A DNA stretch of 64,000 bases. Origin: Paraburkholderia sp. ZP32-5. GTDB taxonomy: Bacteria > Pseudomonadota > Gammaproteobacteria > Burkholderiales > Burkholderiaceae. This document shows positions 1-64,000 of the stretch, piece by piece. A model generated the notes under the pieces. It did not search any database, was not told the origin of the DNA, and was given only the letters and a program-made list of their open reading frames with translations. The stretch spans positions 3,162,001 through 3,226,000 of the forward strand of contig NZ_JAJEJP010000001.1 of the NCBI RefSeq assembly GCF_021390495.1. Direction: 5' to 3'. Every line of letters starts with the position of its first letter. The first letter of the stretch is position 1. The translations under genes were made by a program, and so were the position numbers.

Positions 1-222
1 CGTCACGCGGACGACCCCGAACCGCTGATCGCCGAAGGCCGCTGGCATGGCGAAATTCTCGATGCGCCGCGCGGCGAGCATGGTTTCGGCTACGACCCGT
101 ACTTCTATCTGCCGTCGCTGAACGCGAGCGCCGCCGAACTCGAGCCGGCGGTAAAGAACGCCAGCAGCCATCGCGCGATCGCGCTGCGGCAACTGCTCGC
201 GCGTCTGTCGGAGGAAGCGTGA
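1..222 (+). CDS. rdgB: XTP/dITP diphosphatase, C-terminal part
   Basis: The reading frame is open from the window edge and gives the last 73 residues of a Ham1/RdgB nucleoside-triphosphate pyrophosphatase (family usually about 200 aa). This enzyme removes ITP, dITP and XTP from the nucleotide pool. Two family blocks are visible: GFGYDPYFY, which forms part of the substrate pocket, and the C-terminal [11 protein letters not shown] helix with its conserved SHR. The stop overlaps the GTG start of hemW (GTGA), so the two are translationally coupled, a common Burkholderia arrangement. The N-terminal two thirds lie outside the window. Confidence 0.93.
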
Positions 223-1448
223 TTCCGATTCGACCGACGCCGGCCGAGGTCGGCAATGGTGTCATCAAGGCGTTCACGTCGCCGGGCGGCATTCGTCTGA
301 CTTCGCTGCCGCCGCTCGCGCTGTACGTGCATTTTCCGTGGTGCGTGCGCAAGTGCCCGTATTGCGATTTCAATTCGCACGAGTGGAAGGGCGACGCGTT
401 CCCCGAGAACGACTATCTCGACGCGCTGCGTGCCGATCTGGAAATGGCGCTGCCGTTGATCTGGGGGCGCCAGGTGCATACGGTGTTCATCGGTGGCGGC
501 ACGCCGAGCCTGTTGTCGGCGGCTGGGCTCGACCGGTTGCTGTCGGACGTGCGCGCGCTGCTGCCGCTCGACGCCGACGCCGAAATCACGCTCGAAGCGA
601 ACCCCGGCACGTTCGAAGCGGACAAGTTCGCGCAGTTTCGCGCGAGCGGCGTGAACCGGCTATCGGTGGGCATCCAGAGTTTCAACGAAGCGCATCTGAA
701 GGCGCTCGGGCGGATTCACGACGCCGCGCAGGCGCGCCATGCGGTCGAAGTCGCCGCCACCACGTTCGACAATTTCAACCTCGATCTGATGTTCGCGCTG
801 CCGCAACAGACGCTCGCCGAATGCCAGGCCGACGTCGAAACGGCGCTGTCGTTCGCGCCGCCGCATCTGTCGCTGTATCACCTGACGCTCGAACCGAACA
901 CGCTATTCGCGAAATTCCCGCCCGCGTTGCCCGACGACGACGCGTCCGCCGATATGCAGGACTGGATCCATCAACGCACCGCCGAGGCCGGCTACGAACG
1001 CTACGAGGTGTCCGCGTACGCGCAGCCGCACAAGCAGAGCAAGCACAACCTGAACTACTGGCGTTTCGGCGATTACATCGGCATCGGCGCGGGCGCGCAT
1101 ACGAAGCTGTCGTTTCCGAATCGCGTGCTGCGGCAGGCGCGCTACAAGCATCCGACCACCTTCATCGAGCAGGCCAAGGCCGGCACCGCCGTGCAGGAAG
1201 AACACGAGGTCGGCCCGCGCGATCTGCCGTTCGAATTCATGCTGAACGCGCTGCGGCTGGTGGAAGGATTTCCGGTGCATCGCTTCATCGAACGCACGGG
1301 TTTGTCGATCACCACCATCGAACCCGCGTTGCAGGAAGCCGAGCGGCGCAAGCTGATCACGCGCGACCACGAAAAGATCGCGCCGACACCGCTCGGCCAG
1401 GCGTTCCTGAACGATCTGCAGGCGCTGTTTCTGAAAGATCCGCAGTGA
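219..1448 (+). CDS. hemW: Radical SAM heme chaperone HemW
   Basis: This 409-aa protein has the radical-SAM signature C42-x3-C46-x2-C49 followed by Phe51. HemW has Phe there, where true HemN coproporphyrinogen dehydrogenase has a fourth Cys. A GGGTPS motif and the GIQSF strand of the SAM barrel follow, and the C-terminus matches the HemN_C helical domain. HemW binds heme and delivers it to respiratory enzymes; many databases still call it oxygen-independent coproporphyrinogen oxidase-like. The GTG start overlaps the rdgB stop. A later start would remove little, because the catalytic domain begins near residue 30. Confidence 0.95.
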
Positions 1449-1489
1449 AGCGATGAAGCGCGACTGACGGCGCCGGAAGGCGTCCGGGT

Positions 1490-1885
1490 CTATTCCGGGC
1501 GGCCGGCGTCCGATCCCCGATAGTCGCGTTGATAGAAACCGGCGAAGCGTTCGAGTTGCCGCGCGGCATCCGCCGGCGCGAGACCTTCGTTGAGCACGAC
1601 ACTCGAAAAGCCGGTGCGCGCCATCTGCAACAGCTGGTCTATCTGCACGTCGCCCGTCGCGCGCAAATCGCCGGAGAAGCTCAAGCGGCGCCGCAACAGG
1701 TAGGCCTGGCTGTACGCGCGTCCGTCGGTGAAATGCGGGAAGTGCAGCTCGATGCGCTCGACTTCGCCGAGCTTGCCGGCCAGTTCCATCGGGTCGGCAT
1801 CGTTAGCCAGCTTGAGCACGCCTTGCTCGGATGCTTCGGCGGCAGTTTCCAGTGTGAATATTTTTAGCGGCGGCAGATTCGTCAT
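1490..1885 (-). CDS. DUF934 family sulfite-assimilation accessory protein
   Basis: This 131-aa protein matches the DUF934 family by its central GRAYSQAYLLRRRL and GDVQIDQLLQMARTGF blocks. Members nearly always sit next to sulfite/nitrite reductase and cysteine-biosynthesis genes; their biochemical role is undefined. The start codon overlaps the end of the upstream reductase gene (ATGA, 4 bp), so the two are co-translated. It is convergent with hemW, with about 40 bp between the stops. The family call is firm; function beyond a link to assimilatory sulfite reduction is inference. Confidence 0.88.
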   Translation of the reverse strand: MTNLPPLKIFTLETAAEASEQGVLKLANDADPMELAGKLGEVERIELHFPHFTDGRAYSQAYLLRRRLSFSGDLRATGDVQIDQLLQMARTGFSSVVLNEGLAPADAARQLERFAGFYQRDYRGSDAGRPE

Positions 1886-3663
1886 GCGATCACCTCGCCT
1901 TTCGTGCGTGCTTCGTTCGCCGCCGTCTTGAAGGGTTCGAGACCGATGCGGCGCACCGTGTCGATGAACCGTTCGTATCGCCCCTCCCCTCGATGCTCAC
2001 GCGCATCGCGATAGGTCGACAGAATCGCCTCGACGATATCCGGCACTTCGGCCGCGGAGAACGACGGGCCAATCACCTTGCCGGGTTGCGCCGCGCCGCT
2101 ACCGGCCGCTCCGTCGGAGCCGCCGAGCGTGATCTGGTACCACTCCTTGCCATCCTTATCGACACCCAGCACGCCAATGTGTCCGCTGTGGTGATGGCCG
2201 CACGAGTTGATGCAGCCGCTGACGTGCACATCGATTTCGCCGATATCGTCGAGTTCGTCGAGGTCCTGATAGCGTTCGGCCAGCGCCTGCGCGACCGGAA
2301 TCGAGCGCGCATTCGCCAGCGCGCAAAAGTCGCCGCCCGGACACGCGATGATGTCCGTCAACAAGCCAACGTTGGTGCTGGCAAAGCCGAGCGCATTGGC
2401 CGCTTCCCACAATGCAAAGAGCTGGTCCGCGGCGACCCATGGCAAAACGATGTTCTGCGTATGCGTGACCCGCGCCTCGCCTGCCGAGAATCGGTCCGCC
2501 AGCTCGGCGAGACGTTCGAGCTGCGTGGCGCTCGCGTCGCCAGGCGCCTGTCCGAGCCGCTTGAACGACAGCGTGACGATGCGCAGCGCAGGATCCTTAT
2601 GCGGTGCCACATTGCGTTGCAGCCATCGCGTGAAGCGCGGCTCGTCGGCCTGCGCCGGCGTTCGCGCAGCATGCTCAACCTCGTGCTGCGCGCGGCGCGT
2701 CGGCGCGACAAACGCCGCGGTGACGCGATCGAGTTCCGACTGAACAATCGTGTGCGGACCGCCGTCATGCTCGACGATCTGGCGGAATTCATCCTCGACG
2801 TCGTCGATGTAGCGCTGCCCTTCCGCCTTCACGAGGATCTTGATGCGCGCCTTGTACTTGTTGTCGCGCCGTCCATAGCGGTTGTACACGCGCACGACCG
2901 CTTCGATGTAGTTCATGATCTGCTGCCACGGCAAGAACTCGCGCAGCACGATGCCGATCATCGGCGTGCGTCCCATGCCGCCACCAGCCGTCACCCTGAA
3001 TCCCAGCGCACCGGCTTCGTCGTGCACGAGCCGAAGGCCGACATCGTGCCAGTCCGTCGCGGCCCGATCCTCGGCGGCGCCGGTGACCGCGATCTTGAAC
3101 TTGCGCGGCAGGTACGCGAATTCGGGGTGCAGCGTCGTCCATTGCCGCATCAGTTCCGCGAACGGACGCGGATCGGCGATCTCATCGGGCGCGACGCCGG
3201 CACGCTCGTCGCACGAGATGTTGCGAATGCAATTGCCGCTGGTCTGAATGCCGTGCATGTCGACCGATGCCAGCAGATCCATCACGTCGGCCGCGCGCGC
3301 AAGCGGAATCCAGTTGAATTGCACGTTGGTGCGGGTCGTGAAGTGCGCCGAGTGCGTCGGCAGATGGGTGGTGCCGAGCTTGCGTTGCGCGTCGAAAGCC
3401 TGCGCGTACACCTCCGGTTCCGGGCTGTCGTAGTCGCGCGCGATGCACGCCAGCACCCGCAACTGCGCGCTCGACAATTCGCCATAAGGGACCGCCACCC
3501 GCAACATCGGCGCGTGGCGCTGCACATACCAGCCGTTCTGCAGACGCAACGGACGAAAGGCGTCTTCGCTCAGCCGGCCATCCTGCCAGCGTTCGAGCTG
3601 ATCGCGAAACTGCGCGGCGCGGCTATAGACGAATGCTTTGTCGAACTCGGTGTATTGATACAT
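1882..3663 (-). CDS. cysI: Assimilatory nitrite/sulfite reductase hemoprotein
   Basis: At 593 aa this matches ferredoxin-type sulfite/nitrite reductases, which reduce sulfite to sulfide for cysteine synthesis. The two nitrite-sulfite-reductase half-domains are present, with TRTNVQFNWI in the first ferredoxin-like domain. Ligands of the coupled 4Fe-4S cluster and siroheme are seen as C441-x5-C447 and C484-x3-C488 (CPGGDFC and CINSC). A HHHSGHIG segment follows. The ATG at 3663 is the first in frame. It heads an operon with the DUF934 gene, and a MocR-type regulator is transcribed divergently. Nitrite rather than sulfite as substrate is possible, but the DUF934 partner favours sulfite. Confidence 0.9.
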   Translation of the reverse strand: MYQYTEFDKAFVYSRAAQFRDQLERWQDGRLSEDAFRPLRLQNGWYVQRHAPMLRVAVPYGELSSAQLRVLACIARDYDSPEPEVYAQAFDAQRKLGTTHLPTHSAHFTTRTNVQFNWIPLARAADVMDLLASVDMHGIQTSGNCIRNISCDERAGVAPDEIADPRPFAELMRQWTTLHPEFAYLPRKFKIAVTGAAEDRAATDWHDVGLRLVHDEAGALGFRVTAGGGMGRTPMIGIVLREFLPWQQIMNYIEAVVRVYNRYGRRDNKYKARIKILVKAEGQRYIDDVEDEFRQIVEHDGGPHTIVQSELDRVTAAFVAPTRRAQHEVEHAARTPAQADEPRFTRWLQRNVAPHKDPALRIVTLSFKRLGQAPGDASATQLERLAELADRFSAGEARVTHTQNIVLPWVAADQLFALWEAANALGFASTNVGLLTDIIACPGGDFCALANARSIPVAQALAERYQDLDELDDIGEIDVHVSGCINSCGHHHSGHIGVLGVDKDGKEWYQITLGGSDGAAGSGAAQPGKVIGPSFSAAEVPDIVEAILSTYRDAREHRGEGRYERFIDTVRRIGLEPFKTAANEARTKGEVIA

Positions 3664-3793
3664 GGATAGGATGCTTCTCCCGTCGCGGGACGTTGACTTA
3701 AGCGGTTACGATAGGCGCCTCACCGCTGCGCGCACAGAAGCAGATGCCGATGAAGCGTGCGCAGCAGATACAAGGACGTTGCAAGGGCAATCA
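3664..3793. promoter_or_regulatory. Divergent control region between cysI and the MocR gene
   Basis: This gap of about 130 bp separates the two divergent starts and must hold both promoters. MocR-type proteins usually bind direct repeats in the gap to their divergent target, so this is the expected operator. I did not find a repeat clear enough to place an operator or a CysB site. The assignment rests on layout alone. Confidence 0.4.
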
Positions 3794-5212
3794 ATGAAGC
3801 GCTACGAAACTATCGCGACGAATCTGGCGGAGCAGATCCGCGCAGGCCATCTTCCCGTCGGGGTGCGCCTGCCGTCGCTGCGTCACCTGATTGCGCAATA
3901 CGGCGTCAGTCAGTCGACCGTTTTCCGCGCTTACTATCTGCTCGAACAGTGGGGCCTCGTGCGCGCCGAGGAGCGCGCCGGCTACTTCGTCACGCAAGGC
4001 GCCACGGTGAAAGAGAAGGCCGCCGCCAACGGACTCTCGACCACGCCGACCAAAGTCGACATCAGCGATCTGGTGTTCTCCGTTCTCGAATCGGCTCGTC
4101 ATCCGGACATCGTGCCGCTTGGCTCGGCGTTTCCGTCGCCGCAGCTGTTTCCGTCGGCGCGGCTTCTGAAGTCGCTGGTCTCGGGCACGCGTTCGCTGAG
4201 CCCGTGGAGCACCGTGGAAGATCTGCCGCCCGGCAACGACCACCTGCGTCAGCAGATCAGCATTCGTTATGTCGGAGCGGGGTTATCGGTGTCGCCCGAT
4301 GAAATCCTCGTCACCAACGGCGCGCTCGAGGCATTGAACCTGTGCCTGATGGCGGTCACCCGTCCCGGCGATCTCGTCGCGGTTGAATCGCCTGGCTTTT
4401 ACGCGGCCCTGCAGGCCATCGAGCGGCTCGATCTGCGCGCGGTGGAAATTCCGGTCGACCCGGTTTCCGGCCTCGATCTGGAAGCGCTGCAACGCGCGCT
4501 CGATCAGCATCCGATCCGAGCATGCTGGTTCATGCCCAACTTCCAGAATCCGACCGGCACGTCGATGACGGTCGAAAAGAAACGCGCGTTGGTCGAGATG
4601 CTGCGCGCTCGCGACGTGCCCCTGATCGAGGACGACGTCTATCAGGAGCTGCACTTCAGCCGCGACCGCCCGCTGCCGGCCAAGGCGTTCGATACGCAAG
4701 GTCTCGTCATGCACTGCAGTTCGTTCTCGAAGACACTCGCGCCGGGTTATCGGATCGGCTGGGCGTCCGCGGGCCGATTCGCCGACCGCGTGCGCCGGCT
4801 CAAGCTGATGACCACGCTATCCGCGTGCATTCCGGCTCAGGCAGGTGTGGCCGATTATCTGCAGAACGGCGGCTACGACCGACATCTGCGCTCGCTGCGC
4901 GCGTCGCTGCAGTCGCAGCTGGAGCAGATGGAGACGGCGCTGCGCAAGTGGTTGCCCGACTCCGTCAGATGGGTGCGGCCGAACGGCGGCTATCTGCTGT
5001 GGCTGCAATTGCCTTCGTCGGTGAATGCGATGGCGCTGCATGCGCTCGCGACCGAGCGCGGTATCAGCATTGCGCCGGGGCCAATTTTCTCCGCAACGCA
5101 TGCGTTCCAGGATTGCATCCGGCTGAACTTCGGCCATCCGTGGAACCCACGGTTCGAGGAGGCGATTCGTACGCTTGCGGGGATTCTCGATAACCCGGCT
5201 GTCCACGGTTAA
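3794..5212 (+). CDS. MocR-type (GntR/aminotransferase fusion) transcriptional regulator
   Basis: This 472-aa protein fuses an N-terminal GntR winged helix (residues about 1-70: PSLRHLIAQYGVSQSTVFRAYYLLE) to a fold-type I aminotransferase domain. The PLP-binding lysine is K313 in SSFSKTLAPGYRIGW. Upstream PLP contacts NFQNPTG and EDDVYQELH are also seen. Such MocR/PdxR-like regulators use PLP or an amino acid as effector. An in-frame extension to 3662 exists, but the HTH starts directly after the ATG at 3794, so I chose that start. Divergence from cysI suggests control of sulfur assimilation (inference). Confidence 0.88.
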   Translation: MKRYETIATNLAEQIRAGHLPVGVRLPSLRHLIAQYGVSQSTVFRAYYLLEQWGLVRAEERAGYFVTQGATVKEKAAANGLSTTPTKVDISDLVFSVLESARHPDIVPLGSAFPSPQLFPSARLLKSLVSGTRSLSPWSTVEDLPPGNDHLRQQISIRYVGAGLSVSPDEILVTNGALEALNLCLMAVTRPGDLVAVESPGFYAALQAIERLDLRAVEIPVDPVSGLDLEALQRALDQHPIRACWFMPNFQNPTGTSMTVEKKRALVEMLRARDVPLIEDDVYQELHFSRDRPLPAKAFDTQGLVMHCSSFSKTLAPGYRIGWASAGRFADRVRRLKLMTTLSACIPAQAGVADYLQNGGYDRHLRSLRASLQSQLEQMETALRKWLPDSVRWVRPNGGYLLWLQLPSSVNAMALHALATERGISIAPGPIFSATHAFQDCIRLNFGHPWNPRFEEAIRTLAGILDNPAVHG

Positions 5213-5298
5213 GGGACTGCCCGGCGGCGCTGCGGCGTACGGCAATGCTGAGGTTGTGCCGACGCCCTCGCGCTCGCCGGAACCCGGTGTGCTGGTGC

Positions 5299-5502
5299 TC
5301 AGAAGCCTTGCGTCGAACTCGTGACACCGGTAATCAGATGGACGACACCGAAGATCAACAGGCCGATCATCAGCGCAAGCGCCACGGCAACGAACGGCAG
5401 AAGCACCATGTTGACGTTGGCAAAGTCCGCCTCGTGAGACGCGCGCTTGCGCACCCCGAAGAAGCTCGACAAGACGATGCGGACCATTGTGATCAGTTCC
5501 AT
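5299..5502 (-). CDS. DUF2970 small membrane protein
   Basis: This 67-aa protein carries the SSFFGVRKRASHEADF block that defines DUF2970, followed by one transmembrane helix (about residues 32-56). These are tiny inner-membrane proteins of unknown function, common in beta-proteobacteria. A GGGAG ribosome site lies about 7 bp before the ATG. It stands alone between the MocR gene and tRNA-Ser. Confidence 0.8.
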   Translation of the reverse strand: MELITMVRIVLSSFFGVRKRASHEADFANVNMVLLPFVAVALALMIGLLIFGVVHLITGVTSSTQGF

Positions 5503-5758
5503 GACTGCTCTCCCAAGAATTTATCGCTTGCGTTGATATTCGCGCAGGACGTGGTATCGCGGGCGTAGCAGTTTCGGTTAATCCGAGGTAAGCAGCGGGT
5601 GGGGGCGGGTGTTTGTGGTGATGGGAGGCTGGAGGGGGAGGTTGTTTCCGAGAGTGGACTCGTTCGTGGCCGATTGTGGTGGCTGGGGCGGCCCGGGCGG
5701 CTCGCGGTATGCCGCGCGGTTGAGGACCGGTCGGCAAATCAGTTACAATCGCCGGCTT

Positions 5759-5848
5759 GGAGGTGTGGCCGAGCGGTTTAAGGCACCGGTCTTGAAAACC
5801 GGCGAAGGAGCAATCCTTCCGTGAGTTCGAATCTCACCGCCTCCGCCA
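5759..5848 (+). tRNA. tRNA-Ser (UGA anticodon)
   Basis: This 90-nt gene includes an encoded CCA at 5846-5848. The acceptor arm GGAGGTG pairs with CGCCTCC, with G as discriminator base. The anticodon loop cttgaaa gives UGA, reading UCA and UCG-type serine codons. The long variable arm, typical of class II tRNAs, and the T-arm gtgagTTCGAATctcac are plain. An accessory islet starts right behind it, which makes this tRNA a likely integration site. Confidence 0.97.
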
Positions 5849-5858
5849 GGATTGAATG

Positions 5859-5900
5859 AAAACCCCGTCAGCGGAAACGCTTGCGGGGTTTTGCTTTTTT
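5859..5900 (+). terminator. Rho-independent terminator of tRNA-Ser
   Basis: The left arm aaaaccccg (5859-5867) pairs with the right arm cggggtttt (5884-5892). A partly paired inner stem is capped by gaaa. The arm is followed by gcttttttg. Position and T-run make it the terminator of the tRNA transcript. Confidence 0.9.
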
Positions 5901-6053
5901 GCAGTCCGACTATGCAGCCCGCCATCGGATACAAACTCGCGTACTGACAGTCCGCCAATGTCAATATCGGAGTGCACCACGCCGGTCCAATCGTACGCTA
6001 CACTGACAATGTCACGTTCACAGCGTGACCCTGGATTGGCGTCCGGGACATGA

Positions 6054-6266
6054 CAAAGGCGGGCAACCGCCGACCGGCGGATTTTTTACGCCCGTATCAA
6101 GCGCTCCTATGGTCGGGCCTTGGTAAGGGAGCGCTTGCGCTCGCCGGTTTCCTTTGTCACCGGTACGCCAACCTCGCCTTGCGCCCGGCCACCCCGATTG
6201 GCGTCGGGGTCCGGGTTATCGAACCCGGCAAAGGAGGTGTCTCATGCACCATGTCCCCGCTCGCTC
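6054..6266 (+). other. P4-immunity-like (Ash/Icd-like) sequence
   Basis: The frame opening at 6054 has no good start codon but encodes a block containing SPVSFVTGTPTS. This resembles the conserved core of Ash and Icd-like proteins of P4-type satellites, where the same DNA carries the CI immunity RNA. That region is conserved as nucleic acid as much as protein. No P4 integrase, alpha primase or cI gene is seen nearby. I read it as a remnant or a stand-alone conserved RNA-level element. The match comes from memory of the family, not alignment. Confidence 0.35.
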
Positions 6267-6655
6267 TGAGCAAACGCAATTCCCTCTTACTGATATCGAC
6301 GTCGCTGCAAAGCGCGAACGCGAAACGCTAGAACAATCCCGTTCAGAACTCCTCGTTGCACTTGCCGCCGCCGAGCAATCTGCCAGTACGTTTCTGCCGG
6401 GTTCGCTGGAACACGGCAATGCGAAGTCTCGCGTAACCCGTTTGCAAAAACGAACTGCGACTTATCCGAGGCAGGCTTGGAGCAGCGAAGAAACGTCACA
6501 ACCTTGGTGATCTGCTAATAGAAGTCTGCCGGGAGCGCGTCGCCGCGCCTGAATGGCAGCGCATCGTTGCCGAAGCACGGCGAAGACACGATACACAGGA
6601 CGCATTACGCGCGGCAGATGTGTCTCCGAGTGCGAGACGCGCGGAGAACAAATAA
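6244..6655 (+). pseudogene. Small phage-type gene with an internal frameshift
   Basis: The ATG at 6244 has a textbook AAAGGAGG site 6 bp upstream. Its frame runs to 6510 but changes character near 6445. The +1 frame is open from 6437 to 6655 and gives a convincing C-terminus with KKRHNLGDLLIEV and a W-x-R-I-V-A-E-A-R-R-R helix. The switch can be placed in a five-A run at about 6446-6450. The intact product would be about 136 aa, charged and helical. I know such proteins as unnamed genes in prophages and islands of Burkholderia. Decay, sequencing error and programmed slippage are all possible. Confidence 0.55.
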
Positions 6656-6866
6656 GCACGCGGACCAACAAACGCGCAGCTGTCGCTTTTCTGTCGATTG
6701 TCGATGCGTTTAAGACTGCTCTGATCCTCAACGACGGATTGGCGAGATATCAATCAGTACTTCGCCCCACGAACCGCCGAACGCGGTTCTGCGCGGGGGA
6801 GTGAATGTCTTCGAGCAAGAATGGACCGATGCATTCGAAGTAATGCATCACTCCGGGAGAGCGTGC

Positions 6867-7340
6867 ATGTCTAATATTTTTATCAAAATTAACGGTGTTA
6901 CGGGCGAGTCGCAGAATGCTGCGCATCCAGACGAAATAGAAGTCCTTAGCTGGAATTGGGCGATAACGCAGCCATCCAGTCTGCACTCAGGTTCCGGTGG
7001 CGGTGCGGCGAAAGCCTCTGCTTCGGCATTGCATTTCATGCATAGCATTGACCGGGCAAGCCCAATACTTGCGGGTCAATGCTTTCAGGGAAAACATATC
7101 CCTGAGGCTGTACTGACCATGAGCAAGGCGAATGGCACCAATTTCGATTACCTCAGAATCACAATGAATGACGTGATCATCTCGCACGTTGAATCGGCGG
7201 CAGGAGGCGGATTGGCATTGGAGCACGTCGCACTATCTTTCGCCCGAATGAAAAAGGAGTACGTGTTGCAACGCGCAACGGGTAGGAGTCAAGGCACTGT
7301 AACGGCAATCGTAGACTTGAAACAAAACCCCATCGCCTAG
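6867..7340 (+). CDS. hcp: Hcp family type VI secretion protein (orphan)
   Basis: This 157-aa protein has the Hcp1 fold signature: IFIKINGVTGES at the start, EVLSWNW, SIDRASPILAGQCFQGKHIPEAVLTM and a C-terminal beta strand set. Hcp forms hexameric rings of the T6SS inner tube and carries small effectors in its lumen. The length is canonical, so it has no C-terminal toxin extension. I chose the ATG at 6867 because a GGGAGA site precedes it and homology starts at once; an upstream GTG at 6801 would add 22 unrelated residues. No other T6SS gene is visible, so it must serve an apparatus encoded elsewhere, probably delivering the neighbouring product. Confidence 0.87.
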   Translation: MSNIFIKINGVTGESQNAAHPDEIEVLSWNWAITQPSSLHSGSGGGAAKASASALHFMHSIDRASPILAGQCFQGKHIPEAVLTMSKANGTNFDYLRITMNDVIISHVESAAGGGLALEHVALSFARMKKEYVLQRATGRSQGTVTAIVDLKQNPIA

Positions 7341-7356
7341 GCATAGGGACCTACTA

Positions 7357-7851
7357 ATGAATGACTATGAACGCCTGATAGCCGCAGATGCAGCGACGTC
7401 TGAAAATCTCTATTCATACGGGGGACGAGAGGATTTTACTGCCCAGGAGTTGTACGTCGCGGTACTGGTGGAAGAAACATGCACGAGGCTGGGAATCGTC
7501 GACATTGCTGCAGTTATTGCATTCATTACTGGACAGCCACACCTATCAACGAGACAGAAATTTGGCGGGGCGACGCATGGAACATCATTGGCGTCCGTTA
7601 TCGCAAGAGAGCTTTTGAATTTCAACCTCCCCTTCAGGGTTCCCACGCTGACCAATAACTCCATAAAAGCCCTTCGCTTTTCAATGACAAGCAACTTAGG
7701 TGCGGCGGTGGGACGGTGGACACCTCAAATCGGCGTAGCGGTCCTCGTCTATGATGTCATCGTGATCAACCTGATGACGACCTTGCATTACAACAGGCTT
7801 GTCAAACCGGAGGACAGACTCAGTGACGGAACAGTCGGAACGCTCGGCTGA
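7357..7851 (+). CDS. STM2901 family protein
   Basis: This 164-aa protein fits the STM2901 family, named after a Salmonella island gene, by SYGGREDFTAQELYVAVLVEE near the N-terminus and GIVDIAAVIAF after it. A THGTSLASVIAREL segment and a hydrophobic helix at about residues 122-143 follow. The helix suggests membrane contact or pore formation. It starts 16 bp after hcp and overlaps the DUF1493 gene, so the three form one operon. Function is unknown. From context it could be an Hcp-delivered effector with the next gene as immunity protein; that is inference only. Confidence 0.75.
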   Translation: MNDYERLIAADAATSENLYSYGGREDFTAQELYVAVLVEETCTRLGIVDIAAVIAFITGQPHLSTRQKFGGATHGTSLASVIARELLNFNLPFRVPTLTNNSIKALRFSMTSNLGAAVGRWTPQIGVAVLVYDVIVINLMTTLHYNRLVKPEDRLSDGTVGTLG

Positions 7852-8239
7852 ACATGCATGGCGAGCACTCGAGAACTTCCTCCGAGACAAAAAATATTTG
7901 TCCCCACGTGAAGTTCTGAGGCCAGACATCGACATTCGTTGGAAATTGGGAATAGATGGCGACGACGCGGTCGCCTTTATTCCTGCTTTTTTTGAAACGT
8001 TCCAGATAAGGGAAGGGGATTTTTTATACAGTCGATATTTCGACGGCGAAGGAATCAGTTCCTTTTCGGCGTTGCTTACTCTATTGTTCGCATTGTTCTT
8101 TAAAAACTATCGCGAGGAAGTTCGACAGCAACGGCAAGCGTCAATAGTGACGCCTCAGATGCTTCAACGCGCTATCGAGCTTGGTGTCTGGGATAGTCAG
8201 CGTTTAACGGAAACGGATGGCCCGCCGTCGAAGGAATGA
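7823..8239 (+). CDS. DUF1493 family protein
   Basis: This 138-aa protein carries the DUF1493 core: a GIDGDDAVAFIPAFFETF helix resembling an acyl-carrier-like DSL region, then YSRYFDGEG. A short hydrophobic helix (SSFSALLTLLFALFF) and a charged C-terminus follow. I chose the GTG at 7823 because a GGAGGA site lies 8-9 bp before it; this gives a 29-bp overlap with the preceding gene. DUF1493 and STM2901 genes travel together in enterobacterial islands (from memory). An immunity or regulatory role is inference. Confidence 0.72.
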   Translation: MTEQSERSAEHAWRALENFLRDKKYLSPREVLRPDIDIRWKLGIDGDDAVAFIPAFFETFQIREGDFLYSRYFDGEGISSFSALLTLLFALFFKNYREEVRQQRQASIVTPQMLQRAIELGVWDSQRLTETDGPPSKE

Positions 8240-8247
8240 CCTAGACC

Positions 8248-8275
8248 GCCCGCGCACGTGTGCGGGCGTCTCTTT
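8248..8275 (+). terminator. Probable terminator of the hcp operon
   Basis: A 10-bp stem with one G-T wobble (gcccgcgcac / gtgtgcgggc, 8248-8267) begins 9 bp after the DUF1493 stop and is followed by gtctctttc. The T-run is interrupted, so it is a moderate candidate. It also lies in the convergent gap with the ridA-like gene. Confidence 0.6.
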
Positions 8276-8290
8276 CACCGAACACAAAAC

Positions 8291-8695
8291 CTACACCACC
8301 GCCACCACCTCAACCTCCACCTTAAACCCATAATGCAACTGCGGCACCGGCACAACCGCGCGCGCCGGCTTCGCATCACCAGCCCAGCGCGCGTAGATCT
8401 GGTTAAAGCTCGCCCAGTTCTCCACATCGACGACATAAACCCGCACCTGCACCAGCTGCGCAACACTGCTGCCGACACTCTCAAGCGCCGCTTTCACATT
8501 AGCCAAGACCTGTTCGGCCTGCACGTCGAATGGCGCGTCGTTGAGCTTGTCGCCTTGCGGGTTAATCGGCAATTGCCCCGACACGAACACGAAGCCATTC
8601 GCAACCGCGACGTGACTATAGTGACCACCGGGTTTAGCGAGCGTGGTGGGATTGTTGGTCTGCGGCAGATGCGAGTCGTGTGAATTGTCAGTCAT
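8291..8695 (-). CDS. RidA/YjgF family enamine/imine deaminase
   Basis: This 134-aa protein shows the RidA pattern: YSHVAVANGFVFVSGQLP, then ANVKAALESVGSS, VQVRVYVVDVENWASFNQIYARW, and a PARAVVPVPQL segment with the substrate-carboxylate arginine. RidA proteins form trimers that hydrolyse reactive enamines from PLP-enzyme side reactions. The start at 8695 drops an unrelated N-terminal stretch. RidA3-7 paralogs in catabolic settings often have specialised roles; this one stands alone. Confidence 0.88.
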   Translation of the reverse strand: MTDNSHDSHLPQTNNPTTLAKPGGHYSHVAVANGFVFVSGQLPINPQGDKLNDAPFDVQAEQVLANVKAALESVGSSVAQLVQVRVYVVDVENWASFNQIYARWAGDAKPARAVVPVPQLHYGFKVEVEVVAVV

Positions 8696-8972
8696 GAACC
8701 ACTCCAGAAGTCGAGAACGTCCGGGCGGCAACCATCAGCCTAAGCGGAACGCCCGCACGACGAGCGCCCATCTTCACACAACCAGCGAAAAGTCTCACGC
8801 GACACGCGAGCGCGCTGAATACGGCCGAACAACCGGGCAACAGAACACCCGAGCGATTCGAGACCCACGAGACAAAACGAAACGAGAAGAGACAAGAGCA
8901 ATCCACCAGCCCCCGCCCCACCCCGCCAGCCTCATCCGCATCAAGCCGCATGCGTTGCCGCGAAAGCCACCA

Positions 8973-9203
8973 TCACGCAGCGGCCATCTCGAGCCTCTCG
9001 CGCGCATCCGCGCAACGACGATTCAGATCGCGATGCATCAGTCGGCCATCGAGCAAGGCCGATACATCGGTCAAACCGTAATCAAAGCGCAAGACATATT
9101 CGATGTCGGTGTAGTCGTAATAAGCGCCGCTGTCTGCCAGCCTTTGCGCTTCGGCGAATGCGGCATGTTGCCGTTCGCCGTTCATCAAGTCTTTGATCGC
9201 CAT
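8973..9203 (-). CDS. Small hypothetical protein
   Basis: The predicted 76-aa product is acidic and helical (MAIKDLMNGERQHAAF, then YYDYTDIEYVLRFDYGLTD). It has no signal peptide or membrane segment. I set the start at the ATG at 9203 because a CGGAG site lies 8 bp upstream; a start at 9236 would add 11 residues. I do not recognise the family. The composition looks coding, and it stands alone between the ridA-like gene and the drug exporter. Confidence 0.55.
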   Translation of the reverse strand: MAIKDLMNGERQHAAFAEAQRLADSGAYYDYTDIEYVLRFDYGLTDVSALLDGRLMHRDLNRRCADARERLEMAAA

Positions 9204-9326
9204 GATTGCCGCTCCGAGGAACAGTGACTTCATCATAGCAATGCAATTCAAAACGCACGGTGGCGCGCGCGCAACACCTGGTGTTTTCCGTACCTGCACG
9301 CACAGCTGTCATACAGAGCACATGGC

Positions 9327-10547
9327 TCACGCGGCGGCCACCGGCGTGCTGGTCCGATGCCAGCGCATCACCAGAAAACGGCCGACGAAACACAGCGTGC
9401 CCGCCACGCCGACCACCACGCCCATGCCCTGCGGCGAGCCGTCCTGCCACAACCCGACCGCAAGACTCGACAACGCGCCGAGCGCGAGCTGCACCGCGCC
9501 GAACACGGCCGCCGCGGCGCCGGCGTTGGCCGGGTAGCGATGCATCAGGTCGGTCGTGCAATTGGCGGACAGCACGCCCACCACGCCGACCACGAAGAAC
9601 AGCCCGAACACGATCGACCACAAACCGCCCCACCCCGTCAGCGATACGACGCTGACGAACAGCGACGCGACGAAACTCACGGTCGCGGCAAATGAAATGA
9701 TCGGCAGCGGACCGAGCCGGCTGACGAGTCGCGTATTCAGGTAATTGCCGAACATGATGCCGACGATATTCAGCGCGAACAGAAAGCCGTAATGCTGCGC
9801 CGAGATATGGAAGTACTCGATATACACGAACGGCGTCGCGGTGATGTACGCGAACATCGACGCGAACGCCATACCGCCGCACAGCATGTGCCCCCACGCG
9901 ACCGGATCGCGCAGCAGCGTGCCGTACGCACCGAACGATTTCAGCAACGCCGACTGCGCGCGCTTCTCGCGCGGCCATGTCTCCGGCACCTTGAGGAACG
10001 CGGTCACCGCGCACACGGAACCGAACAGCGTCAGTGCAACGAATACCGCGCGCCAGCCGCCGAGCAGCAGCAACTGCCCGCCGATCAGCGGCGCGAGCAG
10101 CGGGCCGATCGACGTGACGATCGCGATCATCGACAGCACGCGGGCGGCGTCGCCGGGCTCGTGCGCGTCGCGCGCAATTGCCCGCGCGAGCACCGACGCC
10201 GAGCCCGCGCCCAACGCCTGCAGAAAGCGGAACGACACCAGCGAGCCGATCGAGAACGACAGCGCGCACGCGATGCTCGCGAGCGCATACATGATGATGC
10301 CGCCGAGCAGAATCGGCCGGCGTCCATAGGTATCCGACAACGGGCCGTACAGCAGCATGCCGATCGAGAAGCCGAACATGAAGCTCGTGAGCGTCGTTTG
10401 CGCGGCGGCGGTATTGACCGCGAAGGCCTGCGCGATGGTCGGCAGGCTCGGCAGGTACATGTCGATGGAAATCGGCCCGCAGGCGGCGAGCGCACCGAGC
10501 AACAGGATCAGCCGGCCATCGGGCCGGCGTTTGATGACGTCAGACAT
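9327..10547 (-). CDS. Bcr/CflA family multidrug efflux MFS transporter
   Basis: This 406-aa protein has twelve predicted membrane helices. Family markers are the DMYLPSLPTIAQAF loop after TM1, the MFS motif A variant GPLSDTYGRRPILLGG, and ARAIARDAHEPGDAARVLS in TM4, all typical of Bcr/CflA drug:H+ antiporters (bicyclomycin, chloramphenicol). The start at 10547 is the ATG directly before the first conserved block. No ligand-specific regulator adjoins it. Substrate is unknown. Confidence 0.9.
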   Translation of the reverse strand: MSDVIKRRPDGRLILLLGALAACGPISIDMYLPSLPTIAQAFAVNTAAAQTTLTSFMFGFSIGMLLYGPLSDTYGRRPILLGGIIMYALASIACALSFSIGSLVSFRFLQALGAGSASVLARAIARDAHEPGDAARVLSMIAIVTSIGPLLAPLIGGQLLLLGGWRAVFVALTLFGSVCAVTAFLKVPETWPREKRAQSALLKSFGAYGTLLRDPVAWGHMLCGGMAFASMFAYITATPFVYIEYFHISAQHYGFLFALNIVGIMFGNYLNTRLVSRLGPLPIISFAATVSFVASLFVSVVSLTGWGGLWSIVFGLFFVVGVVGVLSANCTTDLMHRYPANAGAAAAVFGAVQLALGALSSLAVGLWQDGSPQGMGVVVGVAGTLCFVGRFLVMRWHRTSTPVAAA

Positions 10548-10958
10548 GGGAAATCCGGAGGAGCGCCGTGCCGGCATCGGCAGCGGCATGGATGAAGCGG
10601 AGCAGCGACGGCCTGACGGAATCGATTGTACGCGACGCCCGATCGTCAACCGTGCTTGCGCGTGGCTCATGGCCGTGTGGGCAATCCGATCCGCTGTCGA
10701 GTTTGGCGCAGCGATGACGGCGATCGTGATAACTGTCCGGCGGCCGTGATAGCAAAGACGGCCACCGCGATAACCGCACCACCTGCCAGCACGCTGGCGG
10801 CCGCCCATCGACACCACCCACACTGCCCGACAACCGCGCCGCCGATCGGTTAAGCTGCCGCCTGCATCCTGCGAGCGCATCGTTGCCGCACGGCACCGTG
10901 CTCATCGAACCCGCGCCCGCCCCCGCGCAACGCCACCTGATCCCGTTTCGAGCCCGCA
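10548..10958. other. Intergenic region without recognisable gene
   Basis: This gap of about 410 bp separates the divergent Bcr/CflA exporter and EVE-like genes and should contain both promoters. Open frames here are short and lack family signatures. I see no clear repeat, hairpin with T-run or RNA gene. Confidence 0.5.
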
Positions 10959-11684
10959 ATGACCGCCTTCCTGCTGATCTGGAGCCCCAAGAAATGGCCA
11001 TGGCCCGAGCTGCCCGACATCGCGAAACGCGTGGCCGCTGGCGACGCGGTGACCGACGTCTGGGGCTGCGGCTTCGCGCGCGGCATCCTGCCGGGCGATC
11101 GTGTGTTCCTGCATCGCGTCGCGCAGGAACCGAAGGGCGTTTTCGGCTCCGGCTACGTGACGCGCGCGCCGTACGAAGTGCCGGATGCATCGACGAAACG
11201 CGGCTACCGGCTGTGCATCGACTTTGTCTACGACTGGCTCGTCGATGCGCATCAGGCGCCGGTGATTGCACGCGAGCAATTGCGCGTGCATCCGTTCTCG
11301 GTACAGACATGGGATGCGCAAAGTTCCGGCACGATCATCAAGCCCATCGCAGAAGGCGCGCTGGAGAAGCGCTGGGCCGAGCTGACCGGCAAGCGCAAGC
11401 CGCCGAAGCTGGCCGCACCGGCCGGCCCGACGCGCTCGACAAAAGTCACGGCGCATACCGCAGCGGCACAAAAGGCGGCCAACATCGTCAACGCAAAGCC
11501 GCCGGCAGCCAGCGAACAGTCCGCGAAGAAGCCAGCCCGTGCCGCAACGCGCGACAGCTCGGCCAACAACGCATCGGCTGACACCATAAACACCACAACA
11601 ACCGCAACCACCGCTACGCGGCAGAAAACCACAACGAGCCGCACACCGGAAAGCGGGCCAAAACGCACCCGCCGAAGCCGCTGA
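10959..11684 (+). CDS. EVE-like domain protein with basic low-complexity tail
   Basis: This 241-aa protein begins with a domain of about 135 residues resembling the EVE/PUA-like N-terminal module of McrA-type endonucleases: LIWSPKKWPWPEL, then a G-I-L-P-G-D-R-V-F-L-H-R strand and EPKGVFGSGYVTRAPYE. EVE domains flip out and read modified bases. From about residue 150 the protein is a Lys/Ala/Pro/Thr-rich, histone-H1-like tail with no fold. No nuclease domain (HNH, PD-D/ExK) is present, so it is a reader without an obvious effector. Confidence 0.68.
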   Translation: MTAFLLIWSPKKWPWPELPDIAKRVAAGDAVTDVWGCGFARGILPGDRVFLHRVAQEPKGVFGSGYVTRAPYEVPDASTKRGYRLCIDFVYDWLVDAHQAPVIAREQLRVHPFSVQTWDAQSSGTIIKPIAEGALEKRWAELTGKRKPPKLAAPAGPTRSTKVTAHTAAAQKAANIVNAKPPAASEQSAKKPARAATRDSSANNASADTINTTTTATTATRQKTTTSRTPESGPKRTRRSR

Positions 11685-11849
11685 CAACGGCGCCCGGCGC
11701 GACAGCGCTTCGCCCGCCCCAAAGCCCTTCCACGCCGACTCCGGTACAATTTCTCGATCTACCTCAGCATTGTGCGAAACGCCCTCGGGAGTCGTCCGAG
11801 GCTCTTCGCGCCGCTGCGCAACCCGTATTTCCTATCCCCAGCCATCGCC

Positions 11850-13133
11850 ATGTCCAGAAACGAAACCCTCTTCGAACGCGCGCAACGCACGATCCCCGGC
11901 GGCGTGAACTCGCCGGTGCGCGCCTTCCGCTCCGTCGGCGGCACGCCGCGCTTTATCGAGCGCGCGCAAGGCGCGTACTTCTGGGATGCGGACGGCCAGC
12001 GCTACACCGACTACATCGGCTCGTGGGGCCCGATGATCCTCGGCCACGTGCATCCGGAAGTGCTCGAAGCGGTGCAGCGCGTGCTCGCGGACGGCTTCTC
12101 GTTCGGCGCGCCGACGGAATCGGAAGTCGAAATCGCCGAAGAAATCTGCAAGCTGATGCCGTCGATCGAACAGGTGCGCATGGTGTCGAGCGGCACCGAA
12201 GCGACGATGAGCGCGCTGCGTCTCGCGCGCGGCTTCACGAACCGCAGCCGCATCGTCAAGTTCGAAGGCTGCTACCACGGTCACGCGGACAGCCTGCTGG
12301 TCAAGGCCGGCTCGGGCCTGTTGACCTTCGGCAACCCGACCTCGGCGGGCGTGCCGGTCGATATCGCCAAGCACACCACGGTCCTCGAATACAACAACGT
12401 CGCGGCGCTCGAAGAAGCGTTCAGCGCGTTCGGCAACGAGATCGCATCGGTGATCGTCGAGCCGGTCGCGGGCAATATGAATCTCGTGCGCGCGACGCCG
12501 GAATTCCTGCAGGCACTGCGGCGCCTGTGCAGCGAATACGGCGCCGTGCTGATCTTCGACGAAGTGATGTGCGGTTTTCGCGTGGCACTCGGTGGCGCGC
12601 AGCAACTGTACGGCGTGACGCCGGACCTGACCTGCCTCGGCAAGGTGATCGGCGGCGGCATGCCGGCGGCGGCATTCGGCGGCCGGCGCGACATCATGGC
12701 TCACCTCGCGCCGCTGGGCGGCGTCTATCAGGCAGGCACGCTGTCGGGTAATCCGATCGCGGTCGCGGCCGGTCTGAAAACGCTGCAGCTAATCCAGGCG
12801 CCGGGCTTCTACGACACGCTTGCCGCGCGCACTGTGCGTCTCACGCAGGATCTCGAACAGGCCGCGCGCGAAGCGGGCGTGCCGTTCGCGGCCGATGCGC
12901 TCGGCGGCATGTTCGGCCTGTATTTCCGCGAATCGATTCCGGCGAGCTTCGCCGAGGTCACGCAAAGCGACGTGCCGCGCTTCAACGCGTTCTTCCACAA
13001 GATGCTCGACGCGGGCGTGTACTTCGCGCCGTCCGCGTACGAAGCGGGCTTCGTATCGATCGCTCACGACGACGCGGTAATCGACGCGACGATCGACGCC
13101 GCGCGCGGCGCGTTCGCGTCGCTGAAGGACTGA
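11850..13133 (+). CDS. hemL: Glutamate-1-semialdehyde 2,1-aminomutase
   Basis: This 427-aa enzyme converts glutamate-1-semialdehyde to 5-aminolevulinate, the first tetrapyrrole precursor in the C5 pathway. The PLP lysine is K265 in [17 protein letters not shown], the same number as in E. coli. FDEVMCGFR carries the PLP-ring aspartate and [15 protein letters not shown] the phosphate-binding loop. I chose the ATG at 11850 because homology ([17 protein letters not shown]) starts there, although the frame is open 26 codons further up. It heads a same-strand run with ribD and ribE. Confidence 0.97.
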
Positions 13134-13196
13134 ATGAAGGGCTGCACGAAGGGCTGAGACCGGCCCGACCCAGACACTGCACTACAACGGACACCG

Positions 13197-14348
13197 ATGT
13201 TTTCGCAAACCGATTTCGTCCATATGGAACGCGCGCTCGCCCTCGCGAAGCGCGGCATGTACACGACCGACCCGAATCCGCGCGTCGGTTGCGTGCTCGT
13301 GAGGAACGGCGAGGTGATCGGCGAAGGCTATACGCAGCCGGCCGGCCAGGACCACGCGGAGATCCGCGCGCTGAAGGATGCGCGCTCGCGCGGTCATGAT
13401 CTGCGCGGCGCGACCGCCTACGTCACGCTCGAGCCGTGCAGCCACTTCGGCCGCACGCCGCCGTGCGCGAACGCGCTGATCGAAGCGCAGATCGGCCGCG
13501 TGATCGCGGCGATGGAAGATCCGAATCCGCAGGTTTCCGGCCGCGGTCTCGCGATGCTGCGCGACGCCGGCATCGAGGTGCGCTGCGGGCTGCTCGCGAA
13601 CGAAGCGCGGGAACTGAACATCGGCTTCGTGTCGCGTATGACGCGCGGCCGTCCGTGGGTGCGCATGAAGGTGGCGGCATCGCTCGATGGCCGAACCGGT
13701 TTGCCGTCCGGCGTGAGTCAATGGATCACCGGCGAGGCCGCGCGTGCCGATGGCCACGCGTGGCGCGCGCGAGCATCGGCGATCCTGACCGGCATCGGCA
13801 CCGTGCGCGAGGACAACCCGCGCATGACGGTGCGCGCGGTCGATACGCCGCGCCAGCCGCTGCGCGTGCTGATCGACAGTCAGCTCGACGTGCCGCTCGA
13901 CGCGCAGATTCTGGCCGGCGCGCCGACGCTGATTTTCTGCGGCCATCTCGATCACCGTCTCGAAGAACGCGCGAGCGCGCTGCGCGAGCGCGGCGCCGAG
14001 ATCGTGCCGCTGCCCAACGCGGCCGGCAAGGTCGATCTGCCTCAACTGCTGAATGTGCTCGGCCAACGCAATGTGAACGAACTGCACGTCGAGGCCGGCT
14101 ACAAGCTGAACGGCTCGCTGCTGCGCGAAGGCTGCGTCGATGAACTGCTGGTGTATCTGGCACCGAGCCTGCTCGGCATGGACTCGATGAGTATGTTCAG
14201 TGTCACCGCGCCCGGCACGCTCGACGAGCGCGTCAAACTGAACTTCCATACGGTCGAGCGGATCGGCGACGATCTGCGGATTCTCGCGCGCTTCGCGCCG
14301 CCGGCCGCGCCCGGGACCGACTCCGTGTCCCCCACCGTTTCGAAATGA
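13197..14348 (+). CDS. ribD: Bifunctional riboflavin deaminase/reductase RibD
   Basis: This 383-aa protein carries out two consecutive steps from the GTP cyclohydrolase II product. The N-terminal cytidine-deaminase-like domain has zinc ligands H53, C81 and C90 and catalytic E55 (HAE and PCSHFGRTPPC). The C-terminal DHFR-like reductase domain starts near residue 150 (RMKVAASLDGRTG) and ends with a NADPH-binding segment. It follows hemL by 63 bp and precedes riboflavin synthase by 15 bp. Confidence 0.96.
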   Translation: MFSQTDFVHMERALALAKRGMYTTDPNPRVGCVLVRNGEVIGEGYTQPAGQDHAEIRALKDARSRGHDLRGATAYVTLEPCSHFGRTPPCANALIEAQIGRVIAAMEDPNPQVSGRGLAMLRDAGIEVRCGLLANEARELNIGFVSRMTRGRPWVRMKVAASLDGRTGLPSGVSQWITGEAARADGHAWRARASAILTGIGTVREDNPRMTVRAVDTPRQPLRVLIDSQLDVPLDAQILAGAPTLIFCGHLDHRLEERASALRERGAEIVPLPNAAGKVDLPQLLNVLGQRNVNELHVEAGYKLNGSLLREGCVDELLVYLAPSLLGMDSMSMFSVTAPGTLDERVKLNFHTVERIGDDLRILARFAPPAAPGTDSVSPTVSK

Positions 14349-14363
14349 TCAAGGATTAGCACG

Positions 14364-14999
14364 ATGTTTACAGGAATCGTCGCGGCAGTGGGCCGCATCG
14401 AATCAGTCAAGCCGCTCGGCGCGGGTGGCGACGCGGGCGTGCGCCTGAATGTCGAAGCCGGCGGCCTGGATCTCGCCGACGTGCGGCTCGGCGACAGCAT
14501 CACGATCCAGGGCGCCTGCATGACGGTGGTCGCGAAGACCGCGCAATCGTTCGAAGTCGACGTGTCGCGCGAGAGCCTGAACCGCACGGTCGGGCTCGGC
14601 GAACCGGGTGAGGTCAATCTCGAGAAAGCGCTGCGCGCGCATGACCGGCTTGGCGGGCATATCGTGTCCGGTCACGTGGATGGGCTCGGTACCGTGACGC
14701 GCTTTGCACCGGTTGGTGAATCGCACGAGTTGCGGATTCTCGCGCCGCGTGAGATCGGACGTTATCTCGCGTACAAGGGATCGGTGACGGTCAATGGTGT
14801 GAGTCTGACGGTCAACTCGGTCGAAGATCGTGACGAGGGTTGCGAGTTTTCGATCAATCTGATTCCGCATACGGTGCAGGTTACGTCGCTCAAGCATCTG
14901 CGCGATGGGGCGCGAGTGAATCTGGAGATTGATCTGATCGCGCGGTATGTGGAGCGGATGCTTGGGGCGGGTCAGGACGACCATGACGCATTGAAATAA
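14364..14999 (+). CDS. ribE: Riboflavin synthase, alpha subunit type
   Basis: This 211-aa protein (also called ribC in E. coli) dismutates two 6,7-dimethyl-8-ribityllumazine molecules to riboflavin. MFTGIVAAVGRIES is the diagnostic N-terminus. The two lumazine-binding repeats are seen as ADVRLGDSITIQGACMTV and AYKGSVTVNGVSLTVNSV. Length is normal. Genes for RibBA, lumazine synthase and NusB, expected directly behind it in relatives, are missing; decayed sequence follows instead. Confidence 0.96.
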   Translation: MFTGIVAAVGRIESVKPLGAGGDAGVRLNVEAGGLDLADVRLGDSITIQGACMTVVAKTAQSFEVDVSRESLNRTVGLGEPGEVNLEKALRAHDRLGGHIVSGHVDGLGTVTRFAPVGESHELRILAPREIGRYLAYKGSVTVNGVSLTVNSVEDRDEGCEFSINLIPHTVQVTSLKHLRDGARVNLEIDLIARYVERMLGAGQDDHDALK

Positions 15000-15639
15000 T
15001 TGTACTTTCGGCGAATCGACCTTCTGCCGTCGTATCGCCGAATCTCGCCAGACCCGCGATCTGGTGGCAATATTTCTGACGGCATACCGTCATTTTCCAG
15101 GATTTATATACCGCCGCGCCTTCAGATAACGGCCTCCCTACATCGCCAGATAGACTGCCTGCCGCGTCGGTATTGGGACAGGCAGAGACCACTTCAAAGC
15201 ACGATCGTATGGTGTGTCGCCTTCTTCTGGACCTGAGCGGTAACACGACACCGAGAACCTTCTGTTTTCTCCAGCCTAGGGACCACCGAGTCCGTTACGA
15301 ACATGGCCTGGAGAACGACCCCGACTCATTCATCGTCGAAATCCCCGTGCCGCTTGTGACGAATGTGCCCGCCAGCGTTCCTCGCGCGCTACCACCCGAG
15401 TTCATCACCAACCTCATCTACAACGCCAACTCGCCGACGAGTGCATTCGAGATCCTTTGAATTCCATGGTCCGACGCATGTTTCGCGCTTCCGCGCGTCG
15501 ACCGGTCGGACTGAATATTGGGCGCCCATAAGATGAATAGTAAGTCGGGTCGATTGGCGACCATAGCTTTGTGACTCAATGCACAAGCGAAGCTCACGGT
15601 ACCAGCTGACATTGCCGGCGGATCTTAACTCGCGGCCCC
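15000..15639. other. Decayed or non-coding stretch behind ribE
   Basis: No long open frame survives. The plus-strand piece ending at 15460 (with FIVEIPVPLVTN and PPEFITNLIYNANSP) and minus-strand pieces look coding in parts but are broken by stops and frame changes. I could not assign any to a family. The region reads as AT-richer than ribE by eye. It marks the left edge of the accessory region. Confidence 0.45.
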
Positions 15640-15930
15640 CTCAGTCGAAGATGGACCAGATACGCTCAGCGCGAGCAGGTAAGCAGAGTTCTGGATCATT
15701 GGCAAAAACTTAATGCTCTGAGTGAAGCGGGTGCGATCGAGGAAAGCGTTTGGCTTGACGTCAACCTTCCCCATAAACGTCGTGCGGTCGCGGTTTCTAT
15801 CCGGCTCTCGTCCACGAATTCACCGTCGACAATACGGATGATATCGTAGAACTCACGCTGGATCGAAAGATACTCGGGTATAGAAACCTCTTTGTACTTC
15901 TCGTTCGAGTACCTCTGGCGACGTCCGCAC
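15640..15930 (-). pseudogene. Remnant downstream of the SIR2 fragment
   Basis: In minus-strand order, one frame gives SIPEYLSIQREFYDIIRIVD and EFVDES, then a second frame gives FMGKVDVKPNAFLDRTRF and a tail ending near 15640. The joined text looks like real protein split by at least one frameshift. I cannot name the family. It may be the C-terminal extension of the SIR2 protein or a second gene of the same lost operon. Confidence 0.4.
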
Positions 15931-16646
15931 CTACTCGACGAAAGCGGTGACGCGCATTATCTCTTCATCGGGCACCACGCATTGGACACTGCGGCGACCT
16001 TTTGACTCACCGTCCATCACGGCATGTTCCGACTTATCGCAGCAGCATACGAATACTTGCACGCTGGGACTAGAAAGGGAACGCATGACCAGGTAGGGAT
16101 GTGCTCGTCGGAAAACGATAACCCAAATATGGATAAGTACTGCGCCTGGATTCAATAGCTCATCTTTGGCGACCTCAAAATCTGTTAGCCATGCTCCTCA
16201 TAAGCCGTCTCGTGAAGCACCCACGTCATCGGGTTCACAACGAACATCTGTTCATACCTTGTCCAAAACCACCTTCATCATCTCTTCGGAAGATCCCAAT
16301 TCGGGGAGATGCTCAAGCGTGAAAACCGGATTGTTGATGGCGACGGAAAATGGTTGCAACAACTCATCACTTCATCGTCGAGCAAAGTTTCATCCTGCTT
16401 CCTTCGATTTCTCAAAGCGTCAAAGAACGCTTCTTCGAAAACAAATTCTGATCGTCGAAGCGGCCTTCGAACTTCACTTCCGGTCTTCATCGGTTCGCGG
16501 TCTACACAAGCACGCGGCGTGGCATCACGGTTTCCCTGAGCACAACGAGATGAAGCGCGAAACGCATTGCGCTCGCGTAAGCCGAGTGATGCAAATATCA
16601 CATATTGATCGCGAGATACGATCTTCCTAGGTGAAATTTGGCCCAT
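15931..16646 (-). pseudogene. Decayed SIR2-domain (defence-type) gene, C-terminal part
   Basis: Joining frames on the minus strand gives an ordered set of SIR2-like blocks. These are ELLQPFSVAINNPVFTLEHL (about 16306-16365), YEQMFVVNPMTWVLHETAYE, then DELLNPGAVLI, IFGLSFSDEHI, and YLVMRSLSSPSVQVFVCC. The VNP..W..E pattern followed by FGxSFxDEHI is typical of the SIR2-like domain in bacterial defence proteins such as SIR2-HerA. At least three frame changes are needed and the N-terminal half is missing. It is therefore dead. The assignment rests on pattern memory. Confidence 0.55.
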
Positions 16647-16844
16647 TAGACTTGCCTCAACCTGAATAGAGTTCGACCTCGAAGAGGTTCTGTCAGTAGC
16701 GGACGGTCACTTCAATCCTTAAGCGTTTGCCCAGCAAGGCCCACAAGCTAGTTCTTTAGCCCCCAATACTTTTTCTTGTGAAATCGCGTGCTGAATTCAT
16801 CCAGCCGTCAGCACAGGTTCTTTAATTAGAAAGGGATGTTACAG

Positions 16845-19043
16845 ATGGACAGCACAACAGATAAAACATTGAGACGCAAACGGATCGCAATCGCCGTAGC
16901 AAGCTTGGGACTATCAGTGGCTCTTTTGCAAAGGACAGCGAACGCGCAGGTTCCGTCGCCACAGCCGCAATCGGACCTTGTCAATAGGGATGCACTAACT
17001 AAAGCGCCCGTCAGCGGTGCTGCGGACAGCGCCGTACCCGCGGCCACAGCCAGCTCGACGGCAGCTTCGCCACGCGAATCGGCCGCGGACAAAACCGACA
17101 GCGGAAGCTCCGCGACTAATGGCATTCCAATGACGGTCAACGTGGTTTCGCGCTCGTCCCTCGATCAGCAGCAGCCCAATGATTCCTACGAGGCTTTGCG
17201 CGGCGCGGCCGGCATCTCCAGTTCGGCTGGCGCGTCGGTCGCAGACAACGTTTCGATTCGCGGCATCGCGCTTGAGGGCCGCACAAGCTTTCGGCTTAAC
17301 GGCGCATTGCCCATCAACAACTTCCTGGCAATGCCACTTGAGGACAAGCAGGGAGAAGAAGCGTTGAAGGGCGCCGCCGCTTTACTATTCGGCATTGCAA
17401 GTCCGTCGGGCATCGTCAATCTCGTCACTAAACGCGCAGGGGACAAGCCTAACGCCTCTATCGGTATCGCAGGCAATACCAATGGCGAGATCGTCGGCAG
17501 TGTCGACGTGGGCCGACGCTTCGGCACGGACAATCAGTTCGGGATACGTGTCAATGCGGCGGGCGGCCATCTGTCGAACCAGTTGGAAGACGCGGAAGGC
17601 TCACGGCGCTTCGTGAGTGTCGCGGCGGATTGGCGCGCCAGCGACCGCCTATCGTTCAAGCTCGACTTCGAAGATTACGAGCGCAGCTTCACCGAAAACT
17701 CCACTATCGGACTGCTGTCGCCCGTGAACGGCAAGATCCCGCTCCCCGCAGTGCCGGATCCGAACAAGCTGCTCTCGGGCTCGTGGGCGACCTACAAGGC
17801 TCACGCGCAAAACATCCTGCTGCGCGGAGACTACAAGATTACCGACAACTGGACAGTATTAGCCGAGGCTGGACGTGCCGAGACGGAGCGCGATTTCCGC
17901 GACGCCTCCACGCTAACGAACTACAACTTGACTACCGGCGAGGGCACACTCGTCACCAAGCTCGCTCGTGGACAGGATTACGTGAACAAATACGGCCGCG
18001 TTGAAACCAACGGCAAGTTCGATACGGGGTCGCTTCTGGAGCATCATCTGACCGTCGGCGTAATGTACAACTCTCGCGATCAGAACAATCCCTCGGTGCA
18101 ATCGATCAAGACACCGCAGAACCTGTTTGATCCGATCACTCTACCGGCGCCTGTGCTTACCGCGCCAATCGTGGACCTGCCGCAGGAGAGTAAGGACACT
18201 GGCGTCTATGTCTACGATGCCGTATCCGTCGGCAAGCGTTTCACAGTTATCGGCGGCATGCGCCGCACTGACTACTCACTGACCGCAGCTCAGGCGAACG
18301 GTCCGAACACCCGCTTTCAGACCACCAACTATTCGCCGGCCATTGGTATCACCTTCCTGTTACGCCCTGATACCTCGCTCTATGCAAGCTACATGACTGG
18401 GCTCGAGGAAACGGGCCTCGCGCCCGTCACAGCCGTCAATGCATATCAAGCGCTTCCGCCGTCAGTGGCAAAGCAGAAGGAAGTCGGTATCCGATCAAGC
18501 GCCTTGTACGGCTTCTCAACTACCCTCGCGTATTTCGACATCAATCGCGGCACAGCCCAGCTCAATAACCAGAATGTTTTCCTGATCGATGGCCGCTCGA
18601 CTTACAGGGGCGTGGAGGCGTCGATCGGCGGCGAAATCAACCGCGCATGGTCGTTCAACCTGGCGGGCCAGTACCTGCATGCGCGCACCTCGGGCGCGTC
18701 GGACCCTACGCTTAACGGAACACAGCCAGAGAACACACCTGATTTCACCCTTAGCATGACCGTCGTCTATCGCCCAAGCGTTATTCCGGGAAGCAGCCTG
18801 AGCGCGGGCATGTTCCGCACCGGCGCTCAAGCGGTCAACAACGCCAACCAGGCATTCATCCCGGCTTATACGGTATACACACTCGGTGCGGGCTACACTA
18901 CGCGAATCGCTGGTCATCGGACCACGCTTGCGCTCAACGTGAACAATCTCACCAACGACAGGCATTTTTCGGCGGCTGGCAACGGGCTCCTGATCGTCGG
19001 CCCCGCACGCTCCATCCGCTTCTCGGCGCGGGCAGATTTTTAA
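16845..19043 (+). CDS. TonB-dependent siderophore receptor
   Basis: This outer-membrane receptor of about 732 aa has a signal peptide (LRRKRIAIAVASLGLSVALL, cleaved near AQVPS). A plug domain follows at about residues 85-210 (SIRGIALEGRTSFRLNG, EALKGAAALLFGIASPSG, VNLVTKRAG). A 22-strand-type barrel ends in the C-terminal Phe of RADF. It belongs to the FhuA/FpvA siderophore group. Start choice: the AAAGGGA site sits 8 bp before the ATG at 16845, whereas the ATG at 16836 would overlap that site. No Fur box was found in about 200 bp upstream. The b561 and hydrolase genes behind it suggest uptake of a ferric or esterified ligand. Confidence 0.9.
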   Translation: MDSTTDKTLRRKRIAIAVASLGLSVALLQRTANAQVPSPQPQSDLVNRDALTKAPVSGAADSAVPAATASSTAASPRESAADKTDSGSSATNGIPMTVNVVSRSSLDQQQPNDSYEALRGAAGISSSAGASVADNVSIRGIALEGRTSFRLNGALPINNFLAMPLEDKQGEEALKGAAALLFGIASPSGIVNLVTKRAGDKPNASIGIAGNTNGEIVGSVDVGRRFGTDNQFGIRVNAAGGHLSNQLEDAEGSRRFVSVAADWRASDRLSFKLDFEDYERSFTENSTIGLLSPVNGKIPLPAVPDPNKLLSGSWATYKAHAQNILLRGDYKITDNWTVLAEAGRAETERDFRDASTLTNYNLTTGEGTLVTKLARGQDYVNKYGRVETNGKFDTGSLLEHHLTVGVMYNSRDQNNPSVQSIKTPQNLFDPITLPAPVLTAPIVDLPQESKDTGVYVYDAVSVGKRFTVIGGMRRTDYSLTAAQANGPNTRFQTTNYSPAIGITFLLRPDTSLYASYMTGLEETGLAPVTAVNAYQALPPSVAKQKEVGIRSSALYGFSTTLAYFDINRGTAQLNNQNVFLIDGRSTYRGVEASIGGEINRAWSFNLAGQYLHARTSGASDPTLNGTQPENTPDFTLSMTVVYRPSVIPGSSLSAGMFRTGAQAVNNANQAFIPAYTVYTLGAGYTTRIAGHRTTLALNVNNLTNDRHFSAAGNGLLIVGPARSIRFSARADF

Positions 19044-19101
19044 ACATATCGTCAGATAGGTTTTTTTTCAAAATACATTCAATTCCAGTAAATCACCGAA
19101 C

Positions 19102-19632
19102 ATGTCCACTACCCGTGTAGAACAGAGATACGGTCGTCCTGCTGTGTTGTTGCATTGGACCATCGCGTTGCTGATAGCGCTTGCTTACGTCTCCATGAAC
19201 GTGCGCGGGCCCAAAGGAACACTTAATCGTATCTTATGGTCGGATGTGCACTTCTGGGCAGGTACTCTGGTACTCGTACTGACCGTTTTGCGCGTAATGT
19301 GGCGTGCGCGTGCGGGCGCGCCCCCCCTCCTCCCACAGCCCAAATATTTGATGCTGCTTAGTCACGCAGTACATTTCGTACTGTATGTCTTCATTTTCGT
19401 TCAACCCGTATTAGGGATATTGACACTCGATCTACAAGGCCATCCGCTTGCATTGCCTGGCCTGCCATGGTCGCTTAATTTTGTGGGCCCAAACAGGGAG
19501 CAGGCAAACACCCTCTTCTGGATTCACAAATATCTGGCCGATACTTTTTATTTTGTTATCGGCCTGCATGCCCTTGCGGCGTTGTGGCATCACTTCGTAC
19601 GGCGTGACGGGACCTTGCGCAGAATGCTATAG
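19102..19632 (+). CDS. Cytochrome b561 family di-heme membrane protein
   Basis: This 176-aa protein has four membrane helices carrying the expected histidines: LHWTIALLIAL in TM1, DVHFWAGTL in TM2, LSHAVHFVLYVFIF in TM3, and LHALAALWHHF in TM4. Bacterial cytochromes b561 (CybB/YodB type) pass electrons across the inner membrane from quinol. It lies 58 bp behind the TonB receptor. There it could supply electrons for reductive release of iron from a siderophore in the periplasm (inference). Confidence 0.9.
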   Translation: MSTTRVEQRYGRPAVLLHWTIALLIALAYVSMNVRGPKGTLNRILWSDVHFWAGTLVLVLTVLRVMWRARAGAPPLLPQPKYLMLLSHAVHFVLYVFIFVQPVLGILTLDLQGHPLALPGLPWSLNFVGPNREQANTLFWIHKYLADTFYFVIGLHALAALWHHFVRRDGTLRRML

Positions 19633-19830
19633 CACGCAACCACCAAGCTCTGCCAGCTCACTGACATCTCCGTCGCACCCGACTGCATCTGCTCGCGTGA
19701 GGCGGGTATCGCTTCGCTACGAGAGGTTTGCCAAAAAGAAAATGCCTCGGCCTCGTTTTATGCGTGTCGTCATTCCGAAAACGGACCGAGTCTCGATCAA
19801 ACACTATCGTTCCCCGTTTTAGCGAAATTT

Positions 19831-20988
19831 ATGGAATCCCCGACTATCTGTGCCCCGTCGAACGAACCTGTTTATGCGTCGGAGCGACTCATCAACTTTC
19901 GCACTCGCGGCCACCTGCTCCTGCAAAAGCACTCCACACAGTTGGTGGTCGCCTTTATCGGCGACAGTTGGGTACGAGGAGCTGGCTGGCCGTCGCACGG
20001 CGATCCGGAGCGTCGGCGTTACTTCATGCCAGAACTAAGTGCGGCCCTGCAGGATATTTACGGGGACGCGGGTGGCGGCTGGTGTGGGTTTGGCGACACC
20101 AACTCGACCACCCGGCGTGGTGGCTCCGCGAACCCGGATCGGCTTTATCAGGAAGGGACAGGCTCCTGGACAACCCAGCGTAATAACCGTCCGGTTCCGG
20201 ATATCTGTACCAGTCGCAGCGAAACGCCCGGCGACTCGATTCGAGTCAATAATGTGAGGGGGCCTACCAGTCAGGTCACCCTCTTCTTCATACCTGGCGG
20301 TAGTATCGAATATAGATGGAATGACGGACCATGGCGTTTGCTCGCGCTCTCCCGGTCATCGGTGCAATCGAAACATTTCGAACACGTCGAGGTCACAACG
20401 GCCGTACTAACCGGTTTCCCCCAGCAAGACGGATGGACGCTGGACATTCGGATAGTATCAGGGCCGGTCGAACTGGCAGGCATTGAACACAGGAATAATC
20501 AGTCTGGGATTCGCTTGCATAACCTTGGATCGGGCGGCAGCACTGCGCGAGACTGGTGTGCCGTAGCATCTCCGGGATGGCGTTCCGCACTTGAAACGTT
20601 GGGGTTGCATACGGCGTTATTGCTGTTTGGGACGAACGACCAGAAACGTGGCTCACCAGAAGAACACCGGCAATCTCTGGCGGACATGGTGAACTCGCTA
20701 AGGATGGTGATGCCCGGCGTGGATATTGCCGTCGCCACTCCGCCGGAAAGCGGTGATGTAACTCCGCCCCGCCCGCAAAGACCGATGCGCCTTTATCGCG
20801 ATCAGGCTCGCGCCCTTGCGGCCGAGTTAGCGTTGTGCCATATCGATCTGCAACCTGTGTTTGGCGACGTCGATAAGTATCGTTATGGCGGAACGTGCGC
20901 CTTACTCAACGACTCGCTGATCCATCCGTCAAAGGAAGGTAGTCACCTGATTGCATCGTTTTACCAAAGCTTACTCGACCTGCGCTAG
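19831..20988 (+). CDS. SGNH/GDSL-type hydrolase
   Basis: This 385-aa protein contains the four SGNH blocks: I, AFIGDSWVRGAG with the nucleophile Ser; II, LHNLGSGGST with the oxyanion Gly; III, LLFGTNDQ with the oxyanion Asn; and V, DSLIHPSKEG with the Asp-x-x-His pair. About 100 residues between blocks I and II form a beta-rich insert (SIEYRWNDGPW), as in carbohydrate- or acyl-esterase variants. No signal peptide is seen, so it acts in the cytoplasm unless the start is wrong; no good ribosome site precedes the ATG. An esterase or deacylase acting on the imported compound fits the context. Confidence 0.8.
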   Translation: MESPTICAPSNEPVYASERLINFRTRGHLLLQKHSTQLVVAFIGDSWVRGAGWPSHGDPERRRYFMPELSAALQDIYGDAGGGWCGFGDTNSTTRRGGSANPDRLYQEGTGSWTTQRNNRPVPDICTSRSETPGDSIRVNNVRGPTSQVTLFFIPGGSIEYRWNDGPWRLLALSRSSVQSKHFEHVEVTTAVLTGFPQQDGWTLDIRIVSGPVELAGIEHRNNQSGIRLHNLGSGGSTARDWCAVASPGWRSALETLGLHTALLLFGTNDQKRGSPEEHRQSLADMVNSLRMVMPGVDIAVATPPESGDVTPPRPQRPMRLYRDQARALAAELALCHIDLQPVFGDVDKYRYGGTCALLNDSLIHPSKEGSHLIASFYQSLLDLR

Positions 20989-21324
20989 CGACTGCTACTG
21001 GTAGCTCAGGGAGATGACATTTACTCGCAACAGACTTGGCACTACCTCTGCTAACTCGAAGAAGATCCGTGCAGATGCACGATATCTGGCGTTCGCACCG
21101 GGTTTTTTTCCATTACTCTAACTGTCACAATGGCTGCAGCTCCAGCTACAGGCTTGCGGCAGCTTAATGTGCGCGTCCCGGCATGAATCCGTGGAAGCAC
21201 TCCGCATTCCTCGAGCAAGCTTGCCGTTACTTGTTGAAGCAGGTCAAGCTCGCGACACATAATAGCGGCGTGCAAAGCAATAAACCGTCAACTGACTCAT
21301 CCACTGAACCATTAGGGCAATGGT
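20989..21324. other. Intergenic region before the first LysR gene
   Basis: These 336 bp between the SGNH hydrolase and the LysR gene contain only short frames with no family signature. I see no T-run hairpin. It should carry the promoter of the LysR gene. Confidence 0.45.
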
Positions 21325-22254
21325 ATGACCTTAAGCCAGCTAAGAGCCTTTTGTGCAGTAGTAGACCAGGGCAGTTTTCGGGCGGCTTCTCGATCGCTTG
21401 ATATTGCTCAAAGCGCACTAACGCAGGCCATTCAAACCCTGGAGACGGAGCTTTCGGTACCTCTGCTAACGCGCTCATACGCCGGCATCAGCTTGACGCC
21501 ATTTGGGAAAAAACTTTTAACGCGAGCCCATGCCATCATTCGTGAGTGTGAACAGATCGAACCGGACATGCGTGAAATCGACGGGGCGGAAGCAAATCAG
21601 ATAGCACTTGGAGTGACGTCAGAGCCTTTAATTCAATTGCTCATGCCGGTACTCAATCGCTTTCGACAAGACAATCCTCACGTCAGTGTCAACATCACCA
21701 ACAGTTCAGCACACTTGCTGACCGAACACATCCGCAGCGGTCGGCTTCACTTTGCATTATGTCCGCTGGTGCCAAACATTGCCGATCCCGGGCTCGACAT
21801 CGCTCGCCTTTACCCTTCGTCGCCAGCTATCATCGCACGCGTCGGGCATCCGAAGGCCGGTGCGACCTCGATCACCGAACTCGCCGAATGCGAATGGGTG
21901 GGCCTCAGGCCCGAGGGGATTGCAGGATTTGCACCAAATCGACTTACTCAAATGTTTGCACAGCAAGGCCTCGGCGCACCAAAGATGGTTTTCATCGCCG
22001 AGACCCCACTGGAGAAGCTGTACCTGGTCTCCGAAACGGATTACCTGACAATGGACCCCGGTGTTCTAACTGACGCCAAACTCTTTTCAGGGGCACTTAC
22101 TCGCATTCCCATTCGGGAAGCGTTTAATGCGCGTGACGTCTGCCTGGTTCGCCACAGTAATTCACCCTTACCTGCACCCGCTCAGGCTCTGTCGAATATG
22201 CTTGCATCCTTTGCTCGTCTGCGCCAGATCGTGTCCGGGCCGCTTCGAGTATGA
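21325..22254 (+). CDS. LysR-type transcriptional regulator (paralog 1)
   Basis: This 309-aa protein has an N-terminal winged HTH (MTLSQLRAFCAVVDQGSFRAAS, QSALTQAIQTLETEL) and a periplasmic-binding-like effector domain from about residue 90. It closely resembles the regulator at 28586-29527 in the same order of motifs, including the shared YPSS and CEWV blocks. It is convergent with the alpha/beta-hydrolase gene at the end of the ABC operon. It probably controls the receptor/hydrolase or ABC genes (inference). Confidence 0.9.
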   Translation: MTLSQLRAFCAVVDQGSFRAASRSLDIAQSALTQAIQTLETELSVPLLTRSYAGISLTPFGKKLLTRAHAIIRECEQIEPDMREIDGAEANQIALGVTSEPLIQLLMPVLNRFRQDNPHVSVNITNSSAHLLTEHIRSGRLHFALCPLVPNIADPGLDIARLYPSSPAIIARVGHPKAGATSITELAECEWVGLRPEGIAGFAPNRLTQMFAQQGLGAPKMVFIAETPLEKLYLVSETDYLTMDPGVLTDAKLFSGALTRIPIREAFNARDVCLVRHSNSPLPAPAQALSNMLASFARLRQIVSGPLRV

Positions 22255-22338
22255 CAAACACGGATGTGACACCACCGTTGCTTCCGCCCGTATCCGAGAA
22301 TCGATCCTGGTCGGACATCGGTGATGTCACTGCGGCGC

Positions 22339-23235
22339 TCATTCTGCTGCGCGTCTTTTGACCAGAATCTCCGCCAGAAAGTCCTGCACTCGCTTCAATA
22401 CGCGCATCCGGTCATGCGACACGCCGGGCGCCAATTCGAAGCGTACCGAAATGCCCGCCGCCTCGAACGAAGCTTGCAATGCCTTCAGTCTTTCTGGCCG
22501 CGTTTTGCCTGCGTCATTCGCACCCTCCATATAGTAACGGCTGCCAGGTCGATGTGTGATCTCCCACGTTTCCAGATCCGCGCTGCCAACAACCATATGC
22601 ACAGGTACGCGTGCCAGCGCGGCGGCGTCGAACTCTATGCCAAAGCGCGCTTTCAGATCCCGAACTCCAACCCACCAGTCCTTGTCCGGATCGAGCAGCG
22701 TTACCGAACCGGGCGCACCAATCGATACGGCCCATAGCTTCCCGGGATGAAGAATCGCATAGCGATGAGCGAAGTGACCGCCACCAGAGTAGCCGAACAA
22801 CGCGTAAGTGTCCCAGTTCTGCCGGTACTTCGCAGCAACTTCGTCGACCATGGCCTGAAGGATCAGATCGTACCGAATATCGTTCTCGACCATATACTTA
22901 TATCCGTTGCCGTTGCCGTCTCCTAGCACCCCGATCGGAAACAGCGGACACAGGACTGCACAACGGTTCCAGCGGCCAAACTCCGCGAAGCCGTTACGAA
23001 AATCAAGGAAAGAGTCGCGGCTCGAGCCATGCGTAGCAACCAGCAGATCTAAGGGCTCGCCGGTCGCGGCGACAGGCGGCACGTACATGGTGTAGCAAAA
23101 GCGTGGATCTGCGCGGCAACTGAAAATCGGCGTCAGGCCGAGTTCGTAGGCAGCTTTAGTGCGGGCCGCACTGTACGGCTCATCGCTGGAAATGATCGGT
23201 TTCGAAGTGGCTTTCTGGTTCATGGTCAGAATCAT
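22339..23235 (-). CDS. Alpha/beta hydrolase
   Basis: This 298-aa protein has the alpha/beta-hydrolase nucleophile elbow G-Y-S-G-G (FGYSGGGHFAHRYA). An oxyanion-side LVATHGSSRD segment and a catalytic His in APGVSHDRM near the C-terminus are also seen; the acid is probably in VVGSADLET. No signal peptide is seen. It is the last gene of the ABC-transporter operon, 12 bp behind the ATPase. A cytoplasmic esterase or peptidase acting on the imported substrate is likely. The ATG at 23223 is an alternative start; neither has a clear ribosome site. Confidence 0.82.
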   Translation of the reverse strand: MILTMNQKATSKPIISSDEPYSAARTKAAYELGLTPIFSCRADPRFCYTMYVPPVAATGEPLDLLVATHGSSRDSFLDFRNGFAEFGRWNRCAVLCPLFPIGVLGDGNGNGYKYMVENDIRYDLILQAMVDEVAAKYRQNWDTYALFGYSGGGHFAHRYAILHPGKLWAVSIGAPGSVTLLDPDKDWWVGVRDLKARFGIEFDAAALARVPVHMVVGSADLETWEITHRPGSRYYMEGANDAGKTRPERLKALQASFEAAGISVRFELAPGVSHDRMRVLKRVQDFLAEILVKRRAAE

Positions 23236-23247
23236 TCTGGGCTAGTA

Positions 23248-24939
23248 CTAACTTGATTGGGCGATCGCAGGCCACGTGCGCGTGACGATCCTGAAGCCAT
23301 CGTGGCGATTGCCGCGTAGTTCGGGTACCGCCTGCAACAGACGTCGCGTGTATTCGTGGCTGGGATTGTCGAAGACTTCATCTCGCGATCCCGTCTCCAC
23401 CACCTGACCACGGAACATGACGCAGACGTTGTCGGCAATCTGCTCGACAACGCCAAGGTCATGGGAAATCAGCAGGCAGGCGAAACCGTATTTTTTTTGC
23501 AGGGAAACAAGCATTTCGAGAATTTGCTTCTGCACTGTTATATCGAGCGCTGATACGGGCTCGTCGGCTATGATCACTTCGGGGCGCGTCACCAGGGACC
23601 GCGCGATTGCCACTCGCTGGCGCTGGCCTCCGGAAAGCTGATGCACCAGGCGGGCGCCATGCGACTCAAGCCCGACGTCGTGAAGCGCTATGGCCACCCG
23701 TTCGGCCCGTCCACGCTGACTCAGCGATCGATCGAGCCGCAGGCCCTCTGCTATCAATGCATCCACCCGCATGCGCGGATCCAGTGATGAATAGGGATCC
23801 TGAAACACCATCTGAATGGAACGGCGCGCAATTCTGAGCCTGGTCGATTTTCCACTCAGATAGGGCTCTCCATTGAGCAGAATCTGGCCTTGGGCGATGG
23901 GTATCAACCCCAGAATAGCTTTGGCCAGGCTTGTCTTGCCGCTACCGGATTCGCCGACAATTGCCAGCGTCTCACCTTTGTGTATTTCGAACGAGGTGGG
24001 ATACACGGCTCGAATCGCTTCGCGGCGGAACATCATGCCCGATACGTCGTAGTCGATGGCCACGTCCTGCACGCTGATAACGGGAACGCCAGGTGCATGT
24101 GAAGCTCGCGTGCCCGCCGGCAAGTCCGCGCGCCGGGGCATCGCATCAAGCAAATTGAGCGTGTACTCATGGGATGGCCGCGTCAACACCTTGGCCACTG
24201 GACCTGTTTCCACTATCTGGCCACGTCTCATCACCATAACCTGCTCAGTGTAGGCACCGACCAGCGCGAGGTTGTGGCTGATGAAAATCAGTGCGGTATT
24301 CTGCTCGCGGGTGAGTTCGAGCATCAGATCGAGCACTTCTTTTTGCACGATGCAGTCCAGCGCCGTGGTCGGCTCGTCGGCGATCAGGAGGCGCGGCTGT
24401 AACAGCATTACCGCGGCAAGCAGAAGCCGCTGACGCGTACCACCGGAGAATTCATGAGGATACCGTTTCAAACATCCGAATGGGTCACGTACCCGAACGC
24501 GCTCCAACATAGCCACCGCCGCCTCGATCGCACGCTCCCTGGGCATCTTGCGGCGACGGATCAATGCCTCGGTCAATTGTTCCCCGATGCGCATGGCGGG
24601 ATTCAATGAGACCATCGGCTCCTGAAACACCATCCCGATATCGGTACCCCGTGTTTGTAGCCATTGCCCACGAGTCTGCTGCAGCAAATCGCGGCCATCG
24701 AACCGCACATTGCCAGTTGCAATACGGGCATTTTCGGGAAGCAAGCCCAGCAGAGCCCGACCTACCATGGTCTTGCCGCTGCCGGATTCGCCCACGACTG
24801 CCAAAGATTGGCCGGCATTCAGCTTAAAGCCGATTTGTTCGGTGACGTGCCTGATTTGTCCATGACCATTGCTGAAGCCGATCGTCAGGTCTTCGACATG
24901 CAGCAGCGGTGCATCGGCCGGTGGTTTGCTAGAGACCAT
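23248..24939 (-). CDS. Dipeptide/oligopeptide ABC transporter, fused double ATPase
   Basis: This 563-aa protein contains two complete ABC ATPase domains, equivalent to DppD and DppF joined as in GsiA or YejF. Domain 1 has Walker A GESGSGKTMVGRA, signature FSGGTRQRL and Walker B LLIADEPTTALD. Domain 2 has GESGSGKTSLAKA, LSGGQRQRV and VIIADEPVSALD. Oligopeptide-specific tails follow both domains. Its ATG overlaps the permease stop by one base (TAATG). It powers uptake by the membrane pair encoded upstream. Confidence 0.95.
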   Translation of the reverse strand: MVSSKPPADAPLLHVEDLTIGFSNGHGQIRHVTEQIGFKLNAGQSLAVVGESGSGKTMVGRALLGLLPENARIATGNVRFDGRDLLQQTRGQWLQTRGTDIGMVFQEPMVSLNPAMRIGEQLTEALIRRRKMPRERAIEAAVAMLERVRVRDPFGCLKRYPHEFSGGTRQRLLLAAVMLLQPRLLIADEPTTALDCIVQKEVLDLMLELTREQNTALIFISHNLALVGAYTEQVMVMRRGQIVETGPVAKVLTRPSHEYTLNLLDAMPRRADLPAGTRASHAPGVPVISVQDVAIDYDVSGMMFRREAIRAVYPTSFEIHKGETLAIVGESGSGKTSLAKAILGLIPIAQGQILLNGEPYLSGKSTRLRIARRSIQMVFQDPYSSLDPRMRVDALIAEGLRLDRSLSQRGRAERVAIALHDVGLESHGARLVHQLSGGQRQRVAIARSLVTRPEVIIADEPVSALDITVQKQILEMLVSLQKKYGFACLLISHDLGVVEQIADNVCVMFRGQVVETGSRDEVFDNPSHEYTRRLLQAVPELRGNRHDGFRIVTRTWPAIAQSS

Positions 24940-25769
24940 TAACGGGGTCCTCTCATGCGGGGATCGAGCAAATCGCGAATCCCATCGCCCAGTAGATTGA
25001 TGCCGAACAAAGCGAGCGAAATCATCGCTCCTGGGAACAGGACCAACCAGAGCGCATGGTCGATCGCGGTGCGGCCATCGGCCAGCATGCCGCCCCAGGT
25101 TGGTTCAGGCGCCGGCACGCCAAGGCCCAGAAAACTAAGCGCGCTCTCGGCCAGCAAAGCAGAGCCGAACAGCGAAGTGGAAAAGACCAGCAATGAGGCG
25201 AAGCAATGCGGCAGCACATGGCGCATCAACGTCCAGCAGCCGCTATTGCCCATGGTGATCGAGGCCGTGACGAAGTCCTTTTGCCTTAATGACAGTGTGG
25301 CGCCCCGAGCAATGCGACTCACCGAGGGCGTGTAAGCCAAGGCCAGTGCAACCACCACGCCCCATTTCGACGGCCCGAGCACTGTCATGATGCCGAGCGC
25401 CAGAAGCAACCCGGGAAACGCCATGAGCGAATCGATCAACACACAGGCCAGACGGTCACACCAACCCCCAACATAGCCGCAGACGGTGCCAATCAAGGCG
25501 CCTCCAATCAGCGCCGCCAGGACAGAACATGTGCTGACCGTCAAGCTGGCGCCGTCACCCGCCATGATGCGCGAGAGCACGTCACGGCCGAATTCATCGG
25601 TACCAAACCAGTGCTGCGCTGACGGTGCCGCATACCGTGCCTGCAAGTTCACGTCGAGTGGCCCATAAGGTGTGAAGAACAGACTGATCAAGGCAATCAG
25701 CAACAGCAGGCCGACAAGTACGCCGCCAATAATGAGGTTGACCCTTACAGGCTTACGGAATGTGGTCAT
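24939..25769 (-). CDS. ABC transporter permease, DppC type
   Basis: This 276-aa inner-membrane protein has about six helices. Its N-terminal TM and periplasmic loop with HWFGTDEFGRDVLSRIMAG are diagnostic of DppC/OppC. The EAA loop ahead of the last helices (LPHCFASLLVFSTSL...) contacts the ATPase. It lies 6 bp behind the DppB-type gene. Confidence 0.94.
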   Translation of the reverse strand: MTTFRKPVRVNLIIGGVLVGLLLLIALISLFFTPYGPLDVNLQARYAAPSAQHWFGTDEFGRDVLSRIMAGDGASLTVSTCSVLAALIGGALIGTVCGYVGGWCDRLACVLIDSLMAFPGLLLALGIMTVLGPSKWGVVVALALAYTPSVSRIARGATLSLRQKDFVTASITMGNSGCWTLMRHVLPHCFASLLVFSTSLFGSALLAESALSFLGLGVPAPEPTWGGMLADGRTAIDHALWLVLFPGAMISLALFGINLLGDGIRDLLDPRMRGPR

Positions 25770-25775
25770 GATGAG

Positions 25776-26717
25776 TCAGAGCTTGAGACGAGGATCGAAG
25801 ATCGGGTACAGCAGATCGACGATCAGATTGACCAGAACGTAGAGCAGCGCAATCAGCAACATACAACCCTGAACCACCGGATAATCCCGGGCATAGATGC
25901 TTTCGATCAGTAGACGGCCCATGCCGGGGAGCGTAAACACCGTTTCGATCACCGCGCCGCCTGCCAGCAGATGTCCCAGTACAAGTCCGATCACCGTCAA
26001 CGTCGAACCGAACGCGTTGGGTAACGCGTGGCGCAGCAGCACGCCTGCCTCGGTCAAACCCTTTGCCCGCGCGTGCGCGATATATTCGAGGCGCAGGACC
26101 TCGATGCCGCTCGCCCGCATCATGCGAGTGATGACGGCGATCTCTCCCAACGTGACGGCAATCACCGGCAGAATCAGGTATTTGAAGGAACCCCAGCCGG
26201 CCTGAGAAAACGATTGATAGCCGAAAGTCGGCAGCAAATGCCAGTGCACGCCAAATATCCAGATCAGCAGGATTCCAACCCAGAAGCTCGGGATGGAAAC
26301 CAGAAAAATGCTGGCCATGACGATAGTCAGGTCGCTTCGACGATTCTGCGCCCAGGCTGCCAACATGCCTGCAGGAATGGCCACCAGACAGGCAACGAAG
26401 GTCGCCGCGAGTACGATTTTCGCGGTTACCGGAAAGGTTTCGCGAATCAAATCCAACACGGGCTGATGTCGCACGATGGACATACCAAAGTCCGCTTCAA
26501 GCAGATGCCGCACCCAGATGAAAAACTGCACCGGCATTGCCTGGTCCAGCCCGAATGTATGCCGCATCTGTTGCAACAACGCCGGATCGTTGACATCGCC
26601 GAGCATAATCACCGCTGGGTCACCGGGAATCGCGCGGATCATCGCGAACACCAGCACCGTGACCACGACCACCGTAGGAATTGCCAGAGCAAGGCGCTTG
26701 ATAATGAAACGCAGCAT
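25776..26717 (-). CDS. ABC transporter permease, DppB type
   Basis: This 313-aa inner-membrane protein starts with MLRFIIKRLALAIPTVVVVTVLVF, the standard DppB/OppB first helix. The FGLDQAMPVQFFIWV loop, the EYIAHARAKGL EAA-type loop and GAVIETVFTLPGMGRL follow. It forms the channel with the DppC-type partner. It starts 8 bp behind the binding-protein gene. Confidence 0.94.
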   Translation of the reverse strand: MLRFIIKRLALAIPTVVVVTVLVFAMIRAIPGDPAVIMLGDVNDPALLQQMRHTFGLDQAMPVQFFIWVRHLLEADFGMSIVRHQPVLDLIRETFPVTAKIVLAATFVACLVAIPAGMLAAWAQNRRSDLTIVMASIFLVSIPSFWVGILLIWIFGVHWHLLPTFGYQSFSQAGWGSFKYLILPVIAVTLGEIAVITRMMRASGIEVLRLEYIAHARAKGLTEAGVLLRHALPNAFGSTLTVIGLVLGHLLAGGAVIETVFTLPGMGRLLIESIYARDYPVVQGCMLLIALLYVLVNLIVDLLYPIFDPRLKL

Positions 26718-26725
26718 AAATCGGC

Positions 26726-28303
26726 CTAATCCTTAGTCACGTTAAAGAACCTCTTCATCCCCAATGGCCAGGTACCCATACCGTGCACATGGCTGCTGAC
26801 GAGCGTGACATCCGGCGTGTCGTTCAGAACGATCATGGGTACATCCGCGAGCATCATTGCGTGCAACTGCGCAAATACTTTGCTTCGCTGATTCTGGTCC
26901 GTTACGTTTTCGAGGCTTTCCAATAATGCAAGCGCCTTGGGGTTCTCCCATTGAACCATTGGATTCTCATCTTTCTTGCCGAGTACATCGCCATACATCA
27001 GCGACGGTTCAATTCGGGCCGAATAACCGAACGACATCAGTTGAAATTTTCCGGAGCGGTAATCGTTGATCTGCTTGGCCCATTCCACAACCCGAAGCTT
27101 GACCGTGATGCCTGCTTGCGCAAGCAGGGATTGCATATAAATTGCCGCAGTAAAAATATGCGGCGTGTTGTGGCTGGTTTCGAGCGTCAGCGGTTGTCCC
27201 TTGTAACCGACCTGAGCAAGCAGACGCTTGACCTCATCCATCCGCCGGGTATAGCCGACGGCATCCTCCGGCGTATGAAGCGCGTCGCCGTCCGGCGTCA
27301 GTGACGGGTTGTAAGGCGAGCGACCATCCGTCACGGCTTTGACCACACCAGGCAGATCAACCGCCAGGGCAATTGCGCGGCGCATGCGCACGTCCGCCAG
27401 CATGGGATCGCGTGTCTGCATCAGAATCGCGGCAGGATCAGCTCCCGGCCCCGTAAGCAGATGCCACGCCGGACTGGATGGCGGCAGATCGCTCATGGAC
27501 ACCTTGACCATGTCGATCTGTCCCGACAGCAGTGCGGAAAGCTGTGCCGCTTCATCCGGGATAACCACAAAGCGCACATCCGCTTCGGCGCGTTTTGCGC
27601 CGGCCATTCCGCTATACGGTTCAGAACGCGGCTTATATCCGGTAAACGGTTTAAGCACCACATATTGCCCCTTCTTCCAGTCGCCAAAAATGAAAGGGCC
27701 GGTGGCGACGGGAGCGAGCCAGTTGCCCGCACTGTCGACGCTGGAGGGACTCAATATGGCTAACGGACAGCGTCGCTCGACCATCCGGTTGAGAAACAGA
27801 GCGGATGGCCGGCTAAGATCGAACACCACGGTTTCGGCATCGGGTGTGGTGACCGACAGGACCTTGGGTCCGCTGCGCCCGTTGTAGTAGCCTCGGCATA
27901 CAAATCCAGACTTCGATTTCATCAAATAGTCGTAACTCCATTTGACGTCCGCCGATGTCATTGGAGTGCCGTTCTGGAATAGAACGCCGTGCCTCAGGTG
28001 AAAAGTGTAGCGTTTGCCATCGGGAGAAATACTCCAGCTATCAGCCAGCATCGGACCGATTGATAGATCGCCCTTCAGAGCGACCAATGACTCGACTACA
28101 TTCGCCAGAATTTCATCGGTATAGCCATTGCGTAGCACGTTGCCCGGCATCGATGTGGGCGTGTCGGTAGAAATGGCGAAGCGGATCTCGCCAGGCGACG
28201 AAACGGAGGTCGATAGCGTGTGCGGTGCGGGCGCCGCGGTCCATATTATTCCGCCCAGCAACGCCGCACCGAGGAGGCAGCCAGCCCAAACTTTTCTCTT
28301 CAC
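26726..28303 (-). CDS. ABC transporter substrate-binding protein, SBP family 5
   Basis: This 525-aa periplasmic protein has an N-terminal export signal (WAGCLLGAALLGGIIWTA) and family-5 features. These include ESLVALKGDLSIGPMLADSW, the YTFHLRHGVLFQNGTPMTSADVKWSYDYL block, and later RMRRAIALAVDLPGVV. There is no convincing lipobox. Family 5 covers peptides but also nickel, opines, antibiotics and siderophore-like compounds. It is the first gene of a five-gene operon (binding protein, DppB, DppC, fused ATPase, hydrolase). Confidence 0.93.
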   Translation of the reverse strand: MKRKVWAGCLLGAALLGGIIWTAAPAPHTLSTSVSSPGEIRFAISTDTPTSMPGNVLRNGYTDEILANVVESLVALKGDLSIGPMLADSWSISPDGKRYTFHLRHGVLFQNGTPMTSADVKWSYDYLMKSKSGFVCRGYYNGRSGPKVLSVTTPDAETVVFDLSRPSALFLNRMVERRCPLAILSPSSVDSAGNWLAPVATGPFIFGDWKKGQYVVLKPFTGYKPRSEPYSGMAGAKRAEADVRFVVIPDEAAQLSALLSGQIDMVKVSMSDLPPSSPAWHLLTGPGADPAAILMQTRDPMLADVRMRRAIALAVDLPGVVKAVTDGRSPYNPSLTPDGDALHTPEDAVGYTRRMDEVKRLLAQVGYKGQPLTLETSHNTPHIFTAAIYMQSLLAQAGITVKLRVVEWAKQINDYRSGKFQLMSFGYSARIEPSLMYGDVLGKKDENPMVQWENPKALALLESLENVTDQNQRSKVFAQLHAMMLADVPMIVLNDTPDVTLVSSHVHGMGTWPLGMKRFFNVTKD

Positions 28304-28585
28304 TGCAGTTGCTCGCGGCGAGCCGAGTCAGGGAAACTGTGCAAGAAGCGTTCAGACACGCGGCAAGCTAACATCAGGTATTTCCTATCAAAGAGAACGA
28401 AAAGATGCCGTTGTTGTTGGGAGAAGAACAAGCACGGATCGTAGAGTTTAAAAATTGCGCCGGGAAGTCAGGTGAAATAGATCGAAAGCCGCTTTCCGGA
28501 TCACTAGGGAAAACGTTAAGTTGAATGAATTTTTTTGAAGTTGTAACTCATTTCCACCTGCTTTCGGCGCGCCTACGCATTCCAT
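28304..28585. promoter_or_regulatory. Divergent control region of ABC operon and LysR gene
   Basis: The binding-protein gene and the second LysR gene start back to back across 282 bp. This is the classic LysR layout, in which the regulator binds T-N11-A sites between the two genes. I could not single out one site. Layout is the only support. Confidence 0.5.
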
Positions 28586-29527
28586 ATGACATTGACCCAA
28601 CTCCGCGATTACTGTGTTGTAGTAGATCAGGGCAGCATCCGCGCGGCTGCGCAGGTGCTGAAGATAGGCCAGAGCACACTCACACGTGCCATTCAAAATC
28701 TGGAATCGGAGTTGGGCTCCGTGTTGTTGATTCGATCCCACCACGGCTTGACACTGACGCCGGCAGGCCAGATTTTTCTGACGCATGCACGTGCCCTAAC
28801 GCACGGCTGGGAACGCGCGATTCAGGATGTAAAAAATCAGTCTGCCGAGCTGGAAGGCGAGGTAGCCGTCGGCGTAACCGTCGAACCTCTGGCGGAATTC
28901 GTTTTGCCCGTCTTTGAACTTTTCCGGTCACGGTACCCCAAGGTACTGGTTCGTGTCGCAAGCAGTCAGACAAACATGCTTGTTGAACGAGTACGGGGTG
29001 GCAGCCTGGACTTCGCGATTTGCTCGTTGCCCGTTCAAGCCAGTCAATTGGATTTGTCGATCGAGACGATGTATCCGTCTTCGGTCACTGTTATTGCCCG
29101 CAGAAACCATCCGCTCGAAAAGGCTGACTCGATTCGAGACCTGATCAATTGCGAGTGGGTGGTAACTCAGCCAGGCCAAATCGTCGGAGGGGGACCCAAT
29201 CAGATCAACAGCATCTTCGCGACGCTGGGTATCGGTAAGCCTCGCATCGCCATGACCACCAGTTCATTGCTCGAGACCTTGCACATTGTGGCTGAATCCG
29301 ATTGTCTCGCGGTTGCGCCCAGCGTGTTAGTCGGCCTGAAACTATTCTCCCGCTCTCTGGTACGGATTCCCATCGCGGAGACATTCGACATAAGAAACAT
29401 CTGCCTCGTGAGCCGAAACGGTTCGGTTCAAACCGGGATCTCCCAGGAACTTATGCAAATGTTAACGTCCTACTCGCGGCTATATCGGCAATCGGGAGTC
29501 GGTATTAACAAGGTCACTTCTCCGTGA
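28586..29527 (+). CDS. LysR-type transcriptional regulator (paralog 2)
   Basis: This 313-aa protein has an HTH at residues 1-60 (MTLTQLRDYCVVVDQGSIRAAA, QSTLTRAIQNLESEL) and a LysR substrate-binding domain. It shares blocks with paralog 1 along its whole length: the VDQGS start, YPSS at about 170, the CEWV block, and an IPI-ETF end section. Divergence from the ABC operon makes it the probable operon regulator. Confidence 0.92.
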   Translation: MTLTQLRDYCVVVDQGSIRAAAQVLKIGQSTLTRAIQNLESELGSVLLIRSHHGLTLTPAGQIFLTHARALTHGWERAIQDVKNQSAELEGEVAVGVTVEPLAEFVLPVFELFRSRYPKVLVRVASSQTNMLVERVRGGSLDFAICSLPVQASQLDLSIETMYPSSVTVIARRNHPLEKADSIRDLINCEWVVTQPGQIVGGGPNQINSIFATLGIGKPRIAMTTSSLLETLHIVAESDCLAVAPSVLVGLKLFSRSLVRIPIAETFDIRNICLVSRNGSVQTGISQELMQMLTSYSRLYRQSGVGINKVTSP

Positions 29528-30008
29528 ACCTGATTCTGAAGCGGTTGTATCGGGGCACTTCGGCGCATCTCAAGCAAATCTCCCAACGCGCAAGCGCCGC
29601 CTAGCCTGCCCACTGCACAGACGGCCCTGAACTGCCTCAAAGCCACACCGTATTCCAGATAACCAGCCGAATCGGTCGGTTGACGATCGGTGTGTGCAGC
29701 CCGGCTATTCTCCTTCGTGATCGCTTATTCAGATCGAACTGCACTGCAGCCGGATTCCATAAAAAAACATTCATAACGAGAATGCCGGACTCAGCTGGAT
29801 TGCGCGAAAGCTTTGAGAAATTATGCGAAGGAAAAGGTATTGAGCGCCGATGATCGGCCATTCAGGCGCACCGTCCACGCCCGCAAAGCTCTCAACAACC
29901 CGCTACGGTCAACTTGCCCGGCGACACAGCCAAGACCTGCCTGGCGGCTTCGGCAAGCCGCAAACTGGCAGCCGTCATCGGCCCCATTCGAAACAGAATT
30001 CCGATCTT
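29528..30008. other. Intergenic region before the serine hydrolase
   Basis: These 481 bp contain no frame with a family signature. The in-frame upstream extension of the hydrolase (from 29850) looks non-coding in character. A stretch near 29761 (ataaaaaaacattc) is AT-rich and may lie in the hydrolase promoter. Nothing else stands out. Confidence 0.4.
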
Positions 30009-31499
30009 ATGCCAAATCCGAACGCCCGTTACTCCTCAGCAACGAGGAAGCCGTCTGATGGGTTGCCGCGTGCCACCCCCTCATCGCTCGGCATCGACGC
30101 CGATCGCGTCATTACCTTTCTCGACGCAGTCGAAAACGCCGGGCTCGACGTGCATGGCTTTATGTTGTCCCGTAATGGGAAAGTGGCTGTCGAGGCCTTT
30201 CGTTGGCCCTACCGTGCCGACCGGCCGCGCATCATGCATTCGGCGACGAAAAGCTTTGCCGTCTGTGCCATTGGATTGGCACTTGATGAGGGGCGTCTGC
30301 GACTTGATGACCGCGTCTTATCCTTCTTCCCCGAATTACACGGGCAGCCAGTGTCGGACTGGATGGCACGCATGACGGTCGAGGACCTCCTGACCATGCG
30401 TATCGGCCATGAAAGCGAGACATCTGGAGCCGCCTGGCGTTTGCTCGACACCAGTTGGACGGCTGAATTTTTCAAGATTCCGCTGGTATGCGAACCGGGC
30501 ACCGTTTTTATGTACACGAGTGCCGCGAGTTACGCGCTCTCGGCGATCCTGAGCCGTGTGACTGGCGAGACCATCCATGATTACCTGAAACCGCGCCTGT
30601 TTCAGCCGCTCGGTATCTCCGGCGAAACCTGGGACATCAGCCCGGATGGCGTGAATCCTGGCGGGAACGGATTGTCAGTCAAGCTCGTCGACCTGTTGAA
30701 GCTCGGCATTTTGCATGCGCAGGGAGGTATGTGGGAAGGACAGCGCGTGATGCAGCAATCCTGGATTGACCTGGCGACGCGGTCACACGTCGAGACGGGC
30801 GAGTATGGCTACCACTGGTGGACGCGCCCCAATGGCACCTATAGTGCAATCGGCAAATTCGTTCAGATGACCACGGTTCATCCAGCCCAAGGAATAGTTT
30901 TAGCAGTAATGGCTGCTATCGAGGAGAGCGAGTTGCTATTCCCGTTCATCGAGGAACATCTCTGGCCTGCTTGCGAGCCGATTCGATCACACTCAGACTC
31001 GACAAAGGCGGATGACCGGCTTGCTGAAAAACTCACCCGGTGGCAATCGGAGCAGGCTCCCGCAAGCTGGAAAATGCTCCTTAAAGCGGACGGCGCGGTT
31101 GCACTGGAGGAAACGCGATCCTACGTGATCGCCCCGAATCGACACGGGGTGGTCGGTGTTGAGTGGGTCTTCGCGTCGGACCGTTGTGAAATCACCCTGA
31201 TAGACGATCTGGGGCGGCACAGCATCGCTGGAGGAGTCGGTCATTGGATCGAAGGCCGCACTAGTATGCCCGGACGCGATTTGCATCACGGCTACGAAAT
31301 GCAGGATAGCCCCGTAGTTGCTCGGGCAGAACGGGTTGAGCCGACGGCTCTGAAGATGATCTGGATTTTCCCCGAGACAGCTTTTCGCGACACGGTAACA
31401 GCGTCTTTCGACGGTGCAAAGATGGTGTTGTCTCGTGAGGTAAATATTAATGGTGACGCGAGGCGGCACGACGATCTTTACGGAACGCTTCTGCGTTGA
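30009..31499 (+). CDS. Serine hydrolase of the beta-lactamase class C fold
   Basis: This protein of about 496 aa starts its conserved domain at LPRATPSSLGI (residue 13). The catalytic tetrad S78-A-T-K81 (MHSATKS) is intact. The second motif reads Y-T-S (MYTSAASYAL) in place of the usual Y-x-N. DDRVLSFFPEL and MTVEDLLTMRIGHE are family blocks. Such proteins include esterases, D-aminopeptidases and amidases as well as beta-lactamases; no signal peptide suggests a cytoplasmic enzyme. An extra beta domain fills the last 150 residues or so. The start was chosen by homology; an upstream ATG at 29850 is in frame. It probably processes the imported substrate. Confidence 0.82.
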   Translation: MPNPNARYSSATRKPSDGLPRATPSSLGIDADRVITFLDAVENAGLDVHGFMLSRNGKVAVEAFRWPYRADRPRIMHSATKSFAVCAIGLALDEGRLRLDDRVLSFFPELHGQPVSDWMARMTVEDLLTMRIGHESETSGAAWRLLDTSWTAEFFKIPLVCEPGTVFMYTSAASYALSAILSRVTGETIHDYLKPRLFQPLGISGETWDISPDGVNPGGNGLSVKLVDLLKLGILHAQGGMWEGQRVMQQSWIDLATRSHVETGEYGYHWWTRPNGTYSAIGKFVQMTTVHPAQGIVLAVMAAIEESELLFPFIEEHLWPACEPIRSHSDSTKADDRLAEKLTRWQSEQAPASWKMLLKADGAVALEETRSYVIAPNRHGVVGVEWVFASDRCEITLIDDLGRHSIAGGVGHWIEGRTSMPGRDLHHGYEMQDSPVVARAERVEPTALKMIWIFPETAFRDTVTASFDGAKMVLSREVNINGDARRHDDLYGTLLR

Positions 31500-31603
31500 G
31501 AAAGCCGATGCGAATGCTTCCGGCCGGCAGCGTGTACTAGAAAAGCGGCGGGCGTCGTATGAGCGTCGCATCGCAACCGCTCACACAACACCCCGTTCGG
31601 ACT

Positions 31604-31966
31604 TTACTTCCCCTCCTTCTGCAGCAGCTTGATGCTATCTGCCGCCGGCGGCTTCGGCAGTGAAGCCAGATACGCATGGATGTCGCTTAAATCCGCGTCA
31701 CTGAGGATTTTTTCCGAGAACGGCGGCATCGCGCCGGACGGCGCCCGTACATAATTGGCAAACGCCACGTAGGGCAGAAGGCCGACCGCAATGGCCGGCC
31801 CGACGCCGCCCTGCCCGACCGTGCCATGGCACAGGTAGCAGCCATCTTTCAAAAAATGTTCGTGGCCGCGCGCAATGGCATCGGAGGACGTTTGCGCAAG
31901 CGCCGGTGTCAGCAACGCCCACGACGCGGCAAGCGCGAGAGAAACAGACTGTCTGAAAACGTTCAT
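31604..31966 (-). CDS. Class I c-type cytochrome
   Basis: This 119-aa protein has a Sec signal peptide (cleaved after PALAQ), the heme motif C43-Y-L-C46-H47 and a Met80 axial ligand in SGAMPPF. It is a single-heme periplasmic electron carrier. It starts 10 bp behind the Tat-exported ThDP enzyme. The pair probably works together, with this cytochrome taking electrons from the enzyme. The start at ATG 31966 begins the signal peptide. Confidence 0.9.
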   Translation of the reverse strand: MNVFRQSVSLALAASWALLTPALAQTSSDAIARGHEHFLKDGCYLCHGTVGQGGVGPAIAVGLLPYVAFANYVRAPSGAMPPFSEKILSDADLSDIHAYLASLPKPPAADSIKLLQKEGK

Positions 31967-31976
31967 GGCGGCTCCC

Positions 31977-33935
31977 TTAACGCGGTTGCGTGACGACATC
32001 GATCAGCGCCGGATGGCCGCTCTTGACGACCGCCAGTGCACGGTCGATTGCCGGACCTAGCGCGGCGGGATCGGTGACCGGTCCTTCCGCCCACACGCCC
32101 ATGCCCTTCGCGACGGTCGCGAAATCGACATAGGGCTTCTCGATCAGCGTGCCCATGCGCCAGGTCTCCGGGTTGCGATCGCGCCGTGCCGCCATTCGCT
32201 GGATGTGCATGGTTTCCTGATGCCACGCGCGGTTGTTGTGCATGATCGTCAGCAGCGGAATCTGGTGATGCGCGAGCGTCCACAAGATCGACGGCACCAT
32301 CAGCAGATCGCCGTCCGGCTGAATGTTGACCGCGATGCGGCCGGTGCCCTTGCACGCGAGCGCCGCACCCGCCGCGGCCGGAAAGCCATAGCCGATGCCG
32401 TACCCGCCCGAGCCGCCCATGAACTGCTCGTACTCGGTGAAATCCCACAGCCGTTGAGGCCAATAGCTTTCGAATTGCGGCTGTGAAACCAGCGCCCATT
32501 TCTCGTGCCGGATGCGTGCCCAGATTTCCTGGCACAGCCGTGCGGTGCTGATCGGCGCGGCATCCCATCCCACCGCGGCGGCGTTGCGCGCTGTCTCGCG
32601 CATCTTCAGGTGCGCCGTTTGCATGGCCTCTTTGCGCGCGTCGAAACCGGCCGGTTGTCCGACGCGGCGAATCGCTTCGATCAGCGGTGGCACCGTCGCC
32701 TGCGCGTCACCGCCAATCGGCAGGTCAGCCGCGAGATAGCGCTGTATGTCGCCGTAGCTCGACTTCGAATACAGGTAGGCGTCGCTGATGCTGATCACCT
32801 TGGTGTCCTGCTGGATCAGCCGTTTCGCCGGGCGCCCAGGCGTATCGGAAACCGTATTCGTCAGGCCCCAAAGGTCGCCCACGCCGATCGCGAGTATCAC
32901 GTCCGCCTCGCCGATCAATGCCCTGCGCCGCGCGGTGTGGTTCAGGTAATGCGTGGTCGGGAAATTCATGCGCCCATACAGATCGATGACCGGTGCGTTC
33001 AACGACTCGGCAAGTTGCGTCAGTTGCACGACGCCGTCCTGTGAATGCACCGCGCGGTCGACCACGATCACGGGATGCTGCGCGGCGACCAGCCATTGCG
33101 CCGCTTGCGCCAGCGCTGCCGCATCGCCTACCGGCGGCGCGACATCGACCCGTTTGGGGATGCGCAGCGGCTGCGCGGTTTCGATCGGGTTCTCCTGCAG
33201 TTCGCCATCGGTGACGATCAGCACCGGCTCGCGCGGCGCGGTCATCGCTACCATCCGCGCGCGCATGAAGCTTTCCGCATACTGCTGCAGCGACGCGGGG
33301 GCATCGTCCCACTTGACGTAGTCGCGCACGATCGAGCCTTCATCGACCGCGGTGTGGATCCAGTCGACCCCAGGCAAACGCTTTGCCGCATCCGCCGTAT
33401 TGCCCGCCAGCACGACGACCGGCACGCGGTCACACCACGCGTTGTAGATCGCCATCGACGCATGCTGCAGACCGACCACGCCGTGCACCATGCTCGCCAT
33501 CGGCTTGCCGGCCATCTTGGCGTAGCCGTGCGCCATCCCGACCGCCCCTTCCTCGTGGCAGCAGACGATGATTTCCGGCGCCTTGTTGCCGCCATAGTTG
33601 ATGATCGATTCCTGCAGGCCGCGCAGTGCCGACGAGGTCATCATCGATACGTACTCGATGCCCGCGCTGCGCAACACATCGACCATGAAGTCCGAACCCG
33701 GATTGCGCACGTGCCCTTTCGGAACCTCATCGGCATGCGTACCCATGGTTTCGGAGGCAATCGTTCGCGACGACGGCTCCATTGGCGCGGCAGCCGCCGC
33801 CTCCCCCTCGCCCGGTGTACCGACAATCGTAGCGGCGTTAGCAGCCCCCGCTACGCCCGCGGCACCCGCAGCCAATGCGCCTTTGAGAAAACCTCGCCGG
33901 CTGGGACCACCCACTTGCGTTTTCTTTCTGTCCAT
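31977..33935 (-). CDS. Tat-exported thiamine-diphosphate-dependent enzyme
   Basis: This 652-aa protein resembles acetolactate synthase and benzoylformate decarboxylase but begins with a twin-arginine signal (SRRGFLKGALAAGAAGVAGA, R13-R14). The catalytic glutamate lies in CCHEEGAVGMAHGYAKMAG. The ThDP motif is PDGDLLMVPSILW followed about 25 residues on by HNNRAW. The acidic and FAD-type middle domain is reduced. Cofactor-loaded export by Tat would place it in the periplasm. With a cytochrome c directly behind it, oxidative decarboxylation of a 2-oxo acid or aldehyde with electrons to the respiratory chain is plausible; substrate is unknown. The start at 33935 is just before the Tat signal. 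Confidence 0.85.
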   Translation of the reverse strand: MDRKKTQVGGPSRRGFLKGALAAGAAGVAGAANAATIVGTPGEGEAAAAAPMEPSSRTIASETMGTHADEVPKGHVRNPGSDFMVDVLRSAGIEYVSMMTSSALRGLQESIINYGGNKAPEIIVCCHEEGAVGMAHGYAKMAGKPMASMVHGVVGLQHASMAIYNAWCDRVPVVVLAGNTADAAKRLPGVDWIHTAVDEGSIVRDYVKWDDAPASLQQYAESFMRARMVAMTAPREPVLIVTDGELQENPIETAQPLRIPKRVDVAPPVGDAAALAQAAQWLVAAQHPVIVVDRAVHSQDGVVQLTQLAESLNAPVIDLYGRMNFPTTHYLNHTARRRALIGEADVILAIGVGDLWGLTNTVSDTPGRPAKRLIQQDTKVISISDAYLYSKSSYGDIQRYLAADLPIGGDAQATVPPLIEAIRRVGQPAGFDARKEAMQTAHLKMRETARNAAAVGWDAAPISTARLCQEIWARIRHEKWALVSQPQFESYWPQRLWDFTEYEQFMGGSGGYGIGYGFPAAAGAALACKGTGRIAVNIQPDGDLLMVPSILWTLAHHQIPLLTIMHNNRAWHQETMHIQRMAARRDRNPETWRMGTLIEKPYVDFATVAKGMGVWAEGPVTDPAALGPAIDRALAVVKSGHPALIDVVTQPR

Positions 33936-34007
33936 TGTTTTCACTCGTTGAGGCAAAACGATCAGGATCACGCGCGCGCCGCGCACATGCGGCGCCAGGC
34001 GCGACGT

Positions 34008-34095
34008 TCAGAACAATTGATTGATGCCGAAAGAGATGCCCGTCCGACCAGGATCGGTGGATGGGTTCAGGGTCACGTTGGTGATCTCACCAGTC
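34008..34095 (-). pseudogene. Possible outer-membrane protein C-terminal remnant
   Basis: The minus strand encodes TGEITNVTLNPSTDPGRTGI followed by SFGINQLF and a stop at 34008. A closing beta strand ending in Phe is the barrel-assembly signal of outer-membrane proteins. The frame upstream (34096-34230) is not porin-like, so only this tail would remain. It lies 72 bp upstream of the ThDP enzyme on the same strand. Confidence 0.35.
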
Positions 34096-34503
34096 GACGA
34101 ACGCCGAAATGGGCATGAGCCTCGGGTAGCGCGACGGACGGAAACCGGGCGGTCTCGCCGTGTTATGTCCGCGCAGATGTCCTGCGATGCATACACGCTG
34201 CTGTCTCCATGCTTTCTATTTTTTCCTTGCAATCAGCCTGCTTTTCATCGGCTCTGCCGATACGCTGATGCACTGTCGCCGCGAGTATAAGACGTAATAC
34301 AATTATATTGCAATACGCCAAATATCCTGATATTTGGGCAGCGACGGCGGAGTGACACGCTGGATGGATCGCACGATGGGACGGCATCGTGCGCAGCGAA
34401 GAAGAAAAAGAAGAAGGGACGAGGCGCGCGAGCGAACCAGCCTGGCACCTCGCATCCGTCGAAGTCATCAAGACTCGCCGGATGCAACATCAACCGATGT
34501 TTC
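34096..34503. other. Intergenic region without recognisable gene
   Basis: No plausible gene is seen. The stretch around 34290-34330 is strongly AT-rich (acaattatattgcaatac). It could hold the promoter of the ThDP enzyme on the minus strand. A run rich in gaagaaaaag at about 34400 is simple sequence. Confidence 0.4.
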
Positions 34504-36069
34504 TCAGGATGCGCGTTCAGCCGCGTAGTCGATCCTGAACACCGAAACCGCGCCGCCCAGTTTCTCGACCTGTTCGTCGAGCGAGCGCGCCGCGGCCGCC
34601 GCCTGTTCAACCAGCGCGGCATTCTGCTGCGTGACGGCGTCGATCTGGGTAATCGCGAGGTTGACTTCGTCGATGCCAACGCCCTGTGCATCGGATGCCG
34701 TGGCAATGTCGTCCACGATGGTTGCGACGCGGCGAATCGCGAGCCGCACTGCTTCGGTCGCGCGCCCGGCCTCTTCGGCCTGTTGCGAACCCGAGCGGAT
34801 GGTCGTCACCGAGCTGTCGATCAATTGCTTGATTTCGCGTGCCGCGCCCGCCGAGCGTTGCGCGAGATTACGCACCTCCGCGGCGACGACGCTGAAACCT
34901 CGCCCCTGTTCGCCGGCGCGCGCGGCCTCCACGGCCGCGTTCAGCGACAGCAGATTGGTCTGAAACGCGATGCCGTCGATCAGCGACGTGATCTCGGCGA
35001 TACGCGCCGAATTGGCCGCGATATCGTTCATCGTGCCCACCAGCCGCTCGACCGCCATCGAGCCCTCGTCGGACATTTGTGTCGTGCTGCCCGCCAGCGT
35101 TTTCGCCGTGTGCGCGTCGGTCACGTTGCGGCGCACGGTTTCGGTCAGCTCCGTGATACTGCTCGTCGTTTGCTGCAACGAAGCGGCCTGCTGTTCCGTC
35201 CGCGAGGACAGTTCGAGATTGCCCGCCGCGATCTGCCTTGATGCCACACCCACCGTGTCGCTCGATACGCGTACGTCGGACACCACCGTCATCATCCGCT
35301 CGAGCAGGTGATTGATGGCGACCGCGGTCTGACCGATCTCGTCCTTGCTGTCCACCCGGACTCGCAGCGCGAGGTCGAGCGAGCGGCTCACGGTTTCGAG
35401 CGTATCGCGCAGCCGTCCCAGCCCCAGACTCACGACCCGATACAGTCGCGTACCGAGCCACCCGGTGGCCAGCAGCGCGGCACCGACCGCCCCCAGCATC
35501 AGCACCAGCGCAAGCTTATAGGCCGCGGTGTTCTCGTTACGCACCGCGTTCACGCTGCCGATCACTGCGTCCAGGTGCGCATGGAGCGCGTTGTTCAGAT
35601 CGAGCGCGGTATTGTGGACGGCGCCGCCATCGTGAAGCATCGTCAGTGCGCCGTCGCGGTCGCCGCTGTGAATACGCTGGAAAAAAATCGTGCGCTGGTT
35701 GCGGTATGCCGTCATCAGCGCCCGGTCTGTGTCGAGCATCTGGCGGTCGTGCTCGCTGATCAGATCGTGCGTCTCATAGTCGGCCATGGCCGCATCGAAT
35801 GCGCGATCGGCTTCGCTGACTTCGTGTTCGCTGGCCGCGCGACTCGTATCGTCGACGCCATCGACTACGTAACGATAAACGGCGAAGCGCATCGCGGCCG
35901 TTTCATCGAGAGCACGCGAGATTTCCCGAAGCCCGGGAATGGTATGTGTTTCCAGATCTTCGACGCGCTGGTAGGAAGCATGCAACTGATACAGCCCATA
36001 GCCGCCTACCACGACGAGTGCCCATAGCGTGACCCCGAGGGTCACGACAAGACGGCGAACGATAGTCAT
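34504..36069 (-). CDS. Methyl-accepting chemotaxis protein
   Basis: This 521-aa protein has an N-terminal TM helix (VRRLVVTLGVTLWALVVVGGYG), a four-helix-bundle sensor (about 30-185), a second TM and HAMP. The signalling hairpin tip is at EITSLIDGIAFQTNLLSLNAAVEAARAGEQGRGFSVVA. No CheR-binding pentapeptide ends the protein. A GAGG site precedes the ATG at 36069; an open in-frame stretch upstream is spurious. It is the last gene of the cupredoxin/GGDEF-EAL operon, 40 bp behind it, suggesting a shared signal. Confidence 0.93.
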   Translation of the reverse strand: MTIVRRLVVTLGVTLWALVVVGGYGLYQLHASYQRVEDLETHTIPGLREISRALDETAAMRFAVYRYVVDGVDDTSRAASEHEVSEADRAFDAAMADYETHDLISEHDRQMLDTDRALMTAYRNQRTIFFQRIHSGDRDGALTMLHDGGAVHNTALDLNNALHAHLDAVIGSVNAVRNENTAAYKLALVLMLGAVGAALLATGWLGTRLYRVVSLGLGRLRDTLETVSRSLDLALRVRVDSKDEIGQTAVAINHLLERMMTVVSDVRVSSDTVGVASRQIAAGNLELSSRTEQQAASLQQTTSSITELTETVRRNVTDAHTAKTLAGSTTQMSDEGSMAVERLVGTMNDIAANSARIAEITSLIDGIAFQTNLLSLNAAVEAARAGEQGRGFSVVAAEVRNLAQRSAGAAREIKQLIDSSVTTIRSGSQQAEEAGRATEAVRLAIRRVATIVDDIATASDAQGVGIDEVNLAITQIDAVTQQNAALVEQAAAAARSLDEQVEKLGGAVSVFRIDYAAERAS

Positions 36070-36109
36070 CTCGAACCTCTTTACGTTAATGCCGCGTGTC
36101 CACTGCACG

Positions 36110-38476
36110 TCACGCGATCGAAGCGAGCTTCTCGGTCCAACGCGCGAGCCATGCGGTGATTTCATCAGCAGCGACCGGGCGACCGATGTAGTAGCCCTGA
36201 GCCGTATCGCAACCGAGCGCGCGCAGCTTTTCGAGCGTCGCCTCGTCCTCGACGCCTTCGGCCGCCACCAGCAGCCCCATGTTGTGACCGAGTGCAATGG
36301 TCGAACGCACGATGAATTCGTCATCCGCATCGCTCGCCATGCCGATGACGAATGAGCGGTCGATTTTCAGTTCGGTCACGGGCATCCGCTTCAGGTACGA
36401 CAGCGACGAATAGCCCGTTCCGAAATCGTCGATCGACATACGGATACCGAGCGCCCGTAACCGCTCCAGGGTCGTCAGCGCATGGGCCTGGTCGTCCATC
36501 AGCGCGCTTTCCGTGATCTCGATCCACAGTTGACGCGGCTCGACGCCGTGCTCTTTCAGCAGTGCCGCAATCCAGTCGGGCGCGGTGCGATCGGTCAGAT
36601 CGCGAGCGGAAAAGTTGATCGATACGTTGACATCGAGCCCTTGTGCCCGCCAGCGGGCGCATTGCTCCACGGCCTCCCTCGCGATCCACCGCGAGATCGA
36701 GCGGATAAAGCCGGTCTGCTCGGCGAACGGAATGAAATCGCCAGGCGGTACGAGACCCCGTTCCGGATGCCGCCAGCGCACCAGCGCCTCCAGATGCGCC
36801 ATGCTGTTGTCAGCAAGATGAATTTTGGGCTGGTAGTAAAGCAGCAGTTCGTTGTTCTCGATTGCACGCCGCAGTTCGCTCATCAGCGACAGGCGTTCGA
36901 GGTCGCGGCGCTCCGAACCGTGGTCGTAGATCGCCATGCCGGTATTGGCCTGCTTGGCCGAATACATCGCGACGTCGGCGCGGCGCAGCAGTGTATGCAT
37001 GTCGGTGCCATCGACGGGAAAGCACGCGATGCCGACGCTGGCGCCGACATCCACGGGCTGACCCTCGATCAGCATCGGCGCTTCGAGCGCCTTGAGCAGT
37101 GTGCCGGCGCAGCGCTGCGCCGCATCGAGTCCGCTGCCCGGCAGCAGGATCGCGAATTCGTCGCCGCCGAGCCGGGCCACGGTGCCGGGCGCATTGGCCA
37201 GACTATCGGCCAGACTGCCGGCGAGACTATCGGCGAGCCGTTTGCCGACGCCGTGCAACAGGCTGTCGCCAACATGATGCCCGAGCGTTTCGTTCACATC
37301 CTTGAAGCGGTCGAGATCCATCAGCAGCACCGCAAAAGGCTGGCTGTTCCGCGCTGCTCGATCGATTTCGCGCTGCAGCCATTCGTTGAACGACACGCGG
37401 TTCGGCAGTCCCGTTAGCTGGTCCATATAGGCCAACTCGGTGATACGGGCCTCGCGCTCCGCGATATCGTCACGCATAGTTCGGAACGCCGCCGCAAGCC
37501 CACTCGTCTCATCGTTGCTATGAATCTCGATCGACGCACGATAATCACCGCGCCCGACCCGCTCGGCGAAACGCGTCAATTCGCCCAAAGGCCGCGTGAC
37601 GCTTCGCGCGGTCAGCGTCGCGCCGACGATCGAAATCGCGATGCCGCACAGCGTGAGCAGCAGCAACGTCGAGCGCAATTCACGGAATGGCGCGGAGGCA
37701 TCGGCCAGCGACTTCTGCAGGACGGCCGCCACCGGCGCCTGCCCATTAGCGAGCCAGATGATGCGCGAGCCGTAGCCGTCGATACCCAGCTCCGCGCGGC
37801 CAGGGGTGACGTCAGCGGCCGCCGCTGCCAGCGCCGCGCGGTCCGCGGGCGCGAGTGAACTTGCAAATACCGTCCAGCGGGCATCGGCGCCGTGCACCAT
37901 GAACGAGATGTCGAGCCCGGCGACGCCGTGCATATCGCGCGCAAACATGTCGTTGATGGCAAAACCCATCACCATCCAGGCGACCGTCAGCGGTGTCTTC
38001 ACGGGCACGCTGACCAGTTCGTACGGCCGCCCGTCGAGTATGCCGATCAATGACGTCACACCGTGCCGCTGCCCGCCGATGATCGACGGGTAAGGAAATG
38101 GCTGGCCGACGGCCGCGACCGATGGCGAGCTCGCGACGACGCGGCCGTCGAGCCCGACCAGCATCGAGATATCGGCGCCGAGGCGCTCGCGCTGGTTCTG
38201 CAGCGCGGAGTGCACGGTCGTGTCGTCATGCAGCGCGACCGCCTCACGAAAGCCGAAATCCGCGGCGGCGATCGAGGCTGCCTGCGCGAGCCTGTCCGCC
38301 TCCGATTGCAGCGCATTATGGAAAACGCGATCGCCGACGGCGAGCTGCTCGTTGACCTGGTTGCGCGCGGCCGAACTGAACGCATGGACCGTGGCGATCT
38401 CTACCGCCGCCTGGACGATCAGAATCATCAATACAAACACCAGCGCTATTTTCGAGCGCAGACTGCGAAGTCGCAC
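36110..38476 (-). CDS. Membrane-bound GGDEF/EAL c-di-GMP protein
   Basis: This 788-aa protein contains, in order: a TM helix (ALVFVLMILIVQAAVEIA), a periplasmic double-Cache-like sensor (about 40-260), a second TM, HAMP, GGDEF (about 345-520) with RLGGDEFAILL intact, and EAL (about 530-780). The EAL region has EALVRWRHPERG, DDFGTGYSSLSYL and a conserved E and K. Both activities could be live. The usual RxxD inhibitory site before GGDEF is replaced by NAPG, and three 12-bp repeats extend the loop just upstream. It follows the cupredoxin-like gene by 28 bp. Confidence 0.94.
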   Translation of the reverse strand: MRLRSLRSKIALVFVLMILIVQAAVEIATVHAFSSAARNQVNEQLAVGDRVFHNALQSEADRLAQAASIAAADFGFREAVALHDDTTVHSALQNQRERLGADISMLVGLDGRVVASSPSVAAVGQPFPYPSIIGGQRHGVTSLIGILDGRPYELVSVPVKTPLTVAWMVMGFAINDMFARDMHGVAGLDISFMVHGADARWTVFASSLAPADRAALAAAAADVTPGRAELGIDGYGSRIIWLANGQAPVAAVLQKSLADASAPFRELRSTLLLLTLCGIAISIVGATLTARSVTRPLGELTRFAERVGRGDYRASIEIHSNDETSGLAAAFRTMRDDIAEREARITELAYMDQLTGLPNRVSFNEWLQREIDRAARNSQPFAVLLMDLDRFKDVNETLGHHVGDSLLHGVGKRLADSLAGSLADSLANAPGTVARLGGDEFAILLPGSGLDAAQRCAGTLLKALEAPMLIEGQPVDVGASVGIACFPVDGTDMHTLLRRADVAMYSAKQANTGMAIYDHGSERRDLERLSLMSELRRAIENNELLLYYQPKIHLADNSMAHLEALVRWRHPERGLVPPGDFIPFAEQTGFIRSISRWIAREAVEQCARWRAQGLDVNVSINFSARDLTDRTAPDWIAALLKEHGVEPRQLWIEITESALMDDQAHALTTLERLRALGIRMSIDDFGTGYSSLSYLKRMPVTELKIDRSFVIGMASDADDEFIVRSTIALGHNMGLLVAAEGVEDEATLEKLRALGCDTAQGYYIGRPVAADEITAWLARWTEKLASIA
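37199..37234 (-). repeat. Three imperfect 12-bp tandem repeats inside the GGDEF domain
   Basis: Units cagactatcggc, cagactgccggc and gagactatcggc follow each other without a gap. They encode a repeating L-A-D-S / L-A-G-S pattern (SLADSLAGSLADSLAN in the protein). The array keeps frame and lengthens the loop before the GGDEF motif, so copy-number change would alter the protein without breaking it. Confidence 0.85.
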
Positions 38477-38504
38477 AAACGGCTCCTTTTGATGACGGGG
38501 CGCG

Positions 38505-39119
38505 TTAGCGCGGGTCCAATTGCAAAGAGAAGGTCACCGGCATTGCCGCGGGTGTCTGGATCGTCTGCTCGCTGCGTGCGTCCAGATCGTGTTGGCGGTA
38601 ATTCCACGCAAGAACGCGATAACTCCCGCGCGGCAGATCGGGCAGTGTCGCGGTGCCGTCATGACCGGTCTTCGCGAAGTACGGCGTGTCGACCACCAGC
38701 AGATAGGCAATCATCGTGTCGTGAATATTGCAGCCGATCACTTCCACACCGGTCTTGTCGAACACGACCGGATGCGAAGCGCCGCGATAGATTTTCAATT
38801 CGAAGCGCTGCGGGTCGGAAAACGAATACACGTCGTGACCGATGTCGTCGTGGTTGGGAAAATCAACCGACGCACCTTTCTGCACGACCGTGACGAGCGG
38901 CATGAACATCTTGTTCTTCTGCATGATCATCGCCGGCGCGGGCCGCGTATGCGGTAGCCGGCCGTCGATCGGTACCGCATAGACGACCGCATCCTCGATC
39001 GGTGCACCATTCTGGTCACGTACCTGGGCTTTGAACGCGAGGACGTGGGTCGAGCTTAGTGCAACGGTGAGCGCTGCCGCGAAGTGGGCAACTCGCTGCC
39101 CTTGGGGAAATGTAAACAT
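38505..39119 (-). CDS. Cupredoxin-like (methylamine-utilisation type) periplasmic protein
   Basis: This 204-aa protein has a signal peptide (cleaved near HVLAFK) and a plastocyanin-like fold. Type-1 copper ligands appear as H90/H95 in FPNHDDIGHDVYSFS and C130-x2-H133-x2-M136 (GCNIHDTM). A carboxypeptidase-regulatory-like segment (TATLPDLPRGSYRVLAW) follows. Databases call such proteins methylamine utilisation protein, though no mau genes are near. As first gene ahead of the c-di-GMP and chemoreceptor genes it may be a copper- or redox-sensing partner (inference). Confidence 0.85.
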   Translation of the reverse strand: MFTFPQGQRVAHFAAALTVALSSTHVLAFKAQVRDQNGAPIEDAVVYAVPIDGRLPHTRPAPAMIMQKNKMFMPLVTVVQKGASVDFPNHDDIGHDVYSFSDPQRFELKIYRGASHPVVFDKTGVEVIGCNIHDTMIAYLLVVDTPYFAKTGHDGTATLPDLPRGSYRVLAWNYRQHDLDARSEQTIQTPAAMPVTFSLQLDPR

Positions 39120-39503
39120 ATTCCTGCAACATTAATTGACTCTGTTTTCTCGAGCTGGCTGCGCAATTTCCGCAGTCGGCCTTCGCCGGTGTTAACGGTT
39201 CAATCGATCGAATATTCAGATTTTTCTTCGATTGAATTGAGCAGACGCGCCGATAGGGGATTCGCCGGAAACGGAATCGGCGATATTGAGTCAAGACGAT
39301 GCAGGGGTGGGGGGAAACGATGGATGGTGCGAATCCTTTCTTTTGGATTCGGGTAAAGGCGCGCGGCCGGTTGCGAGGCGCGGGGCGGGGCGGCGAGGTG
39401 CAGTGCGGTGCGGGTGATATCGCTCGCTCGATGGCGAGCGATGTTCTTGAAGTTGGTGCGGAGGCGATCGTGACACGTGCTGTGTTATTGCACCTGATCA
39501 ATG
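39120..39503. other. Intergenic region upstream of the signalling operon
   Basis: About 385 bp lie between the cupredoxin start and the hairpin behind the aldo/keto reductase. No coding frame with a signature is present. It must carry the promoter of the cupredoxin-GGDEF/EAL-MCP operon; no sigma-54 or sigma-28 box was clear by eye. Confidence 0.45.
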
Positions 39504-39529
39504 GTCGCGCCTGCATAGACAGGCGCGAC
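39504..39529 (-). terminator. Strong hairpin behind the aldo/keto reductase gene
   Basis: A perfect 10-bp GC-rich stem, gtcgcgcctg (39504-39513) with caggcgcgac (39520-39529) and a 6-nt loop, sits 17 bp beyond the stop of the minus-strand AKR gene. No T-run follows, so it may end transcription with other factors or protect the mRNA end. Confidence 0.55.
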
Positions 39530-39546
39530 GCTCTAGCCTTCAAATA

Positions 39547-40533
39547 TCACCACTGATGATGCACAAACGGCGCGATCGTCTCCAGATACAACGCGCGCAA
39601 CGTAGCCATCGCGTCGTCCGTCAACGCCGGCACATCACTCGCCGCGCAATTGGCCTTCGCCTGTTCCGCGTTTTTAGCGCCGGGAATCACGGTCGTCACG
39701 CCACGATTCATCAGGATCCAACGCAGCGCGAATTGCGCCATCGTGACGCCTTGCGGAACCAGTGGGCGAATTCGCTCGACCGCCGCGAGCGCCACGTCAT
39801 AAGGCACACCGGCAAACGTCTCGCCTTTGTCGAACGCCTGGCCTTCGCGATTGAAATGGCGATGATCGTCGGCCGCGAAACCGGTGCTGGCCGTCATCTT
39901 CCCGGTCAGCAGGCCGGATGCGAGCGGCACGCGGACGATAACCGCAATCCCTCTGTCCTGTGCCTCGCGCATGAAAAGATCCGCGGGCCGCTGCCGGAAA
40001 ATGTTGTAGATGATCTGCACGGACTTTACGCCGGGATACTCGATCGCCTTCAGACCTTCCTCGACCTTCTCCACCGAAACGCCGTATTGGCGGATCTTCC
40101 CCGAGGCAACCATCGCGTCCATCGCCTCGAACACTTCAGGCCGGTAAAACACCTCGGTGGGCGGGCAATGCAGTTGCACGAGATCGAGACAATCGGTGTC
40201 GAGGTTCTGCAGCGATCGATCGACGAACGCGTTCAGATTCGCCGCGTTATAACCCTGCGCCAGATGCGGATCGAGCCGGCGTCCCGCCTTGGTGGCGACG
40301 AACGGCCGCGCGCCGCCGCGCTCCTTCAGTACCGCCGCGATGATGCGCTCGGAACGCCCGTCACCGTAGACATCGGCGGTATCGATAAACGTCGTGCCGT
40401 TGTCCAGCGCCGCATGCAACGCGGCCTTCGCGTCGCTTTCCGACACGTCGCCCCACGAGCCGCCGATCGCCCATGCGCCGAAGCCGATCTCGGAAACGGT
40501 CTGTCCTGTCTGTCCAAATGGTCGTTGCTTCAC
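39547..40533 (-). CDS. Aldo/keto reductase
   Basis: This 328-aa NADPH-dependent oxidoreductase has the AKR tetrad: Asp and Tyr in FIDTADVYGDGRSE, Lys in VATKAG and His in LVQLHCPP. The C-terminal cofactor loop VIPGAKNAEQ is also seen. The YccK/YghZ-like subgroup acts on small aldehydes, sugars or tetrameric dehydro-sugars. It is the second gene of a pair, 13 bp behind the SDR gene. The operon is divergent from a LysR gene, the likely regulator. Confidence 0.92.
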   Translation of the reverse strand: MKQRPFGQTGQTVSEIGFGAWAIGGSWGDVSESDAKAALHAALDNGTTFIDTADVYGDGRSERIIAAVLKERGGARPFVATKAGRRLDPHLAQGYNAANLNAFVDRSLQNLDTDCLDLVQLHCPPTEVFYRPEVFEAMDAMVASGKIRQYGVSVEKVEEGLKAIEYPGVKSVQIIYNIFRQRPADLFMREAQDRGIAVIVRVPLASGLLTGKMTASTGFAADDHRHFNREGQAFDKGETFAGVPYDVALAAVERIRPLVPQGVTMAQFALRWILMNRGVTTVIPGAKNAEQAKANCAASDVPALTDDAMATLRALYLETIAPFVHHQW

Positions 40534-40546
40534 TTTCTTTCCTCTC

Positions 40547-41320
40547 TTATGGCATCAGTTGTCCGCCGTTCACCTCGATGATCTGACCGGTGATGTATCC
40601 GGACATCGCCGGGGACGCCAGAAACAGGAATGCGCCGACGCATTCCTCGGGCGAACCCGCTCTCCCCATCGGTATCGACGTGGTTTGCGATGCCCAGATC
40701 GCGGGCGAAGTGTATTTGTCGTGAAACGGCGTCTGGATCAGTCCGGGCGCCACCGCGTTGACGCGAATGCCGTCGCCGACGAATTCCTTCGCCTGGCCGC
40801 GCGTCAAGCTGCTGACGAAGCTCTTCGTGGCCGCGTAGAGCACCGCGCCGGCGCCGCCGCCCGTGCGCGCCGCGACCGACGACGTATTGATGATGTAGCC
40901 GCCGGCTTTTTTCAGAAACGGATAGGCCGCCAACGTCGCGTCCCATACCGAACGGGCGTTGAGGTTCACGACCTGATCGAAATGATCGTCCGGCATCTCG
41001 GTCGTTTTGATCCGCCCCAACATGCCGCCGGCGTTGTTGATCAGACCATCGAGCCCACCGAGCAATTCGGCGGCCTCCTGCACGACGCGCGATGCGCCGC
41101 CAGGTTCGCTCATGTCGCCACGAACGAGGCTGATCTGCTGTGGCGCTTCGGCGCGCAGTGCCTGAGCTTGCGCTTCGCTGTGGTTGTAATGCGCGACGAC
41201 CTGCGCGCCCTGGGCGGCAAACGCGCGCACGACCGCCGCGCCGATTCCCGTCGATCCGCCGGTGACCAGAACCTTCGTGCCGTTCAGGTCGCCGATTCGC
41301 ATGTGCTCGAAAGTTGCCAT
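40547..41320 (-). CDS. Short-chain dehydrogenase/reductase
   Basis: This 257-aa Rossmann enzyme has TGGSTGIG (NAD(P) loop), NNAGG, catalytic Ser in INTSSVAA and YAATK with the Tyr-Lys pair. It has an IIEVNGGQLMP end typical of classical SDRs. The ATG at 41320 sits 6 bp behind GGAGG; the adjoining GTG is too close. With the AKR it forms a reductase/dehydrogenase pair, likely interconverting a sugar or keto compound. Confidence 0.92.
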   Translation of the reverse strand: MATFEHMRIGDLNGTKVLVTGGSTGIGAAVVRAFAAQGAQVVAHYNHSEAQAQALRAEAPQQISLVRGDMSEPGGASRVVQEAAELLGGLDGLINNAGGMLGRIKTTEMPDDHFDQVVNLNARSVWDATLAAYPFLKKAGGYIINTSSVAARTGGGAGAVLYAATKSFVSSLTRGQAKEFVGDGIRVNAVAPGLIQTPFHDKYTSPAIWASQTTSIPMGRAGSPEECVGAFLFLASPAMSGYITGQIIEVNGGQLMP

Positions 41321-41446
41321 CACATTCCTCCGCCAAAGATCCGCTTGCAGGCTCGCGAGACGCGCGCCACCGTACCATCCGCCGGATGGAATGATGGCAC
41401 GGAGTACAATGAAATGAATTCACTGACTTGCTGAATCACATTCATC

Positions 41447-42391
41447 TTGGCAAAAACGGAACGAGTCGACTTCGCGGACCTGAAGTCGTTTCTGACGATC
41501 GTGCGGTGCCGCAGTTTCCGGCTCGCCGCGATCGAACTGGGGCAGACGCCATCGGCGGTCAGCCATGCGATGCGCCGGCTGGAAGAGCGTCTTGGCGCAA
41601 GACTATTGAACAGGACGAGCCGGGCCGTATCGGCCACCGCTGTCGGCCGCGAATTAGCCGCGCGCCTCGAAGACGGCTTCAATCAGATCGGCGCGGCGCT
41701 CGAAACACTCGAAGCGCCTGGCGCCGCGGGGCTCGGCGAGATCCGGCTCAACGTGTTTGCCGATGCGGCACATCTGCTGGTGACGCCGGCGCTCCCGGAA
41801 TTCGCGCGCCGGTGCCCGGACGTACGGCTGACGGTCGTCGTCGAAGATCGCCCTATCGACATCGTGGCCGAAGGCTACGATGCAGGCATCCGATATGGTC
41901 ACTACGTGCCGGAAGATATGATCGCCGTGCCGCTCAGCGGCCCGCAGCGATGGGTGATGGCGGCTTCGCCCGGCTACATCGAGCAGCACGGCGCGCCTCG
42001 ACGTCTCGACGATCTCGCGAAGCACACCTGCCTGCAGCTTCTGCTTGGCGACAATTCGAGCTATCGATGGGAATTGAACGACGGTGGAGTGGCATGCCGT
42101 CTGCGAGTGCCCGGCCTGCTGACGATCAACGATACGGCGACCACCATCGGTGCATGCAAGGCGGGGCTGGGTATCGCGTACATCCTGGAGGCCCGCATCG
42201 CCGACGAACTGGCGCGCGGTGAACTGCAGATCGTGCTGAAGAAAAATGCTTACGCCGAGGATCCGTTTCACCTCTACTACAGCAGTCGCCGTTACAACCA
42301 TCCTGCTCTGCGCACGTTGATCAACATCATTCGCGAGCAGCAGTCCCTGCCACCGCTCGCCGCCGAAAAGCAGGCGAACCGCAGGCGGTAG
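41447..42391 (+). CDS. LysR-type transcriptional regulator
   Basis: This 314-aa protein has an HTH (VDFADLKSFLTIVRCRSFRLAA, QTPSAVSHAMRRLEERL) and an effector domain of the CrgA/PecT group. The start is a TTG at 41447: a stop lies five codons upstream, and no ATG occurs before the HTH. It is divergent from the SDR-AKR operon and probably regulates it. Confidence 0.9.
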   Translation: MAKTERVDFADLKSFLTIVRCRSFRLAAIELGQTPSAVSHAMRRLEERLGARLLNRTSRAVSATAVGRELAARLEDGFNQIGAALETLEAPGAAGLGEIRLNVFADAAHLLVTPALPEFARRCPDVRLTVVVEDRPIDIVAEGYDAGIRYGHYVPEDMIAVPLSGPQRWVMAASPGYIEQHGAPRRLDDLAKHTCLQLLLGDNSSYRWELNDGGVACRLRVPGLLTINDTATTIGACKAGLGIAYILEARIADELARGELQIVLKKNAYAEDPFHLYYSSRRYNHPALRTLINIIREQQSLPPLAAEKQANRRR

Positions 42392-42427
42392 TCGAGCGGC
42401 GCCGCCCGTTCTACCGCCACACCAAAT

Positions 42428-43555
42428 TCAGAGAATGCGGTCCAATGCGTTCGAGAATCGGGCGACCGCGCCATCGATGTCATGCAGTTTGTCCAGCCCG
42501 AACAAGCCGATGCGGAAGGTCTTGAAATCTTCGGGCTCATCGCATTGCAACGGCACGCCAGCGGCGACCTGCAAGCCCACCTCGGCGAACTTCTTGCCGG
42601 ACCGTATGCCGTCATCGTCCGAGTAGCTGACCACCACGCCCGGTGCCTGAAAACCTTCGGCCGCCACGCTTCTGAAGCCTTTGGCAACCAGCAGCGCGCG
42701 AATGCGCTTGCCGAGTTCGAGCTGCTCCGCTTGCACCTTGTCGAAGCCGTAGGCCTCGGTTTCCTTGATCACATCGCGCAGCGTCGCGAGGCTGTCGGTA
42801 GGCATCGTCGCGTGGTATGCGAAGCCGCCGCTCTCGTAGGCTTCCATGATCTGCAGCCATTTGCGAAGGTCGCACGAGAAGCTGGTGCTGGTCGTTGCGT
42901 CGATTCGTTCGCGCGCGAGACCGTTGAGCATCACGAGCGCGCAGCACGGTGACGCACTCCACCCCTTTTGCGGCGCACTGATCAGGATATCGACGCCGGT
43001 CTTCTGCATGTCGACCCACACCGTGCCGGACGCAATGCAATCCAGTACGAACATGCCGCCGACCGCATGCACGGCGTCGGCCACCGCGCGCAGATAGTTA
43101 TCGGGCAGCATCATGCCTGACGCGGTTTCGACGTGCGGCGCAAATACCAGATCGGGCTTGTTCTGCTTGATCGCGGCGACCACTTCTTCGATCGGCGCCG
43201 GTGCAAAGGCGGCCTGCCTGCCCGCTTCGACCGGGCGTGCCTTCAATACGATCGAGTCGGACGGAATGCCGCCCATATCGAATATTTGCGACCAGCGGAA
43301 ACTGAACCAGCCATTGCGGATAACCAGACACTTCCTGTTCGTCGCGAACTGCCGTGCAACGGCTTCCATGCCGAAGGTCCCGCTGCCCGGAACCACGATG
43401 GCCGACTGCGCGTTATAGACCTTTTTCAGCGCTGCGGAAATATCGCGCATGACGCCCTGAAAAAGCTGCGACATATGATTGATCGAGCGGTCGGTGTAGA
43501 CCACTGAATATTCGAGGAGCCCCTCGCGATCGACATCGGGAAGTAAGCCTGGCAC
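42428..43555 (-). CDS. Class V aminotransferase (alanine-glyoxylate type)
   Basis: This 375-aa PLP enzyme resembles alanine/serine-glyoxylate aminotransferases: VVPGSGTFGMEAVARQF, VLDCIASGTVWVDMQKTGVDI, and PLP lysine in ISAPQKGW. It transfers amino groups between a small amino acid and glyoxylate or a 2-oxo acid. It is convergent with the LysR gene before it and has its own promoter in the 264-bp gap upstream (43556-43819). Exact substrate is unknown. Confidence 0.88.
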   Translation of the reverse strand: MPGLLPDVDREGLLEYSVVYTDRSINHMSQLFQGVMRDISAALKKVYNAQSAIVVPGSGTFGMEAVARQFATNRKCLVIRNGWFSFRWSQIFDMGGIPSDSIVLKARPVEAGRQAAFAPAPIEEVVAAIKQNKPDLVFAPHVETASGMMLPDNYLRAVADAVHAVGGMFVLDCIASGTVWVDMQKTGVDILISAPQKGWSASPCCALVMLNGLARERIDATTSTSFSCDLRKWLQIMEAYESGGFAYHATMPTDSLATLRDVIKETEAYGFDKVQAEQLELGKRIRALLVAKGFRSVAAEGFQAPGVVVSYSDDDGIRSGKKFAEVGLQVAAGVPLQCDEPEDFKTFRIGLFGLDKLHDIDGAVARFSNALDRIL

Positions 43556-43819
43556 AGTCGCCTCCGGTAAGGATGAACAATGCGGGAGGCTTTCGCGATT
43601 TCATATCGGTGCCAATATGCAAATCCGCCCTTCCTCCGCGAAAGCAGATTCTAACGAAAGGCGACAGCAGTCGCATATTGCCGTTCTGTTGTGCGCAGCA
43701 GCAATTCTCGCGTCGTCGAAGTGCGTGAAGCGTGAGCGAAGCAAGCGTGTGCCTATGTTTGCGATTGTTTTGCGATTGCGGTTTGCAGCGGGTGTTGTTC
43801 CGCGCACGCGGGTGCTGCA

Positions 43820-44800
43820 TCAGCGATCGTCGCTGCCGGATACAGGCGTCGGCAACGCTCGCCCGTCGAAACACGCGCTGAGATTCGCGACGATACCGTC
43901 CACATAAGCCTCTTCCGCGCGCGGCGAAAGCCCGGCCACGTGAGGCGACAGCACGAGATTCGGTGCGTCGAGCAAGCGTTGCGGCACCGCCGGCTCTTCG
44001 GCATACACATCGAGCGCGGCACCCGCGATCGTGCGTGCGTGAAGCGCTTCTGCAAGCGCCGCCGTATCGACCACGGTGCCGCGCCCGACATTGACCAGAT
44101 AGCCGTCGGGGCCGAGTGCCCGCAGCACCCGTGCGTCGACAAGGCCATGCGTTGCCGCGCCGCCCGGCGCGCACACGAACAGAAAATCCGCGGCCGCCGC
44201 GAGCACGACGGCATCCGGTGCGTAGTCGAATGGCACATCGCCGCGCGGATTGCGGTTGTGATAACTGATCGGCATGTCGAATGCCGCGAGCCGCGTCGCG
44301 ATCGCCATGCCGATCGCGCCGAGCCCGAGGATGCCCGCACGCCGTCCGCTCAGATCGGGCCACGCATGCCGCAGCGCATTCCATTCGCCGGCGCGCATCG
44401 CGCGATCGTTGCTGACGATGCCGCGCACCGCGGCAAACAGCAACGCGATCGCGTGATCGGCAACACTCGCGGTGTTTGCGCCCCGGCCGTGCGTGACCGC
44501 GATACCGCGCGCGCGAGCCGCCGCGACGTCGATCGATTCATAGCCGACGCCGATCGCACAGATGATTTCGAGCGCCGGCAGCCGGTCCATCCATTGCGCG
44601 CGCCAGCCGGTGGCGACATTGGTGACGACGCCGCGCACCACGGTTCCCCACGTGGCGATCGCATGCTCGCGCCGCGCGGCATCGGGTGCGTAATGTACGT
44701 CGAAAGCCGCGGATAGACGCGTGAGACCATGCGCCGGCAGCGCACACGCGACGATGATCGATACCCGCCCCGGTGCCGCCGCGCGCGTCGCCTCGCTCAT
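43820..44800 (-). CDS. D-2-hydroxyacid dehydrogenase
   Basis: This 326-aa NAD(P)-dependent enzyme has the Rossmann GxGxxG block ILGLGAIGMAIATRL. Arg-236-type NVGRGTVVD, Glu in VYAEEPAVPQ and His in VLSPHVAGLS complete the catalytic set. It resembles hydroxypyruvate/glyoxylate reductases. Its ATG overlaps the stop of the aldolase-family gene by 4 bp. It is the last gene of the hydroxy-acid operon; much upstream open frame is spurious. Confidence 0.93.
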   Translation of the reverse strand: MSEATRAAAPGRVSIIVACALPAHGLTRLSAAFDVHYAPDAARREHAIATWGTVVRGVVTNVATGWRAQWMDRLPALEIICAIGVGYESIDVAAARARGIAVTHGRGANTASVADHAIALLFAAVRGIVSNDRAMRAGEWNALRHAWPDLSGRRAGILGLGAIGMAIATRLAAFDMPISYHNRNPRGDVPFDYAPDAVVLAAAADFLFVCAPGGAATHGLVDARVLRALGPDGYLVNVGRGTVVDTAALAEALHARTIAGAALDVYAEEPAVPQRLLDAPNLVLSPHVAGLSPRAEEAYVDGIVANLSACFDGRALPTPVSGSDDR

Positions 44801-45573
44801 TCCTTGTAGCTCGTATCGAGCCAGTCGAGCTGACGCAGCATCGCCGGCCATTCGAGCACGCCGTAACGCCGTGTGACGTCCGGCTGCCACTGCGCATTTG
44901 CCTTCGCAACGATGTCCGGCGATGGAATCACCAGTTCCGTATTGCACGCCATCGCATCGATCTGCGTCTTGCACGCCAGTTCGAGCCGATACATCGAGTT
45001 GAATGCTTCGGCAATCGTCGGGCCGACCGCGAGCAGACCATGATTGCGCAGCACCATCACTTCGGCGTCGCCGAGATCGTCGATCAGGCTTTGCTGTTCG
45101 TCGAGATCGATCGATATACCCTGGAACTCGTGATAGGCGACTTTCGCGAAACGCGTGGCGGTTTGCGTCAGCGGCAGCAACCCGCATTTGAGCGCCGACA
45201 GCGCCATGCCCGCGCGCGAATGCGTATGGATGATGCACTTCGCGTCGGCGCGTCCGCGATGAATCGCGCCGTGAATCACGAAGCCCGGCCGATTGAATCC
45301 GTACGGCAAATCAGGCTTCGAAAGAATATTGCCGTCCAGATCGATCTTCATCAGATTCGACGCGGTGATCTCCGGATACAGCAGACCATACGCGTTGATC
45401 AGGAAATGCCCAGGCTCGCCAGGCACTTCGACGGAAATATGATTGGCGATCATATCGGTCATGCCGTACACCGACACCAGCCGGTAACACGCGGCGAGTT
45501 CGACGCGTGCGTGCCACTCGTCGGCGGAGACCTTGTCTCTGATGGATGCGACGGTAAAGCCTGTTTTCAGCAT
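44797..45573 (-). CDS. Class II aldolase/adducin family protein
   Basis: This 258-aa protein has the metal-binding pattern of the family: NHISVEVPGEPGHFLIN, an H-x-H motif in CIIHTHSRAG, and VLRNHGLLAVG. Family members cleave sugar phosphates (FucA, AraD) or decarboxylate keto acids. This non-phosphate subgroup is common in organic-acid operons. A GGAGGT site lies 4 bp before the ATG at 45573. Confidence 0.9.
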   Translation of the reverse strand: MLKTGFTVASIRDKVSADEWHARVELAACYRLVSVYGMTDMIANHISVEVPGEPGHFLINAYGLLYPEITASNLMKIDLDGNILSKPDLPYGFNRPGFVIHGAIHRGRADAKCIIHTHSRAGMALSALKCGLLPLTQTATRFAKVAYHEFQGISIDLDEQQSLIDDLGDAEVMVLRNHGLLAVGPTIAEAFNSMYRLELACKTQIDAMACNTELVIPSPDIVAKANAQWQPDVTRRYGVLEWPAMLRQLDWLDTSYKE

Positions 45574-45588
45574 CGTTACCTCCGGTCT

Positions 45589-45607
45589 GCGCGGCACGCT
45601 GCCGCGC
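45589..45607 (-). terminator. Intergenic hairpin between porin and aldolase genes
   Basis: A 7-bp GC stem (gcgcggc / gccgcgc) with a 5-nt loop lies in the 55-bp gap behind the porin stop. There is no T-run. It may lower readthrough into the last two genes or stabilise the porin message. Confidence 0.35.
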
Positions 45608-45628
45608 CTGATTCAAGCAGTCACAAAA

Positions 45629-46876
45629 TCAGAACAGATGCCGCATGCCCACCGCGACGATCATCTGATAAGCGGTCGCCGACGGCGTGATGCCGGCAAT
45701 CGACGCCACCGCGGCCTGCCCCAGCGAATCGGTGCCCGACGCCTTCTGCATCGCGCTGAGGATGTAGATATCGGTCGACTTGGACAGGTTGTAGTCGGCG
45801 CCCAGATTGAGCTGCTGATAGTGCGCGCTGCTGGAACTGCTCATCGCGCCATTCACCGCGCCGCGCCTCGTGAAATCATAGGACACGCCAACGCGGAACG
45901 CCGGCGTGACCGACACGCGCAGACTGCCTTCGAAGTTGTCGAACGCGACGTCGCCGCTGTAGTGCAGCGGATTCAGGCTCGCATTGCTGCCGAGCCCCAA
46001 CAGGCGTGTGTGGTTGTACGCACCGCCCACCAGCACGCTGCCGAACTTGTAGGTCGCCGCGGCGGCAATCGTATCGAGCGTCGACGCCGATGCGAAGCCG
46101 GCAATGACCGGGTTCGATTGCGGGGACGTGGCCGAGCCGAACGAGCCCATGTTGTTGCCGGTCGCCGACGCATTCGGGTTGTTGCCGAACATCGACGTAT
46201 TCGGATTGCGGCCGTTCACATAGGCAAGCGCGGTGGAGAGCGCGCCCATCGCATAGCTGCCGCCGATCGACCAGACCTGGTTCGCGCCCATGCTGCCGGG
46301 CACGCCGCCGAAGCCATACACGGCGCCGACACGAAAGCCGTGCCACACAGGGCTCATGTACTTCAGCGAGTTGTTGATACGGCGCGAGTAGTCGACGTTG
46401 TCGTAGTCGTCCGGATGCGCGTTGAAGAAGCCCCAGTTGTACGCATACGTGAGCGGGTCGGTGAAATCGGTCATTGCGTCGCCCTGGCGGCCCAGCGTGA
46501 CCTGTCCGGCCGATGCGCTCGCGAGGCCCACCCACGCCTGCCGTCCGAAGAACGAGCCGCCCTGTCCGATCGCGCCGCTATTCATGCTGAAGCCGCTTTC
46601 GAGCGTGAAGATCGCCTTCAGGCCACCACCGAGATCCTCCGCGCCCGTCAAGCCAAAGCGGCTCGCGCCGAGCGCCGAATTCGCGCCATCGAACTGCGCG
46701 ACCTGATGATGGCCGACGGGGCCACCACCTGGACTCGTGCCGCTCGTCTGCGCATTCGTGATGTACGACACGTTGCCGGACACCACGCCATACAGCGTGA
46801 CGCTGCTCTGCGCGAACGCGTTGCACGCACACGGCAACGCCAGCAAACCGGCCCATCTCCAAACCGTCTTCTCCAT
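45629..46876 (-). CDS. General porin (Burkholderia OmpC-like trimeric type)
   Basis: This 415-aa outer-membrane porin has a signal peptide (VWRWAGLLALPCACNAFA) followed by QSSVTLYGVVSGNVSY, the standard first strand of beta-proteobacterial porins. FFGRQAWVGL and GQVTLGRQGDAMTDF are seen, and the barrel ends in RHLF. A GGAGG site precedes the ATG at 46876. Sited inside the hydroxy-acid operon, it is probably the outer-membrane entry route for the substrate. Confidence 0.94.
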   Translation of the reverse strand: MEKTVWRWAGLLALPCACNAFAQSSVTLYGVVSGNVSYITNAQTSGTSPGGGPVGHHQVAQFDGANSALGASRFGLTGAEDLGGGLKAIFTLESGFSMNSGAIGQGGSFFGRQAWVGLASASAGQVTLGRQGDAMTDFTDPLTYAYNWGFFNAHPDDYDNVDYSRRINNSLKYMSPVWHGFRVGAVYGFGGVPGSMGANQVWSIGGSYAMGALSTALAYVNGRNPNTSMFGNNPNASATGNNMGSFGSATSPQSNPVIAGFASASTLDTIAAAATYKFGSVLVGGAYNHTRLLGLGSNASLNPLHYSGDVAFDNFEGSLRVSVTPAFRVGVSYDFTRRGAVNGAMSSSSSAHYQQLNLGADYNLSKSTDIYILSAMQKASGTDSLGQAAVASIAGITPSATAYQMIVAVGMRHLF

Positions 46877-46942
46877 GTTCTCCTCCATCATTGTTGGTAT
46901 CACTCGTGATGCGACGTCGATTCGACGCGACGGCCGAGCCGG

Positions 46943-47854
46943 TCAATACGCCGGCTTGAGTCCGTCGCGCGGCCAGTCGAGCCGCAGCAATTCACCGCGC
47001 GACGCGGCGGTCACATACGCATGCCGGCCATCGGGACCGCCGAAGCACAGATTGGTGACTGTCGGCTCATCGGGAATCGGCACGAATTCGACCAGCCCGC
47101 CTTGCGGCGAAATCACCGACAGCCCGCCCTGCGCAAGCGTCGCGACGACGACGTTGCCGTTCGCCTCGACCGCCAGCGAATCGAAGCGCGCGTAGTACGG
47201 CGGCGCGTACAACATCCGTCCGCCGTAGGGCTGCGTATGGCTTTTCTGCAGCCGCAGACGGCCGGGTGCTTCGATATCGAAGGCCCAGAGCCGGCAGGTA
47301 TCGGTTTCGGCGACATAGAGCGTGCGTTCGTCCGGCGACAGGCCGATACCGTTCGGCGTAACGATCGGGAAAATCACCTCGTCGATCAACGAGCCGTCCG
47401 CGCGCGCGTAGTAGATGCCGCCGCGATCGCCGTCGCGCTCGCGGCGTTTGCCCTGATCGGTAAACCAGAAGCCGCCGTGCGAATCGAAGACCAGATCGTT
47501 CGGCCCGCGCAACGCATGCTCGCCGCAATGGCTGTACAGCACGCGTACTTCGCCGCTCGTCGGATCGACACGCTCGATGCGCCCGCCGACGTAATCGTCG
47601 GGTTGGCCCACCGGAAACAGCACGCCATGCACCGGTGTCCAGCGCATGCCGCCGTTGTTGCACACGTAGCACGCGCCATCCGGTCCGATCGCCGCGCCAT
47701 TCGGCGAGCCTTCGAAGGTGGCGACCGTCTGCTTCGTGCCATCCGCGGCGATGCGCGTGAGCCGCTGATGCCGCAACTCGACGACCAGCACGCTGCCGTC
47801 GTCGCACCAGATCGGTCCTTCGGGAAAACCGAGTTCGTTGGCGATGATGTCCAT
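46943..47854 (-). CDS. SMP-30/gluconolactonase family lactonase
   Basis: This 303-aa six-bladed beta-propeller has the metal-ligand E12 in FPEGPIW and GPNDLVFDSHGGFWFTD. PNGIGLSPDERTLYVAETD carries the catalytic Asp/Asn. It hydrolyses aldono- or related lactones. It is separated by 5 bp from the MHS transporter gene upstream, so the two are co-translated. Together they suggest that the imported substrate is a sugar acid or gives a lactone. Confidence 0.93.
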   Translation of the reverse strand: MDIIANELGFPEGPIWCDDGSVLVVELRHQRLTRIAADGTKQTVATFEGSPNGAAIGPDGACYVCNNGGMRWTPVHGVLFPVGQPDDYVGGRIERVDPTSGEVRVLYSHCGEHALRGPNDLVFDSHGGFWFTDQGKRRERDGDRGGIYYARADGSLIDEVIFPIVTPNGIGLSPDERTLYVAETDTCRLWAFDIEAPGRLRLQKSHTQPYGGRMLYAPPYYARFDSLAVEANGNVVVATLAQGGLSVISPQGGLVEFVPIPDEPTVTNLCFGGPDGRHAYVTAASRGELLRLDWPRDGLKPAY

Positions 47855-47859
47855 GGCGT

Positions 47860-49542
47860 TCAGTCCTGTGCGGCGAGATCGACATCCTTCGTCTCACGGA
47901 CCAGCAGCATGCCGATCACGAATACGATGGCCGAGCCGATCACCGGATACCAGAGTCCGTCGTACATGTTGCCGGTCTGTGCGACCACGGCGAGCGCGGC
48001 GGCCGGCGCGAGGCCGCTGCCGAGAATGTTGCCGACGTGGTACGGCAAGCTCATCGACGTATAGCGGATACGTGTGGGGAATATTTCGACCAGCATCGCC
48101 GCGATCGGGCCGTACACCATCGTCACGTAGATCACCAGCAGCGTCAGGATCGCGACGATCAGCGGCTTGTTCATCTGCGCCGGATCGGCGCGTGACGGAT
48201 AGCCGGCGTGCGTGAGCACCGCGCCGAGCTGCTTGCGAAACGCGGCGAAGCGCTGCTGCGCGTCGGCGCTCGACAGGCCCTGCGCCGAGTACGACGGCAG
48301 CGTCTGACCGCCGATGCTGATCGACGCGGGGCCGCTCGCATCGACGATGTCGTAGCTGACGCCTTCGGCGGCGAGCGCCTGCTTGGCGACATCGCAGGAG
48401 CTGGTGAATTTCTTCAGCCCGGTCGGGTTGAACTGGAACGAGCACTCCGACGGATCGACGCTCACCGTGACGTGCGCACGTTGTTGCGCTGCCGCCATCG
48501 CCGGATTGGTCGCGGCGGTCAGCGCCTTGAACAATGGAAAGATCGTCAGCGTCGCGATCAGGATGCCGCCCATGATCACCGGCTTGCGGCCGATCCGGTC
48601 CGACAGCGCGCCAAACACGACGAAAAACGGTGTACCGAGCAGCAGCGCAATCACGATCAGAATGTTGGCGGTCAACGGATCGACCTTCAGCGCACCCGTC
48701 AGAAAGAACAGCGTATAGACCTGCCCCGTCACGCCAACCAATGCCTGGCCGAGCACCAGTCCGAACAGCGCGATCAGCACGATCTTCAGGTTCTTCCAGA
48801 CGAGAAACGCCTCGCTGATCGGCGCCTTCGACAGGCGTCCTTCGGCTTTCATCTTCTGGAAGGTCGGCGATTCGTGCATCGCGAGCCGTACCCATACGCT
48901 CAGTGCGAGCGGAACGACCGAGATCAGGAACGGGATGCGCCAGCCATAGGCATCGAACGCCTCGCTGCTGAGCACGTAGCGCAGGCCGAGAATCACGATC
49001 AACGACATCGACAGGCCGATCGTCGTGGTGGTTTGCAGCCACGACGTGAACGCGCCGCGCTTGCCTGGCGGCGCGTGTTCGGCGAGGTAGGTTGCCGCGC
49101 CGCCGTATTCGCCGCCGACCGCGAGCCCCTGCAACAAACGCAGCGAAATCAGGATCACCGGCGCGGCAATTCCGATGTTTGCATAGGTCGGCAGAATACC
49201 GACCGCGAACGTCGACAGCCCCATGCACAGGATCGTCACCAGAAACGTGTACTTGCGTCCGACCAGATCGCCCAGCCGGCCGAACACCAGCGCGCCGAAC
49301 GGCCGCATCACGAAGCCCGCGGAGAACGCGAGCAGCGCGAAGATCATCTGCGAGCCTTCGTCGAGGTTCGAGAAGAAATGCCGGCCGATGGAACTGGCCA
49401 GTCCGCCGTACAGGTAAAAGTCGTACCACTCGAACGCGGTGCCGACGCTGGCCGCGAAAATCAGTTTCTTGTCCGCGCGCGTGATGCCCGCGGCGGACGA
49501 GGATGCGCTCACCGGGTCCGCTCCGGAAATGGTTCGGGTCAC
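47860..49542 (-). CDS. MHS family MFS transporter with periplasmic insert
   Basis: This 560-aa metabolite:H+ symporter has the MHS hallmarks GTAFEWYDFYLYGGL, FGRLGDLVGRKYTFLVTI and QGLAVGGEYGGAATYLAEHAP. About 100 hydrophilic residues (roughly 350-450) are inserted in the C-terminal half, with two cysteines (PSECSF, TSSCDV). The insert accounts for the length above the usual 430-440 aa. I chose the GTG at 49542 because AGGAGA lies 8 bp upstream; the GTG at 49548 is too close to it. Confidence 0.9.
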   Translation of the reverse strand: MTRTISGADPVSASSSAAGITRADKKLIFAASVGTAFEWYDFYLYGGLASSIGRHFFSNLDEGSQMIFALLAFSAGFVMRPFGALVFGRLGDLVGRKYTFLVTILCMGLSTFAVGILPTYANIGIAAPVILISLRLLQGLAVGGEYGGAATYLAEHAPPGKRGAFTSWLQTTTTIGLSMSLIVILGLRYVLSSEAFDAYGWRIPFLISVVPLALSVWVRLAMHESPTFQKMKAEGRLSKAPISEAFLVWKNLKIVLIALFGLVLGQALVGVTGQVYTLFFLTGALKVDPLTANILIVIALLLGTPFFVVFGALSDRIGRKPVIMGGILIATLTIFPLFKALTAATNPAMAAAQQRAHVTVSVDPSECSFQFNPTGLKKFTSSCDVAKQALAAEGVSYDIVDASGPASISIGGQTLPSYSAQGLSSADAQQRFAAFRKQLGAVLTHAGYPSRADPAQMNKPLIVAILTLLVIYVTMVYGPIAAMLVEIFPTRIRYTSMSLPYHVGNILGSGLAPAAALAVVAQTGNMYDGLWYPVIGSAIVFVIGMLLVRETKDVDLAAQD

Positions 49543-49635
49543 AATCACTGTCTCCTATCGTTTTTTAATTTGGGCCGGCGCGCTTCGACGCGTTGCCGAT
49601 GCATGTCGATGCATGTCGATGTTCCCGACGCGATA

Positions 49636-50796
49636 TCAGAGGCCCGGCCGCGCAATCAGCGTGGCGTCGACTTCATTGAACGAGCACCGCCCCACCAGCG
49701 CGAGCGTGCGGTCCATCTCGTCGCGCAGCATCTCGAGCGCGCGGCTCACGCCCGCTTCTCCGCCCGCGCCGAGCCCATACAGCGCCGCCTTGCCGACCAT
49801 CACCGCATCGGCGCCGAGCGCGATCGCCTTGACCACATCGGAGCCGCGCCGGATTCCGCTATCGACGAGCAGCGTGACGCGTTTCGACAGCGCGGCGCGC
49901 ACTTCCGGCAGCACATCGATCGGCGCCATCGCCGAATCGAGGTTGCGCCCGCCATGGTTCGACAACACGATGCCGTCGACGCCATGACGCTCGGCGGCCT
50001 CGGCATCCGCGGCGCTCATCAGTCCCTTGACGATCAGCGTATGCGGCCAGCGCTCGCGCAACGCGTCGACATCGGCCCACGTCACCGACGCCGCATTCGC
50101 GAGCCGCACCGGCGCGCCGGTAATCCTCGCGTTCATCCCTTGCGGGTAATTTGCGTAACGGGGGATGCCTCCATCGAACAGATAACGGCCCATCACGCCC
50201 GCGAGCCAGCCCGGATGACGCAGCACGTCGCAGGTCATGCGCGGCGTCAGACGAAACGGATTGACAAAGCCGTTGCGCGCATTGAACTCGCGATTCGGCA
50301 TCACCGCCGTATCGACGGTCAGCATCAACGTCTTCACACCGACGGCCCGTGCCCGCTCGATCACCGCGTACGAGTGCCGGCGCTCTTCCCACAGATAGGT
50401 CTGAATCCACATCGCGCCCTGGGTCGCGTCGAAGATCGCTTCGATCGGCGTGGTCGCGCTGGTCGACAGCGTGAACGGAACACCGGCTCGCGTCGCCGCC
50501 ATCGCCAGCGCCAGTTCGCCCTGATACCAGAGGATGTCCGCGATACCGGTCGGGCCGATGATCAGCGGCATGCTTTGCGTGTTGCCGAACACGGCGCGAC
50601 GCAGATCGCGCTTCGATACGTCGACGAGTTGCGAGGGCCTGAGCTTGATGCGCCGGTAACTATCGAGGTTGTTGGCAAGCGCGACATCGTCTTCCGTGCC
50701 GCGATCGATGAAATCGAAAACACCGCGCGGCAAGCGGCGTCGTGCCAGAGTGCGAAGATCGTGGATGTTGTAGGCGTGCCGATGCGTGTTGGCCAT
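49636..50796 (-). CDS. FMN-dependent alpha-hydroxy-acid dehydrogenase
   Basis: This 386-aa TIM-barrel flavoenzyme is of the lactate/mandelate dehydrogenase group. Signatures are LPRGVFDFIDRGTEDD, IGPTGIADILW, a catalytic His in LSNHGGRNLD, and SGIRRGSDVVKAIALGA. It oxidises an L-2-hydroxy acid to the 2-oxo acid. The start at 50796 is followed at once by homology. It heads the operon; a LysR gene diverges from it. It is paralogous to the enzyme at 58049-59200. Confidence 0.94.
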   Translation of the reverse strand: MANTHRHAYNIHDLRTLARRRLPRGVFDFIDRGTEDDVALANNLDSYRRIKLRPSQLVDVSKRDLRRAVFGNTQSMPLIIGPTGIADILWYQGELALAMAATRAGVPFTLSTSATTPIEAIFDATQGAMWIQTYLWEERRHSYAVIERARAVGVKTLMLTVDTAVMPNREFNARNGFVNPFRLTPRMTCDVLRHPGWLAGVMGRYLFDGGIPRYANYPQGMNARITGAPVRLANAASVTWADVDALRERWPHTLIVKGLMSAADAEAAERHGVDGIVLSNHGGRNLDSAMAPIDVLPEVRAALSKRVTLLVDSGIRRGSDVVKAIALGADAVMVGKAALYGLGAGGEAGVSRALEMLRDEMDRTLALVGRCSFNEVDATLIARPGL

Positions 50797-51086
50797 GGAG
50801 TCGTTTTCGATGCGGCGCCCGTGCGTCAGCGCTCGGGCGATGTGTGTCTCGTTCAGCGGATCGGACACTCGTTGCAACCGGGATCCGCGCGTTGTTTTTC
50901 GATGGGGGGATTCTAGGTTTCGCTTTCTGCCGAGGCCAATTCATAATTCGAAACCGTCGCTTCAGCTTTTTTGATAAGTCGCGAGGACCGCTGACAACAC
51001 GGATTTGCGCGGTATTAACGACGGCCTATACTGCGCGCGTGCGCGAGCATGCCGCGCGCGGCCCTTCTTCGATCCGGACTCGACAC

Positions 51087-52073
51087 ATGAAGCCCAGCGT
51101 CACATTCCGTCAGTTGAATGCCTTTCGCACAGTGGCTCGTCTGCAGAGCTTCACGCAGGCCGCCAACGCGTTGCACATCTCGCAGTCGGCATTGACGATG
51201 CAGATCGGTGCGCTCGAAAACCAGCTCGGCGTGCAGCTATTCGATCGCAGCCGCCGTCAGGTCAGCCTGACCTTCGTGGGCGACAACCTGCTCGCGCTCG
51301 CCGCGCGCATCGTCGATGAAGTCGATGGCTTCGCAGCCGCCGCGAGCGAGTTGGCGGGTCTCGATCGCGGCATCGTGCGCGTCGCGACGCTGCCTTCGAT
51401 CGCATCGCGCTACGTCGCGCCCGCCGCGCGTGCGCTGAAACGCGAATTCCCCGGCTTCCAGCTGAAAATTCTCGACGCAGTGGCCGAACGCGTGATCGAA
51501 CTGGTCAAGGAAGGCGACGCAGATTTCGGCATCACGAGCCGCGTGGCCGGCGACCCCGATCTGCACTGGGAGTATTTTCTCGAAGACCGGCTGTTCGGCT
51601 ACGAACATGTCGCGACGGCCGGCGATCCGCCCCGCACGTCGATTACGCTCGCCGAACTCGCCAGCAAGCCGCTGATCCTGTCGGGACGCAACGGCATCGT
51701 GCGCAAGCTGCTCGATCAGGCGATCAGCGATCACGGTCTCGACATGCGGGCCGATTACGAAGTTGTCTACGACGCGACCGCGATCTCGCTCGCGAAGGAA
51801 GGACTCGGCATCGCCGTGCTATCCGAAGCGATCGGCCGCACGATGCAGGCCCCCGAACTGGCTGCTTATCCGATCGTCGATCCGGAAATCCGCCGCGAAG
51901 TATGGTTCGTCTGGTCGAACCGGCAAACGCTGTCGCGCAGCGCCAACGCGTTGCGGTTGATTCTGCTCAATGGTGTCGAGCGGGAGCGGCAGGAAGGTGG
52001 AGTGTCGGGTGCGGATAGCGGCGAAGAGCCGGGCGACGACACGGACGCAGACGCAGACGTTCGCGCGGATTGA
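51087..52073 (+). CDS. LysR-type transcriptional regulator
   Basis: This 328-aa protein begins with an HTH (VTFRQLNAFRTVARLQSFTQAA, QSALTMQIGALENQL) and has a normal effector domain. The last 25 residues are acidic and repetitive (DTDADADV). It is divergent from the FMN-dehydrogenase operon with 290 bp between starts and is its likely regulator. Confidence 0.92.
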   Translation: MKPSVTFRQLNAFRTVARLQSFTQAANALHISQSALTMQIGALENQLGVQLFDRSRRQVSLTFVGDNLLALAARIVDEVDGFAAAASELAGLDRGIVRVATLPSIASRYVAPAARALKREFPGFQLKILDAVAERVIELVKEGDADFGITSRVAGDPDLHWEYFLEDRLFGYEHVATAGDPPRTSITLAELASKPLILSGRNGIVRKLLDQAISDHGLDMRADYEVVYDATAISLAKEGLGIAVLSEAIGRTMQAPELAAYPIVDPEIRREVWFVWSNRQTLSRSANALRLILLNGVERERQEGGVSGADSGEEPGDDTDADADVRAD

Positions 52074-52074
52074 C

Positions 52075-53130
52075 TCATTCTCGCGCGTCGACACCCGCGT
52101 TGATATCCGCATCATCGTGCGCTTCATCGTGTGCATCGACATCCGCCGACTCGCCGCGCGCATTCCGCACAACCGCCGCACCCGCTCCTTGCGCCTCCGG
52201 CACCCGCCGCATACGCGGCGCGCGCGGCGACGCCCATGCCTGTCCCTCGGCAAACCAGTTGCGCAGGAATTCGAGCAAGGTCCGCACGCGCGACGGCAGA
52301 TGCCGGCGGCTCGGATACATCGCGTAAATATCGAGTTCGGTCGGCGACGAATCGGGCAGCACGATCCGCAGCGCCCCGCTTTTCAGATGGTCGTCAATCA
52401 TGTAGCGCGGATGCATCGAGATGCCGTGGCCGAGAATCGCCGCGCGCAGCAGCGCCTCGCCGAAATTGGCGCGCACACGGCCACGCGCGCGCACCGAGCC
52501 GCTGCCATGCGCATCGCCGAACATCCACACGCCGTTCGGCGATTTGTTGATGTTGACGAGGCAGTCGTGATCTTGCAGGTCTTCGATACTGCGCGGCTCG
52601 CCACGCTGCGCGAGATACGCGGGCGATGCAACGAGCGCTTGCGGCACGCGCGCGAGTTTCAGCGCGACGTAGCTGGTGTCCTTCAGCGCGGGCGCGATGC
52701 GGATCGTCAGATCGAGCCGCTCGGCGACCAGATCGGCGCCGCCGTCGTCGAGATAGAGCAGCACCTGCATGTCCGGATAACGCTCGGCGAACGCCGCCAC
52801 CACCGGCACCAGGTGATACGCGCCGAACGACGGCGGCGTACCCACGCGCAGGATGCCGCGCGTGCCGCCCACGGTGTTGCGCATTTGCGCTTCGATCTCC
52901 GACATCTGTTCGAGCATGCCCTGGCCGCTGTCGAGCAGCGCGAGCCCGGCTTCGGTCAGACTCACGCTCTTGGTCGTGCGGGTCAGCAATTGCGCGCCGA
53001 GCCGCTCTTCGAGCCACGCAACGTGCTTCGTCACGTTGCCCTTCGACATACCGAGATGCTGCGCCGCGGACGAAAAGCTCGCCGCGTGCGCGACCTCGAT
53101 GAAGACTTCGATACAGCGCAAGCGATCCAT
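52075..53130 (-). CDS. LysR-type transcriptional regulator, CrgA/AaeR-like
   Basis: This 351-aa protein has an HTH (MDRLRCIEVFIEVAHAASFSSAA, KGNVTKHVAWLEERL) and an effector domain. A long tail rich in Asp, His and Ala ends the protein (HDEAHDDADI). Its stop lies 1 bp from the stop of the convergent LysR gene. It shares strand with the SDR-MFS genes upstream, 41 bp away, so it may be co-transcribed and autoregulate that unit. Confidence 0.9.
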   Translation of the reverse strand: MDRLRCIEVFIEVAHAASFSSAAQHLGMSKGNVTKHVAWLEERLGAQLLTRTTKSVSLTEAGLALLDSGQGMLEQMSEIEAQMRNTVGGTRGILRVGTPPSFGAYHLVPVVAAFAERYPDMQVLLYLDDGGADLVAERLDLTIRIAPALKDTSYVALKLARVPQALVASPAYLAQRGEPRSIEDLQDHDCLVNINKSPNGVWMFGDAHGSGSVRARGRVRANFGEALLRAAILGHGISMHPRYMIDDHLKSGALRIVLPDSSPTELDIYAMYPSRRHLPSRVRTLLEFLRNWFAEGQAWASPRAPRMRRVPEAQGAGAAVVRNARGESADVDAHDEAHDDADINAGVDARE

Positions 53131-53171
53131 GGGTCAAGGTCCCGCGCAAATTGGACGGCGACGCCCGCGAG

Positions 53172-54458
53172 TCAGGTCTTCACAGCGAAACTTCCGACGA
53201 AACTGAGCGCTGCCGCGAGCATCATGTAGAACGCCGGCGACAACGAAGAATGCGTGAACGAAATCATCAACGTGATGAAGAACGCTGCAAATCCGCCGAA
53301 CACCGTGACCGACAGATTGTAAGACACCGAAATACCGGTCGACAGCACGCGCGACGGAAACAGCTCGGCGAGCGCCGCCAGCAGCGGGCCCGTATAGCAA
53401 GCGCTGAAGATGCCGGCCAGCACCGAAAACACGGTCAGCGCGCCGAGCGTCGGGGTACGCAGGATGTACGAGAACATCGGATACGCGGTCGCGAAAATAA
53501 CCGCGGCCGACCACATCAGAAAACGCCGATGTCCCCAGCGGTCCGACAATCGGCCCACCACCGGCGACAGCACCATGAACACGGTGCCGCCGACCGTCAC
53601 CGACAGAAACGCGAGCTTCTGCGGCTGATGCAGTTCGGTCACCACATAGGTCGGCATGTAATGCATGTACACGTACGTGCAGGTCGTCCACAGCGCGACC
53701 AGCGCGAAGCTCGCGAAGGTCTGCAGCGGGAATTCCTTCCACACCTCGATGAACGGCGAAGCGGAGCGCGCATCGGCTTGCGGCGCGCGCGGGCTTTCGT
53801 CGATACGGCTGCGAATATAGAAGCCGACCGGACCGATGATCACGCCGAACAGGAACGGGATGCGCCAGCCCCATGCATAGAGCTGATCGTGCGTCAGGAA
53901 AATCGTCAGGATCGCGCCGATCAGCGTGCCGAGCACGATGTTGAACGCGATGCTCGACTGGATCCAGCTCGTATAGAACGCGCGCTCGCCGGGCGGCGCA
54001 TATTCGACCAGAAACGCGCTCGCGCTGCCCATCTCGCCGCCGGCCGAAAAGCCCTGCAAAAGCCGCGCGAAAATCAGCATCAGCGGACCGAACCAGCCGG
54101 CCACGCGATACGGCGGCGCGAGTCCGATCAGCGCGGTGCCGAACGCCATCATCAGCACCGACATCGACAGCGCCGGCTTGCGGCCCACCTTGTCCGCGTA
54201 GACGCCGAACATGATCGCGCCGAGCGGACGCATGATGAACGCCGCGCCATAGACGCCGACCGTCAGCAGCAGCGAACTGAGCGGGTTGCCGGTCGGAAAG
54301 AACTGCGTCGACAGGATCACCGCGAAGGCCGTGTAGACCGTGAAATCGAACCATTCGAGACCGTTGCCGATCGTCGTCGCGATGATCGCGCGGCGCCGCT
54401 GCACGGCACTCGGTTCGACGGCGTTCGGCAGCGGCTGCGCGACGGATAGCGCGGGCAT
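53172..54458 (-). CDS. MHS-type MFS metabolite transporter
   Basis: This 428-aa protein has twelve TM helices. It shows GNGLEWFDFTVYTAFAVILS, FGVYADKVGRKPALSMS and QGFSAGGEMGSASAFLVEYAP, matching the MHS/citrate-proline family. AAGGAG lies 7 bp before the ATG at 54458. It lies 63 bp behind the SDR gene. Substrate is probably an organic acid. Confidence 0.92.
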   Translation of the reverse strand: MPALSVAQPLPNAVEPSAVQRRRAIIATTIGNGLEWFDFTVYTAFAVILSTQFFPTGNPLSSLLLTVGVYGAAFIMRPLGAIMFGVYADKVGRKPALSMSVLMMAFGTALIGLAPPYRVAGWFGPLMLIFARLLQGFSAGGEMGSASAFLVEYAPPGERAFYTSWIQSSIAFNIVLGTLIGAILTIFLTHDQLYAWGWRIPFLFGVIIGPVGFYIRSRIDESPRAPQADARSASPFIEVWKEFPLQTFASFALVALWTTCTYVYMHYMPTYVVTELHQPQKLAFLSVTVGGTVFMVLSPVVGRLSDRWGHRRFLMWSAAVIFATAYPMFSYILRTPTLGALTVFSVLAGIFSACYTGPLLAALAELFPSRVLSTGISVSYNLSVTVFGGFAAFFITLMISFTHSSLSPAFYMMLAAALSFVGSFAVKT

Positions 54459-54521
54459 GAGCACTCCTTGCTGGGATGAAAGAAAATCGCCGTTCCGACT
54501 CATTTAATTCAGAGCGGCGGT

Positions 54522-55283
54522 TCAGCGTGGCAACTCGCCGGTGACGAGCGCGGCGGACGTGCCGCCGTCGACGGGAATCATGGCGCCGTTCACATAGCGC
54601 GCGCCGTCGCCGAGCAGAAACAGCACGACATCGGCGACATCGCGCGGCTCGGCAATGCGCCCGACTGGCGACTGCCCCGACGCGCGATAACCGCCGCCTT
54701 GTTGCGCCGCGAGCGCGGCGTGGATCATCGGTGTATCGACGGTGCCGGGCGCGACCGCATTGACGCGCACATGCGCCGCTCCGAGTTCGACCGCCAGCAC
54801 GCGCATCAGCAGATTCAACGCCGCCTTCGACGCCGCATAAGCGCCGCCGCCGACCTTCGGCCGCCACGCGGCGATCGACGCGACCATCACGACCCGCGCG
54901 GGCCGCTCGGCACTTGCCTGCGCGCGCAGCAGCGGCAGCGCGGCCTTCACGCAGCGCCACGGGCCGCGCGCATTGACGGCAAACAGCAGATCGAACTCGT
55001 CGTCGCGCATGTCGGCAAGCGGCGCGGTGCGCAGCACGCCGGCCGAACAGATCAGCGCGTCGACGTGCGATGAGATGCCCGCGATATCGCGCATCGCGTG
55101 ATCGATAGACTCCGCGTTCGCGACGTCGCAAAGATGGAGATGAAGTGCATCGGTGGGTACCGCGGCGAGCGCATCGGTGCGCAGATCGAGCGCGTGCACG
55201 GTCCACCCTTGTGCAAGCAGTTGCCGGCAGCATTCGAAGCCGATGCCGGAGTTCGCGCCGGTGACGATGGCAACGCCGCTCAT
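54522..55283 (-). CDS. Short-chain dehydrogenase/reductase
   Basis: This 253-aa Rossmann enzyme has TGANSGIG, catalytic Ser in MVASIAAW and YAASK. The usual NNAG is CSAG here, a tolerated variant. NGAMIPVDGGTSAAL is the standard C-terminal cofactor loop. It is the first gene ahead of the MHS transporter and probably oxidises an alcohol in the same pathway. It is divergent from the SnoaL/TauD operon. Confidence 0.92.
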   Translation of the reverse strand: MSGVAIVTGANSGIGFECCRQLLAQGWTVHALDLRTDALAAVPTDALHLHLCDVANAESIDHAMRDIAGISSHVDALICSAGVLRTAPLADMRDDEFDLLFAVNARGPWRCVKAALPLLRAQASAERPARVVMVASIAAWRPKVGGGAYAASKAALNLLMRVLAVELGAAHVRVNAVAPGTVDTPMIHAALAAQQGGGYRASGQSPVGRIAEPRDVADVVLFLLGDGARYVNGAMIPVDGGTSAALVTGELPR

Positions 55284-55664
55284 GCGTGTGCCCGTGAAGC
55301 GCGCAAATCGTACGAATCGCGGCGCGCGGTGTGAACGTCAGGCATGGTCGTCGTCCTCCGGGAGCCGCTCGATCGCGGCGTTGTCTCGTGCCGGCGCGTC
55401 TCGGGCAGCTCGGCTTATCGAGCAACATTCTAGGAGGCCTCGCGACGCTGACGGTGGATCAATGGGGAAACAGGTTGTTTCCATATCGGAAACGTCAGGA
55501 CCCGCTCGTCACGGTGGAATTGATTTAGTGTGGCAGCCATTGGCGTCGCCCGAACCGTAACGCAATGAGCGGCGCGCTTGTTCGTGGTTTGGAAACATGG
55601 CAGCGCCCGCCTCACGCAATCGCAATCCATCGCCATCCATCGTTATCGACAGCAAGGAGGACCG
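55284..55664. promoter_or_regulatory. Divergent control region between SDR and SnoaL/TauD operons
   Basis: About 380 bp lie between two divergent operons and must contain both promoters. The AT-richer stretch around 55455-55500 is a candidate promoter core. I could not identify an operator. The neighbouring LysR gene at 52075 is the nearest candidate regulator. Confidence 0.4.
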
Positions 55665-56186
55665 GTGTCGCAGACTTTCGAAACACCGCACGTCGCGGCC
55701 GTCGCGCCATCAGCAAGTGAACTCGAGCACACGCTGACGCAGTTCTTTCTGCATCTCGACCGCTCCAGCTACGCGGCGCTGCTCGCGCTCACGCACGCGC
55801 GCTTTCGCTGGCATCGGCAGGGCAAGATCCTCGACGGTCACACCGACGTGTTGGCCGCGCTCAACGAACGTCCCAGCACGCAACGCGTGGTCCACGTGAT
55901 CACGAATGCCGTCGTCGAAGACGCTACGCCCGCCAGCATCACGCTCGGCGCGTACATGACCGCCTATCGCAGTGGCGACGGACCGCCGCCTGATGGCCCC
56001 GCAACGATTGCCGGGCCGTTGCGCCTGTCGCGCGTCACCACGCGTTTCGAAGCGCAAAACAAAGCGCACAACAAGGCGCAAAGCGAAACCCCAAACGAAG
56101 CCTCAACCGATACCTGCAGCTGCGCGTCCGGCTGGCTCATCACCGAGCAGATTCTCACGCCGCTATTCAGCTTCGGCGCGCAGTGA
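55665..56186 (+). CDS. SnoaL-like (NTF2 fold) protein
   Basis: This protein of about 173 aa matches the SnoaL/NTF2-like fold: a LEHTLTQFFLHLDRSSYAALLAL helix, then ARFRWHRQGKILDGHTDVLAALNERPSTQRVVHVITNAVV. Related proteins are small dioxygenase subunits, isomerases and hydratases. A run of repeated K-A-Q-x / N-K-A residues (about 130-150) is simple sequence. The GTG at 55665 is chosen because AAGGAGG lies 4 bp upstream. It is the first gene of the TauD operon. Confidence 0.78.
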   Translation: MSQTFETPHVAAVAPSASELEHTLTQFFLHLDRSSYAALLALTHARFRWHRQGKILDGHTDVLAALNERPSTQRVVHVITNAVVEDATPASITLGAYMTAYRSGDGPPPDGPATIAGPLRLSRVTTRFEAQNKAHNKAQSETPNEASTDTCSCASGWLITEQILTPLFSFGAQ

Positions 56187-56253
56187 CGCGATACGCGTTG
56201 CCCGTACCCGCCGTTCAGCACCTTCCCCTTTCGCATCGACCCAGGACATCGAC

Positions 56254-57129
56254 ATGAGAATTACCCGCAGCGGCCAGACGCTCGGCGCACGCATCGAAGG
56301 CATCGACCTGTCGCAGCCACTCGACGACACGACTTTCGCCACACTTCAGCAGGCGCTCGGCGAGCACGGCGTGCTTAGCTATCCGCATCAGCAACTCCAG
56401 GCGATCGATCTGAAGCGCTTCGCCGAACGCTTCGGCACGCTCGAAGTGAACGTCGCGAACAGTTATCAGGAACCGGGCATTCCGGAAGTGATGGTGCTGT
56501 CGAACATCGTGCGCGACGGCAAGCCGATCGGTCTCGCGGATGCCGGCCAGAGCTGGCACACCGACATGTCGTACAGCCGCACGATCGCCTTCACCAACAT
56601 CCTGTACGGCATCCAGATTCCGCGGCGCGACGGCCGTTCGCTCGGCAACACCGAGTTCTGCAACATGCACGCCGCCTACGACGAACTGCCCGACGCACTG
56701 AAGACGCGCCTCGCGTCGATGACGATCACCCACGACTTCAACAAGTTCTGGGAAATGATGCGCCGCGAGCGCAACAGCACGCGCCCGCCGCTCACCGACG
56801 CGCAGCGCGCGGCCAAGCCGCCGGTGCGTCATCCGGTGTTCCTCACGCATCCTCTGACCGGCCGCAAGGTGCTGTACGCGAATCCCGGCTACGCGATGCG
56901 GATCAACGAAATGTCCGAAGCCGACAGCGAACGCACGCTCGCGTTCCTGTTCGAGCACCAGACGCAGCCGCGTTTTCGTTATGCGCACGACTGGCAAGCC
57001 GGCGACGTGCTGATGTGGGACAACATCGGCACGATCCACAACGCGGTCGCCGACTACCGCGCGGACGAGCCGCGCCTGATCAAGCGTTGCCAGGTGATGG
57101 CGGATCGCGTATTCGGAGCCGCCGCATGA
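56254..57129 (+). CDS. TauD/TfdA family Fe(II)/2-oxoglutarate dioxygenase
   Basis: This 291-aa enzyme carries the facial triad: H-x-D in SWHTDMSY and the distal His in GTIHNAVADY. The 2-oxoglutarate Arg is in RLIKRCQV. Family members hydroxylate taurine, alkyl sulfates, phenoxyacetates and others, splitting off the leaving group. I chose the ATG at 56254, where homology starts. It overlaps the next gene (ATGA), so the two are co-translated. The FAH and hydroxy-acid enzymes behind it suggest breakdown of an organic acid rather than taurine. Confidence 0.92.
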   Translation: MRITRSGQTLGARIEGIDLSQPLDDTTFATLQQALGEHGVLSYPHQQLQAIDLKRFAERFGTLEVNVANSYQEPGIPEVMVLSNIVRDGKPIGLADAGQSWHTDMSYSRTIAFTNILYGIQIPRRDGRSLGNTEFCNMHAAYDELPDALKTRLASMTITHDFNKFWEMMRRERNSTRPPLTDAQRAAKPPVRHPVFLTHPLTGRKVLYANPGYAMRINEMSEADSERTLAFLFEHQTQPRFRYAHDWQAGDVLMWDNIGTIHNAVADYRADEPRLIKRCQVMADRVFGAAA

Positions 57130-58052
57130 AGCTCGTCACCTACCGTACGCGCGATCAGCGCATCAGTTGCGGCGCCGTGCTCGATGGCCGCATCGTCGAT
57201 ATCGCTGCATGGATCGAGACGCTGCCGCACGCTGAAGCGAGCCGCGCGCGCAGCCTCGCCACCGGCCGCCCGCTCGCCGAGGGCGGCCTGCTGCGCTGGC
57301 TGCAAGCAGGCACCGACGCGCGCGCCGCGCTCGCCCGCCGTCTCGACACGCTGTCGGCCAGCGCTCGCGGTGCCGGCATCGCACTCGACGACGCGATGCT
57401 GTATGCGCCGGTGCCGAACCCCGGCAAGATCGTCGCAGTCGGCCGCAACTATGCGGACCATGCGAAGGAAACCGGCGTCGATCCGTTCGAGAAGCCGCGC
57501 ATCATCAGCAAGTTTCCGTCCTCGGTGCGCGGTCATCGCGCGGCGATCGAGCGGCCGCCCGGCGTGACCAAGTTCGACTTCGAAGTGGAACTCGCAGTCG
57601 TGATCGGCGAGCCCGCGTATCGCGTGTCGCGCGAGCAGGCCGCGCGCCACATCGCCGGCTATACGGTGCTCAACGATCTGAGCGCGCGCGAGCTGCAATT
57701 CGACGTGAATCCGGCGCAGACCACCTACGCGAAAAGCGGCGATGGCTTCGCGCCGATGGGCCCGTGGCTCGTCACGCCCGATGAAATCGACGATCCGCGC
57801 GCGCTCGACGTGACGCTGCGTCTGAACGGCGAGCCGATGCAGCACGGCAATACCCGCGACCTGCTGTTCCCGGTCGACGTGCTGATCGAATACGTATCGC
57901 AATACTGCGTACTCGAAGCCGGCGACGTGCTCGCGACCGGCACGCCATCCGGCATCGGCGCATTCCGGCAGCCGCCGCGTTTCCTGCAGCCCGGCGACGC
58001 GCTGCGGCTGGAGGTGGCTCAGGTCGGCGTGCTCGAACACACGATCGTATGA
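57126..58052 (+). CDS. Fumarylacetoacetate hydrolase family protein
   Basis: This 308-aa protein has the FAH core: AVGRNYADHAKETG, metal-binding acids in FDFEVELAVVIG and in NDLSARELQF, and GDVLATGTPSGIGAF. Family members hydrolyse C-C bonds, decarboxylate oxaloacetate-like acids or act as hydratases. Both ends overlap neighbours by 4 bp (ATGA), so three enzymes are translated as a unit. Confidence 0.94.
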   Translation: MKLVTYRTRDQRISCGAVLDGRIVDIAAWIETLPHAEASRARSLATGRPLAEGGLLRWLQAGTDARAALARRLDTLSASARGAGIALDDAMLYAPVPNPGKIVAVGRNYADHAKETGVDPFEKPRIISKFPSSVRGHRAAIERPPGVTKFDFEVELAVVIGEPAYRVSREQAARHIAGYTVLNDLSARELQFDVNPAQTTYAKSGDGFAPMGPWLVTPDEIDDPRALDVTLRLNGEPMQHGNTRDLLFPVDVLIEYVSQYCVLEAGDVLATGTPSGIGAFRQPPRFLQPGDALRLEVAQVGVLEHTIV

Positions 58053-59200
58053 CGCGGCACGCCTCGCGCTGCGCGCGCGCGCCGTCGATCGACGCACTGC
58101 GCGCGCTGGCGCGGCGCCGTCTGCCGCGCGCGGTATTCGACTTCTTCGACGGCGGCGCCGAAGACGAACGCACGTTGCGCGCGAACCGCGCCGCGTTCGG
58201 CAAGCACACACTGATGCCGCGCGTGCTGCGCGACGTTAGCGAGCCGTCGCTCGAGACGTCGATACTCGGCGCGCCGTCGGCGCTGCCGGTTGCGATCGCG
58301 CCGACCGGCGCGGTCGGCTTCGGCTGGCGCGGCGGCGACGTCGCGATCGCGCGCGCGGCCGCGCGCCACGACATTCCGTATGCGCTGTCGACCTCCGCGA
58401 CCGCGTCGATCGAAGAGATCGCGCAAGCGGCGAAGCGCCGCTGGTTCCAGGCCTACGTGCTGAAAGACCGCGATGCGACGCTCGCGCTGATCGAACGCGC
58501 CGCCGCGAGCGGCTACGAAGCGCTGATGATCACGGTCGATCTGCCGGTCGGCGGCAAGCGCGAGCGCGATCTGCGCAACCACTTCTCGATCCCGTTCCGC
58601 TACACCGCGCGCAATCTGGCCGACTTTGCGTCGCGGCCTGGCTGGTCGCTGCCGATGCTCGCGCACGGCGTGCCGGCGATGCCCAACCTGCCGGGCATCG
58701 CCGCGAAGCAAGGCGGCGCGGCGTCGCTCGCGTCGTCGGTGGGACGCAGCTACGATCCGTCGTTCGACTGGCAGGGTCTCGCCGGAATTCGCGATCTGTG
58801 GCGCGGCAAGCTGATCGTCAAAGGCATCGTGCATCCGGACGATGCGCGCCGCGCCGCCGATCTCGGCGTCGACGCAATCGTCGTGTCGAATCACGGCGGC
58901 CGTCAGCTCGACGTGGGACCGGCGACGCTCGATGCGCTGCCCGGCGTCGTTAAGGCCGCTGGCGCGCAGGTCGAGGTGCTGGTCGACGGCGGCATCCGGC
59001 GCGGCTCCGACATCGCGATCGCGCTGGCGCTGGGCGCGAAAGCGGTGCTGGTCGGACGCGCCACGCTATACGGCGCCTGCGCGGGTGGCGAGGCCGGCGC
59101 GCAGCGCGCGCTCGATATCCTCGCCGACGAATTGCGCCGCACGCTGCAACTGTGCGGCATCGCGCGCATCGCCGACATCGGTCCCGACCTGCTCGCCTGA
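58049..59200 (+). CDS. FMN-dependent alpha-hydroxy-acid oxidase/dehydrogenase
   Basis: This 383-aa flavoenzyme has LPRAVFDFFDGGAEDE, APTGAVGFGW, ALSTSATASIEEIA, a catalytic His in VSNHGGRQLD and GGIRRGSDIAIALALGAKAV. It oxidises an L-2-hydroxy acid, with oxygen or a quinone as acceptor. It is a paralog of the enzyme at 49636-50796. It starts inside the FAH stop codon overlap. Confidence 0.94.
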   Translation: MTRHASRCARAPSIDALRALARRRLPRAVFDFFDGGAEDERTLRANRAAFGKHTLMPRVLRDVSEPSLETSILGAPSALPVAIAPTGAVGFGWRGGDVAIARAAARHDIPYALSTSATASIEEIAQAAKRRWFQAYVLKDRDATLALIERAAASGYEALMITVDLPVGGKRERDLRNHFSIPFRYTARNLADFASRPGWSLPMLAHGVPAMPNLPGIAAKQGGAASLASSVGRSYDPSFDWQGLAGIRDLWRGKLIVKGIVHPDDARRAADLGVDAIVVSNHGGRQLDVGPATLDALPGVVKAAGAQVEVLVDGGIRRGSDIAIALALGAKAVLVGRATLYGACAGGEAGAQRALDILADELRRTLQLCGIARIADIGPDLLA

Positions 59201-59230
59201 AATCTGGAAGCTCACGACCTGGAGACTCGC

Positions 59231-60559
59231 ATGGAAGATCACGCCGCGTTGCTCGATAGCTCGACTCGCATTGCCTTCCGACGCTTGATGCCGCTGTTGA
59301 TCCTGATGTACGTGGTCGCATGCATCGACAAGGCCAATATCAGCTACGCGGCGTTGCGCATGAACGACGATCTGCATCTGTCGCCGGCCGCGTTCGGGCT
59401 CGGCGCGGGCTTGTACTTCATCGTCTATACGGCGCTCGAAGTGCCGAGCAATCTGCTGCTGCATCGCTACGGCGCGCGCCGCTGGATCGCGCGGATCATG
59501 CTGAGCTGGGGCGTGGTCGCGCTGTTGATGGCGGCGGTTAGCGGGCCGTGGTCGTTCTACACGATGCGGATGCTGCTCGGCGCCGCCGAGGCCGGCTTCT
59601 ACCCCGGCATCCTGTTCTATCTGACCTTGTGGTTTCCGCAGCGTGAACGGGCCCGTGCAATGGTGTGGTTCACCACCGGCTTGCCGGTTGCGCTGGTGGC
59701 GGGCGGCGTGCTCGCGAGCGCGCTGCTGTCGCTGGACGGTGTGCTCGGACTGCATGGCTGGCAATGGATGTTTATCGTCGAAGGCGTGCCCGCGATCGTG
59801 CTGGCCGCCTATGTGTTCCGGCGCCTGCCGGACGGTCCGGATCACGTGAGCTGGCTTAGCGCACCGCAACGCGATGCACTGCGCGCACAACTGGCCGCCG
59901 AAGCGTCGGCGCAAACCCTGCATCCGCGCATCGCGCTGGTGCTCACCGACGTGCGGATTCTGCGGCTCGCGTTCGCACTATTTCTGATGATGATGGGCAA
60001 TCTCGGCCTGAGTCTGTGGCTGCCGCAGATCGTGCGCCAGGCGGGCGGCTTCGATCCCGCGCGCGCGAGCCTCGTCGCGGCGGTGCCGTATGCGGTGACC
60101 ACGCTGTCGATGATCGTCAACGCGCGCTACGCGGCGCGTAGCGGCAAGCGCCATCTGCATGTCGCGGTGCCGGCGTTGATCGGCGCGGCGGCGCTCGCGA
60201 TCAGTGCCTATGCGACGAATACCGCGGTCGCGCTGATCGGCGTCACCGTGGCTGCCTCCGGCATCCTCAGTGCGATTTCGATGTTCTTCTCGATTCCGGC
60301 CTCGCTCGTGAGCGGCGCGCAGGCCGCCGCGGCGATTGCGCTCGTCAACAGTCTCGGCAATCTCGGCGGCTTCGCGGGACCGTATGTGATCGGGCTTGCG
60401 CGTGAAGCGGCCGGCAGTTTTTCGGCCGGCCTCGCGATCCTCGCGGCCTGTCTCGCGGTGGGCGCGCTGATCGTGTGGACGATGCCGTTGCGCGCTGTCG
60501 CGACGGCGGCGGTGCCGTCAGCGTCACCGGTTGGCGCGGCCGACGAGCGCGCGGGTTGA
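59231..60559 (+). CDS. MFS transporter, anion:cation symporter type
   Basis: This 442-aa protein has twelve TM helices with ACS-family markers: LMYVVACIDKANISYAAL in TM1, GAGLYFIVYTALEVPSNLLLHRYGARRWI and GAAEAGFYPGILFYLTLWFP. The family moves tartrate, phthalate, galactonate and glucarate. It is 30 bp behind the hydroxy-acid oxidase. It probably imports the operon substrate. Confidence 0.94.
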   Translation: MEDHAALLDSSTRIAFRRLMPLLILMYVVACIDKANISYAALRMNDDLHLSPAAFGLGAGLYFIVYTALEVPSNLLLHRYGARRWIARIMLSWGVVALLMAAVSGPWSFYTMRMLLGAAEAGFYPGILFYLTLWFPQRERARAMVWFTTGLPVALVAGGVLASALLSLDGVLGLHGWQWMFIVEGVPAIVLAAYVFRRLPDGPDHVSWLSAPQRDALRAQLAAEASAQTLHPRIALVLTDVRILRLAFALFLMMMGNLGLSLWLPQIVRQAGGFDPARASLVAAVPYAVTTLSMIVNARYAARSGKRHLHVAVPALIGAAALAISAYATNTAVALIGVTVAASGILSAISMFFSIPASLVSGAQAAAAIALVNSLGNLGGFAGPYVIGLAREAAGSFSAGLAILAACLAVGALIVWTMPLRAVATAAVPSASPVGAADERAG

Positions 60560-60567
60560 CGGAGAAC

Positions 60568-61869
60568 TCAAGACGCCGCCGCCGATCTTTCCAGCTCCGC
60601 CGCTGCATCGCGAGTCTCGCGCGGTTGCAGCGGCTCGGTGACCAACACCATCGACAGTCCCGCGCCGACCAGCAGCAACGCGCCGGCCAGCGCGAAGCTC
60701 AGCGTGTACTCATGCGTCGCGGCGATGATGTAGCCGGTCAGAAGCGGCGCGAGAAAGCCGAAGAAGTTGCCGCCGAGCACCAGCAGTCCGTACACTGCGC
60801 CCGCCGAACGGCGGTCGAAAATCATATCGCCGGTCAACGCGAAATTGAGCGTGTTGGCGCCGGAGATAAACAGCACCGACAGAATCAGCAACGCTTCCAG
60901 CGCGACGAGACTGCGTGAAAACGGAATCGCCGCGACACACAGCGCGAGCAGCATCAGCACGATCATCAGCTTGCGGCGCGCGCCGCTCGACAGGTCCTTG
61001 CCGCGCAACATCCGGTCGCTCGCCAGCCCGACCAGCACCGCGCCGACGCTGCCCGCCACGTACGGCAACATGCCGAGCCAGCCGGCGCTGATCATTTTCA
61101 GGCCGCGCACGTTGACGAGATAGGACGGCAGCCAGGTCAGAAACAGGTAGATCGAATAGGTCTGACAGCCGTGCGTGAGCAGCAAACCCCACATGGTCTT
61201 TTTCTTCAGCAGCGTTTTGACGGACATCGGCGTCACCGGCGCGGCGGTGACCGGTTCGCGTTCGGCGACGATCCGCGCGCGCTCCGTGTCGCTCAGCCAC
61301 GCGGCACGCTCGGGGGACCGATAGATCGTCGCCCACGCGACGGTCCAGACCAGCGTCAGTCCGCCCAGCACGAAAAAGGACATCCGCCAGCCCGCCGATG
61401 CGATCAGCGCGGACGCCGCGACGATGCCGATTGCCGGCCCGAGCGTCGATCCCATGTTGAAAATCGATGTGGCGACGCCGCGCTCGTGACGCAGACTCCA
61501 TTCGCGCACGATCCGGTTGCCGGTCGGATAGCTGGACGACTCGCCGGCACCGAGCAGCAGGCGCGCGGCAATCAGTGCACCGAAGCCGTCGACCGCGCCG
61601 GTCAGCATCGCGCCGACCGACCAGACCGCCATGCCGAGGCTCGATACCGCGCGCGAACCGTAGCGGTCCGCGAGCATGCCCATCGGCAGAATCAGCAGCA
61701 CGTAGCTGTAGAAGAAGCACGAAAACACCACGCCCATCGCGGCCGGTCCGAGGTTGAACGCCTTGGCGATGGCCGGTCCGGCGACCGAGATGTTCACGCG
61801 ATCCACGTAGTTGAGCGCATTCGCGACGAACAGCACCCAGATGATGATCCAGCGTCGTTTGTCTGCCAT
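60568..61869 (-). CDS. MFS transporter, anion:cation symporter type
   Basis: This 433-aa protein of the same family has ALNYVDRVNISVAGPAIAKAF, LPMGMLADRYGSRAVSSLG and GAGESSSYPTGNRIVREW. The ExuT/glucarate-like group fits best. Its stop lies 8 bp from that of the convergent symporter, so two ACS genes end head to head. GGAGGAG precedes the ATG. It belongs to the amidohydrolase/hydroxyacid unit. Confidence 0.94.
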   Translation of the reverse strand: MADKRRWIIIWVLFVANALNYVDRVNISVAGPAIAKAFNLGPAAMGVVFSCFFYSYVLLILPMGMLADRYGSRAVSSLGMAVWSVGAMLTGAVDGFGALIAARLLLGAGESSSYPTGNRIVREWSLRHERGVATSIFNMGSTLGPAIGIVAASALIASAGWRMSFFVLGGLTLVWTVAWATIYRSPERAAWLSDTERARIVAEREPVTAAPVTPMSVKTLLKKKTMWGLLLTHGCQTYSIYLFLTWLPSYLVNVRGLKMISAGWLGMLPYVAGSVGAVLVGLASDRMLRGKDLSSGARRKLMIVLMLLALCVAAIPFSRSLVALEALLILSVLFISGANTLNFALTGDMIFDRRSAGAVYGLLVLGGNFFGFLAPLLTGYIIAATHEYTLSFALAGALLLVGAGLSMVLVTEPLQPRETRDAAAELERSAAAS

Positions 61870-61929
61870 GTCTCCTCCTTTGAATGCGGCGGCCGGCCTC
61901 TCGGGGGCCGTGCGTGATGCAGGGCCGTG

Positions 61930-62829
61930 CTAACGCGACGCGGGAAAGTCGTAGAGGCGCGCCGGATTGTCCACCAGCACGCGGGCGCGTATCGATTCGT
62001 CGTCGATCCAGGCGGCCAGCGCATCGGCGATGTCGCCGTCGTTATCCATCTGCTCGACCACCGGATGCGGCCAGTCCGTGCCCCACACGCAGCGGTCCGC
62101 CGCGCGTTCGACGAGCGCCCGCGCGAACGGCGCCACCGACGGATACGGCGGCCGCTCGCGCGATACGCGATAGCCGCCGCTCAGCTTGAACCACACATGA
62201 TCGAGCGACGCGAGTCGCAGCAGCGTTTGCGCGGCCGGCGAGCCGATGCCATCCTCGGCGTTCAGATGCCCGAAATGGTCGATCACGCAACGCACCGGCA
62301 AAGCCGCGAGCCGTTCGACCAGATCGGGCGTCGCGCCCACATCGACGAAAAACTGCAGATGCCAGCCAAGCTCGCGAATTCGCGCGGCCAGCCGCGGCGC
62401 GTCATCGAAGCGCAGACCGGCGGTGACCGATGCGACATTGATGCGAATCCCTCGTACGCCCGCGCGATGCATGTCGTCGAGTTCGGCGTCGCTCACGTCG
62501 GGCTCGACCACCGCAACGCCGCGTAGCGCGAATGCACCCGAGCGCAGCGCATCGAGCATGCAGCGGTTGTCGGTGCCATAGACGCTCGGCTGCACCAGCA
62601 CCGCGCGCTCGCAGCCGATGGCCGTGAGCATTCGCACGTAGTCGTCGAGCGTCGCGTCGGGCGGGATGTACGACGCGTTCGGCAGATACGGATAACGCGA
62701 CTGCGGGCCGAACACGTGCGCGTGACAGTCGCAGGAAAGCGGCGGCAGCGCGGTGCGCGGCGCGTGAGTCGGCGTGGCCGCGGCGGCGATGGTCGGCGCG
62801 CGCACCGGGTACGGAGCGTTGTCGGTCAT
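61930..62829 (-). CDS. Amidohydrolase family 2 lactonase (PDC/sugar-lactone hydrolase-like)
   Basis: This 299-aa TIM-barrel hydrolase has DCHAHVFGP (metal ligands), VIDHFGHL and WGTDWPHP. These match COG3618 enzymes such as 2-pyrone-4,6-dicarboxylate lactonase and galactarolactone isomerase. It hydrolyses a lactone or pyrone. It is between the hydroxyacid dehydrogenase and the symporter on the same strand. The start at 62829 drops an unrelated extension. Confidence 0.9.
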   Translation of the reverse strand: MTDNAPYPVRAPTIAAAATPTHAPRTALPPLSCDCHAHVFGPQSRYPYLPNASYIPPDATLDDYVRMLTAIGCERAVLVQPSVYGTDNRCMLDALRSGAFALRGVAVVEPDVSDAELDDMHRAGVRGIRINVASVTAGLRFDDAPRLAARIRELGWHLQFFVDVGATPDLVERLAALPVRCVIDHFGHLNAEDGIGSPAAQTLLRLASLDHVWFKLSGGYRVSRERPPYPSVAPFARALVERAADRCVWGTDWPHPVVEQMDNDGDIADALAAWIDDESIRARVLVDNPARLYDFPASR

Positions 62830-62922
62830 ACGATGCGTCTCCTGCTGCGCGCCGGTCGTGGCCGGCGCTTTCAAGGCTCGGCGCGCTGGCCGCGCCGGCA
62901 TATAGGCCAGACGAACCGGCCG

Positions 62923-63975
62923 TTAGCTCGCCGCCGCGGGCTCGCCGAGGGTTGCTCCGAGCCGCACGAGGAATTGCGCGGTCACGCCGGGGTTGACCAG
63001 ACGTTGCGGCACGCGGCCTGCGGCGGCGTCGATAAATGCTTCGGCCGCCATGCGCGCGACGCGGTCGCGGCTCTCGTGCGTGACGCCGCCCATATGAGAA
63101 CTGGCGATGACGGCCGGATGCGCGAGCAACGGATGATCGCGCGCGGGCGGCTCCTGCTCCCACACGTCGATGCCCGCGCCGCCGAGTTGGCCGCGCACGA
63201 GCGCCGCATGCAGCGCCGCCTCGTCGTAAGTACTGCCGCGCGCGGTGTTGACGAAGATCGCGCCGCGCTTCATCGCCGCGAATTGCGCCGCGCCGAGCAG
63301 GCCGCGCGTTTCGGCGGTGAGCGGGCAATGCACGCTGACCGCATCCGCGTCGGCGAGCAACGCGTCGAGTTCGACCTTGCGCGCGCCGCGCGCCTCACAC
63401 GTCGATGCATCGAGATACGGATCGTAGGTGAGCACCGGGCAGCCCAACGCGCGTGCGAGCGCCGCGGTACGCGAGCCGGTATTGCCGAGGCCGATCACGC
63501 CGACCGTCTTGCCCGACAGTTCGCGGCCCATCAACGCGTCGCGTTGCGCGGCGGTGCCTGCGATGATCGCGTACTGCGCTTCCGGAATCCGCTTGAACAG
63601 CACCATCATCATGCCGATCGCGTGCTCGGCCACGCCCTGCGCGTTGCCGCCGGCCTGATTGACGACGGCGACGCCCGCGTGCGTGCAGGCGTCGACGTCG
63701 ATCGTGTCGTAGCCTGCCCCATAGCTCACCGCCAGCACCAGCGACGGCAGCGTGGCGAGCAGGCTGCTCGTCACGTGCCACTGTTTCGGCAATTCGTCGC
63801 GCGAAGCCATCACGTAATAGCCGTGACAGGTGGCGAGCGTCGCGAGGATGTCCTCATCCGCTTGTGTGGGCGCGATACGGATCAACTCCACACCCGGTGC
63901 GCGAGCCAGCGTTTCGTCGAAGCTCGGGTACATCGGGCGGTCCAGATAGGCGATCCGGAACGTCGGTTGGGTCAT
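62923..63975 (-). CDS. D-2-hydroxyacid dehydrogenase (phosphoglycerate-dehydrogenase-like)
   Basis: This 350-aa NAD-dependent enzyme has GVIGLGNTGSRTAALARAL (Rossmann), the catalytic Arg in VNTARGSTYDEAAL, Glu in DVWEQEPP and His in IASSHMGGVTHES. GGAGG precedes the ATG at 63975. It is the first gene of the unit and distinct in sequence from the enzyme at 43820-44800. Substrate is unknown. Confidence 0.93.
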   Translation of the reverse strand: MTQPTFRIAYLDRPMYPSFDETLARAPGVELIRIAPTQADEDILATLATCHGYYVMASRDELPKQWHVTSSLLATLPSLVLAVSYGAGYDTIDVDACTHAGVAVVNQAGGNAQGVAEHAIGMMMVLFKRIPEAQYAIIAGTAAQRDALMGRELSGKTVGVIGLGNTGSRTAALARALGCPVLTYDPYLDASTCEARGARKVELDALLADADAVSVHCPLTAETRGLLGAAQFAAMKRGAIFVNTARGSTYDEAALHAALVRGQLGGAGIDVWEQEPPARDHPLLAHPAVIASSHMGGVTHESRDRVARMAAEAFIDAAAGRVPQRLVNPGVTAQFLVRLGATLGEPAAAS

Positions 63976-64000
63976 GCTGTGATCCTCCGTGGTCGCTGCG

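Follow-up and report, generated by a model that had tools for sequence, protein, structure and literature searches.

Importers of the Dpp/Opp/Nik type are assembled from a binding protein, two permeases and two ABC domains, and in the binding protein DppA (1dpp) the residue D408 is presumably the Asp that anchors the amine of the peptide. The structure of AgaA, an Agrobacterium opine-type binding protein, has been solved (6hlx) with a ligand that we take to be agropinic acid. TonB siderophore receptors such as FemA (8s34) and FhuA combine a plug with a barrel, and hydrolases with the class C beta-lactamase fold (Lsa45, 8dc1; NylB-type) have PF00144 and its catalytic residues in common. Among the papers listed by our literature searches, none had a title or abstract opening that describes the gene set reported here.

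The window analysed is a 64,000-nt stretch of the soil bacterium Paraburkholderia sp. ZP32-5 (NZ_JAJEJP010000001.1, positions 3,162,001 to 3,226,000). Positions 16836-31499 of the window hold a block of 11 genes, in which every frame is open as judged by ORF calls and family searches. All eleven genes named by the first-pass annotation were present, their families were confirmed by comparison, and, as it had stated, no biosynthesis gene lies in the block. It had placed the start of the block at 16845; the receptor is indeed located there, but its ORF begins at 16836, and 16845 is the second ATG. The genes are:

16836..19043, forward: TonB-dependent receptor, 735 aa (Pfam, NCBIfam; best solved match FemA)
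19102..19632, forward: cytochrome b561, 176 aa (PF01292)
19831..20988, forward: SGNH hydrolase of a rare family, 385 aa (PF13472)
21325..22254, forward: LysR regulator 1 (family search)
22339..23235, reverse: alpha/beta hydrolase, 298 aa (conserved catalytic residues)
23248..24939, reverse: fused ABC ATPase, 563 aa, two ABC domains (Pfam, NCBIfam)
24939..25769, reverse: permease in the DppC position, BPD (Pfam, NCBIfam)
25776..26717, reverse: permease in the DppB position, BPD (Pfam, NCBIfam)
26726..28303, reverse: family-5 substrate-binding protein, 525 aa, with Arg430 (SBP_bac_5; GTG start at 28303)
28586..29527, forward: LysR regulator 2, transcribed divergently from the gene for the binding protein (family search)
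29850..31499, forward: class-C-fold serine hydrolase, 549-aa frame (PF00144)

The two LysR regulators are 43% identical to each other. The block lies in a low-GC stretch (GC = 0.563) and looks foreign; it is probably an acquired catabolic island. A repeat search over 14900-32200 returned short pairs only, with none at the island ends, and comparison of the gap at 15000-16836 with the genes of the system gave no match better than E 0.09. Sigma-70 promoter-like sites were fewer than expected (3 found, 7.5 expected), and terminator-like sites were no more numerous than in shuffles.

The importer and its binding protein

The importer genes of the block have the composition of a Dpp/Opp/Nik system, with an SBP_bac_5 binding protein, two BPD permeases and two ABC ATPase domains encoded in one run. 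By NCBIfam score the permeases were nearest to Opp2/Nik-type models and the ATPase to YejF, in each case below the cut-off of the model. Among solved structures the binding protein matched AgaA best (122.5 bits), over residues 70-432 only, and DppA-type proteins also ranked among its best solved matches; no opine oxidase is evident among the assigned genes of the block. In the HMMER alignment, however, Arg430 falls on the column of the presumed anchoring Asp of DppA or on the one beside it, so that the block's protein has an Arg at, or next to, the position where a free-peptide importer would be expected to have the amine-anchoring Asp. This Arg is kept in 44/44 relatives (41 after removal of three duplicates), down to 36% identity, and in 24/24 aligned sequences. 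The argument turns on one residue and on the role that we assume for the DppA Asp, and it suggests a ligand other than a free peptide.

One reading of the block would be an ordinary dipeptide importer that, together with peptidase-like hydrolases, scavenges peptides. The assignment of all four importer parts to family 5 and the DppA-type matches are consistent with it, but the conserved Arg argues against it, as do the partner hydrolases, which belong to amidase- and esterase-type families, and we consider this reading very unlikely. If the acidic-conjugate reading set out below is right, importers of this kind, a subfamily of dipeptide-type importers that would extend across the alpha- and betaproteobacteria, merit annotation as acidic-conjugate importers rather than peptide importers.

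Importer loci of relatives and the partner hydrolases

A search with an alignment of the binding protein gave confirmed relatives; a single-sequence search gave none. After duplicates were merged, 48 distinct importer loci with flanks ending at about 10 kb were counted by script. The four importer genes occurred together in 46 of them, and the partner genes were LysR (18 loci), class-C (12), alpha/beta hydrolase (11) and SGNH (4). Combinations were also seen: class-C with LysR in nine loci, class-C with the alpha/beta hydrolase in four, and twin LysR genes in six. In Agrobacterium and Shinella there is a 4-base overlap between the class-C and ATPase genes, and the same gene run ends in an alpha/beta hydrolase (41-43%). 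The Pandoraea importer loci had no class-C gene inside the flanks, and the Rhizobiaceae loci had no close LysR match. Subsets of these genes are found together again in relatives, and the grouping is therefore more than chance.

The first-pass annotation had proposed one pathway, against which it would have counted these parts lying at unrelated loci, and that was the case in part. Most importer loci lack the class-C gene within the roughly 10-kb flanks, and the same holds for the alpha/beta and the SGNH gene. Relatives of all three also occur elsewhere: the alpha/beta hydrolase adjoins a C45 hydrolase, with no importer genes, in three loci (L187-L189), the SGNH gene stands without importer genes in one genome (G266), and a Variovorax class-C relative adjoins a tripartite tricarboxylate binding protein. 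By comparison across loci, the importer, the LysR genes and the hydrolases recur as a unit; the b561 gene is unlinked to it and the receptor weakly tied.

Catalytic residues were conserved in the alignments of each of the three hydrolases. The alpha/beta hydrolase, which matched no Pfam family at 1e-3, has S150 (GxSGG), D220 and H274 invariant in 8/8 aligned sequences. In the SGNH hydrolase S46 (GDS) is near-invariant, and N269 and H365 are invariant (22 aligned). This SGNH family was found in only 3 of 249 family genomes, the own genome included, and the importer adjoins in all three. That both non-own SGNH genomes fall among the six importer genomes has a chance of 5e-4, a figure that does not come from independent cases because both are Pandoraea. 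The idea of an ordinary stray SGNH gene was dropped, given how seldom the family occurs and that its members mostly adjoin the importer. In the class-C protein S131xxK134 and Tyr222 are invariant in 13/13 aligned sequences. Since most of its relatives start at around residue 61 of this 549-aa frame, translation probably begins from the ATG at 30009. The protein shares PF00144 and the catalytic residues with Lsa45 and NylB-type hydrolases and differs from them by about 170 extra C-terminal residues; the one relative scanned (58%, the relative of L157) scored about 18-23 bits against class C beta-lactamase cut-offs of 415-882. No signal peptide was seen in the hydrolases.

Further genes accompany the importer in relatives, namely a C45 hydrolase (31/48 loci), an ornithine cyclodeaminase (19/48), an AstE/AspA-type enzyme (18/48) and AptA (18/48). 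None of the four lies in the window, and the best cyclodeaminase relative in the own genome has 30% identity. The AstE/AspA enzyme of the relatives matches 8ein, which we take to be a cyanophycin dipeptide hydrolase, over 357/372 residues (227 bits). This match raises the question of scavenging of beta-aspartyl (cyanophycin-type) dipeptides, in which the cyclodeaminase could use ornithine derived from arginine. However, the block differs from cyanophycin dipeptide scavenging loci in that no CphZ-type enzyme is among its eleven genes, and beta-aspartyl dipeptides carry a free amine; we regard this reading as highly improbable.

A proposed import-and-hydrolysis route

Overall, we favour, with a probability of roughly 55%, the reading that the block is a modular catabolic island through which an acidic conjugate, an amide or ester, is taken up and then hydrolysed in the cytosol. 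The gene set, the linkage of importer, LysR genes and hydrolases in relatives, the conserved catalytic residues and the conserved Arg stand on sequence comparison; from them we infer the following route, with its substrate class, direction of transport, compartment, regulation and part for the receptor. The binding protein would capture a small acidic compound with a blocked amine, namely an amino acid or diamine in amide or ester linkage. The importer would carry this compound into the cytoplasm; there the hydrolases would cleave the amide and ester bonds, leaving fragments for general metabolism to use. Both LysR regulators probably detect this compound or one of its products. The TonB receptor would probably be the outer-membrane entry here, a place that a porin may fill in some relatives; TonB receptor and porin would then be interchangeable as outer-membrane entry. 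The exchangeable hydrolase partners of the relatives would offer a testable route to the substrate.

The genes added in relatives encode amide hydrolases and enzymes that use what these release, an observation that was counted for an acidic conjugate; counted against it were the lack in the window of the four genes that suggest the substrate in relatives, the missing receptor in the importer loci, the absence of each hydrolase gene from most of these loci, the reliance of the Arg argument on one residue, and the few promoter-like sites.

The TonB receptor and the cytochrome b561

The receptor has the plug and barrel domains of TonB siderophore receptors (PF07715 and PF00593), and it just passes the siderophore subfamily model TIGR01783 (225.6 bits, cut-off 223.5). 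The first-pass annotation had raised the possibility of a xenosiderophore. In such a system the receptor would bring in a foreign ferric chelator, the importer would move it into the cell, and the hydrolases would break it down, with b561 assisting in the reduction of iron. The marginal TIGR01783 score, the best solved matches FemA and BauA, and a 45.6% relative in an iron- and tricarboxylate-flavoured locus are consistent with such a system. AcnA adjoins 14 of the 48 importer loci, but 150 of 249 family genomes have its partner gene. This neighbourhood is therefore common, and the aconitase-GntR neighbour as a sign of a citrate-containing substrate was given little weight. Differing in this from siderophore receptors, the receptor is not preceded by a Fur-like box: the best site scored 10/19, which 97% of shuffles reached, against one E. 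coli-type consensus. No siderophore-type inner-membrane importer could be named in the block, and 11/48 importer loci of relatives carry a porin, not a receptor. The xenosiderophore proposal is on these grounds unlikely. Also improbable is a modular system that feeds on the chelator itself: an intact ornithine- or diamine-polycarboxylate chelator would enter through the TonB receptor, the Arg would grip a carboxylate, and exchangeable cytosolic hydrolases would yield carbon and nitrogen, not iron alone.

Neither the receptor nor b561 was found in any of the 48 importer loci, and b561 lay within about 1.5 kb of only 1/29 receptor relatives; the possible reduction step suggested by the first-pass annotation is not supported. 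These counts would also fit a reading in which both genes are bystanders, and the unit consists of the importer, the LysR genes and the hydrolases, fed through a porin encoded elsewhere. We consider this somewhat unlikely, since sequences outside the block suggest, if tentatively, that the receptor may belong to the unit. On the second large contig of the own genome, decayed receptor pieces lie less than 8 kb from an intact class-C gene and from LysR and SGNH pieces. In addition, relatives of the receptor, the SGNH hydrolase and the class-C protein were all found on JGI metagenome contigs of 41,009 bases, matches that, given their equal lengths, may represent one contig holding all three.

Setting of the eleven-gene block

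The genome measures 9.09 Mb in four contigs, and the eleven-gene block is bordered in it by the following genes:

14364-14999, ribE, left border
31977-33986, TPP enzyme, right border

The TonB receptor, cytochrome b561, SGNH hydrolase and first LysR gene form a plus-strand group, the minus strand then carries the binding protein with both permeases, the fused ATPase and the alpha/beta hydrolase, and after this importer run the second LysR gene and the class-C-fold serine hydrolase (class-C) are again on the plus strand. The GC content was 0.563 at 15001-31900 compared to 0.627 upstream and 0.644 downstream, and the lowest-GC stretch of equal size in the window starts at 14601. The aminotransferase-ribD-ribE order was conserved in all eight relatives fetched, and in all eight strong DNA similarity stopped at 14962-15124, with an extra weak piece in one relative (15277-15440, 69%). 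None of the right-flank genes tested was found in the relatives within the fetched 8.7-11.7 kb (less than 0.9 kb in the stretch L235). The break in similarity on the ribE side, the lack of the tested right-flank genes in the fetched DNA of relatives and the low GC content together suggest that the block is a variable region, probably acquired from elsewhere. No mobility gene was seen among the eleven, and a search around the block found no flanking repeats. The 1.8 kb at 15000-16835 (GC 0.522) holds no convincing gene, is perhaps decayed, and showed only weak similarity to the ribE-adjacent DNA of relatives.

Importer loci in relatives and on plasmids

Binding-protein relatives with at least 57% identity were present in 7 of 249 family genomes (own genome counted), and a relative at 1e-80 in 11 of 144 genus genomes. 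Gene order was compared across 62 stretches, 7 of them fetched for other genes and 55 being importer loci, which gave 48 loci after duplicates were merged. All four importer genes were found in 46 of these (some truncated at the contig end), and the remaining two had a lone binding protein adjoining the alpha/beta hydrolase. The absences tabulated below are soft, since the flanks stop at about 10 kb.

Table. Genes found at the 48 importer loci (flanks of about 10 kb)
C45 hydrolase: 31
Ornithine cyclodeaminase: 19
AstE/AspA enzyme: 18
AptA: 18
LysR: 18 (two LysR genes in 6)
AcnA: 14
Class-C: 12 (three loci, L157-L159, picked partly for it)
Alpha/beta hydrolase: 11
Close porin (at least 50%): 11
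SGNH: 4
Receptor: 0
b561: 0

With all four importer genes at nearly all loci and hydrolases and LysR recurring beside them, the uptake-and-hydrolysis unit proposed in the first-pass annotation was borne out; it is real, recurring and made of known parts, and no description of this gene set was found in the literature searched. The loci came in two flavours, one with cyclodeaminase and LysR, mostly plus AstE/AspA (Paraburkholderia, Caballeronia and Pandoraea), and the other with AptA, mostly plus C45 and GntR (Achromobacter, Bradyrhizobium and some Paraburkholderia). In P. acidicola, a single locus (L084) combines the importer with the alpha/beta hydrolase, a porin, a LysR gene (65%), the cyclodeaminase and class-C. 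C45 and the alpha/beta hydrolase were adjacent in four Pandoraea stretches with importer genes (L021-L024) and in three Paraburkholderia genomes without them (L187-L189).

Class-C relatives at 1e-80 were found on 11 plasmid records, three of which (CP048520, CP058527 and OZ012600) were left out of the neighbourhood comparison. The importer adjoined class-C on five of the 11 (SBC1, NC_015184, CP133675, CP032928 and OZ000535) and, judging from coordinates, was near it on two (SBC2 and SSA_523), while on a Variovorax plasmid the class-C relative adjoins a tripartite tricarboxylate binding protein. As annotated in Rhizobiaceae, the run begins with the binding protein and its two permeases, continues with the ATPase and a serine hydrolase, and goes on to a creatininase family protein, aldolase, N-formylglutamate amidohydrolase and hydrolase. 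At L243:11921-14329, a single long CDS annotated as a creatininase family protein covers the position at which relatives have separate class-C and creatininase genes.

Receptor and cytochrome b561

Membership of the receptor in the unit was half supported. Its best relative outside the own genome had 44% identity among the 249 family genomes and 43% among the 144 genus genomes, and 11 other clusters in a large protein collection (one named P. fungorum) reached 65-90%. The collection proteins P0149 (receptor, one of these 11), P0016 (class-C) and P0138 (SGNH) each come from a JGI contig of 41,009 bases, and most simply share one contig. Another locus of this type, in partial decay, lies on the second large contig of the own genome (L173:9418-17715). 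There, an intact class-C (59%) and a pair of aconitase and GntR genes are surrounded by two receptor pieces that differ in frame (one with 83% over 155 residues, the other with 58% over 196), by a 65-residue piece of SGNH and by pieces of LysR. These receptor pieces and the shared contig size tie the receptor to the unit, whereas its absence from all 48 importer loci counts against it. The inclusion of b561 was unsupported: besides its absence from those loci, it was not found in L173 and was near 1 of 29 receptor relatives (within about 1.5 kb). Nor did the proposed role in iron uptake gain support, as the closest Fur-like match ahead of the receptor gene agreed with an E. coli-type consensus at 10 of 19 positions and was equalled by 97% of shuffles. 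On a Diaphorobacter plasmid (L247:8769-18828), two annotated TonB siderophore receptors flank a two-component pair, a tripartite tricarboxylate binding protein and a siderophore-interacting protein.

Binding protein, candidate substrate and hydrolases

The best solved match of the binding protein was AgaA. In an alignment with DppA, Arg430 occupies the column of an Asp that we take to be the DppA peptide anchor, or the column next to it. Arg occupied this position in 44 of 44 relatives (three duplicates; identity down to 36%) and was invariant among 24 aligned proteins. Given this conserved Arg in place of or beside the Asp, we infer a ligand that would lack a free amine at this site and present a carboxylate.

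The relatives' cyclodeaminase exceeded its NCBIfam cut-off (560.4 vs 350) and scored 467 bits against 1u7h, an ornithine cyclodeaminase of solved structure, and AptA and C45 of an Achromobacter locus (L089) scored 684.5 against a cut-off of 500 and 302.2 against 85, respectively. These matches suggest that relatives probably cleave amides to free ornithine or some other amino compound. Beta-aspartyl dipeptides stay a rival imported substrate, since the relatives' AstE/AspA enzyme resembles 8ein, presumably a cyanophycin dipeptide hydrolase. As to release from amides, the window has no cyclodeaminase, AptA or C45 gene and the closest cyclodeaminase relative in the own genome has 30% identity, so the compound handled here may differ from that of relatives.

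Catalytic-type residues were conserved in the three hydrolases: S131, K134 and Y222 of class-C (13 aligned) and S150, D220 and H274 of the alpha/beta hydrolase (8 aligned) were invariant, as were N269 and H365 of SGNH in a set of 22, in which S46 was near-invariant (P0141 is without that stretch). No signal peptide was seen by eye in any of the three. The SGNH family is rare: of 8000 candidates scored, 22 proteins reached 1e-20, and it occurred in 3 of the 249 family genomes, in 2 of the 144 genus genomes and on two plasmids. It adjoins the importer in five of six distinct genomes or records (own, two Pandoraea, SBC1 and SBC2), the exception being genome G266, where no importer adjoins it; there the relative sits within a 736-aa frame in a different gene neighbourhood (L185:9791-12001). 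In the window's SGNH (19831-20988), GDS is at residues 44-46 and conservation resumes in a block near 231, and from this wide spacing the domain seems to contain a large insert.
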